57,092 bases of DNA, from contig JAJVIH010000052.1 of NCBI GenBank assembly GCA_022072125.1, positions 1 to 57,092 of the forward strand, read 5' to 3'. The DNA comes from Myxococcota bacterium (lineage in GTDB: Bacteria; Myxococcota; JAJVIH01). The notes under the pieces were generated by a model. That model saw only the letters and a program-made list of their open reading frames with translations, did not search any database and was not told where the DNA came from. The position numbers and the translations under genes were made by a program. Shown here in pieces: positions 1 through 57,092 of the stretch (position 1 is its first letter; the number at the start of each line of letters is the position of its first letter).

Positions 1-493
1 CCGGCAGCAGCGGCCACTCGCGAATGAGCCGCATCGGCAGAACATCTTCACCCGGCAGCGGCGACGGCGGACGCAGCGCGTGCGTATGTGGATGGCCATC
101 CTCCCATACCGTCACCAGATCGCGGCGGTCGTAACCGCAGAACCGTTCCGTTTTTTTACCCCGCGGATTTTCCGCATCGCCGTGAACGCCAGTCGCCACG
201 CGGTCCCGCGTTTTTTCCCTGCCGCTGGTGATGCGAAGCGCCGCAACCGTTTGGTGATCAAACCGGAGATTGCGGATCGCCTCCGGAAGAATGTGGTGAA
301 GGGTCGGGGATTGGAACTTGCGGAGATCGGATCGCTCCATTGACGGAACGTCATCATGACGTTTCGTCAACAGGACGGCGGAGAAAATCCCAGCGCGCAG
401 CCAGGTGTTGAATCGTCCGCCCGCCGCCGCGAGCGCCGCCACGATGGCGGCGACCAGCGCGCCCGGGATGGATATCGTGAATTTGTCAATCAT
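1..493 (-). CDS. Unknown membrane-anchored protein, 3' end cut by window edge
   Basis: A frame opens at an ATG at 493 and stays open for 164 codons to the left edge, so the gene is incomplete. The start is preceded by a strong AAGGAG ribosome site seven bases upstream, which is why I accept this start. Residues about 9-26 are a run of Ile, Ala, Leu, Val and Gly that would form a membrane anchor or uncleaved signal, and a second weaker hydrophobic stretch follows at about 31-41. The remainder is polar and rich in Arg, His and Pro, with an HPHTH motif near residue 135. I recognise no family. Codons 42-52 hold a 31-base near-perfect inverted repeat. Third-position GC is a little lower than in the genes to the right. 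Confidence 0.7.
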   Translation of the reverse strand, partial: MIDKFTISIPGALVAAIVAALAAAGGRFNTWLRAGIFSAVLLTKRHDDVPSMERSDLRKFQSPTLHHILPEAIRNLRFDHQTVAALRITSGREKTRDRVATGVHGDAENPRGKKTERFCGYDRRDLVTVWEDGHPHTHALRPPSPLPGEDVLPMRLIREWPLLP

Positions 494-550
494 GTGATTC
501 TCCTTTCAGAGGGCTCCTTTCGTGGGGGCGGGATTCGATTTTCCCGTTGG

Positions 551-684
551 CCCATGCTCATTTTTGAACGGCGGAGCGAGACCGTGATGGCGCTCGTCTA
601 CCCATGCTGATTCCGGCATGGTGAGGCGAGACCATGTGTTCCCGTCTACCCATGCTCATCCCTGATTATGGTGATTTTCATGGG
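551..684. repeat. Three degenerate tandem repeats of about 49 bases
   Basis: Three units begin at 551, 601 and 649, each with CCCATGCT followed by (C/G)AT. The first two share a central GCGAGACC and an end CGTCTA; the third unit decays after about 35 bases. They lie in a gene-free stretch between the divergent-side leader of the partial gene (start 493) and the terminator of the dehydrogenase operon. No open frame crosses them convincingly. Function unknown. Confidence 0.5.
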
Positions 685-760
685 CATCCGGACAAAAATC
701 GGCTTTCCGCTGATTTTCCGCGGACCTGCACGCGACCAAAACCCGCGCCCTGTCGCCTTT

Positions 761-780
761 TGTCACCATTCAAGGTGACA
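761..780. promoter_or_regulatory. Short inverted repeat, possible operator
   Basis: TGTCACC and GGTGACA form a perfect 7-base inverted repeat with a 6-base spacer. It is the right size for a dimeric regulator site, and it lies about 270 bases upstream of the start of the leftward partial gene. No promoter elements can be placed around it with confidence, so the regulatory reading is a guess. Confidence 0.2.
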
Positions 781-898
781 CGCGCGGGCAGCAAAAAACC
801 GTTCTGAGCGGGGAAGCGCGGGGATGGAGCAGCGGTGTTGCGCCGTGAATTTCAATGAATCGTCAACGCCGCGCCGGAAGCGCGCGGATGCGGTTCGC

Positions 899-936
899 GG
901 AAAAACAAAAATCCCCGCGTGGAATCACGCGGGGAT
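899..936 (-). terminator. Rho-independent terminator after the dehydrogenase operon
   Basis: On the minus strand an 11-base perfect stem (ATCCCCGCGTG with its complement, 4-base loop, 911-936) runs directly into a T-rich tract (899-910). It lies about 90 bases beyond the dehydrogenase stop codon and closes the three-gene minus-strand operon. Confidence 0.85.
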
Positions 937-1026
937 GAAGCGGGAGGCGCGAAGCGCCAGGATCGTGACGCGATCACGGCGGGCTTCACGGGGCGGGGAA
1001 GGGACATCGCCCCGGCGGCGGAGAAA

Positions 1027-2133
1027 TCACCCCAGCCTGCGGTAGGACATCGCCTCGGCGACACGCTGCTTGGCCAGCGCCACGGCGGCTTCGCGGGGCA
1101 TCTGCTTGTGCTCCGCCGCCAGCTTGAGCACCTCGCGCGTGTTGTCGGAGATCTTCTCGGTGATCTGATCAAACGCCTGGCGCTGCGACCCGCCTGCGTA
1201 TTCCACCGCCGCGCAGATGACGCCGCCGGCGTTGCAGACAAAATCCGGCACGCTGAGAATCCCCGCCGCGTGCATCATGCGCTCGGCCAGCGCGGTCGCC
1301 GGGATATTGGCGCCCTGCAGTACAATCTTGCACTGCAACAACGCCACGTTGTGCTCGGTGATGACATCCGGACGGGCGGCGGGAACAAAGAGATCGCAGG
1401 GGACCCGGATGATCGCGTCACGATCCAGCACCTTGCCCTTGCCGTAGCCGGTCACGTTGTTGTGCTTGCGCCGGTGGCTGATCAACTCCTCGATATCCAG
1501 CCCTTCCGGATTGACCAGCGCGCCATCCACGTCGGAAACCCCCACAACCACGGCGCCCTTCTTGACCAGGTAACGGGCGGCGTGCTGACCAACATTGCCG
1601 AAGCCCTGGATGGTGATCTTCGCCCCTTCCATCTTGATGCCGGAAAACTCGCAGGCGACCTCCGCAGCCACCGCGCAGCCCCACCCCGTGGCGCCGATCT
1701 GATCGAGCGGGATGCCGCCGAGCACCCGCGACAGCCCCACCGAGCGGCCGATTTCATCCCGCACCCACGCCATGCAGGTTTCGTCGGTGCCCATGTCGGG
1801 GCCGGGGATATAGGTCTTGATATTGGCGATGGCGCGCGCGAACGAGCGGATCAGCGCCTGTTTGTTGGGCGCGGACGGATCCGCGAGGATGGCCGATTTG
1901 CCGCCGCCATGGGGAATCTGCGCCAGCGCGTTTTTCCAGGTCATGGCGCGGGCCAGGCGGAAAACCTCGGTCGTGGTGACGTCGGGCGCCATGCGGATGC
2001 CGCCGATGGCCGGGCCCGATGCGGAGTTGTCCACCACCACGATGCCCTTCAGGCCCACCCGGGGCTCGTAGACGTAGGTGACCTGCTCGGGGCCGTATTC
2101 ATCGGACAGGCGCTCGAAGACAAATTCGGACAT
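1027..2133 (-). CDS. Glu/Leu/Phe/Val dehydrogenase
   Basis: This NAD(P)-dependent amino-acid dehydrogenase oxidatively deaminates an amino acid, probably a branched-chain one, to its 2-oxo acid; the exact substrate cannot be read off. The 368-residue length fits the leucine/valine dehydrogenase branch rather than the ~450-residue glutamate dehydrogenases. Visible motifs are the substrate-binding and catalytic lysines in MTWKNALAQIPHGGGKSAI, the GPDMGTDE loop with the catalytic Asp, and a Rossmann motif GFGNVGQH. The ATG at 2133 has GGAG upstream; a TTG five codons earlier would place that site inside the gene. It is the last gene of an operon with the PHA-like and superoxide reductase genes (25-base gap) and is followed by a terminator. 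Confidence 0.9.
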   Translation of the reverse strand: MSEFVFERLSDEYGPEQVTYVYEPRVGLKGIVVVDNSASGPAIGGIRMAPDVTTTEVFRLARAMTWKNALAQIPHGGGKSAILADPSAPNKQALIRSFARAIANIKTYIPGPDMGTDETCMAWVRDEIGRSVGLSRVLGGIPLDQIGATGWGCAVAAEVACEFSGIKMEGAKITIQGFGNVGQHAARYLVKKGAVVVGVSDVDGALVNPEGLDIEELISHRRKHNNVTGYGKGKVLDRDAIIRVPCDLFVPAARPDVITEHNVALLQCKIVLQGANIPATALAERMMHAAGILSVPDFVCNAGGVICAAVEYAGGSQRQAFDQITEKISDNTREVLKLAAEHKQMPREAAVALAKQRVAEAMSYRRLG

Positions 2134-2158
2134 GACGTGCTCCTTCAATCAGCGGACA

Positions 2159-2452
2159 TCAGGGAAAGGCCTTCGCCAGCTCCTGCTCCAGAACCCGCGA
2201 AATCACCGGTTTGAACATGACAAAACGGAACGGAATCTCCAGTTGCAGCACCACCTTGCCGGCGAGCACGATGACCTCGCCATCGCCGCCCATCAGGCTC
2301 AGGCGCGCGTGATCCGGCCTGTCCCAACTCAACTGGGGGTTGTAGTCCTTGTACCTGGCGGCGTAGCCGTCCAGGGTCTCCCGCGCGACGCGGCAGGCTT
2401 CATCGTGGGGAAGGCTGTGCGGGCGCTCCAGAATCAGGTTGGGCTTGCCCAT
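2159..2452 (-). CDS. Polyhydroxyalkanoic-acid-system-like small protein
   Basis: A 97-residue protein whose pattern (start with an RPHSLP-like strand, then a long helix, then alternating beta strands ending in a C-terminal helix with VLEQEL) resembles the putative polyhydroxyalkanoic acid system family. That family has no proven biochemical role and is not limited to PHA makers. There is no signal peptide. Its ATG overlaps the stop codon of the superoxide reductase gene by one base, so translation is probably coupled, and the dehydrogenase start lies 25 bases downstream. The family assignment is by eye and moderate. Confidence 0.6.
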   Translation of the reverse strand: MGKPNLILERPHSLPHDEACRVARETLDGYAARYKDYNPQLSWDRPDHARLSLMGGDGEVIVLAGKVVLQLEIPFRFVMFKPVISRVLEQELAKAFP

Positions 2453-3006
2453 CAGGCGTCCTCCGGCGTCACCGTGACGGAATTTTTCCAGACCCCGTGC
2501 AGGTTGCAGGACTCGTACACGTCAATCGCCGTGGGTTTGTCGAAAACCAGGGCCAGGCTGACCCAGGCCACGGAGGAACGCGGGCCGAACTCAGCGCCGC
2601 CCAGGTAAGTGTCGCCCTCGAAAATGGATATCCACTCGATATAATGCCCTTCGATCATGGGGTGGGCGGAACCCTCGCCGACGGAAATGGTCAGCACCAC
2701 TTCCTTGCCCTTGCGGACCTTGTTGGAGAATTCGATTTTGGGAGAATGTTTGTCGGCGGCCTTGACCTTGGGATTTTTGGGCGGCGTGGTTTCGCGCGGG
2801 TTCACGTATTTGCGCGCGGACAAGTTCTGGCCGCCCACCCGGACCCCGCCGGTCCGGGGAGCCGGAGGATATCCTTCCGCCTTGCCTTCCGGCGGCGCGC
2901 CGGGCTTGGCGGCGGGAGGCGATTCATCCCGCGCCTGGGCGAGAGCGGGGATCATCAACCCACCGGCGGCGGCGGTTCCCAACTGGATGAAATCACGGCG
3001 CTTCAT
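2452..3006 (-). CDS. Tat-exported superoxide reductase (neelaredoxin-like)
   Basis: It reduces superoxide to hydrogen peroxide without making oxygen, at a mononuclear iron centre. The 184-residue protein starts with a twin-arginine signal (RRDFIQLG, then a hydrophobic stretch to ALAQA at about residue 25), followed by a Pro/Ala/Lys linker to about residue 80 and the SOR domain. All five expected iron ligands are visible: His87 (in DKHSP), His115 and His121 (HPMIEGH), Cys167 and His170 (CNLHG). Lys86 matches the catalytic lysine, while the usual neighbouring Glu is Asp85. The desulforedoxin N-domain is absent. The ATG at 3006 has GGAG upstream; an ATG six codons earlier precedes that site. It is first gene of the operon. 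Confidence 0.88.
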   Translation of the reverse strand: MKRRDFIQLGTAAAGGLMIPALAQARDESPPAAKPGAPPEGKAEGYPPAPRTGGVRVGGQNLSARKYVNPRETTPPKNPKVKAADKHSPKIEFSNKVRKGKEVVLTISVGEGSAHPMIEGHYIEWISIFEGDTYLGGAEFGPRSSVAWVSLALVFDKPTAIDVYESCNLHGVWKNSVTVTPEDA

Positions 3007-3147
3007 GGGGAACTCCTGATGCATCGGCTGCCGGGTACTTAGTCTTCTTGGCGGCGAAACACAAGCAAAAGATGTGACGCGCCGCGTAAGGAAAAATGGG
3101 CCTTCGCGGGCTTCATGACTGATTAAACATTCAGTTTCGCGGCGAAG

Positions 3148-3180
3148 AAAAAACCCGCGTGGTTTCCCGGCGCGGGTTTT
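3148..3180 (-). terminator. Terminator at the end of the ribosomal-protein block
   Basis: Minus-strand stem AAACCCGCG/CGCGGGTTT (3151-3159 with 3171-3179) with an 11-base loop followed by TTTTTTC. It sits just beyond the rplQ stop codon and ends the long leftward translation operon. Confidence 0.8.
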
Positions 3181-3192
3181 GTCCCTGGAAAT

Positions 3193-3627
3193 TTATTCGC
3201 TGGCTTTGGAGGCTTCGGATTCGCCGGCGTCCTTGTTTTCGCCCTTGTCTTCGCCATTGTTTTCCGGTTCCTTGCGGACCACCAGTTCGATGATCGCCAT
3301 TTCCGCGGCGTCGCCGGGACGGCGGCCCAGGCGATAGATGCGGGTGTATCCGCCGGCGCGGCTGGAGAAACGCGGCGCGATGTCATCGAAGAGCTTGCCC
3401 ACCATGCGATCGGCGCCCAGGCGGCGGCTGGCGAGGCGGCGGCTGGCTTCGTTGTCGCGCTTGCCCAGGGTGATCAGGGGCTCCGCGAACATGCGCAGTT
3501 CCTTGGCCTTGGGCAGGGTGGTGGTGATGCGCTCGTGCTCGAACAGGTTCGAGGCCATGTTGCGGAGGGTCGCCTTGCGGTGCGACGAATTGCGGCTCAG
3601 TTGCCGCCCGGACTTCAGGTGACGCAT
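3193..3627 (-). CDS. rplQ: 50S ribosomal protein L17
   Basis: It is a large-subunit protein near the peptide exit tunnel. The N-terminus [19 protein letters not shown] is the family hallmark, and the core to about residue 120 is of normal length. A hydrophilic tail rich in Glu, Lys, Asp and Ser extends it to 144 residues, against about 127 in E. coli. It is the last gene of the alpha group, 18 bases after rpoA and followed by a terminator. Confidence 0.97.
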
Positions 3628-3645
3628 GACGGAATCCTTCCCGGA

Positions 3646-4674
3646 TTACGATTGGGCCGGTTCGCGCGGGCGCGGCGGCTCGCGGGGGGGCCAGTTGTCC
3701 AGTTTCATGCCGAGGCTCAGGCCCAGGTTGGTCAGCACTTCCTTGATTTCCTTCAGGGATTTGCGGCCGAAGTTCTTGGTTTTGAGCATTTCGGCTTCGG
3801 TTTTCTGCACCAAGTCGCCAATGCGGCGGATATTGGCGTTCTGCAGACAGTTGGCCGAGCGCACCGACAGTTCGAGTTCGTCCACCGAGCGCAGCAGCAC
3901 CTCGTTGATGGACGATCCTTCCTGCGGAGCCTCGCGCGGGACCGGCTCTTCATCCTCCTCGAAGTTGATGAAGATGGTGAGCTGGTCCTTGAGAATGCGC
4001 GCGGCGTAGGCCACGGCGTCCTGCGGATCGACGCCGCCGTTGGTCCAGACCTCCAGGGTCAGCTTGTCGTAGTCGGTGCGCTGGCCCACGCGGGCGTTGG
4101 ACACCGTGTAGTTGACGCGGCGGATCGGGCCGTAGATGGCGTCAATCGGGATGACGCCGATGGGCTGGTTTTCCTGCTTGTTCTGATCGGCGGCGACATA
4201 CCCGCGGCCGTAACCGGTCTGCAGTTCAATCAAGACCTTGCCGCCATCGGAGACCGAGGCGATATGGTGATCGGGATTGAGCACGCGGATATCCGGCGGG
4301 CACTGGATATCCTTCGCGCGGATGACCGCCGGTCCCTTGACCTCGATGCGCAGGGTGCGGGGCTCGGTGGCGAAGCCCTGCAGGGCCACGCCCTTGAGGT
4401 TCAGGATGATGTCGGTGACATCCTCGGTGACATCGGGGATGCTGGTGAATTCGTGCAACACGCCTTCGATGCGCACCGAGGTGATGGCGGTTCCATAGAT
4501 GGACGAGATCAGGATGCGGCGCAGCGCGTTGCCGATGGTCAGGCCGAAGCCCCGCTCCAGCGGCTCGGCGACGAACTTGCCGTAGGTGGAAGTCAGCGAC
4601 TTCTTGTCCGGCGACAGCGCCTTTGGCTTGATCAGGCCCTTCCAGTTCTGCTGCTTGATATCCACGGTGGACAT
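3646..4674 (-). CDS. rpoA: RNA polymerase alpha subunit
   Basis: The subunit nucleates RNA polymerase assembly and contacts upstream promoter DNA and activators. The 342-residue length is close to the usual 320-340. The N-terminal dimerisation domain includes [20 protein letters not shown], and after an acidic linker ([13 protein letters not shown] region, ~230-250) the C-terminal domain shows the helix-hairpin-helix NIRRIGDL and FGRKSLKEI. The tail is rich in Pro and Arg. It follows rpsD by 17 bases, the classic alpha-operon arrangement. Confidence 0.98.
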
Positions 4675-4691
4675 GGAGTTCTCCTCGGAAA

Positions 4692-5348
4692 TTAGCGGGA
4701 GTACAATTCGATGATGAGCTGTTCGCGCAAGGGGAGTTGAAGCTCCTCGCGCACGGGCTGGCCGAGCAGGACGCCGGAAAATTCCGCGGCGTTCAACTCC
4801 AGCCAGGAAGGCATGCTGCGCTTTTTCGCGACTTCGAGATTTTCCTGGAATTTCTTGCTGCTCCGGCTGCGCTCGCGCAGGGTGATCTTGCTGCCCGGCT
4901 TCACGACAATGGACGGGATGGTCACCTTGCGTCCGTCAATGGCGAAGTGGCCATGGCTGACCATCTGACGGGCCTCGCGGCGGGTGTTGGCGAACCCCAG
5001 GCGGAACACCAGATTGTCCATGCGGGTTTCCAGCATCTGCATCAGGGTGTCGCCGGTGTTGCCGGTGCGGCGTCCGGCTTCCGCGAAGATGCGGCGGAAC
5101 TGTTTTTCCTGGATGCCGTAAATGCGCTTGGCTTTCTGCTTTTCGCGCAGGCGCACGGCATAGTCGGACATCTTCGAGCGGTTCTGGCCGTGCTGTCCTG
5201 GCGGATAGGCGCGGCGTTCGATGGCGCATTTGTCGGTGAAGCAGCGATCGCCCTTGAGCATCAGCTTGGAGATTTCGCGCTTGTTGTCCTGCTCGCGGAA
5301 CGAGTCGCGGCGGCATTGATGGCATGCTGAACCAGTGAAACGGGACAC
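4692..5348 (-). CDS. rpsD: 30S ribosomal protein S4, zinc-type with N-terminal insertion
   Basis: S4 nucleates assembly of the small subunit body. I start it at a GTG (5348) with AAGGAG upstream because the family begins (M)SRFTG; the longer upstream frame overlaps rpsK and has no family similarity. The protein is 218 residues. It keeps the four cysteines of the zinc form (CHQC, then CFTDKC), but the loop between the two pairs is about ten residues longer than in typical zinc-type S4. The S4 RNA-binding domain is visible from about residue 100 ([20 protein letters not shown]). Confidence 0.95.
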
Positions 5349-5370
5349 TTGAGTTCTCCTTGACCTGAAA

Positions 5371-5784
5371 TCAGACGCGGCGGCGCTTGGGCGGGCGGCA
5401 GCCGTTGTGGGGAATCGGGGTGACGTCGCGGATGGAAGTAACGCGCAGGCCTGCGGACGACAGGGCGCGCACGGCGGATTCACGTCCGGCGCCGGGGCCG
5501 CTGACTTCCACGGAGACCGTCTTCAGGCCGTGATCCTTGGCGCGGCGGGCGGCTTCCTCGGAAGCCACCTGGGCGGCGAAGGGGGTGCTCTTGCGGCTGC
5601 CGCGGAAACCGCGGGCGCCGGCGCTGCACCACGACAGGGTGTTTCCGCCCGCGTCGGTGATGGTGATCATCGTATTGTTGAACGATGAATAGATATGCAC
5701 CACGCCGACGGCGACGTTCTTCTTGACCTTTTTCTTGGGCGACTTCTCCGCCGCGCCAGATGCGGGTTTCTGAGCCTTGGCCAC
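5371..5784 (-). CDS. rpsK: 30S ribosomal protein S11
   Basis: It is a platform protein of the small subunit near the mRNA exit. The 137-residue protein has the characteristic [32 protein letters not shown] and C-terminal [13 protein letters not shown] motifs. The N-terminal ~22 residues are a Lys/Pro/Ala-rich extension. It follows rpsM by 23 bases. Confidence 0.98.
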
Positions 5785-5807
5785 GATCCGTTCTCCTTAG
5801 CAGTCCG

Positions 5808-6173
5808 TTATTTCTTGCTGGTGATGGCGCGGCGCGGGCCCTTGCGGGTGCGCGCGTTGGTGTGGGTGCGCTGGCCGCGGACGGGCAGCCCCTTGCGGTG
5901 GCGGATGCCCCGGTAGCAGGAAATGTCGCGCAGGCGCTTGATGTTCATCTGCACGATGCGGCGCAGATCGCCTTCCACCTTGTACTGGGTGTCGAGCAGT
6001 TCGCGGATCTTGCGAACCTCCTCCTCGGTCAAATCATCGGTGCGCTTGCTTTCGGGAATGCCCAGATCGTTGATGATCTTCCATGCGGTGGGGCGGCCGA
6101 TGCCGTAGATATACGTCAGCGCAACGCCGATGCGTTTGTTTTTCGGAAGGTCAATGCCTGCGATACGCGCCAT
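5808..6173 (-). CDS. rpsM: 30S ribosomal protein S13
   Basis: It sits in the head of the small subunit and contacts the P-site tRNA and the large subunit. The 121 residues start [15 protein letters not shown] and contain the helix-two-turn-helix region ([10 protein letters not shown]) and the basic tail with [18 protein letters not shown]. First base of the start lies 32 bases after the rpmJ stop. Confidence 0.98.
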
Positions 6174-6205
6174 GGTCTCGTCTCCTTGGTCTCTCTAGCT
6201 CGCGG

Positions 6206-6319
6206 TCAACCCTGACGCTGTTTGTGACGGGGGTTTTCGCAAATCACGCGCACAACGCCCTTGCGCCGGATGACGCGGCATTTGTCGCAAATCGGTTTCA
6301 CGGAAGCTCGAACCTTCAT
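6206..6319 (-). CDS. rpmJ: 50S ribosomal protein L36
   Basis: A 37-residue protein, [14 protein letters not shown] at its N-terminus, with the zinc ligands Cys11, Cys14, Cys27 and His32 of the zinc-binding form. AAGGAGAGGC lies upstream of the ATG at 6319. It lies between infA and rpsM, the usual place. Confidence 0.96.
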
Positions 6320-6352
6320 TTTCGCCTCTCCTTGGCGGAACACTCCCGCGCC

Positions 6353-6574
6353 TTATTTGGCGCGGTAGACAATGCGTCCGCGGTTCAAATCGTAACGGGA
6401 CAACTCCAGCGTCACCTTGTCGCCGGGAAGAATGCGGATGTAATGCATCCGCATCTTGCCGGAAATATGGGCCAGCACGCGGTGCCCGTTCGGCAACTCC
6501 ACCCGGAACATGGCGTTGGGCAACGGCTCCACCACCGTGCCTTCCACCTGTATGGATTCTTCCTTGTCCGACAC
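6353..6574 (-). CDS. infA: Translation initiation factor IF-1
   Basis: It binds the ribosomal A site during initiation. The 73-residue OB-fold protein has the family motifs [18 protein letters not shown] and [20 protein letters not shown] place the start at a GTG (6574) with AAAGGA upstream; the first residues SDKEESIQ align with other IF-1 proteins, whereas the longer frame runs into the hairpin and the end of map. The use of GTG and a hairpin leader may lower its expression. Confidence 0.95.
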
Positions 6575-6596
6575 TGCGTTCAGTCCTTTGTCCCCC

Positions 6597-6617
6597 GCCC
6601 CGCCTTCACAGCGGGGC
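6597..6617 (-). other. Hairpin in the map-infA intercistronic gap
   Basis: GCCCCGC and GCGGGGC pair perfectly with a 7-base loop in the mRNA between map and infA, about 20 bases upstream of the infA start. There is no T-tract, so it is not a terminator; a processing or stability element is possible. Confidence 0.4.
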
Positions 6618-6630
6618 GCAAGACCATACA

Positions 6631-7386
6631 CTATTCCTTCCGGCTTGACAAGATGTCCGGACCATTTTTTGTGATGGCCACCGAATGCTCGAAATGGGCC
6701 GACCAGCGCCGGTCTTTCGTCACCGCCGTCCAGCCGTCCTTCAGCACCTCGATCTCGTGGCCGCCCAGGCAAATCATGGGCTCCAGGGCCAGCACCATGC
6801 CTTCCTTGAGTTTGACGCCCATTCCCGGGCGCCCGTAATTGGCCACCTGCGGGGGCTCGTGCGGCTTGCGGCCGATGCCGTGTCCGACAAAATCCCGCAC
6901 CACCGAAAACCCCGCCGCTTCGGCGTGGGTCTGGATGGCGTGACCGATGTCGCCCAGGTACTTGCCGGGGACCATCTGCTCAATCCCCAAATACAGGCAT
7001 TCCCGGGTCACGGTCACCAGTTGGTCAATGCGCGGTTCCACCTTGCCGATGCGAATCGTGCGCGCGTGGTCGCCGTAGTAACCCTTCCAGCACACCCCGA
7101 AGTCTATGCCGCAGATATCGCCTTCCTTCAGCACCACCTTTTCGGAGGGGATGCCGTGGACCACCACTTCGTTCAGTTCGACGACCAGCGACTTGGGAAA
7201 TCCGTACAGCCCCTTGAACGCGGGGATTCCCTTCCGCTTGCGGCAAGCCGCCTCGGCGATGCGATCCAGTTCGGCGGTGGACACGCCCGGCGCCATGGCC
7301 TTTTCGACCTCGTCGAGAACCTCGACCACGATCTGATTGGCCTCCCGCATGAGTTCGATCTCGGCGGAAGACTTCAGCGTGATCAT
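6631..7386 (-). CDS. map: Methionine aminopeptidase type I
   Basis: It removes the initiator methionine from nascent proteins in the cytosol. The 251-residue protein begins [17 protein letters not shown]. The expected metal ligands are visible: Asp in GIDFGV, Asp in YYGDHART, His in GHGIG, Glu in LALEPMI and Glu in HFEHSVAI. The substrate His lies in VVHGIPS. The start lies one base beyond the adk stop codon, so it is probably translationally coupled. Confidence 0.96.
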
Positions 7387-7387
7387 T

Positions 7388-8032
7388 TCAGGCTTCGATG
7401 GCACGGACGATCCCCTCGAAGATCGCGCTGGTATCTCCAGTTCCCGGAACATTCCTCAACAACCCCTTGCGGGTGTAAAATTCAATCAGCGGCGCGGTGT
7501 TCTTGACGTACACATCCAGGCGGTTGCGGATGACTTCTTCCTTGTCGTCGTCGCGCTGGACGGTGGTCCCGCCGCATTTGTCGCAAACGCCTTCCACCCG
7601 GGTCGGCGCGAGAAAAACATTATATGTCGCTCCGCAGTTGACACACACGCGGCGGCCCGACAGGCGCTGAATGATCTCTTCCGGCCCTGCCAGCAGCGAG
7701 ACCACCGCCGTCAACGGCCGGTTGATGGCCGCCAGCATGGCTTCCAGCGCTTCCGCCTGGGGAATGGTGCGCGGGAAACCATCGAGAATGAAGCCCTTCG
7801 CGGTATCGGCGTCCTTCAGCCGTTCGCGGATCAGACCGATCACCACCTCGTCGCTGACCAGTTCGCCGCGATCCATGAACGACTTGGCTTGCAGCCCCAG
7901 GGCGGTTCCAGCAGCGACCGCGGCGCGCAGCATGTTTCCGGTGGACAACTGGGGAATGCCGTATTTGACCACCAGGCGTTCGGCCTGGGTGCCCTTCCCC
8001 GCCCCCGGCGGCCCGAGAAGAATCAGGTTCAT
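7388..8032 (-). CDS. adk: Adenylate kinase, zinc-containing lid
   Basis: It converts AMP and ATP to two ADP. The 214-residue long-form enzyme starts MNLILLGPPGAGKGTQA with the P-loop, has the NMP-binding segment LSTGNMLR and the catalytic FPRT motif in LDGFPRT. The lid domain carries four cysteines (CVNC and CDKC), the zinc-binding lid seen in many Gram-positive and deep-branching bacteria. The ATG at 8032 has GGAG nine bases upstream; the longer upstream frame overlaps secY and is spurious. Confidence 0.97.
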   Translation of the reverse strand: MNLILLGPPGAGKGTQAERLVVKYGIPQLSTGNMLRAAVAAGTALGLQAKSFMDRGELVSDEVVIGLIRERLKDADTAKGFILDGFPRTIPQAEALEAMLAAINRPLTAVVSLLAGPEEIIQRLSGRRVCVNCGATYNVFLAPTRVEGVCDKCGGTTVQRDDDKEEVIRNRLDVYVKNTAPLIEFYTRKGLLRNVPGTGDTSAIFEGIVRAIEA

Positions 8033-8046
8033 CGGCGGCGCTCCGG

Positions 8047-9369
8047 CTACTCCGCCCGGCGGCCGCGGATGCGCGGGCCGCGAGGACCGGTCAGGCCCTC
8101 GTAATTGCGGGTGATGAGGTGGGACTCGATCTGCGAGGCGGTGTCCATCGCCACGCCGACAACAATCATGATGGAGGTGCCGCCGAAGTAAAACGGAACG
8201 CCGAACTCCTGAATCAGCACGGAAGGCAGCACGCATACCAGCGCCATGTAAAGGGCGCCGGCGAAGGTGATGCGCGAAAGCACGCGGTCCAGGTATTCGG
8301 CGGTGCGGCGTCCGGGACGGATGCCGGGGATGAAACCGCCCTGTTTGCGGACGTTTTCCGCCACGTCCACCGGGTTGAACATGACCGCCGTGTAGAAGTA
8401 GGCGAAAAAGACAATCAGGCCGACAAAGCAGGCGTTGTAGAGCAGCCCGGTGGGGTTCATCCAGTCGCTGATGCGCTGGAAAAACGCCGCATCGGGGAAA
8501 AACTGCTGAAGCGTGCTGGGAAACAGCAGCAACGAGGAGGCGAAGATCGGCGGAATCACGCCCGCCGTATTGACCTTGAGCGGCAGGTGGGAGGTCTGTC
8601 CGCCCAGGGTGCGCATGCCCACCACCCGCTTGGCGTACTGAATGGGAATGCGGCGCTGTCCGCGTTCGAAGAAGACAATCAGCGCGATGGAGCCCACGAT
8701 GATCAGCCCCACGATCAGCAGCGGGATAAGCTGAATCTGGGTGCCCAGCAGGTTCTTGGTGCTGATCACCGCGGCGGGAAGGCGCGCGACAATGCCGGAG
8801 AAGATGATGAGCGAACTGCCGTTGCCGATGCCGCGCTCGGTGATCTGCTCGCCGATCCACATCAGGAACATGGAGCCCGCCATCAGCGTGACCACCATGA
8901 GCAGGCGGAATCCCAGACCTTCCTTCAGCACCACCTGCCCGCCCACGCCCGCGCGCGCGTTCATGCTCTCCAGATAGACCGCCATGCCCCAGCCCTGCAC
9001 CACGCACAGGGCGACGGTCAGGTAGCGGGTCCACTGGTTGAGCTTGCGGCGGCCCTCGACGCCTTCCTTCTGAAGCTGCTCGACGCTTTTGAACACCACG
9101 CCCAACAGCGAGAAAATGATGGAAGATGAGATGTAGGGCATGATGCCCAAGGCGAAGATGCTTCCGTTTTCGAAGGCGCCGCCGGAGATCAGGTTGAACA
9201 TGCCCAGGATATCCTGGGTTCCCGCCACCTGCTTGCGCAGCAACTCGTGATTGAGCCCGGGGACCGAAATGAAAATGCCCAGGCGGTAAACCAGGAGCAT
9301 GCCCAGGGTAAAGACAATCCTCTGGCGGAGTTCCGGTATGCGGGTGATATTGGCCAGACTCGCTAGCAC
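8047..9369 (-). CDS. secY: Protein translocase subunit SecY
   Basis: It is the protein-conducting channel of the inner membrane and pairs with SecE, encoded at 33531. The 440 residues show ten hydrophobic segments, starting with RQRIVFTLGMLLVYRLGIFISVPG, and the conserved cytosolic loop QYAKRVVGMRTLGGQTSHLPLKVNTAGVIP region. The start codon is GTG (9369) behind GGGAG. It follows rplO by 26 bases, as in the usual spc order. Confidence 0.97.
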   Translation of the reverse strand: MLASLANITRIPELRQRIVFTLGMLLVYRLGIFISVPGLNHELLRKQVAGTQDILGMFNLISGGAFENGSIFALGIMPYISSSIIFSLLGVVFKSVEQLQKEGVEGRRKLNQWTRYLTVALCVVQGWGMAVYLESMNARAGVGGQVVLKEGLGFRLLMVVTLMAGSMFLMWIGEQITERGIGNGSSLIIFSGIVARLPAAVISTKNLLGTQIQLIPLLIVGLIIVGSIALIVFFERGQRRIPIQYAKRVVGMRTLGGQTSHLPLKVNTAGVIPPIFASSLLLFPSTLQQFFPDAAFFQRISDWMNPTGLLYNACFVGLIVFFAYFYTAVMFNPVDVAENVRKQGGFIPGIRPGRRTAEYLDRVLSRITFAGALYMALVCVLPSVLIQEFGVPFYFGGTSIMIVVGVAMDTASQIESHLITRNYEGLTGPRGPRIRGRRAE

Positions 9370-9395
9370 GGCGTCTCCCTGTTCAGAACCGGCGA

Positions 9396-9857
9396 TCAGC
9401 CTGCGCTGGCGGCCTGCAGTTCTTCCACCTTGCCGCCGGCCGCTTCGATCTTCTGGCGCGCGGCGGCGCTGACGCGATCCACCTTGACGGTGAGTTTCTT
9501 TTTGATCTCGCCGCGGGACAGCACCTTCACGCCGTCCTTGACCTGCTTGACCAGCCCGGCGCCCTTGAGGGCGTCCACGTCCACCACGGCGCCGTCGTCG
9601 AAGCGGTTGAGCTGATCGAGGTTGACGATCTCGAAAATGACGGGGAACGGCGCCCGGAAACCGCGCTTGGGGAGGCGGCGTTGCATGGGCATCTGGCCGC
9701 CCTCGAAACCGCGGCCGCTGGTGCCGCCGGAGCGCGCCTTCTGGCCTTTGTGGCCTTTGCCGGCGGTCTTGCCGAGACCGCTGGATTCGCCGCGGCCTTT
9801 CCGGAATTTCCGGGTGTTGGCGCCCCTGGGGGCTTTCAGCGAGTTCAATTCAGCCAT
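9396..9857 (-). CDS. rplO: 50S ribosomal protein L15
   Basis: It is a late-assembly protein of the large subunit. The 153 residues show the glycine-rich N-terminal region ([19 protein letters not shown], then [18 protein letters not shown]) and the globular C-terminal domain. It follows rpmD by 20 bases. Confidence 0.97.
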
Positions 9858-9877
9858 GGAAAAACTCCTTGTGTCCT

Positions 9878-10072
9878 TCAGGCGGATTCGCCGCTGGACT
9901 CAATGGCCACCATGTGGCGGACCTTCTCAATCATGCCGCGGACGGCCGGGGTGTCCTGCAGTTCCACCGTGTGGTGGCGGCGGCGCAGCCCCAGGCCCGC
10001 GACCGTCGCGCGCTGGCGATCGGTGCAACCGGAAAGCCCTTTCAGAAGGGTCACCCTGATTTTCTCGGCCAT
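9878..10072 (-). CDS. rpmD: 50S ribosomal protein L30
   Basis: A 64-residue protein with the L30 pattern: a first strand [11 protein letters not shown], then an [18 protein letters not shown] segment, and a final IEKVRHMV helix. It lies eight bases after rpsE and before rplO, its standard place. Confidence 0.94.
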
Positions 10073-10080
10073 GATTTACC

Positions 10081-10617
10081 TCAAGCGTTGTCGGACGCGG
10101 GAGCGGCCTTGCGTCCGGTGATTTCCTCAAGGGACTTGCCGCGGCGGCGGGCGATCTCCTCGTGGGAGCGCAACTGCTTCAGACCGTCCAGCGTCGCCTT
10201 GGTTACGTTGTGCGGATTGGACGTGCCGTGGCACTTGGTCAGGATATCGCGCACGCCAAGCTGCTCCATGATCGCGCGCACCGTGCTGCCCGCGATGACG
10301 CCCGTGCCGGGAGCGGCGGGAATCAGCACCACGCGGGAGGAGCCGAACCGGCCCATGACCTCGTGCGGAATGGTCGTGTTGTGCAGCGGCACCTTGATGG
10401 TGCGCTTCCTGGCCGCCTCGGAGCCCTTGCGGATGGCGTCCGGAACCTCGCGCGCCTTGCCCAGCGCCACTCCGACCGTTCCCTCACCGTCTCCCAGCAC
10501 CACCAGCGCGGCGAAGGAGAAACGGCGTCCGCCCTTCACGACCTTGGCGGTGCGGTTGATGGCGACAACGCGCGGGTCGCCAAACGAGGATTCTTCCTTG
10601 TTGAAAACATCTGCCAT
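10081..10617 (-). CDS. rpsE: 30S ribosomal protein S5
   Basis: It contributes to decoding fidelity and mRNA unwinding at the entry site. The 178 residues contain the double-stranded-RNA-binding-like N-terminal domain ([19 protein letters not shown]) and the C-terminal domain with APGTGVIAG and [18 protein letters not shown]. The tail after about residue 160 is longer than in E. coli. Nine bases separate it from rplR. Confidence 0.97.
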
Positions 10618-10626
10618 GGGGGTCCC

Positions 10627-10992
10627 TTAGAAATCCAGTCCGGAGGAGCGCGCGCCGTCGGCCAGTTCCTTGACGCGGCCGTGAAAGGTGAATCCGTTGC
10701 GATCAAACACCACCTGGCTGATGTTGGCCGCCTTGGCGCGCTCGGCGATGATCTGCCCGACCTTGCCGGCCGCCTGTTTCTTGTTCAGACCGGCGAACTG
10801 GGAGCGCGCTTCCTTTTCCACCGTGCCGGCGGAGACAATGGTCTTGCCGGTGACATCGTCAATGATCTGCGCGGTGATGTGGCGCGCGGAACGGAAAATG
10901 CACAGCCGGGGCCGCGCGGTCGAACCCGTGACCTTCTTGCGGATGCGCGCCTGGCGGCGGCGGCGGATTTCAAGTCGTTTGCTGGTTGCCAT
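10627..10992 (-). CDS. rplR: 50S ribosomal protein L18
   Basis: It binds 5S rRNA. The 121-residue protein has the basic N-terminus RLEIRRRRQARIRKKVTG, the RPRLCIFRSARHITAQIIDD strand region and the C-terminal FDRNGFTFHGRVKELADGAR motif. It lies between rplF and rpsE. Confidence 0.97.
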   Translation of the reverse strand: MATSKRLEIRRRRQARIRKKVTGSTARPRLCIFRSARHITAQIIDDVTGKTIVSAGTVEKEARSQFAGLNKKQAAGKVGQIIAERAKAANISQVVFDRNGFTFHGRVKELADGARSSGLDF

Positions 10993-11010
10993 GGTGATTG
11001 CTCCGGGCGA

Positions 11011-11547
11011 TTACGAGCCGGCCTTCTTGCCGGCCTTCTGGATGATGCGTTCGCCTTCGTATTTGATGCCCTTCAGCTTGTACGGGTCGGGAATGCGCAG
11101 CGCGCGGATTTTCGCGGCGGTGCGTCCCACCACTTCCTTGTCCGCGCCGGTCAGGATCACCTTGGGGCCTTCGATTGCGGCGGTGACGCCATCGGGCAGC
11201 GGAAAATCCACCGGGTGGGTGAATCCAAGCTGGAAATTGATGGTCTTGCCCTTGACCTCGGCGCGGAAACCGACGCCGCTGATTTCAAGGGTCTTCTTGA
11301 AGCCTTCCGAGACGCCTTTGACCATGCCGGCCACCAGCGCCCGGTACAGACCGTGCTCGGCGCGGGATTGGCGATCATCGGCGGCGCGGACCACGTGAAG
11401 CTGGTCGCCTTCCTGGCGGAAGGAGACCGTGGGATTCACGGTGCGGCTCAGCGAGCCCTTGGGTCCCTTGACGGAGATCGTCTGGGCGTTGATGGTCGCG
11501 GTCACCCCCTTGGGGAGCGCGATGGGTTGTTTTCCGATGCGGGACAC
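11011..11547 (-). CDS. rplF: 50S ribosomal protein L6
   Basis: It binds near the GTPase-associated centre. The 178 residues start [16 protein letters not shown] and show two repeated L6 domains, the second with the signature [14 protein letters not shown]. It follows rpsH by 19 bases. Confidence 0.97.
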
Positions 11548-11566
11548 GGCCTTGACCTCCAGAAAA

Positions 11567-11965
11567 TTACCAGATCGAACAGATCAGCTCGCCGCCGATA
11601 TGCTGCTTGCGGGCTTCCGCGCCGGTCATCAGTCCGCGCGAGGTGGACAGAATGACGGTGCCGAGCCCGGCGCGCACGCGCGGAATGCCGTCGCTGGATG
11701 CATAACGCCGCAGGCCGGGGCGCGACATCCGCCGCACGCCGCTGAGCACGGGCTGATTATCGGAATCGTAGGCGACCTCGATCTCCAGATATCCCTGGGG
11801 ACCCTCCTTCACGAAATCCACGCGGGTCAGGTAGCCCTCCCGCTTGAGCAATTCGGCCAAGCGGCGGTTCACCTTGGAAGCCGGGGCGCGCAGGGTGCGG
11901 TGTTTGGCCCGGGCGGCGTTGCGCACGCGGGTCAGCAGGTCTGCAATGGGATCGGTCAGCAACAT
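11567..11965 (-). CDS. rpsH: 30S ribosomal protein S8
   Basis: It binds 16S rRNA helix 21 and, in many bacteria, represses the spc operon. The 132-residue protein begins [17 protein letters not shown] and ends with the signature [21 protein letters not shown] chose the ATG at 11965 because it matches the family start; the longer upstream frame overlaps rpsN. Confidence 0.96.
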
Positions 11966-11979
11966 CACTCGGCTCCTGG

Positions 11980-12165
11980 TTACCAGCTTGACTTCACCAC
12001 GCCCGGAACATCGCCGCGCAGCGACAGGTTCCGGAAGCAGATGCGGCACATGTTGAACTTGCGCAGGAACGCGCGCGGCCGCCCGCACACCGGGCAGCGG
12101 TTGTAGGCGCGCACCTGGAACTTGGGTTTGCGCTTCGCCTGGGCAATCTTGGATTTCTTCGCCAC
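11980..12165 (-). CDS. rpsZ: 30S ribosomal protein S14, zinc-binding short form
   Basis: A 61-residue S14 of the C+ type: CPVC and CRIC supply four cysteine zinc ligands. The C-terminus has the [11 protein letters not shown] motif. The short zinc type is standard in many phyla but not in enteric bacteria, which have a ~100-residue cysteine-free form. It sits between rplE and rpsH. Confidence 0.96.
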
Positions 12166-12180
12166 GGGTCTTTCTCCTGA

Positions 12181-12726
12181 TTACTTGCGGAAGGGCATGC
12201 CGAGCTTTTCCAGCATGAAACGGGCCTCGTCATCCGAGTTCGCGGTGGTGACGATGGTGATGTTCATTCCCTTGACCTTGTCAATCTTGTCGTAGTCAAT
12301 CTCCGGGAAGATGATTTGCTCCTGCAAACCCAGCGAGTAGTTGCCGCGTCCGTCAAACGCCTTGCGCGACACGCCGCGGAAATCGCGGACGCGGGGCAGC
12401 GCCAGGTTGACCAGGCGGTCATAAAACTCCCACATGCGGGCGCGGCGCAGGGTCACCATCACGCCGATGGGCATGCCCTCGCGCAGCTTGAAGTTGCTGA
12501 TGGCCAGGCGGGAGCGGGTCACCACCGGTTTCTGGCCGGTGATCGCCGCTATCTCGACCTGCGCCGTTTCAATCAGCTTGGGGTTCTGGACCGCTTCGCC
12601 CAGGCCCATGTTCAGAACAATCTTGGAGATGCGCGGCGCCTGCATGGGGTTGGAGTATTTGAACTCCTTCATCATGGCGGGAACCACTTCCTTGCGGTAT
12701 ACTTCCTGGATTCGCGTGATTGACAT
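12181..12726 (-). CDS. rplE: 50S ribosomal protein L5
   Basis: It binds 5S rRNA and contacts P-site tRNA. The 181 residues include the signature [20 protein letters not shown] near the N-terminus, and the [23 protein letters not shown] segment near the C-terminus. It is spaced 16 bases from rplX. Confidence 0.97.
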
Positions 12727-12742
12727 TGCCGTTCCCTTCAGC

Positions 12743-13063
12743 CTAGGCGATGGCCTTGCCGGTCGCCTTGCTCACGCGGACTTTTTTACCTTCCGCGTTT
12801 TTCTGGTAGCCCACGCGGACGCCGCGTTTGGTTTCCTCGTCCCACAGCATCACGTTGGAAATATGGATGCTGCCGTCGAGAGTGATGATCCCGCCGTCGG
12901 GATGATCCTTGTGAACCTTGGGCTTGAGGTGCTTCTTGACCTGATTCAGCCCCTCGACCACCACGCGATCCTTGTCCGCCAGGATCTTGGTCACGCGGCC
13001 GGTCTTGCCCTTTTCCTTGCCGGCGATCACCACCACGGTGTCGCCTTTTCTGATGCGATTCAT
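12743..13063 (-). CDS. rplX: 50S ribosomal protein L24
   Basis: It is an early assembly initiator of the large subunit. The 106-residue protein contains the KOW motif ([20 protein letters not shown]) and the following [11 protein letters not shown] segment. It lies between rplN and rplE. Confidence 0.97.
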
Positions 13064-13079
13064 GGCCGTCTATCCCTTC

Positions 13080-13448
13080 TCACAGCACCTCAGGCGCCAT
13101 GGAGACAATCTTCATGAAGTTCCGGGCGCGCAGTTCGCGGGCCACCGGCCCGAAGATACGGGTTCCGATCGGCTCCATCTGGTTGTTGATGAGCACGCCG
13201 GAGTTGGTGTCGAAGCGGATGAAGGTGCCGTCGCCCCGGTTGATCATCTGGCGCTGCCGCACGATGACCGCCTTGACCACCGATCCCTTCTTGATCTTGG
13301 ACTCGGGAGTCGCTTCCTTGACCGCCACCACGATGACATCGCCGACCTGGGCGTATTTGCGCTTGCTGCCGCCCAGCACCTTGATGCACATGACCTTCTT
13401 GGCGCCGGAATTGTCGGCCACATCGAGCATGGATTGCTGCTGAATCAT
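13080..13448 (-). CDS. rplN: 50S ribosomal protein L14
   Basis: It lies at the subunit interface. The 122 residues start [20 protein letters not shown] and carry the signature segment [18 protein letters not shown] and [13 protein letters not shown]. Length is exactly that of the family. It is 16 bases from rpsQ. Confidence 0.98.
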
Positions 13449-13464
13449 CGCGCTGACCTCCTGC

Positions 13465-13746
13465 TCAGGCCTTCACGGCCTTCTCGAGAATCTCCTGCAC
13501 GCGCCACCGCTTGTGGCGGGACAGCGGGCGGGTTTCCACAATGCGCACGCGATCGCCCACTTCGCACTGGTTGGCCTCGTCGTGGGCCATGAACTTCTTG
13601 CGGTAGCGGACGAACTTCTTGTACTGCGGATGCGGCACGAGCTTCACGAACTCGACCACGGCGGTCTTGTCCATGGCGCTGGACACCACGACCCCCACCA
13701 GCGCGCGGCGGCGGCGGGCTTCCGGTTCTTTCCTGGTTTCTTCCAT
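13465..13746 (-). CDS. rpsQ: 30S ribosomal protein S17
   Basis: A primary 16S rRNA binder with an OB fold. The 93 residues include the family core [18 protein letters not shown] and the signature [21 protein letters not shown] short acidic and basic N-terminal extension precedes the core. It lies between rpmC and rplN. Confidence 0.97.
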
Positions 13747-13763
13747 GACCTTGATCCCTGGCT

Positions 13764-13973
13764 TCAGCCGGCGCGGCGTTTTTCGCCCAGCACGGTGTTG
13801 ATCCGCGCGATGCTCCGGCGGGTCTGCCGCAGCGCGGTGGTGTTTTCGAGTTCGTTGGTGGCGTGGCGGAAGCGCAGCTTGAACAGCGCCTCCTTCGCGG
13901 CCCGCAGATCCTCCTCAAGCTGATCGGAAGTCTTGGTCCGCAGATCGTTCAACTGGTCAACGCGCTTGCTCAT
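13764..13973 (-). CDS. rpmC: 50S ribosomal protein L29
   Basis: A 69-residue helical hairpin protein near the exit tunnel; the pattern [17 protein letters not shown] then [19 protein letters not shown] is typical. Its ATG overlaps the rplP stop by four bases (ATGA), so the two are translationally coupled. Confidence 0.96.
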
Positions 13974-14389
13974 AGCTCATCCTTTCCGCGCACCAGCACG
14001 CGGGTCTTCACCGGCATCTTGGCGGCGGCCAACTCCAGCGCGCGCACGGCGATATCCCCGGAAACACCCTGAATTTCATACATCACGCGGCCCGGTTTCA
14101 CGACGGAAACCCAGAATTCCACGTTGCCCTTGCCTTTTCCCATACGGGTTTCAAGCGGCTTGCGGGTGATCGGCTTGTCCGGAAAAATCCGGATGAAAAC
14201 CTTGCCGCCGCGTTTGGCGTGACGGCTGATGGCGATACGGCCCGCCTCGATCTGGCGCGCCGTGACCCAGCCGCACTCGGTGGCCTGCAGGCCGAAGTCC
14301 CCGAACGCCAAGTCCGAGCCGCGGTAGGCCTTGCCGGTCATGCGGCCCTTCTGCTGCTTGCGGTATTTGACTCTCGCCGGTGTCAACAT
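13970..14389 (-). CDS. rplP: 50S ribosomal protein L16
   Basis: It organises the peptidyl-transferase and A-site region. The 139 residues begin [19 protein letters not shown] and include the [17 protein letters not shown] segment. The gene ends inside the start of rpmC by four bases. Confidence 0.98.
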
Positions 14390-14410
14390 GGCTCAAATCC
14401 CCTAAAACGG

Positions 14411-15073
14411 CTACTGCGCCTTGGGAGCGCGCACGCCCGTCTTCTGCTTGAAAACCTCGCCCTTGAAAATCCACACCTTGACGCCAATCTGGCCATAGGT
14501 GGTGGAAGCCTCGGCGAAGCCATAATCAATATCCGCGCGCAGGGTGTGCATGGGCACCCGGCCCTCGCGGTACCATTCGGTGCGCGCCATTTCCGCGCCG
14601 GCCAGGCGGCCCGAGCAGCGGATCTTGATTCCCTTGGCGCCGAACTTCAGCGAGGTGGTCACCGCCTTCTTCATGGCCCGGCGGAACGCCACGCGCCGCT
14701 CCAACTGGGTCGCCACGTTCTCGGCGACAAGCTGGGCCTCGATTTCCGCCTTGCGGATCTCCTGAATATTGATGCCCACCTGCGGCTGGGAGGTGAGCTT
14801 CTGGATTTCCTTGCGCATCTGGTCAATGCCGGCGCCGCGCTTGCCGATGACGATGCCCGGCTTGGCGGTATGCACGTTCACCCGCACGTTGTCAGCGGCG
14901 CGCTCGATTTCAATCTTCGAGATGCCCGCCTGATCATACTTGTCCTTCAGGAACTTGCGGATGCGCAGATCCTCGTGCAGCCACTGGCAGTAGTTCTTCG
15001 AACTGTACCACTTGGAATTCCAGGTCTTGATGATTCCAAGGCGAAGACCGATCGGATGTGATTTCTGGCCCAT
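14411..15073 (-). CDS. rpsC: 30S ribosomal protein S3
   Basis: It lines the mRNA entry channel. The 220 residues begin [20 protein letters not shown] and contain the KH domain with [14 protein letters not shown] and the C-terminal domain with [20 protein letters not shown]. Spaced 21 bases from rplP. Confidence 0.98.
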
Positions 15074-15087
15074 GCAAATTCCCCTGA

Positions 15088-15417
15088 CTAATCCTTGAGA
15101 ACGACCGTGACGTGGCTGGTGCGCTTGAGCACGCGGTAGGCGCGGCCATGGGCGCGGGGACGGAAACGGCGCTGGGCCGGACCGCCGTCGGCGTAGGCCG
15201 TGGCGACGATCAGGCGATCCACGTCGCCCTGACCCTGGCGGCGCGCGTTCTGCACCGCGCTTTCGATCAGCTTGCGCACCGGCGTGGCGGCGGCGCGGGG
15301 CATGAAGCGCAGCAGGTCAATCGCCTCCTGCACCGGTTTGCCGCGGACCTCATTGAGGATGGCCCGCACCTTGCGCGGCGTCATCTTCAGGTAACGGAGG
15401 CTGGCTTTGGATTCCAT
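15088..15417 (-). CDS. rplV: 50S ribosomal protein L22
   Basis: A tunnel-constriction protein. The 109 residues include [23 protein letters not shown] at the N-terminus and the conserved hairpin [20 protein letters not shown]. It lies between rpsS and rpsC as usual. Confidence 0.98.
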
Positions 15418-15427
15418 GACCTGTCTC

Positions 15428-15715
15428 CTACTTCTTCGCCGGGGCGGCGCCTTTTTTATCCCCGGAGTGGCCGTGGAAGGTCCGGGTCAGCGAGAACTCG
15501 CCGAGCTTGTGACCAACCATGTTTTCGGTGACATACACCGTGACGAATGTCTTGCCGTTATGCACCGCGAAGGTGTGACCGACGAAATCCGGGGTGATGG
15601 TCGAGCGGCGCGACCAAGTCTTGACGACCTGCTTCTTGCCGCCGGAGTTCATCCCATCCACCTTTTTGACCAGATGGCCATCCACGAACGGGCCTTTTTT
15701 CAGTGAGCGTGCCAC
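15428..15715 (-). CDS. rpsS: 30S ribosomal protein S19
   Basis: A head protein contacting S13. The 95 residues begin [19 protein letters not shown] and contain [23 protein letters not shown] and [21 protein letters not shown]-type signature residues. It is ten bases upstream of rplV. Confidence 0.98.
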
Positions 15716-15736
15716 GTCTTTTTCTCCTCAGCGCGA

Positions 15737-16564
15737 CTACTTGTTGCGGCGCTTCACGATGAATTTTTCGGTGCGCTTGTTCTTGCGCGTCTTCTGGCCC
15801 TTGGTTTTCCACCCCCACGGGGACACCGGGTGCGGATTGCCCTGGCCGGACTTGCCTTCGCCGCCGCCGTGCGGGTGATCAACCGGGTTCATCGAGATGC
15901 CGCGCTGGTGCGGGCGCCAGCCCATCCAGCGGTAACGGCCCGCCTTGCCGATGACCATGTTTTCGTGATCCGGGTTGGACAGCGTTCCAATCGAGGCCCG
16001 GCACAGCACATGCACGCGGCGCACCTCGCCGGACGGCAGGCGGATCTGGGCCCAGTCGCCTTCCTTCGCCATCAACTGCGCGGAGCAGCCTGCGCCACGA
16101 GCCAACTGCCCGCCGCCCGCGATTTTCATTTCGATGTTATGGACCGTCGTGCCCACCGGGATGCTCTTGATGGGCAGGCAGTTGCCGGGCTTGATATCGG
16201 CGTTGACGCCCGACTCCACCTTGTCGCCCGGCTTCAGGTCCTGGGGCGCCAGGATATAAGACTTTTCGCCGTCGGCGTAGGCCAACAGGGCGATGCGCGC
16301 GCCGCGGTTCGGATCGTATTCCACCGACAGCACCTTCGCGGGGATTCCATCCCTGGTGCGGCGGAAATCAATGACGCGGTAACGCTTCTTGTGTCCGCCG
16401 CCGCGGAAGCGCGCGGTCATGCGTCCCACGTTGTTGCGGCCGCCGCTGGACAGCTTGCGCGTGGTCAGCTTCTTGAGCGGCTTCGACGCCGTGATGTCCG
16501 CGAAATCGGACACCTGCATGAAGCGGCGTCCTTCGGACGTGGGTTTGAAAGATCGGTTGCCCAT
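15737..16564 (-). CDS. rplB: 50S ribosomal protein L2
   Basis: L2 is needed for subunit joining and peptidyl-transferase activity. The 275 residues begin with the KPTSEGRRF segment. The highly conserved [13 protein letters not shown] with the functional histidine is near residue 227, followed by the [20 protein letters not shown] tail. It follows rplW by four bases. Confidence 0.98.
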
Positions 16565-16568
16565 GGCC

Positions 16569-16859
16569 TTACTCTTTCGCTTCGTAAATCTGGATGCTCT
16601 GGCCGGACTTGAGGGTCACAACGGCGCGCTTGCGGTTGGGCTTTTGTCCCATGAAGCGCCCGATGCGCTTGACCTTGCCGCGCAGCACCAGGGTGCTCAC
16701 GCTCTCCACGTTGACGCTGAACAGCTTCTCGACCGCGGCCTTGATCTGCACCTTGTTGGCGGAGGGCGCGACCTCGAAAACGTATTTCCCCGCCGCGTTG
16801 CCACGCAGGGATTTTTCCGTCAGCACCGGGCGGATAATCACGTCGTACGCCGTGCTCAT
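16569..16859 (-). CDS. rplW: 50S ribosomal protein L23
   Basis: An exit-tunnel protein that docks trigger factor and SRP. The 96 residues show the pattern [13 protein letters not shown] at the N-terminus and an [19 protein letters not shown] segment. Its ATG overlaps the rplD stop by four bases. Confidence 0.97.
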
Positions 16860-17473
16860 GTCAACCTCCCTTCAATCGCCTTCGCGGAGGGACGGGTCAG
16901 CACCAGGTGCTTGAAACGCAGCACGTCCAGCACGTTCACGCCATCCGGGCGGGTGACCTTGATGTCCGGCAGGTTGCGGGACGACAGCGCCAGACGCTCG
17001 TTTTCGCCGTCCACGATCAGGGCGTTGTCCACGCCCAGGGTCTTGAGCACGCCGGCCAGCGCCTTGGTCTTGATGGCGTTCAACTCGAAGTTGTCGAGGA
17101 TCAGCAGCTTGCCCTGGCTGGCGCGCTGGCTGATGGCCGAACAGAGGGCGCCGCGCTTGACCTTCTTGTTGACGTCGTAGCTCCAATCGCGGGGCTGCGG
17201 GCCGAAAATCACGCCGCCGCCGCGCCACAGAGGGGAGCGGATGGACCCCGCGCGTGCGCGGCCGCTGCCCTTCTGCTTCCACGGCTTCTTGCCGCCGCCG
17301 GAGACCAGCGCCTTGTGCTTGGTCATGACGGTGCCCGCGCGGTTGCGCGCCTGCTGCATCTTCACCACCTCATAGATGGTGTTCTCGTTGACTTCGGCGG
17401 CGAACACCACGTCGCTGAGATCGATGCTGCCGATCTGCTTCTTGCTCAAGTCATATACAGGAAACGTCGCCAT
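16856..17473 (-). CDS. rplD: 50S ribosomal protein L4
   Basis: It forms part of the exit tunnel and may regulate the S10 operon, as known in E. coli. The 205-residue protein begins [23 protein letters not shown] lies five bases before the ATG at 17473. The extended tunnel loop with [15 protein letters not shown] and [15 protein letters not shown] is intact. It starts only 13 bases after the rpsJ stop, where rplC would normally be. Confidence 0.97.
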
Positions 17474-17486
17474 CGAGGCTCCCTCA

Positions 17487-17792
17487 TCAAGAACGGATTT
17501 CGACATCCACGCCGGCGGCGAGATCGAGTTTCATCAGCGCGTCCAGCGTCTGCGGAGTCGGTTCGAGAATGTCGAGCAGCCGCTTGTGGGTGCGCACCTC
17601 GAACTGCTCGCGCGACTTCTTATCAATGTGCGGGCTGCGCAACACCGTGACGCGGGTGATTTCAGTGGGCAGCGGAATGGGGCCGGCGATGCGGGCGCCC
17701 GTGCGCTTCGCGGTGCCGACAATCTCCTGGGCCGACTGATCCAGCAGTTTGTAGTCGTAGCCCTTCAGGCGGATGCGGATTTTCTGTTGCAT
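17487..17792 (-). CDS. rpsJ: 30S ribosomal protein S10
   Basis: A ribosomal head protein that also serves as NusE in antitermination. I start it at the ATG at 17792 ([19 protein letters not shown]), giving 101 residues, close to the family's 102-105. The signature [24 protein letters not shown] region is present. It follows tuf by 13 bases and directly precedes rplD, without rplC. Confidence 0.98.
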
Positions 17793-17805
17793 GACAGCCT
17801 GCTCC

Positions 17806-18996
<1,191 letters not shown>

Positions 18997-19027
18997 GACC
19001 TGGTCTCCTTTGGTTCCTCAAACAGGG

Positions 19028-21112
19028 TCAGTTGCCGCCGCCGCGCTTGGCGATGATTTCATCGGCCAGGTTCCTCGGCACGGGCGAGTAATGGGAAAAC
19101 TGCATGGTGTACGAGGCGCGTCCCTGGGTCTGACCGCGCAGGTCGGTCGCGTAACCGAACATTTCGGCCAACGGCACCTCGGCGTTGATCACCTGAATGT
19201 TGTTGCGGGCGTTCATGCCGGTTACGCGGCCGCGGCGGCTGTTCATGTCGCCGATGACGGTGCCCATGAACTCTTCCGGGGTCAGCACCTCGGCCTTCAT
19301 GATCGGCTCCAGAATGATGGCGCCGGCGCGCTTGACGCCGTCCTTGAAGCCCATGGAGCCCGCGATCTTGAACGCCATTTCCGACGAGTCCACGTCGTGG
19401 TAGGAGCCGTCGAACAGCGTCACCTTGACATCCACCACCGGATAACCGGCGATGACGCCGTTTTCCATGGCTTCGACAATGCCGTCTTCAATGGCGGGAA
19501 TGTATTCCCTGGGAACCACGCCGCCGACGATGCCGTTGACAAATTCGAAGCCTTTGCCGGCCTCCTGGGGCTCAATCTTCAGCCAGCAGTGGCCGTACTG
19601 GCCGCGGCCGCCGGTTTGGCGGACGTAACGGCCTTCGGACTCCACCGCCTTGGTGATGGTTTCGCGGTAGGCGACCTGCGGCTTGCCGACATTCGCCTCC
19701 ACCTTGAACTCGCGCAGCAGGCGGTCCACGATGATTTCCAGGTGCAACTCGCCCATGCCGCTGATCAGCGTCTGGCCGGTTTCCTCGTCGCTATGCACGC
19801 GGAAGGAGGGATCCTCCAACGCCAGCTTCTGCAACGACACCGCCAGTTTATCCTGATCGCCCTTGGATTTCGGCTCGATGGCGATCGAGATGACCGGATC
19901 CGGGAAGGTCATGGACTCCAGCACCACGGCCTTGTTCTCGGCGCAGAGGGTGTCGCCGGTGGTGGTGAACTTCAGGCCCACCGCGGCGGCGATATCGCCC
20001 GAGTAGACTTCCTTGATTTCCTCGCGCTTGTTGGCGTGCATGCGCAACAGGCGGCCCACGCGCTCCTTTTTGTCCTTCGTCGAATTGTAGACGTAGGAGC
20101 CCGCATCGAGGCGTCCGCGGTACACCCGCATGAAGGTCAGGGTGCCGACGTGCGGGTCGGTCATGATCTTGAACGCCAGCGCGGCGAAGTCGCCGTTGTC
20201 ATCGGGCGGCGCGGTGATGGATTCGCCGGAGGACTTGTCAACACCCGACATCGGCTGAATGTCCAGCGGCGAGGGCAGGTAATCCACCACGGAGTCGAGA
20301 ATCTGCTGCACGCCCTTGTTCTTGAAGGCGGCGCCGCAGATCACGGGAACCAACTTGAAGGTGATGGTTCCGGTGCGGATGGCCTTCTTGATCTGGACGG
20401 GATCCAGTTCCTCGCCGGCCAGGAAGCGCTCCAGCAGGGAGTCATCCAGTTCGGCGACGGAATCGAGCATGTTTTCGCGATACTCGGCGGCCTTTTCCTT
20501 GTACTCGGCGGGAATTTCGACCACGTCGAAGCGTTTGCCCTGGGAGGACTCGTCGAAAATGATGGCCTTCATGGTCACCAGATCGATGATGCCCTTGAAC
20601 TTGTCCTCGGCGCCAAGCGGAATCTGAATGGGCACGGGACGGGTTCCCAGGCGCTCCTTCATCTGCTTGAGCACTTCGTAGAAGTCGGCGCCGACGCGAT
20701 CCATCTTGTTGATGAAGGCGATGCGCGGCACGCGATAGCGATCCGCCTGACGCCACACGGTCTCGGACTGGGGCTCGACGCCGCCGACCGCGCAGAACAC
20801 GGCGACCGCTCCGTCGAGCACGCGCAGGGAGCGCTCCACCTCGATGGTGAAGTCCACGTGGCCCGGGGTGTCAATGATATTGATGCGGTTGTTGTTCCAG
20901 AAACAGGTGGTGGCCGCGGAGGTGATGGTGATTCCGCGCTCCTGCTCCTGCACCATCCAGTCCATGGTGGCGGCGCCGTCATGGACCTCGCCAATCTTGT
21001 GAGACACACCGGTGTAATACAGAATGCGTTCCGTGGTTGTGGTCTTGCCGGCGTCAATATGCGCCATGATGCCGATATTTCGGGTGCGATCCAATGGGTA
21101 CTGCCGGGACAC
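19028..21112 (-). CDS. fusA: Elongation factor G
   Basis: EF-G drives translocation. I place the start at a GTG (21112) preceded by AGGAG, which gives the family start (M)[24 protein letters not shown]; the ten upstream codons of the longer frame lack support. The 694 residues carry the G motifs [17 protein letters not shown] and NKMDRVGAD and the domain IV-V segments ([28 protein letters not shown]). It lies between rpsG (93-base gap) and tuf (31-base gap). Confidence 0.98.
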
Positions 21113-21205
21113 GTGACAACTCCTCTGTACGCAGGTAACCATCCTGGCTCCCGCGCTGCATCTTGTTGGTTTTGAGGTTTTGGGTGGGGGAGTTCCTCGC
21201 CGCAG

Positions 21206-21676
21206 TTACCACCGGTAATGGCTGAAAGCCTTGTTGGCTTCCGCCATGCGGTGCGTGTCTTCGCGCTTCTTCACGGCGTTGCCGCGGTTTTGCGAAGCGT
21301 CCATCAATTCATTGGCCAGACGCTGGGTCATGGTCTTCTCGCCGCGGTCGCGGGCGGCCTGCACCAGCCAGCGGATGGCCAAGGCCTGGCGGCGCTCCGG
21401 ACGCACTTCCATGGGCACCTGATAGGTGGCTCCGCCGACGCGGCGGGGCTTGACTTCCACGCCGGGCTTCACGTTGTCGAGGGCCTTTTTCAACACCTTG
21501 ACGCCCTCTTCGCCCGACTTCTTCTCGACGATGTCCAGGCTGCCGTAAAACACCTTCTCGGCGACCGAACGCTTGCCCTGCAACAGCAGGCCGTTGATGA
21601 ACTTCGTCACCTGCCGGTCCGCGAACTTCGGATCAGGAAGAACCTTGCGCTTGGGAACTTGACCTTTGCGTGGCAT
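21206..21676 (-). CDS. rpsG: 30S ribosomal protein S7
   Basis: S7 organises the 3' domain of 16S rRNA and is the str-operon regulator in E. coli. The 156 residues begin [18 protein letters not shown]; the conserved [16 protein letters not shown] segment and the FSHYRW C-terminus are present. It lies 16 bases after rpsL. Confidence 0.98.
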
Positions 21677-21692
21677 GGACTCTTACCTCAGA

Positions 21693-22067
21693 CTACTTTT
21701 TGGTCCGCTTGGCGCCGTACTTCGAGCGGCCCTGCTTGCGGTTGGCGACGCCCTGGGAGTCCAGCGCGCCGCGAATGATGTGGTAACGGACACCGGGGAG
21801 ATCCTTCACGCGGCCGCCGCGGATCAACACCACGGAGTGCTCCTGAAGGTTGTGGCCGACGCCCGGAATATAGGATGTGACTTCAATGCCGTTGACGAGG
21901 CGGACACGGGCCACCTTGCGAAGCGCCGAGTTGGGCTTCTTCGGGGTGGTGGTGTACACGCGCGTGCAGACCCCTCGCTTCTGCGGAGAGTTCTTGAGCG
22001 CGGGGGCGCTTGACTTGAAGCGCGGCTTTTCGCGTCCCTTGCGGACCAATTGGTTGATCGTCGGCAT
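21693..22067 (-). CDS. rpsL: 30S ribosomal protein S12
   Basis: A decoding-centre protein. The 124 residues begin [15 protein letters not shown]. The lysines that streptomycin-resistance mutations change are wild-type here (in [11 protein letters not shown] and [12 protein letters not shown]). It is the first gene after the promoter at 22133-22160. Confidence 0.98.
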
Positions 22068-22132
22068 ATCTTCTACCGGAAATACTGATCCGGCCCCCGC
22101 TACACGGGGGCGCGGTCCTTGTGAGGCGCGCG

Positions 22133-22160
22133 ATTATAGATATCCGCGCCCCTTTGTCAA
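22133..22160 (-). promoter_or_regulatory. Consensus sigma-70-type promoter of the str-S10-spc-alpha block
   Basis: On the minus strand TTGACA (22155-22160) and TATAAT (22133-22138) are both perfect and 16 bases apart, in a GC-rich gap between rpoC and rpsL. The expected start of transcription is about 55-60 bases upstream of rpsL. A GC-rich inverted repeat (about 22093-22114, CCCCCG/CGGGGG) falls in the leader. Confidence 0.85.
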
Positions 22161-22188
22161 GGACTATTTTGTTGAAAATATAACAGAC

Positions 22189-26301
<4,113 letters not shown>

Positions 26302-26361
26302 GGTGGCTCCTTTGACGGAAACTTGAACTGGTTCTCATGTCCTGCGGCGGGGGGGCCTCTC

Positions 26362-30471
<4,110 letters not shown>

Positions 30472-30552
30472 CGGGTCACCTTGTAGGCCGGTGTTGGTTC
30501 AGCCGCTGGCGGGCGGCGCGATTCGGGAACACATCCGGAGGAGGAGAGGGAT

Positions 30553-30583
30553 GGAACGGCCGGTCTCCGGAGCCGGCCGTTCC
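30553..30583 (-). other. Strong hairpin between rplL and rpoB
   Basis: GGAACGGCCGG (30553-30563) and its perfect complement (30573-30583) flank a further palindromic CTCCGGAG. No T-tract follows. In E. coli the same gap holds an attenuator and RNase III site that set polymerase below ribosomal protein synthesis; by position this hairpin may do the same. Confidence 0.6.
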
Positions 30584-30595
30584 CCCTGGAGCGCG

Positions 30596-30982
30596 TTACT
30601 TGATCGTGACTTTGGCGCCGGCGGCTTCCAATTCGGCCTTGGCCTTGGCGGCCTCGTCCTTGTTGACGCCGTCCTTGACGACTTTGGGAGCGCCTTCGAC
30701 CAGGTCCTTGGCTTCCTTCAGTCCCAGGTTGGTGAGCGCGCGGACCGCCTTGATCACGTTGATCTTGTTGGCGCCGGCGTCGGTGAGTTCGACCGTGAAT
30801 TCGGTCTTCTCCTCAGCGGCGGCGGCCGGGGCGGCGCCCGGAGCGGCGGCGGCGGCCACGGCCACCGGCGCGGCGGCGGAAACGCCCCACTTGGCTTCGA
30901 GGTCCTTGACGATGGAGGAAAGCTCCATCACCGAGATGTTGCTGAGGTAGTCAATAACCTGCTCTTTGGTCAGTTGCGACAT
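30596..30982 (-). CDS. rplL: 50S ribosomal protein L7/L12
   Basis: The stalk protein that recruits translation GTPases. The 128 residues have an N-terminal dimerisation helix, an Ala/Pro hinge (about 38-60) and the conserved C-terminal domain with [27 protein letters not shown]. It follows rplJ by 60 bases. Confidence 0.98.
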
Positions 30983-31042
30983 GGGATGATTCTCCAGAAA
31001 GTAATTGGGTAAAGGGTGTGATTGAATCCGGACAGTCCCGCG

Positions 31043-31573
31043 TCAGGCGGCGGACTGCTCGGCCTTTCGTTGCAGAACGGTGAGGAAACCACGCTGCGCG
31101 GCGGAGAGCACGGTGACCATGTTGCGGGAAGGCCCCTGCAACACGGACAGGAACTGGGCGCGAAGCTCGTTCTTGCCCGGCATCTTCGACAGCGCGACGA
31201 CATTCGCCTCGCCCACCACCAGACTTCCGTCAATGGTGACCGCGGCGCGCGGCTTGAACACCTGAACCTTCTTGGCGAACTCCACCACCACTCTCGCGGC
31301 GGCGGCGGGATCCTCTTTCGAGGATGCGATGCCGATGGGTCCGGTCAACTGGGCGGAAAGCGGTTCAAAGGCGGTGCCTTTGATCGCCAGACGCGCCAAG
31401 TTGTTTTTCAGCACGCGGTACTGAACGCCTTTCTCGCGGCACATCTTCCGCAGTTCGTCGGCCTGCGCCACGGTCACGCCCTTGTATTCGGACGCCACCA
31501 GCGACTGCGCGCCATCAATCTGCTGCTTGAAGGCCTCGAGAATGGACACTTTTTTTTGCCGGCTGATTGCCAT
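31043..31573 (-). CDS. rplJ: 50S ribosomal protein L10
   Basis: It anchors the L7/L12 stalk to 23S rRNA. The 176 residues have the family N-terminus (SRQKKVSILEAFKQQI) and central strand FEPLSAQLTGPIGIA, and a C-terminal helix for L12 dimers. The 207-base gap upstream holds an L10 leader, so the gene is likely autoregulated with rplL. Confidence 0.97.
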   Translation of the reverse strand: MAISRQKKVSILEAFKQQIDGAQSLVASEYKGVTVAQADELRKMCREKGVQYRVLKNNLARLAIKGTAFEPLSAQLTGPIGIASSKEDPAAAARVVVEFAKKVQVFKPRAAVTIDGSLVVGEANVVALSKMPGKNELRAQFLSVLQGPSRNMVTVLSAAQRGFLTVLQRKAEQSAA

Positions 31574-31663
31574 CTGTTCCGTTCACCCCCTTCCCGCTCC
31601 AGTTGAGCCGCCTTTCGGCGCTCACAGAGATCGGGACGGATTGGGGTTGTTCACCCTGATTCC

Positions 31664-31724
31664 GCCTCGGCGGGCCGGCGTTTCCGCCGATTAAGACCCC
31701 GGAGGGCCGCCTGCTGTCTCTGGA
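31664..31724 (-). ncRNA. L10 leader (ribosomal protein autoregulatory RNA)
   Basis: The minus strand upstream of rplJ has the pattern of the bacterial L10 leader: an AGACAGCAGGCGG strand (about 31705-31719), the conserved CTTAATCGG internal segment (about 31687-31695), and the pairing GCCCGCCGAGG strand (about 31665-31675). In known cases L10 with L12 binds here and represses rplJL translation. Boundaries are approximate. Confidence 0.75.
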
Positions 31725-31730
31725 CAGAAA

Positions 31731-31757
31731 GCCCAGACGGCGAAATCACCGCTGGGC
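31731..31757 (-). terminator. Hairpin downstream of rplA, possible attenuator
   Basis: GCCCAG/CTGGGC with a further CGG/CCG helix forms a strong stem directly after rplA; on the minus strand it is followed by TTTCTGTCC, a poor T-tract. It precedes the L10 leader. Partial termination between the L11-L1 and L10-L12 pairs is plausible. Confidence 0.4.
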
Positions 31758-31780
31758 TGTTGTGGTTGTTCTCCAGTTTG

Positions 31781-32473
31781 TCAGACCGCCATTTCGGCCA
31801 CATCCACGCGGATGCCAGGCCCCATGGTGGTGCTGACGGAAATGCTCTTCACGTACGATCCCTTCACCGTGGACGGGCGCAGCTTGATGATCTGCTCCAT
31901 CAGGGCGCGGGCGTTGTCGAGAAGTTTCTGCGGCTCGAACGACGCCTTGCCGATCGAGGCGTGAATGATCCCCGCTTTTTCAACGCGGAATTCCACGCGG
32001 CCCGCCTTCAATTCCTTGATCACGCGCGCCAGGTCCATGGTGACCGTGCCCACCTTCGGATTGGGCATCAGGCCGCGGGGGCCCAGCACCTTGCCGAGTT
32101 TGCCGACCTGACCCATCATGTCCGGGGTGGCGACCACGTTGTCGAAGTCCATGAAGCCGCCCTGGATTTTCTCCACCAGATCTTCCGCGCCGATGATGTC
32201 CGCGCCGGCGGCCTCCGCCTCCTTCACCTTTTCGCCCTTGGCGAACACGGCCACCCGCGCGGACTTGCCCAGACCATGGGGCAGCACGGTGGCGCCGCGG
32301 ACCATCTGGTCGGCCTTGCGGGGATCCACGTTCAGACGGATGGAGATATCCACCGTCTCGTCAAATTTGGCGATTTTGGTGTTCTTGAGCAGTTTGCAGG
32401 CGTCCTCAAGGCTGTAGCGCTGGTTGCGATCCACATTCTTGCGGGCGGCTTCGTATTTTTTGCCGTGGCTCAT
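31781..32473 (-). CDS. rplA: 50S ribosomal protein L1
   Basis: The L1-stalk protein; in E. coli it also represses the rplKA operon. The 230 residues contain the family motifs [33 protein letters not shown] and [16 protein letters not shown]. It follows rplK by 25 bases. Confidence 0.98.
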
Positions 32474-32498
32474 TGTTCGCTCCTGGAATCCTTGCGGG

Positions 32499-32930
32499 TC
32501 AGCCCTTGATCTGGACGCCCATGTTGCGGGCCGTGCCGCGCACCTGGGAAATCGCCGACTCCACCGTGTGGCAATTCAGGTCTGGCAGCTTGAGCCTGGC
32601 GATGTCCTCAAGCTGTTTTCCGGTGATGCTGCCCACGGTTTCCTTGTTCGGGGTCTTGCTGCCCTTCTCAATCTTCGCCGCCTTCTTGATCAACACCGCC
32701 ACCGGAGGGGTCTTGGTGATGAAGGTGAACGAACGATCGGAATACACGGTGATGACCACCGGAATGATCAGGTTCTCCGCGGCCTGGGCCTGGGTGGCGG
32801 CGTTGAACTGCTTGCAGAACTCCATGATGTTGACGCCGTGCTGGCCCAGGGCGGGGCCGACGGGCGGCGACGGGTTGGCCTTGCCGGCCGGGAGCTGCAA
32901 CTTGATGTAGGCGTTGATTTTCTTCGCCAT
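32499..32930 (-). CDS. rplK: 50S ribosomal protein L11
   Basis: A component of the GTPase-associated centre needed for stringent RelA activation. The 143 residues have [23 protein letters not shown] and the C-terminal RNA-binding domain ending with [10 protein letters not shown]. It follows nusG by 23 bases. Confidence 0.98.
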
Positions 32931-32953
32931 GACTTAAGGCTCCTCTTGAAAGC

Positions 32954-33487
32954 TCAGGCGCGTTCGACCTGAATAAAATCCAGTTCCACCGGAGTGGAGC
33001 GTCCGAAAATGCTGACCAGCACGCGCAGGCGCGACTTTTCCTCGTTCACATCGTCCACCGTGCCGGAGAAATTGGCGAATGGGCCATCCACCACGCGCAC
33101 CTGATCGCCCACCGAAAAATTCTGGCGGGACTTGGTCCGTTCGGCGACCTCGGAAAGCTGCTGGGTCAGGCGGGCGATCTCCTCGTCGGGAATCGAGGGC
33201 GGGTTGGTGGCGTGCCCCACGAATCCGGAAATTTTCGGCGTATTCTTGACCAGGTGCAGGGTGCGATCATTCAGCGCCATTTGCACCAGGATATATCCCG
33301 GGAAAAATTTCCGGCGGGTGGTCTTGCGCTCGCCCTTGACCATCTCGACCACGTTTTCCATGGGGATGAGCACCTGGCCGAACTGGTCCTGCAGGCCCTC
33401 ACGCTTGATGGCCTCCTCCAGAGAAGTCTTCGCCCGGTTTTCATAACCGGAGTAAGTATTCACCACATACCATTTCAGATCGGCCAT
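32954..33487 (-). CDS. nusG: Transcription elongation/antitermination factor NusG
   Basis: It binds the polymerase clamp and couples it to Rho or to the ribosome via S10. The 177 residues start MADLKWYVVNTYSGYENRAK, the NGN domain; PGYILVQM is visible. The C-terminal KOW domain shows VGDQVRVVDGPFANFSGTV. It follows secE by 43 bases. Confidence 0.98.
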   Translation of the reverse strand: MADLKWYVVNTYSGYENRAKTSLEEAIKREGLQDQFGQVLIPMENVVEMVKGERKTTRRKFFPGYILVQMALNDRTLHLVKNTPKISGFVGHATNPPSIPDEEIARLTQQLSEVAERTKSRQNFSVGDQVRVVDGPFANFSGTVDDVNEEKSRLRVLVSIFGRSTPVELDFIQVERA

Positions 33488-33530
33488 CGAAGCGACTCCT
33501 CAAGGGACCGGGGATGCTAGACCAGTCCGA

Positions 33531-33911
33531 TCAATAAATCAAGTTCGTCGTGAAGAGGGCAAGGCGGTCGAAAACGAACAGGCCAAGCGCCGCCACGATG
33601 GAGAATAGAATGACCACCATGGTGGTCTTGGTGGTTTCGTCCTTGGAAGGCCAGGTCACCTTGCGCAGTTCCACCGCGACATCATTGCTCAACTCATGGA
33701 CGCGGGGACGGCGCCACACCACATAGCCCACCGCCGCGACGATGATCACCGAAACGAGTTGGGTGATGGAAACCCCGAAGAACCGCCCGCGATCCACGAA
33801 CAGTTCATTGTATTCCACAAGGAAATGCAGTCCCTTCCACAACAACAGGTAGAGGGCGACCAGGGCCACCGCGTATCCGGCGAGGATGTACCGTTTGTTT
33901 TCTGCTTCCAT
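33531..33911 (-). CDS. secE: Protein translocase subunit SecE, three-helix form
   Basis: It clamps SecY in the inner membrane. At 126 residues it is the long form with three hydrophobic segments (about 8-32, 44-66 and 98-118), as in E. coli, rather than the ~65-residue single-span form. The conserved amphipathic segment before the last helix reads ELRKVTWPSKDET. It lies between tRNA-Trp and nusG. Confidence 0.95.
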   Translation of the reverse strand: MEAENKRYILAGYAVALVALYLLLWKGLHFLVEYNELFVDRGRFFGVSITQLVSVIIVAAVGYVVWRRPRVHELSNDVAVELRKVTWPSKDETTKTTMVVILFSIVAALGLFVFDRLALFTTNLIY

Positions 33912-33932
33912 TGTGCAATCGCCCCGCGAATC

Positions 33933-34008
33933 TGGCAGGCCAGGAGGGACTCGAACCCCCAGCCCTCGGTTTTGGAGACCGATGCTCTGCCAATTGAGCT
34001 ACTGGCCT
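33933..34008 (-). tRNA. tRNA-Trp(CCA)
   Basis: A 76-base cloverleaf on the minus strand: acceptor AGGCCAG pairing with CTGGCCT, D arm with TAGCTCAATTGGCAGAG, anticodon loop CTCCAAA giving anticodon CCA, and GGTTCGAGTCC T arm. The 3' CCA is encoded. It lies between tuf copy 2 and secE. Confidence 0.97.
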
Positions 34009-34046
34009 GTATTCCGTTCCGAGTTTCCTTCTCCGGAAAAGGGAAT

Positions 34047-34065
34047 GGGCGGCGCGCGGCCGCCC
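34047..34065 (-). terminator. GC-rich hairpin after tuf copy 2, possible weak terminator
   Basis: GGGCGGC pairs with GCCGCCC around a 5-base loop; the minus strand continues ATTCCCTTTTCC, which is not a clean T-tract. It may be a partial terminator or a processing site separating tuf mRNA from tRNA-Trp. Confidence 0.35.
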
Positions 34066-34089
34066 TTCCGTTTTCCCAGGTTTTTCCGG

Positions 34090-35280
<1,191 letters not shown>

Positions 35281-35336
35281 GACCTGGTCTCCTTACGTGA
35301 CAGAACGGATACGCCGTTCGCGGTTGCTGAAAAAGA

Positions 35337-35412
35337 TGGAGCTGACAGCCGGGATTGAACCGGCGACCTCGTCCTTACCAAGGACGTGCTCTACCAACTG
35401 AGCTATGTCAGC
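35337..35412 (-). tRNA. tRNA-Thr(GGT)
   Basis: A 76-base cloverleaf: acceptor GCTGACA/TGTCAGC, anticodon loop TTGGTAA with anticodon GGT, T arm GGTTCAATCC. The 3' CCA is encoded. It is the last of four tRNAs before tuf. Confidence 0.97.
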
Positions 35413-35425
35413 CCTCGCAAAAAGT

Positions 35426-35501
<76 letters not shown>

Positions 35502-35537
35502 CCGCAGTTCCGGAGAACTGTTGGGGCCCCGCGGGGA

Positions 35538-35623
35538 TGGTGGAGGGGGAAGGATTCGAACCTTCGTAGGCGGTTGCCGGCAGATTTACAGTCTGCTCCC
35601 TTTAACCACTCGGGCACCCCTCC
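35538..35623 (-). tRNA. tRNA-Tyr(GTA)
   Basis: An 86-base class II tRNA with a long variable arm: acceptor GGAGGGG/CCCCTCC, anticodon loop CTGTAAA with anticodon GTA, encoded 3' CCA. Confidence 0.97.
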
Positions 35624-35638
35624 GCAGGCCGTTGTTCA

Positions 35639-35711
35639 AGCTGGCGAAGGGATTCGAACCCCCGACCGGCTGATTACAAATCAGCTGCTCTACCAGCTGA
35701 GCTACGCCAGC
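35639..35711 (-). tRNA. tRNA-Thr(TGT)
   Basis: A 73-base cloverleaf: acceptor GCTGGCG/CGCCAGC, anticodon loop TTTGTAA with anticodon TGT, T arm GGTTCGAATCC. Unlike the four other tRNAs here, the 3' CCA is not encoded (the gene is followed by TGA), so it must be added enzymatically. It is first in the tRNA-tuf operon. Confidence 0.96.
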
Positions 35712-35747
35712 GCAGTGCGGCCGTTCCACCAACCGCTAGGGCGAGAG

Positions 35748-35776
35748 AGCCTAGCTGACCACGTACCTGCTGTCAA
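35748..35776 (-). promoter_or_regulatory. Stable-RNA-type promoter of the tRNA-tuf-sec-nus-rif block
   Basis: On the minus strand a perfect TTGACA (35771-35776) lies 17 bases from TAGGCT (35748-35753), about 37 bases before the first tRNA. A GC-rich -10 and discriminator (CTCTCGCC) are typical of growth-rate- and ppGpp-controlled tRNA/rRNA promoters. Confidence 0.75.
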
Positions 35777-35936
35777 GGGATAATCGCATCGCATCCGTGG
35801 GAGAAATGCGCCCGGAATCCACTCCGCCGGACGTGGATTACCTCACATTTTTCCCGGGGATTTCATGTTTGCCTGCCTGTGCGTCCTTCCAGACAGAGAA
35901 ATTCCCGTCATCATCCTCAACTGGAAGGTTTCCGGC

Positions 35937-36974
35937 TTGAAAACCCTCATCCCGCCCCGGACCAAACGGGTGCTGAATATCTGCGGCTCCATCAACCAGA
36001 CCACTCAACTGCATCAGATCGCCAGGGAGTTGCCGGAATATGAACACTGGTTCACCCCCTTCTACGGAGATGGCGAGGTCGAACTGGCGCGCAAGCTTGG
36101 ATTGATTGAAATGACCATAGGCGGCGACAAACGCCGTCAGTGGTGCCTGGATTATCTCCGCGATCACAACCTCTCCCTCGACATGCGCGGCGAGCAACGG
36201 GGCCACGCCTACGATCTCGTGGTGACCTGCTCGGACCTCGTCTATCCCGGCAACATCAAAAACACCCCGGTCGTGGTCGTGCAGGAGGGCATGATTGACC
36301 GGCCTTTCTACATGACCGCGCTCTGCCGGAAATTCCCTTTCCTGCCCTTGTGGCTGGCGGGATGCACGCTCACCGGCTGTTCGCTGATGTACGACGTGAT
36401 CTGCGCCGCCAGCGAGGGATATCGCAGCCATTTCCTGGACATGGGCGTGCCCGGGTCAAGAATCAGGGTGACGGGAATACCCAATTTCGACAACTGCGCG
36501 CGCTACCGGTTCAATGATTTTCCCCACCGGGGCTACGCGCTGGTCTGCACTTCGGACAAACGGGAGACCTTCCAGAAGGATGATCGCATGGGTTTCCTGC
36601 GCAAGGCCAGGGAGTGGTCACGCGGTAAGCCGGTGTTTTTCAAACTGCATCCGAACGAGGACTACGAACGGGCGCGCCGGGAAATTCACCAGGTGTTTCC
36701 GGAAGCGCGGGTCTACCAGCGCGGCGCCACGGCGGAACATATGATCGCTAATTGTGATATTTTGATCACGCAGTATTCGTCCACCATTTTCGTGGGATTG
36801 GCTCTCGGCAAGGAATGCCACAGCAGCGAGGTCCCGGTGGAAATCCTGAAGCCGATGACGCCCATCCAGAATGGCCGCGCGGCGGAAAATATCGCCGGGG
36901 TTTGCCGCGAATTGCTGGGCGATCGCGCGGACGGCGGCGTGGCGGAGGCGCGGCCGTTCAGCAAGGCGGCCTGA
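35937..36974 (+). CDS. GT-B fold transferase, CDP-glycerol glycerophosphotransferase-like, paralogue 1
   Basis: Probably transfers a sugar or polyol-phosphate to a surface glycan; the exact substrate is unknown. The C-terminal half has FKLHPNEDYE and the IANCDILITQYSSTIFVGLA segment, which match the HP and D-x-LIT-x-YSS motifs of CDP-glycerol glycerophosphotransferases and related GT-B enzymes. I prefer a TTG start (35937) with GGAAGG eight bases upstream, because it aligns with the start of the neighbouring paralogue; an ATG 24 codons earlier (35865) has no good ribosome site. The 345-residue protein is about three-quarters identical by eye to the next gene, but has one extra Ser in CHSSEVP. 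No signal peptide is seen. Confidence 0.75.
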   Translation: MKTLIPPRTKRVLNICGSINQTTQLHQIARELPEYEHWFTPFYGDGEVELARKLGLIEMTIGGDKRRQWCLDYLRDHNLSLDMRGEQRGHAYDLVVTCSDLVYPGNIKNTPVVVVQEGMIDRPFYMTALCRKFPFLPLWLAGCTLTGCSLMYDVICAASEGYRSHFLDMGVPGSRIRVTGIPNFDNCARYRFNDFPHRGYALVCTSDKRETFQKDDRMGFLRKAREWSRGKPVFFKLHPNEDYERARREIHQVFPEARVYQRGATAEHMIANCDILITQYSSTIFVGLALGKECHSSEVPVEILKPMTPIQNGRAAENIAGVCRELLGDRADGGVAEARPFSKAA

Positions 36975-37181
36975 GTCACGGAAACATCCCAACCCGGTTT
37001 TGGGGTCGAAATGGCGAGTTCCGGGTAAAATTGGTCAGACCGCCCTTGCCAAGACGGATTTCTGTAATTACACTCTCCACCGCGTCAAGATAACCGGGAA
37101 GAACCCACTTCTTCCGCTCCGCGTCCTTCCGCTGGTCCCCTAGGGCCAGCTTGCGGAAACCGCGAGAAGGAGCCCAATCCG

Positions 37182-38204
37182 ATGAGACTCTGCAAGCCGC
37201 GGCGCAAACGGCTGTTCCATATTTGCGGGTCCCTCAACCAGACCACCCAACTGCACCAGATCGCCAGGGAACTGCCGGAATACGAACACTGGTTTTCCCC
37301 CTATTATGGCAACGGCGAGGTGGATCTGGCCCGGAAACTCGGCCTGATTGAAGTCACCATTGCGGGCGCCAAACGCCGCCAGTGGTGCCTGGATTATCTC
37401 CGCGAGCACAACCTGAATATTGATATTGACAAGAAGCAGCACGGGCACAGCTACGATCTGGTGCTGAGTTCGAGCGATCTGCACTATCCGGACAACATCA
37501 AAAAGGATCGCGTGGTGGTGGTGCAGGAGGGAATCATTGACCGCCCGTTCTACATGACGGATTTGTGCAAGAAATTTCCGTTCCTGCCGTTGTGGCTGGC
37601 CGGCACTTCGATGACCGGATTGTCCGGACACTACGAACGCATTTGCGCCGCCAGCGAGGGGTATCGCGACCATTTCATCCGCAATGGCGTGCCGGCGGAA
37701 AAAATCCCGGTCACCGGCATTCCCAACTTCGACAACTGCCGCCAGTATCTTCACAACAGTTTTCCGCACCGCGGATACGCCCTGGTCTGCACCTCCGACA
37801 AGCGTGAAACCATGCAGGAGGACGACCGCATCGGGTTCATCCGCAACGCCCGGGAACTGGCGCGCGGCAAACCGGTTTTCTTCAAACTGCACCCGAACGA
37901 GGATTACGAACGCTGCCGCCGGGAGATCCATTCCGTGATCCCGGACGCGCGGGTCTTCCAGCGCGGCGCCTCCGCCGAGCACATGATCGCCAACTGCGAC
38001 ATCCTGATCACCCAGTATTCGTCCACCATTTTCGTGGGGCTGGCGCTGGGCAAGGAATGCCACAGCGAGGTCCCGGTGGAGATGCTGAAGCCGCTGATGC
38101 CCATCCAGAACGGCTGCGCGGCGAGGAATATCGCCAATGTCTGCCGTGAAATGCTGGGAGACCTGGCGGCGGCCGGGGAAACCAGCTACGGCCTGGCGGC
38201 GTAA
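37182..38204 (+). CDS. GT-B fold transferase, CDP-glycerol glycerophosphotransferase-like, paralogue 2
   Basis: The 340-residue tandem paralogue of the previous gene; ATG at 37182 with AAGGAG upstream. It shares ICGSxNQTTQLHQIARELPEYEHWF near its N-terminus and the same catalytic-type motifs FKLHPNEDYE and DILITQYSSTIF. The two copies diverge most around residues 75-115 and at the C-terminus, so they may recognise different donors or acceptors. A 207-base gap lies between them. The role is inferred from fold and from the sugar-biosynthesis genes downstream. Confidence 0.75.
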   Translation: MRLCKPRRKRLFHICGSLNQTTQLHQIARELPEYEHWFSPYYGNGEVDLARKLGLIEVTIAGAKRRQWCLDYLREHNLNIDIDKKQHGHSYDLVLSSSDLHYPDNIKKDRVVVVQEGIIDRPFYMTDLCKKFPFLPLWLAGTSMTGLSGHYERICAASEGYRDHFIRNGVPAEKIPVTGIPNFDNCRQYLHNSFPHRGYALVCTSDKRETMQEDDRIGFIRNARELARGKPVFFKLHPNEDYERCRREIHSVIPDARVFQRGASAEHMIANCDILITQYSSTIFVGLALGKECHSEVPVEMLKPLMPIQNGCAARNIANVCREMLGDLAAAGETSYGLAA

Positions 38205-38284
38205 TCCGCCGGCCGTCGCGGCCGGGTGAAAACCGCCGGCGCCGGATGCGGCGCCTGCAAACCCGCGGGGAGCGGAGAACAAAC

Positions 38285-38581
38285 ATGATCCGGATTGAAT
38301 CCTTTGGCCACGCGGGAAGTTTTCGCCTGTTCCTGCGCTTCAGCGACGCCGCCTCCGGAACGCTGGATTTGTCGCCGCATATTCCCGGAGCAGGCGCTTA
38401 CCGGAACCTTCTCGAAGAAAACTATTTCCGCCGCGCCAGGCTCGAATCCAGCGGAACCATGCTGGTGTGGCCAAACGGAGCCGGTTTCGACGCCGCCTCG
38501 CTGCGCTCATGGCTGGATGCGAAAAAACCCGGCCCTGATTTCTGGGATGAACCGACGATTGAAACTGAAGCGCGCTCCTGA
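38285..38581 (+). CDS. DUF2442-like small protein
   Basis: A 98-residue protein matching the DUF2442 pattern: a first strand, then LFLRFSDAASGTLDLSPHI, an N-L-L segment, and the signature SGTMLVWPNGAGFDAASLRSWL. Members are short and of unknown biochemical role; some lie beside toxin-like genes, but no partner toxin is seen here. I start at the ATG at 38285 (MIRIESF), with GGAG upstream in GGGGAGCGGAG. It separates the paralogous transferases from the sugar-nucleotide genes. Confidence 0.65.
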   Translation: MIRIESFGHAGSFRLFLRFSDAASGTLDLSPHIPGAGAYRNLLEENYFRRARLESSGTMLVWPNGAGFDAASLRSWLDAKKPGPDFWDEPTIETEARS

Positions 38582-38632
38582 CATTCAACGCCGCGCTGCT
38601 CTTCCAGGAACTCCCGTCTTCATGCACATCCG

Positions 38633-39447
38633 ATGCGCATACTGACCATCATTCAGGCCCGCACCGGCTCCACCCGGCTGCCCAACAAAATCCTGCTGGA
38701 CCTGGCTGGAGCGCCGTTGTTGCAGCGCATGACGGAACGGGTCTTGCAGGCCCGTACGCCAATGGACGTGGTGATCGCCACGACCACCGGCCTCGCCGAC
38801 GATCCGGTGGAGGCGCTCGCGCGCGGCATGGGCGTGCGCTGTTTCCGCGGCCACCCCACGGATTTGCTGGATCGTCATGTCCAGGCGGCCCTGTCCGCGC
38901 CGGTGAGGCCGGAAGCGGTCGCGAAAATTCCGTCGGACTGTCCGCTGATCGATCCCCGCGTGATTGATCTGATTTTTGCTTTTTTCATGGAACACGCCGG
39001 CGAATATGATTTTGCGAGCAACCTGCATCCCCCCACCTGGCCGGATGGCAACGACGTGGAAATCATGCCGCTGCCGGTGCTGGAACAGGCCTGGCGCGAA
39101 GCAGCGAAGCCCCACGAACGGGAGCACACCACCCCATTCATCTGGGATCAGCCCGAGCGCTTCCGCATCGGCAACGTGACGTGGGGCGGCGGGCGGAACC
39201 TGTCCATGAGCCATCGCTGGACCATTGACTATCCGGAAGATTACCAGTTCATCCGCACGGTGTATGAGCGGTTGTGGAAACCCTCCGCGCCGCCATTCAG
39301 CGTGGAAGACATTCTCGCGCTGCTTGACGAACACCCGGAAATCCACCAGATCAACGCGCGTTTCGCGGGCGTGAACTGGTACCGCAACCACCTCGACGAT
39401 CTGCGGAACGTCAGCGCAAGCGACACCCGCCATCCGGAGCCGAAACC

Positions 39448-39451
<4 letters not shown>
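38633..39451 (+). CDS. SpsF-like cytidylyltransferase (sugar-nucleotide synthesis)
   Basis: The enzyme probably couples CMP from CTP to a sugar or polyol-phosphate. The N-terminus IIQARTGSTRLPNKILLDLAG is the nucleotide-binding hallmark of the CMP-sugar/spore-coat SpsF family, and PSDCPLIDP is the usual metal-site region. At 272 residues it is full length. The ribosome site is weak. Its stop codon overlaps the start of the transketolase N-subunit by four bases (ATGA), tying it to that pathway. The sugar it activates is unknown. Confidence 0.75.
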
Positions 39452-40329
<878 letters not shown>

Positions 40330-40333
40330 CGTG

Positions 40334-41251
40334 ATGACTTATGAAGACGCGCTGACGGCCATCGCCCAGAAAGACCCCAACTTCATGGTGTTGACCGCCG
40401 AGAACCGGGGCCATATGCGCACCATTCCGCCCAAGCTGGGGGATCGCTTCATTGACGTGGGCATCGCCGAACAGACGATGATCGGCATGGCGGCGGGCCT
40501 GGCCCTGCGCGGACGCACGCCGGTCTGTCATGCGCTCGCCACCTTCCTGACCCTGCGGGCCTTTGAGTTCATCCGCACCGATGTGGGGATTCCCCGCCTG
40601 CCGGTCAAACTCGTCGGCATGGTTCCCGGCTTTCTCTCGGACGCCAACGGCCCGACCCACCAGGCCATTGAAGACGTGGCGATCATGCGCGGCATTCCGC
40701 ATATGCAGGTGTTTTGCCCCGCTGACCGGGAAGAGCTTTGCGCGGCCATGCCCGCCATCGTGGCGGAACGCGCGCCCTGCTACATCCGCTATCTGGGCAA
40801 CGACCCCGCCTGCGAACACAAAACGCCCTTTGATATCGGCAAGGCGGAGGTGATTGCGGAAGGGTCGGACGTGACCATCCTGACCTATGGTTTTCTGGTG
40901 CGCGAGGCACTGAAGGCCCGCGCCGCGCTGGAAGAACGCGGAATCAGCACGGGTCTGATTCACGTCCGCATGCCCAAGCCGCTGGATGAAGCCGCCGTGC
41001 TCAAGGCGGCGAAGCAGAGCCGGTTGCTGGTCACCTATGAAGACCATTTCCTGACCGGCGGGCTGTATTCCATCGTTTGCGAATTGCTGGTGCGTTCCCG
41101 GACCAGCGTTCCGGTTCATCCCATCGCGCTGGAGGAGCGCTGGTTCAAGCCCGCGCTGCTCGACGACGTGCTCAAGTTCGAGAAATTCACGGGCGAGCAG
41201 GTCGCGATCAAGATCGCCGGCGCGCTCAACGACAACGGAAATCCGGAGTAA
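40334..41251 (+). CDS. Transketolase, C-terminal subunit
   Basis: The pyrimidine-binding and C-terminal half of the split transketolase. The 305 residues have GDRFIDVGIAEQTMIGMAAGLAL with the catalytic Glu, the strand HALATFLTLRAFEFIRTDV, and the C-domain segment. ATG at 40334 is used; a GTG one codon earlier is also possible, since the ribosome site is poor and coupling to the upstream stop (40329) is likely. It precedes the aminotransferase by five bases. Confidence 0.88.
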   Translation: MTYEDALTAIAQKDPNFMVLTAENRGHMRTIPPKLGDRFIDVGIAEQTMIGMAAGLALRGRTPVCHALATFLTLRAFEFIRTDVGIPRLPVKLVGMVPGFLSDANGPTHQAIEDVAIMRGIPHMQVFCPADREELCAAMPAIVAERAPCYIRYLGNDPACEHKTPFDIGKAEVIAEGSDVTILTYGFLVREALKARAALEERGISTGLIHVRMPKPLDEAAVLKAAKQSRLLVTYEDHFLTGGLYSIVCELLVRSRTSVPVHPIALEERWFKPALLDDVLKFEKFTGEQVAIKIAGALNDNGNPE

Positions 41252-41256
41252 CCGCC

Positions 41257-42591
<1,335 letters not shown>

Positions 42592-42925
42592 GTCAGGCGG
42601 ATTCCACCCGTGTGTTCTCCCCGTCCGCCAACCGGACCGGGCGCCCCTCGCCGGCCGGGTTTACCCTGCCGGTACAATGCCTTTGGGGGCGGTTCCCAGC
42701 CCCACCCAATGAACGTCCGCCGGATAATCTGTCCACCCGGCCGTCAAACCTGCTTGTCAGAACGGGGGATTTTCATCACCGGTTTTTTGACGGATGGCCG
42801 CCTGCATTTGTGGATGAACCGCCAGACTTTCATCGGATTTCCGTGGCGGCTATGACAAAAATGACACACCCCGTGGCGGGCTTGCCACAGTATCCAGAAC
42901 GCCACGCGGATAACCAGCAATACCG
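42592..42925. other. Gene-free interval
   Basis: About 330 bases between the convergent aminotransferase gene and the small-protein terminator. Several frames are open by GC bias, but none has a good ribosome site or a recognisable protein. No clear terminator for the plus-strand cassette is visible; a weak pairing near 42759-42790 ending in TTTTTT is possible. Confidence 0.5.
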
Positions 42926-42973
42926 GAAAAAAGAATCGCCGGCGGGAAGGCTGTCACTCCACCGCCGGCGATT
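42926..42973 (-). terminator. Terminator of the small-protein gene
   Basis: A 12-base perfect inverted repeat AATCGCCGGCGG (42934-42945) and its complement (42962-42973) with a 16-base loop is followed on the minus strand by C and six Ts. It begins about 18 bases after the stop codon of the 80-residue gene. Confidence 0.85.
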
Positions 42974-42991
42974 GGGGGGCCGGACCAACAG

Positions 42992-43234
42992 TCAGCGCAG
43001 GGTCCTGTTGTCCGTTCCACGAATTTTGATCCAGGCGCGGGACAGCGCCATTCCTAGCTCTCCAGTGAGGCGGTAGAGTGAAACCACGAAGAAAAACCCA
43101 AGCGCCGCAGCGAAAAACACCAGCAACATCGAAGGGGCGCCTTGCCCGGAAATACCGGTTTGGGCATGGGCAGGGCCCGCCGCCAGGGTCATCATCAGGG
43201 TTGCAAGGGCTGCTGGAATCAATCGGGTTTTCAT
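42992..43234 (-). CDS. Small exported membrane protein of unknown function
   Basis: An 80-residue protein. Residues 1-24 are a signal peptide (basic MKTR, hydrophobic core, AHA before the likely cut), followed by a short Gly/Ser segment and a single hydrophobic span at about 35-53 (MLLVFFAAALGFFFVVSLY), then a basic tail. AGGTGG lies before the ATG. No family recognised. Real expression is supported by the dedicated terminator downstream. It is transcribed in the same direction as the penicillin-binding protein upstream, across a 240-base gap. Confidence 0.7.
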   Translation of the reverse strand: MKTRLIPAALATLMMTLAAGPAHAQTGISGQGAPSMLLVFFAAALGFFFVVSLYRLTGELGMALSRAWIKIRGTDNRTLR

Positions 43235-43284
43235 GACCACCTCACTCTTGTTGAGGAGATATGCAATTTCCGTGCCGGTTTCAT
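43231..43284 (-). CDS. Possible leader peptide upstream of the small membrane protein
   Basis: A 17-codon frame starts at an ATG at 43284 and its TGA overlaps the next gene's ATG by four bases. Its start region (GTGGTCATGAAA, 12-base match at 43279-43290) repeats the start region of that gene (43229-43240) exactly 50 bases away. It may be a translational coupler or merely a duplication remnant. Confidence 0.25.
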   Translation of the reverse strand: MKPARKLHISSTRVRWS

Positions 43285-43476
43285 GACCACTGAAAAATTC
43301 TTCGTTCCACCTGTAGAGACGGCTCACGCGCTCAAAAGTTTTCAGGTTGCGCGGATTGAAACCCGCGGGTTCATCCCACCCGCTCATCTCAACAACCTCA
43401 ACTCCCGCATGCCCGCCGGTGTGGCGAGCACAAATCCCCGCATTTCCCCGGCGGAAACAGACCTTGCAGCGGTTGA

Positions 43477-44754
43477 TCAAAACCCCAGCGCGCGGCGGGC
43501 TTCGCTGCGGGTCATCAATACTTCCTTGCGGGGGCTGGGAATGCGGCGCGGCGGCGGACGTTTGGAGGAGACTGGTTTGGGGCTGACCGGTCCGGCCTTC
43601 GCCGCCGGCGCAGACGGCGTTACGGCGAGCACCGGCTGATCCCCTGATTTCCCTGACGGCGCGGATTCCGCGCGAACGGGTTTTTTCGCCGCCTTCTTTT
43701 CCCGGTCGCTCCAGGCCTTGATGACCAGTTGGGCGGGCAAACCGGATTTGATCCGCCATTTCGGGCCATTCACCACCAGTGAGGCGACCGCGATTTTCGG
43801 ATTGTCCGCGGGGGCCACCCCGATGAACCAGCTATAATCCCGGAATGGCGCCTTGTCCGCGAGGGAGCCGGTTTTGCCGCTGACTTCCACCTGACCCACC
43901 AGGGAACGCCCCCGCCGATCATGGAAGGCGCGCCGGGCGGTCCCGACCGTGGTGGTGGTGATCATCATTTCACGCAGCCGATCGGCCATGGCGGCGTCAT
44001 AGGGTTGGGCGATGACCTGGCCCTTGGCGGCGTCCGCCGGGTTTTCATAGGGCTCCAGCAGTTTTCCGCCGTTGGCGAGGCTGGCCGCCAGCATGGCCAT
44101 GTGCATGACGCTGACCTTGACCTCGCCAAACCCGGCGGCGGTGCGGGCGAATTCCAGTTCATCCTCGGGAATCACGGCGCGCGAAGGCTCCACCGGCAAA
44201 AAACGGGAGAGCGGCCTGCCAAACGCATAGCGATCCAACAGGTCCCGCAATCCCGATGGCGACAGATGCCTGAGCGCCAGGCGGGCGAAGACCACGTTGG
44301 CGCTTTTCCCCAACGCGGTGGCCATGTCGTAACAGCGGGAATCCAGCCGTTCATTGGGGGTCAGCAGGTTTTTGGTGATGCGCCGCAGGCCGCCCCGGTA
44401 ACAGGTTTCCTCATCGGGATTGGCTCCCTTCTCGATCAGCGCCGCCGCGGTGACGATTTTGAACAGGCTGGCCGCCGGGTAATCCGCCGCCGTGGCGATG
44501 TCCTTGCGCTCCGGCTCCTCCTCGGAATGTTCCGCCCGCGCCAGCACCGCGCCCGTGTGGGGATCGAGCACCACCACCGCCGCCCAGGGGGTTTTGTTCT
44601 CTTTCAGGACCTTTTCCGCCACCCGTTGCAGTTCAGGGTCAATGGTCGAAGGCTTGTCCCCGGCGGAAACCAGGGCCGGGACGGCGATCAACGCCGCCAC
44701 GGCGAACATCGGACGGACGGCGGAAAAAAAGGATGAGGAACGCTGGAACAACAT
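43477..44754 (-). CDS. Compact penicillin-binding protein (transpeptidase domain)
   Basis: A D,D-transpeptidase-like protein anchored in the inner membrane and acting on peptidoglycan in the periplasm. The 425 residues have an N-terminal hydrophobic segment (about 14-31), then the catalytic SxxK (Ser96-Leu-Phe-Lys99), SxN (Ser151-Ala-Asn153) and KTG (294-296). The N-terminal dimerisation domain of class B PBPs is absent. The C-terminus from about 350 is a Lys/Pro/Ser-rich tail ending in MTRSEARRALGF. It faces away from the murein-recycling operon that starts at 44880. Confidence 0.85.
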   Translation of the reverse strand: MLFQRSSSFFSAVRPMFAVAALIAVPALVSAGDKPSTIDPELQRVAEKVLKENKTPWAAVVVLDPHTGAVLARAEHSEEEPERKDIATAADYPAASLFKIVTAAALIEKGANPDEETCYRGGLRRITKNLLTPNERLDSRCYDMATALGKSANVVFARLALRHLSPSGLRDLLDRYAFGRPLSRFLPVEPSRAVIPEDELEFARTAAGFGEVKVSVMHMAMLAASLANGGKLLEPYENPADAAKGQVIAQPYDAAMADRLREMMITTTTVGTARRAFHDRRGRSLVGQVEVSGKTGSLADKAPFRDYSWFIGVAPADNPKIAVASLVVNGPKWRIKSGLPAQLVIKAWSDREKKAAKKPVRAESAPSGKSGDQPVLAVTPSAPAAKAGPVSPKPVSSKRPPPRRIPSPRKEVLMTRSEARRALGF

Positions 44755-44879
44755 TGACCTTTTTGCCGGACAGGATGGTTGGATCGGCCTGGACCTTCAG
44801 TGTACTGTGAGCCGCTTTCCCGGCAAATTTACCGGGTCCGGATCCCCCGCTCAAGGGATATCAAATACGTCAATCACCC

Positions 44880-46313
44880 ATGGAACCCCATTCCACTTCC
44901 ATCCCACGGCTGGTCATCGCGGGGACCCACAGCGGCGTGGGCAAGACGCTGATCGCCTGCGCCCTGATCGAATTGCTGCGGCGGCAGGGACTGAAGATCG
45001 CCGTGTTCAAATGCGGCCCCGATTTTCTGGACCCCTTCTGGCTGCGCAACGCCGCGCGCGGACGCTGTTTCAGCCTGGATGGATGGATCATGGGCCGAAC
45101 GGGGGTGCTGCGCAGTTTCATCGCGGCCTCGCGGGAGGCGGATATCGCCATTCTCGAAGGCATGATGGGGCTGCACGACGGCGCCCTGCCCGTCAGTCCG
45201 GAAGGCAGCACGGCGGAGATCGCGGACTGGTTGGCGGCGCCCGTGTTGCTGGTGACGGACGCATCGGGCCTATCGCGATCGGCGGCGGCGCTGGTGCAGG
45301 GGTACGCCCGGTTCGACCCCGCCATCCGCATGGATGCGTGGTTCGCCAACCGGGCGGGCGGCGAGGCCCATGCGGAACTGCTGAAGCAGGCGGTCGCCGC
45401 GCCGCCGCTGGCGGGCTGGCTGGGCGCGCATCCGGAACTGAAAATCGAGGATCAACACCTGGGGCTGGTGCAACCCCAAACGGAAACCCAGGCGCGCGAA
45501 CATATCGCCATGGCGGCGGAGGCGCTGAAGCCGTCCATCAACCTGGAACTGATCCAGCGCATGGCCAGACAGGCTCCGGCGATTCCGGCGGTTCCGCTGG
45601 TGACCGGACCCGTCAAACCCGGCCTGCGCGAGGCCCCCCTCCGCGGAATCCGCCCCGTGCGCATCGGCCTGGCCCAGGACGCCGCATTCAGCTTCTACTA
45701 CCCCTTCAACCTGCAATTGCTGCAGGACCTGGGGGTGGAACTCGTACCCTTCTCCCCAATTGCGGACAAGGCCCTTCCGGATGTGGATGGCCTTTACATC
45801 GGCGGCGGCTACCCGGAAAACCATGCGGCGGCGCTGGAGGAAAACAACTCCCTGCGCCAGGAGGTGCGGGCTTTCTGCGCCAGCGGCGCTCCCGTCTACG
45901 CGGAATGCGGGGGCATGATGTACCTGTCGCGCTCCATCACCACGCTGGATGGCGGGCGTTACGCCATGGCCGGCGTGATTGATCAGGATATCGTCATGAA
46001 CGAGACCTTGCAGGCGCTGGGGTATGCGGAGGCCGGATTGAAAGCGGATGGCCCTCTGGGCCGCGCCGGAACGCGCATGCGCGGGCACCAGTTCCGTTAC
46101 TCGCATATTGAAGGGGCGGATGCGCGGGAAGGGACGCTGTTCGATGTGCGCGCCCCGGGCTCGCGGAACGTGCTATCCATGGGTTATCTGCATGGAGCGG
46201 TCGCGGCGTCGTATATCCATGTGCATTTCGCCTCGAATCCCGGCGTGGCGGAATCATTTGTCCGGGCCTGCGCCAGGTTTGCGGCCCCGCTGGAAGCCGG
46301 AGTGGGGCGGTGA
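44880..46313 (+). CDS. CbiA/CobB-family glutamine-dependent amidotransferase
   Basis: The 477 residues have an N-terminal P-loop (GTHSGVGKT, 15-23), the family's FKCGPDFLDPF and LEGMMGLHDG segments, and a C-terminal class I glutaminase domain with Cys343 (AECGGMM) and His449 (IHVHF). By family it would be cobyrinate a,c-diamide synthase of B12 synthesis. Yet its neighbours are murein-recycling genes, and it overlaps the LD-carboxypeptidase start (GTGA), so a role amidating a wall precursor is possible. No other B12 genes are in the window. Confidence 0.85.
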   Translation: MEPHSTSIPRLVIAGTHSGVGKTLIACALIELLRRQGLKIAVFKCGPDFLDPFWLRNAARGRCFSLDGWIMGRTGVLRSFIAASREADIAILEGMMGLHDGALPVSPEGSTAEIADWLAAPVLLVTDASGLSRSAAALVQGYARFDPAIRMDAWFANRAGGEAHAELLKQAVAAPPLAGWLGAHPELKIEDQHLGLVQPQTETQAREHIAMAAEALKPSINLELIQRMARQAPAIPAVPLVTGPVKPGLREAPLRGIRPVRIGLAQDAAFSFYYPFNLQLLQDLGVELVPFSPIADKALPDVDGLYIGGGYPENHAAALEENNSLRQEVRAFCASGAPVYAECGGMMYLSRSITTLDGGRYAMAGVIDQDIVMNETLQALGYAEAGLKADGPLGRAGTRMRGHQFRYSHIEGADAREGTLFDVRAPGSRNVLSMGYLHGAVAASYIHVHFASNPGVAESFVRACARFAAPLEAGVGR

Positions 46314-47215
46314 TCCGCGGCATCCATATCCTCGCTGCGTCGGGACCTGTTCCGGAAGGGGGACTGGAAGCCGCGCAACGCGATCTGGCGTCGCTGCGCC
46401 TGCCAGTCGCCGTCAAGCCCTCCTGCTCGATGAAAAAAGGATACCTCGCCGCGGACGACGGCGTCCGGCTGGATGAGTTGCAGGCTTCCCTGCGCGCGCC
46501 GGAACCATTGACCATCTGGTGCGCGCGCGGCGGCTACGGGCTGATGCGCCTGCTTCCGCGCCTGGAGGAGGAGGATTTCTCCCACGGCTTCAAACTCGTG
46601 GCGGGCTTCAGCGATGTCACCGCCTTGCACGCGGCGCTGAACGCGCGCGGATGGCCATCCCTGCATGGGCCGCTGGCGACCAGTTATGCGCGGGAGCCGG
46701 GAGACTCGCAGCGCCGGATGATCCGCTATCTTCGCTGGAAAGACCCCGGCCCAATCGCATGGACGCCGGGCGTGAACACCCTCAAGTCAACCATCGAGGG
46801 GAAAATATACGGCGGAAACCTGACCGTGCTCTGTCACCTGGTGGGCACGCCGTTCCTGCCCGGCCTGACGGGAGCCATTCTGTTCATCGAGGATGTCAAC
46901 GAAGAGCCCTACCGGGTGGATCGCATGCTCACCCACCTGATGCTGGCCGGGCTGCTGCAACGCTGCGCGGCTGTCATCGTGGGCGCCTTCACCCACTGCG
47001 AACCCAAAAATCCGGAACATCCGCCTGTCCATGAAGTGATCGCGGAACGGCTGACCGCCGCCGGAGTTCCGTTCGCAACCGGTTTTCCAGCAGGGCATCT
47101 CAGCGGCAACCTGGCCTTTCCGCTGGGCGTGACCGCGCGTTTGTCCTCCAGCGGCATGATCGAGTTTCCCGGTTGGCGGCCCGATGAATTTTCAGCCGGT
47201 TATCCAGCTTCTTGA
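46310..47215 (+). CDS. LD-carboxypeptidase (peptidase S66, LdcA-like)
   Basis: It removes the terminal D-Ala from murein tetrapeptides in the cytosol. The 301-residue protein has the S66 triad: Ser101 in GFSDVTAL, Glu194 in FIEDVNEEPYRVDRM and His263 in GHLSGNLAFPLG; the ARGGYG segment precedes the nucleophile. The GTG start overlaps the amidotransferase stop by four bases, and GGAG lies upstream. MccF-like immunity activity is a lesser alternative. Confidence 0.88.
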   Translation: MIRGIHILAASGPVPEGGLEAAQRDLASLRLPVAVKPSCSMKKGYLAADDGVRLDELQASLRAPEPLTIWCARGGYGLMRLLPRLEEEDFSHGFKLVAGFSDVTALHAALNARGWPSLHGPLATSYAREPGDSQRRMIRYLRWKDPGPIAWTPGVNTLKSTIEGKIYGGNLTVLCHLVGTPFLPGLTGAILFIEDVNEEPYRVDRMLTHLMLAGLLQRCAAVIVGAFTHCEPKNPEHPPVHEVIAERLTAAGVPFATGFPAGHLSGNLAFPLGVTARLSSSGMIEFPGWRPDEFSAGYPAS

Positions 47216-48332
47216 TCAGGGACGGGAACGGCGTCTGTTCTCCGGGGCGTCAATCATCGCCTCCCGGGAAGGCGAGGTCTTGTTTCACCAGCACCATGGA
47301 ACCACCGCTTGGCGCCGCGATGAGCCGGTGAGCGCGGAAACCCGCTTTGACCTCGCCTCGCTGACCAAACCGCTGGCGATCTCCCTGCTGCTGATGCGCC
47401 TGAGCGATGAACGCGGGGCGGATCTGGATGATCCCGCCGCTCCGCTTCTCCGCGAACTGGAGGGAACTCCATGGAGCGGCCTGCGCCTCCGCCATCTGCT
47501 GACGCACCGTTCCGGCTTGCCCGCCTGGCGGCCCTTCCACGAATCGCCGCGGTTGCGCGCCCTGGCCCTGGGACAGACCGCTCCGGCGATCCCCGGGGAG
47601 GCCAAACGAACGGTGCTCAACGCCATTGCCCGCGAGACGCCGCAAAGCCCGGCGGGAGAACGTGAGGAATACAGCGATTTGGGTTTCATGTTGTTGGGGT
47701 TCTGGCTGGAACGCCGGCTCGGCGAGCCGCTGACGATGGCCTTTCAGCGCCTGGTCGCGCAACCGCTGGGGGCGGATGAACTATTCTACCTGCCGCGGCC
47801 CGGCGGCGCGGATTCATCGGCGCCGCCCTTTCCCCGCCAGCGCGAGAGTTTCGCCGTCACCGGAAACTGCCCCTGGCGCGGGTGGCTGCGCGGCCATGTG
47901 CATGACGACAACGCCTTCGTGCTCGGGGGCGCCGCCGGCCATGCGGGCCTGTTTGGAACCGCGCGCGGCGTTCACGCCCTCGCCTGTGCGGTGTTCCGCC
48001 TGCTCAACCATGGCGGTCCCTGGTGCGCTAGCGAAACCGCGCGGCGTTTTCTGCTCAAGCCGGATCGCGGCAGCCGCTTCACGCTGGGCTGGGACACGCC
48101 GTCGGAAATGGACTCGCAGGCGGGCGTCATCGCCAGCCGCTCCAGCTTCGGGCATCTGGGCTTCACCGGAACCAGCCTGTGGATAGACCCGGAAAACCGG
48201 ATCATCACCGTCATCCTGACCAACCGCGTGCATCCAGATGCGGAAGACCGCGGTTTCCGCACCTGGAGACCCGCCATGATGGATGCGCTATACCGGTGCA
48301 TGGGTATTGCAGGGAGCAGATATGATCACTGA
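47184..48332 (+). CDS. Class C beta-lactamase-like serine hydrolase
   Basis: The 382-residue protein has the SxxK motif (Ser59-Leu-Thr-Lys62), Tyr163-Ser-Asp165 in the YxN position and His324-Leu-Gly326 in the KTG position, so it belongs to the beta-lactamase/DD-peptidase/esterase superfamily. No signal peptide is seen, which suggests a cytosolic hydrolase acting on muropeptides rather than a secreted beta-lactamase. It overlaps the preceding gene by 32 bases and the next by 11, so translation is coupled. Confidence 0.82.
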   Translation: MNFQPVIQLLDQGRERRLFSGASIIASREGEVLFHQHHGTTAWRRDEPVSAETRFDLASLTKPLAISLLLMRLSDERGADLDDPAAPLLRELEGTPWSGLRLRHLLTHRSGLPAWRPFHESPRLRALALGQTAPAIPGEAKRTVLNAIARETPQSPAGEREEYSDLGFMLLGFWLERRLGEPLTMAFQRLVAQPLGADELFYLPRPGGADSSAPPFPRQRESFAVTGNCPWRGWLRGHVHDDNAFVLGGAAGHAGLFGTARGVHALACAVFRLLNHGGPWCASETARRFLLKPDRGSRFTLGWDTPSEMDSQAGVIASRSSFGHLGFTGTSLWIDPENRIITVILTNRVHPDAEDRGFRTWRPAMMDALYRCMGIAGSRYDH

Positions 48333-49818
48333 CTGGATGGACACTCCGCCCGAGCCGGTGCGCTACCCGGCCTACGAGATCAACCAGGAAATTCCGCCGC
48401 TGGAACGGGTCCGGCGTATCCACCTGATCGGCGTGTGCGGAACCGGCATGGGCGGGCTTGCCGGCATGCTCAAACAACAGGGATTCCGCATCACCGGCAG
48501 CGACGACAATGTCTATCCGCCCATGAGCACGTACCTGGAGAATCTGGGCATCGAAATCTGGCGCGGGTTTGACCCCGCCCACCTGGAGCCCGCGCCGGAT
48601 ATCACCATCGCCGGCAATGTATGCAACGCGAACAACCCGGAGGCCAGGGCCGCGCGCGAGCAGCGGCTGCCCACGCTCTCTTTCCCTCAGGCGCTGGGGC
48701 GGTTTCTGGTGCGTGACCGCTATAGCCTGGTGATGTGCGGAACCCACGGCAAGACAACTTCCACCGCGCTTCTCGCCTGGGTGCTGGCGCACGCGGGGCG
48801 CGATCCCGGCTATTTCATCGGCGGCGTCACCAACAACTTCCCGGAAAGCTGCGCCATGGGCGGCGGACCGGAAGTGGTGCTGGAGGGCGACGAATACGAC
48901 AGCGCATACTTCAACAAGGTCCCCAAATTTGTTCATTACCGCCCGCGCGGCGTCACCCTGACCAATGTGGACTTCGACCACATGGATATCTATCCGACGG
49001 TTCACCATTACCGCCAGGCGTTCAAGGACCTGATGGCCCTGATCCCGGCGGACGGCCTGCTGGCGGTTTGCGCGGAAAATGACGCCGCCATGAGGATATC
49101 GGCCCTGGCGAAATGCCCGGTCATGACCTATGGCACGCGCGAGGACGCCCAGGTGCGCGCGCTGGAACTGGAGCAATCCCCGGCGGGGTGCTCGTTCACC
49201 CTGCTTTTCCCCCGCGAAGAGCCCCGCCGGATGCGCCTTCCACTGGGCGGCCAGCACAACGCCCTCAACGCGCTGGGGGTGATCATCCACGCCCGCTCGC
49301 GGGGCCTGACGCTGGATCAAATTCAATCCGCCTTCGACGCCTTCGGCGGAATCAGGCGCCGCCAGGAAGTACGGGCCACCGTGGGCGGTGTCACGATCAT
49401 GGACGACTTCGCCCATCATCCCGCCGAGGTGCGCGCGACCATCCAGGCCGTGAAAAGCCTGTATCCCGGACAGGCGGTGCATGCGATCTTTGAACCGCGC
49501 ACCAACACCAGCCGCCGCCGCGTCTTCCAGAAAGATTATGTCGAGGCGCTGGCCGGTGCGTCATCCGCCCTCATCAAAACCGCCGAACGCAAACACGCGG
49601 ACGAACAAGGCGAACTCTTCTCCTCGGAAGAACTGGCGGCGGATGTCAGCCGCATGGGAACGCCTGCGCGCGCCATCGCCACGGTGGATGAAATGGTCTC
49701 CGTGCTCCGCCAGGAAGCCCGGCCGGGCGACATATTGTTGATCATGTCCAACGGCGGATTCGGCGGTATTCATGACAAGCTGATCGCCGCGCTCCGGGAG
49801 CGTTTTGGCGATGGCTGA
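48322..49818 (+). CDS. mpl: UDP-MurNAc:L-Ala-gamma-D-Glu-mDAP ligase
   Basis: It reattaches recycled tripeptide to UDP-MurNAc. The 498 residues have the N-terminal GVCGTGMGGLAGMLKQQG domain, the ATP loop GTHGKTTST, and the central EGDEYDSAYF and DFAHHPAEV motifs of Mpl. I use the ATG at 48322 behind GGGAG instead of a longer frame starting at 48283. It implies a meso-DAP peptidoglycan and sits next to the LD-carboxypeptidase that would feed it. Confidence 0.92.
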   Translation: MITDWMDTPPEPVRYPAYEINQEIPPLERVRRIHLIGVCGTGMGGLAGMLKQQGFRITGSDDNVYPPMSTYLENLGIEIWRGFDPAHLEPAPDITIAGNVCNANNPEARAAREQRLPTLSFPQALGRFLVRDRYSLVMCGTHGKTTSTALLAWVLAHAGRDPGYFIGGVTNNFPESCAMGGGPEVVLEGDEYDSAYFNKVPKFVHYRPRGVTLTNVDFDHMDIYPTVHHYRQAFKDLMALIPADGLLAVCAENDAAMRISALAKCPVMTYGTREDAQVRALELEQSPAGCSFTLLFPREEPRRMRLPLGGQHNALNALGVIIHARSRGLTLDQIQSAFDAFGGIRRRQEVRATVGGVTIMDDFAHHPAEVRATIQAVKSLYPGQAVHAIFEPRTNTSRRRVFQKDYVEALAGASSALIKTAERKHADEQGELFSSEELAADVSRMGTPARAIATVDEMVSVLRQEARPGDILLIMSNGGFGGIHDKLIAALRERFGDG

Positions 49819-50659
49819 TCGGGTTTCACTGGAGCGGGATCTGATTGAGGTCATCCGCATTGCGCGGTCCGCCGGGGAAATCATCCGCCCGTATTTTGGC
49901 GGACCGTTGCGCGTGGAGCATAAGGGCGCGCTGGATCTGGTCACCGAAGCGGATCGCGCGTCGGAAGAGTTGATCCTCCGGGAATTGGCCCAATCCTTTC
50001 CCGGCGAGCCGGTGCTGAGCGAGGAAGCCGGCATGACAGGCGGGGAGAGCGATGTGCTGTGGGTGACGGATCCCCTCGACGGCACCACCAATTTTTCCCA
50101 TGGACACCCGGTATGCGCCGTCTCCATCGCCCGGCTGAGGGATGGCAGACCGGATGTGGGCGTTGTCTGCGCCCCCATGCTGGGAGAATTGTGGAGCGCG
50201 GCGCGCGGCGCCGGAACCTGGCTCAACCAGCGGCCCTGCCGGGTCAGCGCGGCGGCGGAAATGAAAAAAGCCCTGCTCGCCACGGGCTTTCCCTACGATG
50301 TACACACGCCGCCGCACCGCAACCTGCGGGAGTTCGCGGCGTTCATCGTGCGCGCGCAGGCGGTGCGGCGCATGGGCGCGGCGGCTGTTGATCTGGCGTA
50401 TGTGGCCTGCGGCCGTTACGACGCCTTCTGGGAGCCCGGCCTCAAGGCGTGGGATGTCGCGGCGGGCTGGCTGTTGATCGAGGAGGCCGGCGGCGTGGTC
50501 ACCAGCCATGACGGCGGTCCGTTCGATCCCTTCGGCGGCGACATTTGCGCCAGCAATGGCGTGCTTCACCCGGAAATGGTGTCCGTGCTCAAATCCCTCC
50601 GGGAAGAGGAGCGCGGCGGCGGCAAGGGTTTCAGCGTATTATCGCCATTCCCTCCATGA
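49811..50659 (+). CDS. Inositol monophosphatase family phosphatase
   Basis: A magnesium-dependent sugar/inositol phosphatase. The 282 residues have the family motifs: EEAG, DPLDGTTNFSHG and WDVAAGWLLIEEAGG. The ATG at 49811 has GGGAG upstream and overlaps mpl by eight bases. The true substrate could be inositol-1-phosphate, histidinol-phosphate, or an amino-sugar phosphate; the operon suggests a wall-related metabolite. Confidence 0.88.
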   Translation: MADRVSLERDLIEVIRIARSAGEIIRPYFGGPLRVEHKGALDLVTEADRASEELILRELAQSFPGEPVLSEEAGMTGGESDVLWVTDPLDGTTNFSHGHPVCAVSIARLRDGRPDVGVVCAPMLGELWSAARGAGTWLNQRPCRVSAAAEMKKALLATGFPYDVHTPPHRNLREFAAFIVRAQAVRRMGAAAVDLAYVACGRYDAFWEPGLKAWDVAAGWLLIEEAGGVVTSHDGGPFDPFGGDICASNGVLHPEMVSVLKSLREEERGGGKGFSVLSPFPP

Positions 50660-50677
50660 AGGTCACGGAGGGAATGG
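50645..50677. terminator. Hairpin between convergent genes
   Basis: CCATTCCCTCC (50645-50655) and its perfect complement (50667-50677) flank an 11-base loop at the end of the phosphatase gene, facing aroE. Neither strand has a T-tract, so the terminator reading is uncertain. Confidence 0.35.
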
Positions 50678-50702
50678 CCCCCAGGAACAGTTCCAGTCCG
50701 GA

Positions 50703-51515
50703 TTATTCCTCCAGCGCCCGGCGCATGACTTCGAGCGGCGCGGCCCTGCCCGTCCAAAACGAAAACGCCTCCGCCGCCTGATACAGCAGCATCGGCAAAC
50801 CATCCATGACGCCCAGACCCCCCGCGGCGCAGGCGCCGAGAAAGGGCGATGGGCGGCCGTAGGTCAAATCCATGGCCAGCGCGCGCGGCGATACATGGCG
50901 GAACAGGCCGGGCGGCGCGGGATTTATCCCTTGCCGTGACGCCGTGGTGGCGTTCACCAGCAGGTCCAGTGGTTCGATGGCGTCCTCAGCTTCATTCCAC
51001 AAGGCGGCGTGATTTCCGCCGGCCGCCGCAACCAGTTCGCGGGCCCGGTCCGGAGAGCGGTTGGCGATCCACACCCGCGCCGCGCCCCGGCGCGCCAAGC
51101 CATGAACCACCGCGCGGGCCGCCCCGCCCGCTCCAATGACCAGCGCGCGCGCGCCATCCAGCCGCACGCCCCCTTCGCGCTCACAGGCCTGGATGAAACC
51201 ACTGGCGTCGGTATTGGCGCCCGTCAGCAATCCCCCCATATGAAACAGACAGTTGACCGCGCCGATGGAGCGCGCCTCCGGGTTGACGGCGTCCAGCAGC
51301 GGAATCACAGCTTCCTTATGCGGCGAGGTGATGCTGACGCCGGCAAATTCCACGCGCGCGCGGCGGATGAACTCCGGCAGTCCGGAAGGCTCGACTTCAA
51401 TCGCCTCCATGCGAAATGGCGCCCCCAGAGCGGCGCATGCGGCGTTGTGCATGGCGGGAGAGCGGCTGTGTGCAACTGGATGGCCGATCACCGCCAGACG
51501 GACCGGATTCCCCAT
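50703..51515 (-). CDS. aroE: Shikimate 5-dehydrogenase
   Basis: It reduces 3-dehydroshikimate in aromatic amino-acid synthesis. The 270 residues have the substrate site VIGHPVAHSRSPAMHN, the catalytic Lys in SPHKEAV and Asp in NTDASGF, and the NADP motif VIGAGGAARAV. I start at the ATG at 51515 (GAGG upstream), nine codons after a less likely start that would overlap ribF. It is last in the sigma-factor operon, 11 bases after ribF. Confidence 0.9.
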   Translation of the reverse strand: MGNPVRLAVIGHPVAHSRSPAMHNAACAALGAPFRMEAIEVEPSGLPEFIRRARVEFAGVSITSPHKEAVIPLLDAVNPEARSIGAVNCLFHMGGLLTGANTDASGFIQACEREGGVRLDGARALVIGAGGAARAVVHGLARRGAARVWIANRSPDRARELVAAAGGNHAALWNEAEDAIEPLDLLVNATTASRQGINPAPPGLFRHVSPRALAMDLTYGRPSPFLGACAAGGLGVMDGLPMLLYQAAEAFSFWTGRAAPLEVMRRALEE

Positions 51516-51526
51516 CGCCGCGGTCC

Positions 51527-52483
51527 TCAGTCCGTGTCCCACGCGGTTGCGGAGGGATTGGCCAGAATTTCCCGCGATTGCGAGATATCCAGATCGATCT
51601 GCGCCAGCAGGATATCCAGGCTGGAATAGGCGGCCTCCTCGCGCAGGTATTCCACCAGTTCAAGCCGGACCTCACGCCCATAGATGTTGCGATCAAAATC
51701 AAACAGGTGAATTTCCACGTGAACGCCCTTGTTCTCGAACATTGGATTGCGTCCCACGTTGAGCGCGCCGGGAAAACGCTGTCCTTCCATCACCAGAAAC
51801 GCCGCGTAGACGCCGAATTTGGGAAGCAGTTCGTTGCGCACCGCCACGTTGGCGGTGGGAATGCCCAGCTTGCGCCCCCGTCCCGCTCCATGCACCACCG
51901 GTCCATCCAGCGAATAGGCGCGCCCCAGCAGCCGTCCCGCCTCGCGCACGCGGCCCTGACGGACCGCCTCGCGGATGCGCGTGCTCGACACCACGCCATC
52001 GGCCAGACTGAAAGCTTCGATCCGCCGCGCCTCGAAACCGAGCGTGTCTCCCATGCGGGCGAGCAGATCGAAATCGCCTTGCCGGCCTTTGCCAAAACGG
52101 AAATCATGGCCCACCCACACCTCCACGGCGTTCAGCCGCCCGCGCAGGAAATGCAGCACGAAATCCTTCGCGGAGGTATCGGCCAACTCCAGCGTAAAGG
52201 GTTCTTCTATCACGTGGGCGATGCCGGTTTCCTCCAGCAGGCGGCGGCGCTCCGCATAGGTGGTGATGAGTTGCGGCTTGCGCTCCGCCGCCAGAATCTC
52301 CAGCGGATGCGGGATGAAGGTGACCGCCGCCGGCTCCGCCCGCAGTTCTTCCGCGCGGCGGATCACGCGCTCAATCAGGAAACGATGGCCGCGATGCACG
52401 CCATCGAAATTGCCGATGGTGACCACCGCGCGCTCGACCCGGTTCCGCAGACCGGCGATGCTGGATACTTCAACCGCCATCAT
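51527..52483 (-). CDS. ribF: Riboflavin kinase/FAD synthetase
   Basis: A bifunctional enzyme: FMN adenylyltransferase (N-terminus, IGNFDGVHRGH and SSTRIREAV) and riboflavin kinase (C-terminus, IPTANVAV and PMFENKGVHVEIHLFDFD). The 318 residues are close to family size. The start ATG at 52483 overlaps the anti-sigma gene's stop by four bases; a second ATG follows immediately. It is a housekeeping gene coupled to a regulatory pair. Confidence 0.92.
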   Translation of the reverse strand: MMAVEVSSIAGLRNRVERAVVTIGNFDGVHRGHRFLIERVIRRAEELRAEPAAVTFIPHPLEILAAERKPQLITTYAERRRLLEETGIAHVIEEPFTLELADTSAKDFVLHFLRGRLNAVEVWVGHDFRFGKGRQGDFDLLARMGDTLGFEARRIEAFSLADGVVSSTRIREAVRQGRVREAGRLLGRAYSLDGPVVHGAGRGRKLGIPTANVAVRNELLPKFGVYAAFLVMEGQRFPGALNVGRNPMFENKGVHVEIHLFDFDRNIYGREVRLELVEYLREEAAYSSLDILLAQIDLDISQSREILANPSATAWDTD

Positions 52484-54180
52484 TTCCCCGGAGAACCCGT
52501 GGCGGCGGGAGGCCGCTCTTCCGCTGGAGGTTTGGCCGTGGCGGGTTTGGCCGGCGCCGCGACGGGAGGCGCGGCCGGGGGAGCGGCCTGAACGGCGGGG
52601 GCGGGCTGCAACGCACGGATGCGTTGCTCCGCCATGGCCCGCTGGGCTGGATAGAAGCGGATGGCGTCCTGATACAGGCTGATCGCCGCCGCCGTGGAGC
52701 CGTTGCGGGCGTTGCAATCGCCCAATTCGATATAGGCCAGTCCCGCGCCAGGAGTTTGCGGATCCAGTTGGCGCATTTTCATCAGATACAACATGGAATA
52801 ATTGCATTTGTTCAGGCGCGCCTGCGTCAGGGAAATATACAGAACGGCCTGCGCGGCTTCGGCTTTTGGCGGCAGGGTGCGCTGCGCGCCAAGGAAGGCT
52901 TCCAGCGCCTCCTCGTAATGTCCGCTGGCGAAGGCGGCGCGGCCGCGGTTCATCTCTTCAAAATAAGCCGGAGAGGCGGGACGGGGCCTCGGCGCTTCAT
53001 CCGCCGATCCGGCGCCGGCGGCGGATTCACCGGTTTCGTCGCCATCGGCTTCCATGGCTTCTTTTCGCATCCGCCTGGCGGGAGAGGACTCCTGCTCTTC
53101 GCGTAGGGCCTTGTCTGCTGGCGGCGGCGCGGAACGGGCCGAATCCTGAAGCCCCGCGAGCACGTCGTCCTTGGCGTTGGGCCGTTCCGCCAATTTTTTC
53201 TCCAGCGCGAACGCGGGAGGCCCCGCCGGTTTGTCATCCGCGAGCGATCCGGCGGCGGGTGAAGGAACCGGCGGCGCGGGTGACGGCGCGGCGGCGGCCG
53301 CGGGCGCTTCCGCGGCGGTGATTTTCGATGTGCGGCCAAGGACGGCGTTTCCCGCCAGCGAATCCGACCCGATGATTTCCCCACCGCTGCCTTCGATGGA
53401 TGCGGCGCCGCCGCCCTTGCCGCCCGTGGCGGCCGCCCCCCCCAGCACCCGGGCGTCGTCGCGGTCGCTGGCGGGACCAGGAGAAACACCGCGCCGGTTG
53501 TCCGCCGCTTCCATGTCCGGCTCCGGTTCCGCTTTTTTGGCTTTCGCCGCTTCGACGCCTGCCGGCGGGACGGCTGGCATGGTCCGGGGAGGGGAAGGCG
53601 CGGCGGCGATGCTGTCCTGGCGCAACTCCGTTTTCTCCCCGGCGAAGTCCTTGTTTGCGGATGCGGGCGCGTCCGCTGATTTCCGCTGGACCTGGAATTT
53701 GTCCCGCACCGCTTCGGGAACATCTTCCGGCAGGATGGGTTCGATGGGACCAATTTCTGGAGCGGTCATGCGGCCGAGACCCAGTTCGTTGCTCTTGTAC
53801 AGCACCAGCGACACCGCCCCCACCAGCAGAAACACAAAGGCCATGGCCACTTGCGGGCGCAGCAGGAAAGCGGGCAGCCGCCACCAGGCGACGCGGCTTT
53901 CCGGATGCGGCGCATGGTTGATCGCCGCGCGCAGCACCGCCTCGTCGGTGGCGCGGGAGATCGTGAATTCCTCCCCGCCGCCGCCAGGCGCGCCGGCGCC
54001 CCGCGAAACCCCGCCGCCTGATTCCAGTACGCCCACGGTTCTGAACTTGCGGGCCTCCTCGCGCAGGGCCGCATCGGTGAGCAGGTAGGTTTCATACGAC
54101 CGGCGGTCGCTGTCTTCCAACTCCCCGTACACGTAATCGAGCAAATGCTCGCGTGCGCTATCGGCGTCCCACTTCTTCAT
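52480..54180 (-). CDS. Membrane anti-sigma-like protein with TPR tail
   Basis: The 566-residue protein begins with an anti-sigma-like helical segment (EHLLDYVYGELEDSDRRSYETYL region, residues 10-45), without the HxxxCxxC zinc motif. One transmembrane span follows at about 109-128 (VAMAFVFLLVGAVSLVLY). About 270 residues of Pro/Ala/Gly/Ser/Lys-rich linker come next. Then a TPR-like region (about 400-520, with GHYEEALEAFLGAQ and ISLYQDAIRFYPAQ) and a second Pro/Ala tail. It starts seven bases after the sigma gene stop, so it is probably the cognate regulator. The TPR part would face the periplasm. Confidence 0.72.
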   Translation of the reverse strand: MKKWDADSAREHLLDYVYGELEDSDRRSYETYLLTDAALREEARKFRTVGVLESGGGVSRGAGAPGGGGEEFTISRATDEAVLRAAINHAPHPESRVAWWRLPAFLLRPQVAMAFVFLLVGAVSLVLYKSNELGLGRMTAPEIGPIEPILPEDVPEAVRDKFQVQRKSADAPASANKDFAGEKTELRQDSIAAAPSPPRTMPAVPPAGVEAAKAKKAEPEPDMEAADNRRGVSPGPASDRDDARVLGGAAATGGKGGGAASIEGSGGEIIGSDSLAGNAVLGRTSKITAAEAPAAAAAPSPAPPVPSPAAGSLADDKPAGPPAFALEKKLAERPNAKDDVLAGLQDSARSAPPPADKALREEQESSPARRMRKEAMEADGDETGESAAGAGSADEAPRPRPASPAYFEEMNRGRAAFASGHYEEALEAFLGAQRTLPPKAEAAQAVLYISLTQARLNKCNYSMLYLMKMRQLDPQTPGAGLAYIELGDCNARNGSTAAAISLYQDAIRFYPAQRAMAEQRIRALQPAPAVQAAPPAAPPVAAPAKPATAKPPAEERPPAATGSPGK

Positions 54181-54187
54181 GGATCCA

Positions 54188-54796
54188 TCACACCATAAAG
54201 TCTTCCCACCGGAAGCCATGCCGGTCCAGTTCCGCGCGGATGCTTTCCAGCGCGTACCGCATGCGGCTCTTCACGGTATTCTCGGGGATATCGAGCATCG
54301 CCGCGATATCCTTGAATTTGATGTTGGCGGTCTGGCGCAGCACGAATACCTCGCGCTGCTCTTCCGGCAGATTGGCGATGGCCTGGCGCACGCGCTCCAT
54401 GGCCTCCCGGGCGCTGGAATCCCGCTCGGCGCCGGGTTGCTGATCCGCGGTCAGTTCGTGCAGGGTGCGGCCTTCCGGATCGCCATCGGCCGGCGCATCC
54501 AGCGAGGCGTGGCGGCGGTGGGCGAGTTTGCGCTGCTCGTCCAGACACTGGTTGCGGGTGATGGCGTACATCCAGGTGGTGAAGCTGGAGCGGCCTTCCC
54601 AGGCGGCGGCGTTGCGCACAATCTTGATGAACACATCCTGCATGACGTCCTCGGCCAGTCCTTCGCTGCCCAGATAACGGCAGGCGAAACGGAAGACCGC
54701 CCGTTTGTGGCGCTCATAGAGGGTTTCAAAGGCTTTCACCTCGCCACGGCGGTACCGTTCAAACAGTTGTTCGTCGCTCTCGCCGGTGAACGCCAC
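54188..54796 (-). CDS. ECF-family RNA polymerase sigma factor
   Basis: A 202-residue sigma-70-family factor: region 2 (LYERHKRAVFRFACRYL, AEDVMQDVFIKIVRN, SSFTTWMYAITRN) and region 4 (LPEEQREVFVLRQTANIKFKDIAAML, PENTVKSRMRYAL). Start is a GTG at 54796 with AGGA nine bases upstream. It lies just before the anti-sigma-like gene. Its target promoters and signal are unknown. Confidence 0.9.
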   Translation of the reverse strand: MAFTGESDEQLFERYRRGEVKAFETLYERHKRAVFRFACRYLGSEGLAEDVMQDVFIKIVRNAAAWEGRSSFTTWMYAITRNQCLDEQRKLAHRRHASLDAPADGDPEGRTLHELTADQQPGAERDSSAREAMERVRQAIANLPEEQREVFVLRQTANIKFKDIAAMLDIPENTVKSRMRYALESIRAELDRHGFRWEDFMV

Positions 54797-54860
54797 GGAC
54801 GGGTTCCTGCTCTCTAAGACGGATGGGTTCGAAAAAAGGTCTGATTGCCGGGACGGCGGA

Positions 54861-54890
54861 TATGCAATCCGGTTTATCCGGCGATGTCAA
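54861..54890 (-). promoter_or_regulatory. Candidate promoter for the ECF sigma operon
   Basis: On the minus strand TTGACA (54885-54890) is perfect, but the best -10 is TGCATA at 18 bases spacing, which is poor. No convincing ECF-type GGAAC/CGTC pair was found, so autoregulation is not shown. Confidence 0.3.
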
Positions 54891-54975
54891 TTGGAACGGC
54901 GGACGGCGCTCCGCCAACTCCGGAACCGGGGGCTTCCCGCGCGGGGGCCCGCCCGGAAATCCCTGATTGTGAGGC

Positions 54976-55003
54976 TTGACACATCCAGTGCGGGGGGAAT
55001 AAG
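54976..55003 (+). promoter_or_regulatory. Candidate promoter of the SCP2 gene
   Basis: A perfect TTGACA (54976-54981) is followed at 16 bases by AATAAG (54998-55003). It lies about 55 bases before the SCP2 gene start in a divergent gap with the sigma operon. Confidence 0.45.
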
Positions 55004-55056
55004 CACTCTGGCGGAACTTTTCCCCCATCCACCCCCAACCATGACGGGAGCACCCC

Positions 55057-55395
55057 ATGTCCGAGACCACGCTGAAGAGTGTTTTCGACGGAATCTCCAG
55101 CCGCCTCGCCGGAAAATCCGATCTCTGCCAGAAAATCAACGCCGGCTACCAGTTTGATCTGGGCGGGGCGCAGACCGGCAAGTACTTCATTGACCTGACC
55201 GGTTCCGAGCCCAAGGTTGGCGAAGGGGAACTCGCGGGCGCCAAATGCACCATCACCATGACGGGCGATGATTTCATCGCCATGGTGGCCAAGAAATCCC
55301 TCAATCCGCAGATGGCGTTCATGACCGGCAAACTCAAGGTCAAGGGCGACATGGGACTGGCGCTCAAACTCCAGACCGTGCTGAACGCTTCCTGA
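55057..55395 (+). CDS. SCP2 sterol-binding domain protein
   Basis: A 112-residue single-domain protein of the SCP2 fold, which binds lipids or acyl-CoA. Visible features are the strand pattern YQFDLGGAQTGKYFIDLTG and the C-terminal MTGKLKVKGDMGLALKLQTVL motif. GGGAG precedes the ATG. There is no signal peptide, so it is cytosolic. It is a single-gene unit with its own candidate promoter and a terminator. Confidence 0.88.
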   Translation: MSETTLKSVFDGISSRLAGKSDLCQKINAGYQFDLGGAQTGKYFIDLTGSEPKVGEGELAGAKCTITMTGDDFIAMVAKKSLNPQMAFMTGKLKVKGDMGLALKLQTVLNAS

Positions 55396-55414
55396 CTCCA
55401 TCATCCTGGTGGGC

Positions 55415-55450
55415 AAAACAGCCGGGCCTCCGCCCGGCTGTTTTATTTTC
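55415..55450. terminator. Bidirectional terminator between SCP2 and the alarmone hydrolase
   Basis: AAAACAGCCGGGC and its perfect complement (55415-55427 and 55432-55444) with a 4-base loop; the plus strand runs into TTTTATTTT and the minus strand ends in a T-run from the AAAA arm. It serves both convergent genes; the minus-strand stop codon lies within the right arm. Confidence 0.85.
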
Positions 55451-56000
55451 CCTGCCCGCCAGCGGATTCCTTGAGGCGGGCGAATATTTCCGCCAGGGCG
55501 GGGCTGGCTCCAGCGCATTCCGCCACCACCTTGTCCGCCCATTCCACATATTCGATCTGGCGGGCCCGGCTCCAGCCCTTGGGCGGATCATGAAGCAATT
55601 CCCTCACGTTACCGATTTTTTCCGCCATTTTTGCCCGTTTGGCCGGTGCGGATTTCCGCGCGGCGTGGCGGATCTGCAAATCCTTGCGCACCTGCTTGGG
55701 CAGGGATTTGTCGTCGGTCAGTTCCTCCACGATTTCCCGGATGCGCCTGCCGAAATGCGCCTCGATCTCATCCGGCGTGGTGTCCGTGTCCTCGACCGTG
55801 TCATGGAGAATGGCCGCCAGCACGGCGTCCAAGTCGCGTTCACCCGCCTCGTTCCAGAGGATATGGGCCAAATCTATGGGGTGATTGATATAGGGGGACG
55901 CCGCACTGCCCTTGCGCCGCTGATCCCGGTGTTTGACCGCGGCGAAATGCAGGGCCTTGATGAATTGGCCCAGCCATTCGGCGTTCAATCCGGATTTCAT
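55443..56000 (-). CDS. Mesh1-like small alarmone hydrolase (HD domain)
   Basis: The 185-residue protein is a stand-alone HD-domain hydrolase of the RelA/SpoT type, similar along its whole length to Mesh1/HDDC3. Visible are the SPYINHP region with His40, the HD pair His66-Asp67, Glu70-Asp71 in HDTVEDTDTT, VEELTDDKSLPK, and the tail GWSRARQIEYVEWADKVV. It would hydrolyse (p)ppGpp, or possibly NADPH as shown for human MESH1. The fourth metal ligand, an Asp in LADKLYN-like segments, is Glu127 here (MAEKIGN). It lies just upstream of the shared terminator. Confidence 0.85.
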   Translation of the reverse strand: MKSGLNAEWLGQFIKALHFAAVKHRDQRRKGSAASPYINHPIDLAHILWNEAGERDLDAVLAAILHDTVEDTDTTPDEIEAHFGRRIREIVEELTDDKSLPKQVRKDLQIRHAARKSAPAKRAKMAEKIGNVRELLHDPPKGWSRARQIEYVEWADKVVAECAGASPALAEIFARLKESAGGQGK

Positions 56001-56004
56001 GCCA

Positions 56005-57092
56005 TCAGTCTAACGCCCTGGCCGTCCGGGCGCTATTCAAATCCACCCCCTGGGCGCCGGACTGGGAGTTGGAGTCCTGGAGAGAGCCCTTCACCACGCC
56101 GCGCAGGTTGACATGGCCCGTGACCATGAACAGGACGCCCCAGAAAATCTGGATGATGAACAGGATGGTATGCACCACAATGGAAAACGCCAGCGCGTAG
56201 GAGTCCGTCAGGCCCAGGGCCATGCCCCCGATCTTGCTGAAGTATTCAAATGGACCGATGCCCGCCGGTCCGGCCGGGATCAAAACCCCCACCACCTGCA
56301 ACCCCAAGGTCAGGAAGCCGCCCACGATGCTTTCCACGCCCGGGACACCCATGGCGTACAGGATGACGCTGTTGGAGAGCGCGTTGATGGACCAGTACAC
56401 CACGGTCTCAAAGAGATATTTTCCAAACAGACCGCCATGGGTCAGCACCTGGAGCCCATCCAGAAAGGTGAAGAGCATGGACTCGATTTTTTCCTCCAGT
56501 TTCGGCGCCACGTTTCCCACCATGGCGCGCATCAGGGCGGTGGCCTGCTGGCGCCGGTAATAGGCGTAGAACAGAAACGCGAGTCCGAGCAGAAAGCCTG
56601 GCGTCGAAATGGCGGCGACCGTCAGCACCACCGGATGCAGATAGACCTGACTGCCCGCCTGTTGCATGACCAGCACGCCAATGATGGACAGGATCAACAA
56701 AGCGCTGGTCACCACGCCATCCACGATGCGTTCGACCACCACGGTGGCGAGCACGCCCGTCATGCGCACGCCCTCGCTGCGGGCGATCATATACGGACGC
56801 ACCAGATCGCCCAGGCGGAAAGGCAGAACCATCAAGGCGAAACATCCCACGGAGCCCGCGACGAAACAGTTCTTCATGGTCACGCCGCCCATGGGCTGCA
56901 ACAACAGGCGGATGCGCATGACCCGGTACCAGTGGATGATCTGGCCCATCAGAACGAAAACGATCAGCGCGCCCAGGCTGATGCTGTTCAGCCCATGCCA
57001 GAATTCCCCCCAATGGATGCCGCGCATCGCCAGCCAGGCGAAGAGCACGGTGACCGCGATGGTCGCCAGGCCAAGCATCCATTTGCCGCGGG
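56005..57092 (-). CDS. LPG-synthase-TM-like integral membrane protein, 5' end at window edge
   Basis: An integral membrane protein of the lysylphosphatidylglycerol synthase transmembrane/AglD-like family (UPF0104), possibly a flippase. About eight hydrophobic spans are visible in 357 residues. The conserved PFRLGDLVRPYMIAR, VERIVDGV and PAGPAGIGPFEYF segments match the family. The first in-frame ATG is at 57078, but family members usually have a few more basic residues, so the true start may lie beyond the window. It starts a minus-strand pair with the alarmone hydrolase (four-base gap). Confidence 0.8.
   Translation of the reverse strand, partial: RGKWMLGLATIAVTVLFAWLAMRGIHWGEFWHGLNSISLGALIVFVLMGQIIHWYRVMRIRLLLQPMGGVTMKNCFVAGSVGCFALMVLPFRLGDLVRPYMIARSEGVRMTGVLATVVVERIVDGVVTSALLILSIIGVLVMQQAGSQVYLHPVVLTVAAISTPGFLLGLAFLFYAYYRRQQATALMRAMVGNVAPKLEEKIESMLFTFLDGLQVLTHGGLFGKYLFETVVYWSINALSNSVILYAMGVPGVESIVGGFLTLGLQVVGVLIPAGPAGIGPFEYFSKIGGMALGLTDSYALAFSIVVHTILFIIQIFWGVLFMVTGHVNLRGVVKGSLQDSNSQSGAQGVDLNSARTARALD

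Follow-up and report, generated by a model that had tools for sequence, protein, structure and literature searches.

An intact CbiA-family amidotransferase gene ahead of a murein-recycling unit in a Myxococcota genome with no visible corrin pathway

CbiA-family enzymes and the protein at this locus

A published report groups CbiA, CobB, DsrN and CfbB as tetrapyrrole amidases (PMC10504309). CbiA and CobB are cobyrinate/hydrogenobyrinate a,c-diamide synthases, CfbB is the Ni-sirohydrochlorin a,c-diamide synthase, and DsrN is linked to siroheme amidation in dsr operons. To our knowledge, the characterised full-length members of the family, namely these four, all act on tetrapyrroles. A related glutaminase half, GatD, serves wall precursors in the lipid II isoglutaminyl synthase MurT-GatD. 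Here we describe a CbiA-family gene in a 57,092-nucleotide stretch of Myxococcota DNA (the window), where it lies within the following features:

43477..44754, minus strand: divergent gene with a penicillin-binding transpeptidase domain (PF00905)
44755..44879, no strand: 125-base gap between this gene and the CbiA gene
44880..46313, plus strand: predicted CbiA/CobB-family ATP-/glutamine-dependent amidotransferase, 477 aa, intact frame
46310..46313, plus strand: GTGA overlap in the sequence, formed by the LdcA start GTG and the CbiA stop TGA
46310..47215, plus strand: LdcA, LD-carboxypeptidase (PF02016 and PF17676)
47184..48332, plus strand: PF00144 serine hydrolase, closest to the curated PBP4B model (108 bits against a cut-off of 385)
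48283..49818, plus strand: Mpl-family ligase; 387.8 bits on TIGR01081, short of the 388.7 cut-off by 0.9
49805..50659, plus strand: inositol-monophosphatase-family gene (PF00459), the final overlapping gene of the run

Both PF01656 and PF07685 were above threshold in the CbiA protein, which thus belongs to the CbiA/CobB sequence family, and it scored 442.2 bits against NF002204 (cut-off 254) and 385.4 bits against TIGR00379 (cut-off 261.4). It shares with CbiA/CobB the domain order, this 442-bit score, the P-loop (GKT, 21-23), the GPDxLD motif (GPDFLD, 46-51), EGxMGLxDG, and the glutaminase Cys343 and His447; E93 and D100 are present as well. However, it differs from them in a Gln in place of the P-x-R-HLGL Arg, a long branch, murein-recycling neighbours and a genome in which no corrin pathway was found. 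Codon usage was in line with that of adjacent genes: GC3 was 0.81, and the mean log codon probability was -0.933, compared with -0.809 to -1.030 in seven nearby genes. The structure model was confident and two-domain (mean pLDDT 89.7), with pLDDT below 50 at 195-197 and 242-250, so that the loop directly past position 192 was among its least certain parts. A sequence search detected no solved CbiA structure at E 0.001. Matches to the protein were present in 238 plasmid records, the best being 44.5% identical.

CfbB has the same family membership and domain order, but the score on its model was 363.3 bits, far below the cut-off of 560, and the protein does not classify as CfbB. DsrN, like the CbiA gene described here, is encoded away from corrin genes within this phylum; however, no dsr genes lie near the window CbiA, the gene co-occurrence that defines DsrN was absent, and identity was 34-39%, with a corrin-like LDP in the window protein and IDAAW in most of the DsrN compared. 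Among the matches listed, the solved structure nearest to the C-terminal half was GatD (VIA/Foldseek; Z ~18-20; 16-18% identity), whereas the score on the GatD model was 22.3 bits (cut-off 450), which does not place the protein in that family. In addition, the window protein is a single chain with a BioD/CbiA-type synthetase domain, and MurT is a separate Mur-ligase-like subunit.

Conservation counts and the tree were based on 81 of the 89 other CbiA-family loci plus the window (L086, L088-L092, L094 and L095 were dropped by the length/E-value filter). Fifty of 52 near-invariant columns were kept in the window protein, the departures being R192Q and A286V; all 81 relatives carry the Arg at position 192, whatever their presumed ring substrate. 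At least two such departures occurred in seven other rows, and L026, found among corrin genes, has seven. Because this row departs more yet adjoins corrin genes, near-invariant departures alone do not exclude a corrin function, and loss of Arg192 is a weaker sign of a new substrate than it appears. Of 117 columns that 34 corrin-associated sequences conserve, the window protein also differed at 19, whereas each of those 34, left out in turn, showed at most 9 differences. This count was no higher than in corrin-gene-linked rows outside that set (25/109 in L026, 20/116 in L062 and 23/116 in L082), and DsrN rows differed at more columns (30 to 35). The window CbiA had a long branch (1.18), and the best tree placed it outside the DsrN and Myxococcota corrin clades, although the AU test rejected neither a grouping with DsrN (p-AU 0.115) nor one with Myxococcota corrin sequences (p-AU 0.212).

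An operon with murein-recycling genes

The initial annotation had noted a CbiA-type gene overlapping LdcA and followed by a PF00144 hydrolase and Mpl, and all four genes were confirmed in place on the plus strand. Overlaps continue throughout the run (CbiA/LdcA, LdcA/PF00144, PF00144/Mpl and Mpl/PF00459, all on the plus strand), and the PF00459 gene extends it to 50659, beyond the genes named in that annotation. The GTGA overlap suggests possible translational coupling of CbiA and LdcA. PBP4B, the model nearest to the hydrolase, corresponds to YfeW, and B. subtilis AmiE is a PF00144 member. AmiE is described as a MurNAc-L-Ala amidase (PMC5061867). The Mpl-family protein scored 316.1 bits on the MurC model (cut-off 335.1), 72 bits below its TIGR01081 score, and its gene has the same neighbours as in relatives.

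An Rfam scan of positions 43000-51000 detected no B12 riboswitch at the CbiA operon and no match within the 125-base gap; its sole match was a sub-threshold DnaX element inside mpl on the opposite strand, which was taken as chance. No sigma-70-like promoter was found ahead of CbiA, the two sites detected being elsewhere and on the opposite strand.

Gene order was searched in 195 genomes of the phylum, which named relatives identify as Myxococcota, and in 65 named loci, and CbiA ahead of LdcA/Mpl was not found elsewhere in this set. The named-genome scan used six short peptide patterns from the window CbiA protein and may have missed more divergent homologues next to the same genes; compared loci spanned 4 to 21 kb, a number of them reaching contig ends. 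Among the 29 best-scoring other LdcA loci, 23 had both a PF00144 hydrolase and Mpl within 1.5 kb, in the same order and direction as in the window in 22 cases. LdcA-PF00144-Mpl is thus a common peptide-recycling unit of this phylum, and only the window carries CbiA in front of it among the loci examined.

This arrangement raises the possibility, which we consider unlikely, that a recruited CbiA amidates the recycled tripeptide or the Mpl-made UDP-MurNAc-tripeptide, and that the amidated precursor re-enters wall synthesis. The same unlikely scheme would have a free carboxylate as its target, either the D-iGlu alpha-carboxylate or the mDAP epsilon-carboxylate. It is consistent with the position of CbiA as first gene of an overlapping run in which the three-gene recycling unit comes next, with the missing corrin pathway in the draft genome, with the loss of an Arg present in all 81 relatives, and with the precedent of GatD, both as a wall-serving glutaminase half and as the nearest solved structure among the matches listed. 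However, none of the 29 LdcA loci had CbiA within 1.5 kb, and none of the 89 other CbiA-family loci had LdcA, a PF00144 hydrolase or Mpl nearby. The synthetase partner in MurT-GatD is a Mur-ligase-like subunit with no CbiA-type domain, the window protein retains the corrin-type GPDFLDP and EGxMGLxDG motifs, and PF00459, the last gene of the run, is no recognised wall gene. The likeness to GatD, offered earlier as a pointer to the wall, proved not special to this protein, since a transport-linked relative scored 24.1 bits on the same model. The proposal that the enzyme acts on a muropeptide or DAP rather than a corrin is supported in its second part, as pathway markers on either side of the CbiA step were searched for and not found in the draft genome. 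Its first part derives from the operon in this one genome, and comparison with the other CbiA-family loci gave it no support. We found no literature linking CbiA with LdcA/Mpl or murein recycling.

Corrin and siroheme genes in the phylum and the source genome

Among 24 other CbiA-bearing genomes of the phylum, CbiA was located among corrin genes in 13, in dsr operons as DsrN in eight, and as an intact orphan in three, each with only two TP_methylase matches per genome. Corrin and dsr labels were assigned by tblastn with ten reference proteins from L017 and L018, among which methyltransferases can cross-match, together with neighbour reading; curated-model checks behind the dsr labels covered seven proteins of four dsr loci. 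The one dsr-type genome checked (G030) also had only two TP_methylase matches. Two of the three orphans adjoin transport-like genes: one is located after ABC-import genes, and one precedes CfbC- and nitrogenase-like genes accompanied by a TonB receptor. Most CbiA-family genes that the phylum carries outside corrin-gene clusters have a tetrapyrrole connection, 8 of 11 being dsr-operon DsrN. The closest homologues of the window protein sit in cob operons, an outcome that the initial annotation had named as counting against its proposal; unlike the window's genome, those genomes have the pathway.

The source genome is a draft of 78 contigs, 95.8% complete, and in it we found no CobQ, corrin methyltransferases, BtuR or CobT. 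The complete B12 pathway that had also been named as contrary evidence was thus not found, and neither was the cobyrinate/hydrogenobyrinate supply that goes with a functional CbiA/CobB. Besides the window CbiA, the GATase_3 search gave two weak matches (245 and 207 aa) that by eye are PurQ and HisH, and hence no CobQ. The two TP_methylase proteins are uroporphyrinogen-III methyltransferase, whose HemD-like part was under cut-off, and RsmI, both over their cut-offs. A B12 riboswitch occurs upstream of a TonB receptor gene; the receptor is called B12-related because of the riboswitch only, its best model (113 bits, cut-off 925) being MxcH, a siderophore receptor, and its score on the B12-receptor model 78 bits (cut-off 599.7). 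A FecCD permease and a periplasmic binding protein are encoded near a PduO-type adenosyltransferase, and one of eight B12-binding matches is a methylmalonyl-CoA mutase C-terminal domain. Given these genes and the absent corrin markers, the bacterium appears to import B12 and not to build corrins. The single NIR_SIR protein is a two-domain NirA-type sulfite/nitrite reductase, which implies siroheme in this genome; with only this protein, the genome has no dsrAB pair.

Two further explanations bear on the missing pathway. An ordinary CbiA whose corrin pathway escaped assembly or binning of the draft genome is very improbable. The fragmented draft would allow it, and a block could be missed because in relatives one cluster holds many cob genes, but CobQ, corrin methyltransferases, BtuR and CobT are all absent together, B12-import-type genes and the PduO-type adenosyltransferase are present, and the window CbiA belongs to another operon and is without Arg192. 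It is also improbable, if somewhat less so, that the gene is a remnant of a lost pathway or was acquired alone, now contributes little if anything, and has been retained through its place at the front of a useful operon. The absent pathway fits this view, and so do the substitutions at Arg192 and at further sites that corrin-associated relatives conserve, whereas the full-length frame, the kept catalytic motifs with only two of 52 near-invariant columns changed, the neighbour-like codon use and the confident two-domain model argue against it. The three other orphans are likewise full-length in genomes with only two TP_methylase matches, and the G108 CbiA frame is intact (455 aa), which removes one support.

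Possible substrates and implications for the family

The window CbiA gene probably does something other than B12 synthesis. We tentatively prefer, at a little under even chances, an orphan tetrapyrrole-type carboxylate amidase, perhaps acting on sirohydrochlorin or siroheme. The N-terminal P-loop domain would activate a carboxylate by ATP-dependent phosphorylation. Ammonia, freed from glutamine by the C-terminal class-I glutaminase (Cys343, His447), would then convert the acyl phosphate into an amide. The likely substrate would be a tetrapyrrole acetate side chain. The acetate-bearing ring visibly made by this genome belongs to the sirohydrochlorin/siroheme type, which puts a siroamide-like product first among the guesses; a scavenged corrinoid acid would come next. 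Position ahead of LdcA-PF00144-Mpl may then reflect co-expression with no shared pathway.

Several observations stand against this tetrapyrrole assignment. No tetrapyrrole or ring-modifying partner gene lies beside the window CbiA, and there is neither a dsrAB pair nor an operon B12 riboswitch. The murein neighbours and the lost Arg192 speak against a plain tetrapyrrole role, as do the 19 of 117 corrin-column differences and the long branch outside both clades of the best tree. In addition, we know of no need of assimilatory sulfite reductases for a siroheme amide.

That a full-length CbiA-type enzyme has abandoned tetrapyrroles and amidates recycled murein peptides (tripeptide or UDP-MurNAc-tripeptide) is doubtful; if true, it would be a wall-amidation route at the recycling step, unrelated to MurT-GatD and AsnB. 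An intact CbiA without a visible corrin pathway would be a siro- or corrinoid-salvage amidase not recognised so far, or else the family's first cell-wall member. The finding also carries a caution for annotators. The cut-off of NF002204, the curated 'cobyrinic acid a,c-diamide synthase' model, was well exceeded by one DsrN, by the window protein and by two orphans (G147 and G149), and the genomes of the window and of both orphans have only two TP_methylase matches. The model therefore does not define the substrate and should not serve by itself to infer B12 synthesis.

An amidotransferase gene at the head of a peptide-recycling run

The arrangement described in the initial annotation, an amidotransferase gene overlapping LdcA and followed by a beta-lactamase-fold hydrolase and Mpl, is confirmed. 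It belongs to an overlapping run of five genes:

44880-46313, + strand: CbiA-family amidotransferase
46310-47215, + strand: LdcA
47184-48332, + strand: PF00144 serine hydrolase
48283-49818, + strand: Mpl-family ligase
49805-50659, + strand: PF00459 gene

The CbiA and LdcA genes overlap by GTGA, the CbiA reading frame is unbroken with codon use matching that of adjoining genes, and a PBP-transpeptidase-domain gene lies 125 bases upstream in divergent orientation. Elsewhere in the window (22189-30471, - strand), two neighbouring very long frames of 1370 and 1369 residues are probably RNA polymerase subunits, judged by size and location.

LdcA was detected in 182 of 195 phylum genomes. Among the best-scoring 29 non-self LdcA loci, some of which end at contig ends, a PF00144 gene occurred within 1.5 kb in 26 and Mpl was also present in 23, with the same order and direction in 22 of these 23; CbiA was found within 1.5 kb of LdcA in none of the 29. 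Likewise, no LdcA, PF00144, Mpl or PF00459 gene was detected near any of 89 other CbiA-family loci (E 1e-6). The LdcA-PF00144-Mpl unit is common in the phylum, and CbiA ahead of it was seen only in the window among the loci searched, which come from genomes sharing with the window no rank closer than phylum. The proposal that this homologue amidates a muropeptide or DAP is not supported by this comparison, and a murein peptide appears an unlikely, though not negligible, substrate. In the literature, a search of open-access full texts, which lack most subscription journals, brought up no paper that links CbiA to LdcA or Mpl. PMC5061867 is the source for AmiE activity, and PMC6113224 and PMC8554201 are among the papers on MurT-GatD (lipid II isoglutaminyl synthase) or AsnB.

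Cobalamin and siroheme in the source genome

A GATase_3 search of the source genome returned the window gene and two weak matches, which on visual inspection look like PurQ and HisH, so CobQ was not found in this 95.8%-complete draft. BtuR and CobT were not found in the same draft. Two TP_methylase proteins were present. One, a uroporphyrinogen-III methyltransferase (293.9 bits, cut-off 198), also carries a HemD-like part that scores below its cut-off; the other is RsmI (192.2 bits, cut-off 167.9). In 14 control genomes, searches for GATase_3, TP_methylase, BtuR and CobT were positive in 14, 14, 7 and 7, respectively. As far as the draft shows, B12 synthesis is missing; a corrin pathway that is present but missed, for which draft gaps leave room, is very improbable.

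A cobalamin riboswitch was identified upstream of a TonB receptor (source-genome locus L137, G000:C41:1-12000). The best model for this receptor is a siderophore receptor rather than BtuB, and all models score below their cut-offs, so a B12 cargo is suggested by the riboswitch. Beside them is a lipoprotein-like frame of 447 residues that matches no Pfam family and may be the receptor's partner at the cell surface; riboswitch, receptor and frame together span 1082-4563. A second, weak riboswitch match (39.9 bits; L138, G000:C1:76000-92000, 4602-4735) is located between a hemC-like and a lipoprotein-like gene and may be due to chance. In addition, a FecCD permease and a periplasmic binding protein occur near a PduO-type adenosyltransferase, and eight B12-binding matches include one methylmalonyl-CoA mutase C-terminal domain above cut-off. 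Together with the missing markers, these genes make the organism look like a B12 scavenger, and its CbiA is therefore an orphan as to corrins. The organism should make siroheme, since a single protein carries two NIR_SIR domains and most resembles NirA-type reductases, though below the curated cut-offs.

CbiA-family genes in other Myxococcota

CbiA-family genes were detected in 25 of 195 phylum genomes, including the source. The remaining 24 comprised 13 accompanied by three or more corrin reference genes, 8 by dsr genes (checked with curated models on seven proteins of four dsr loci) and 3 otherwise placed. Of the ten corrin reference genes, one or more lay close by in 55 of 65 named loci taken from other genomes. 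Intact CbiA-family genes in TP_methylase-poor genomes are recurrent in the phylum: two matches each were found in G147, G149, G108 and G030, the last bearing DsrN (siroheme amidase), versus seven in the corrin-cluster control G142.

Informative neighbours in such genomes point to tetrapyrroles or transport. In G147 (L143, G147:C57:295000-313000, 5737-9793), CbiA follows genes for a periplasmic binding protein, an ATPase judged by eye to be of ABC type, and a FecCD permease, all in one run; this CbiA has six departures at near-invariant positions. In G149 (L142, G149:C76:46000-64000, 8408-17489), CbiA precedes a frame that combines a CfbC/NifH-like part (NF033200, 339.7 bits, cut-off 402) with an Oxidored_nitro part. 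The same run includes another Oxidored_nitro protein, a TonB receptor whose best model is the B12-receptor one (107.8 bits, cut-off 599.7) and a lipoprotein-like protein. It resembles a Cfb-like cluster for tetrapyrrole reduction or salvage, here in a bacterium and not a methanogen. The G108 gene (L146, G108:C24:65000-83000, 8674-10041) is intact, with 455 residues, and groups with Myxococcota corrin enzymes; no corrin reference gene or recognised tetrapyrrole neighbour was found in the surrounding 18 kb of this genome, which is listed as 100% complete and has two TP_methylase matches.

Conserved residues and candidate substrate

Compared with 81 homologues, the window protein agrees at 50 of the 52 near-invariant columns; the P-loop, GPDxxD, E93, D100, Cys343 and His447 are all retained. 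The exceptions are R192Q and A286V; position 192 is Arg in all 81 others, within a P-x-R-HLGL motif that occurs in corrin enzymes, in DsrN and also in the CfbC-linked relative. Two departures are not extreme: six or seven were counted in four other rows and four in a fifth, corrin-gene-linked L026 being among them. That the protein has little or no function, as loss of this Arg might suggest, seems improbable beside the intact frame and kept residues. Against 34 corrin-associated sequences, it differed in 19 of 117 well-conserved columns; the same measure gave at most 9 for any of the 34 in leave-one-out comparison, 22 for the G149 protein, 27 for the G147 protein and 30 to 35 for DsrN rows. 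In the tree, the protein was on a long branch (1.18) outside both the Myxococcota corrin clade and DsrN, and the AU test rejected neither grouping (p-AU 0.212 and 0.115, respectively).

The first half of the confidently predicted structure (mean pLDDT 89.7) matched dethiobiotin synthetase and the second half GatD; a sequence search found no solved CbiA structure for comparison. The likeness to GatD is not special to this protein: a transport-linked relative scored slightly higher on the GatD model (24.1 versus 22.3 bits). Family membership and kept residues suggest that the N-terminal domain would catalyze ATP-dependent phosphorylation of a carboxylate and the C-terminal domain would take ammonia from glutamine.

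To our knowledge, the substrates of characterised full-length relatives are tetrapyrroles. CbiA, CobB, DsrN and CfbB are grouped as tetrapyrrole amidases in PMC10504309. The source genome presumably produces a siro-type ring, which bears acetate side chains of the same kind. The operon context and the lost Arg192 point away from rings. Some remaining probability belongs to other substrates or roles; our tentative preference is that this CbiA-family protein acts on a tetrapyrrole.
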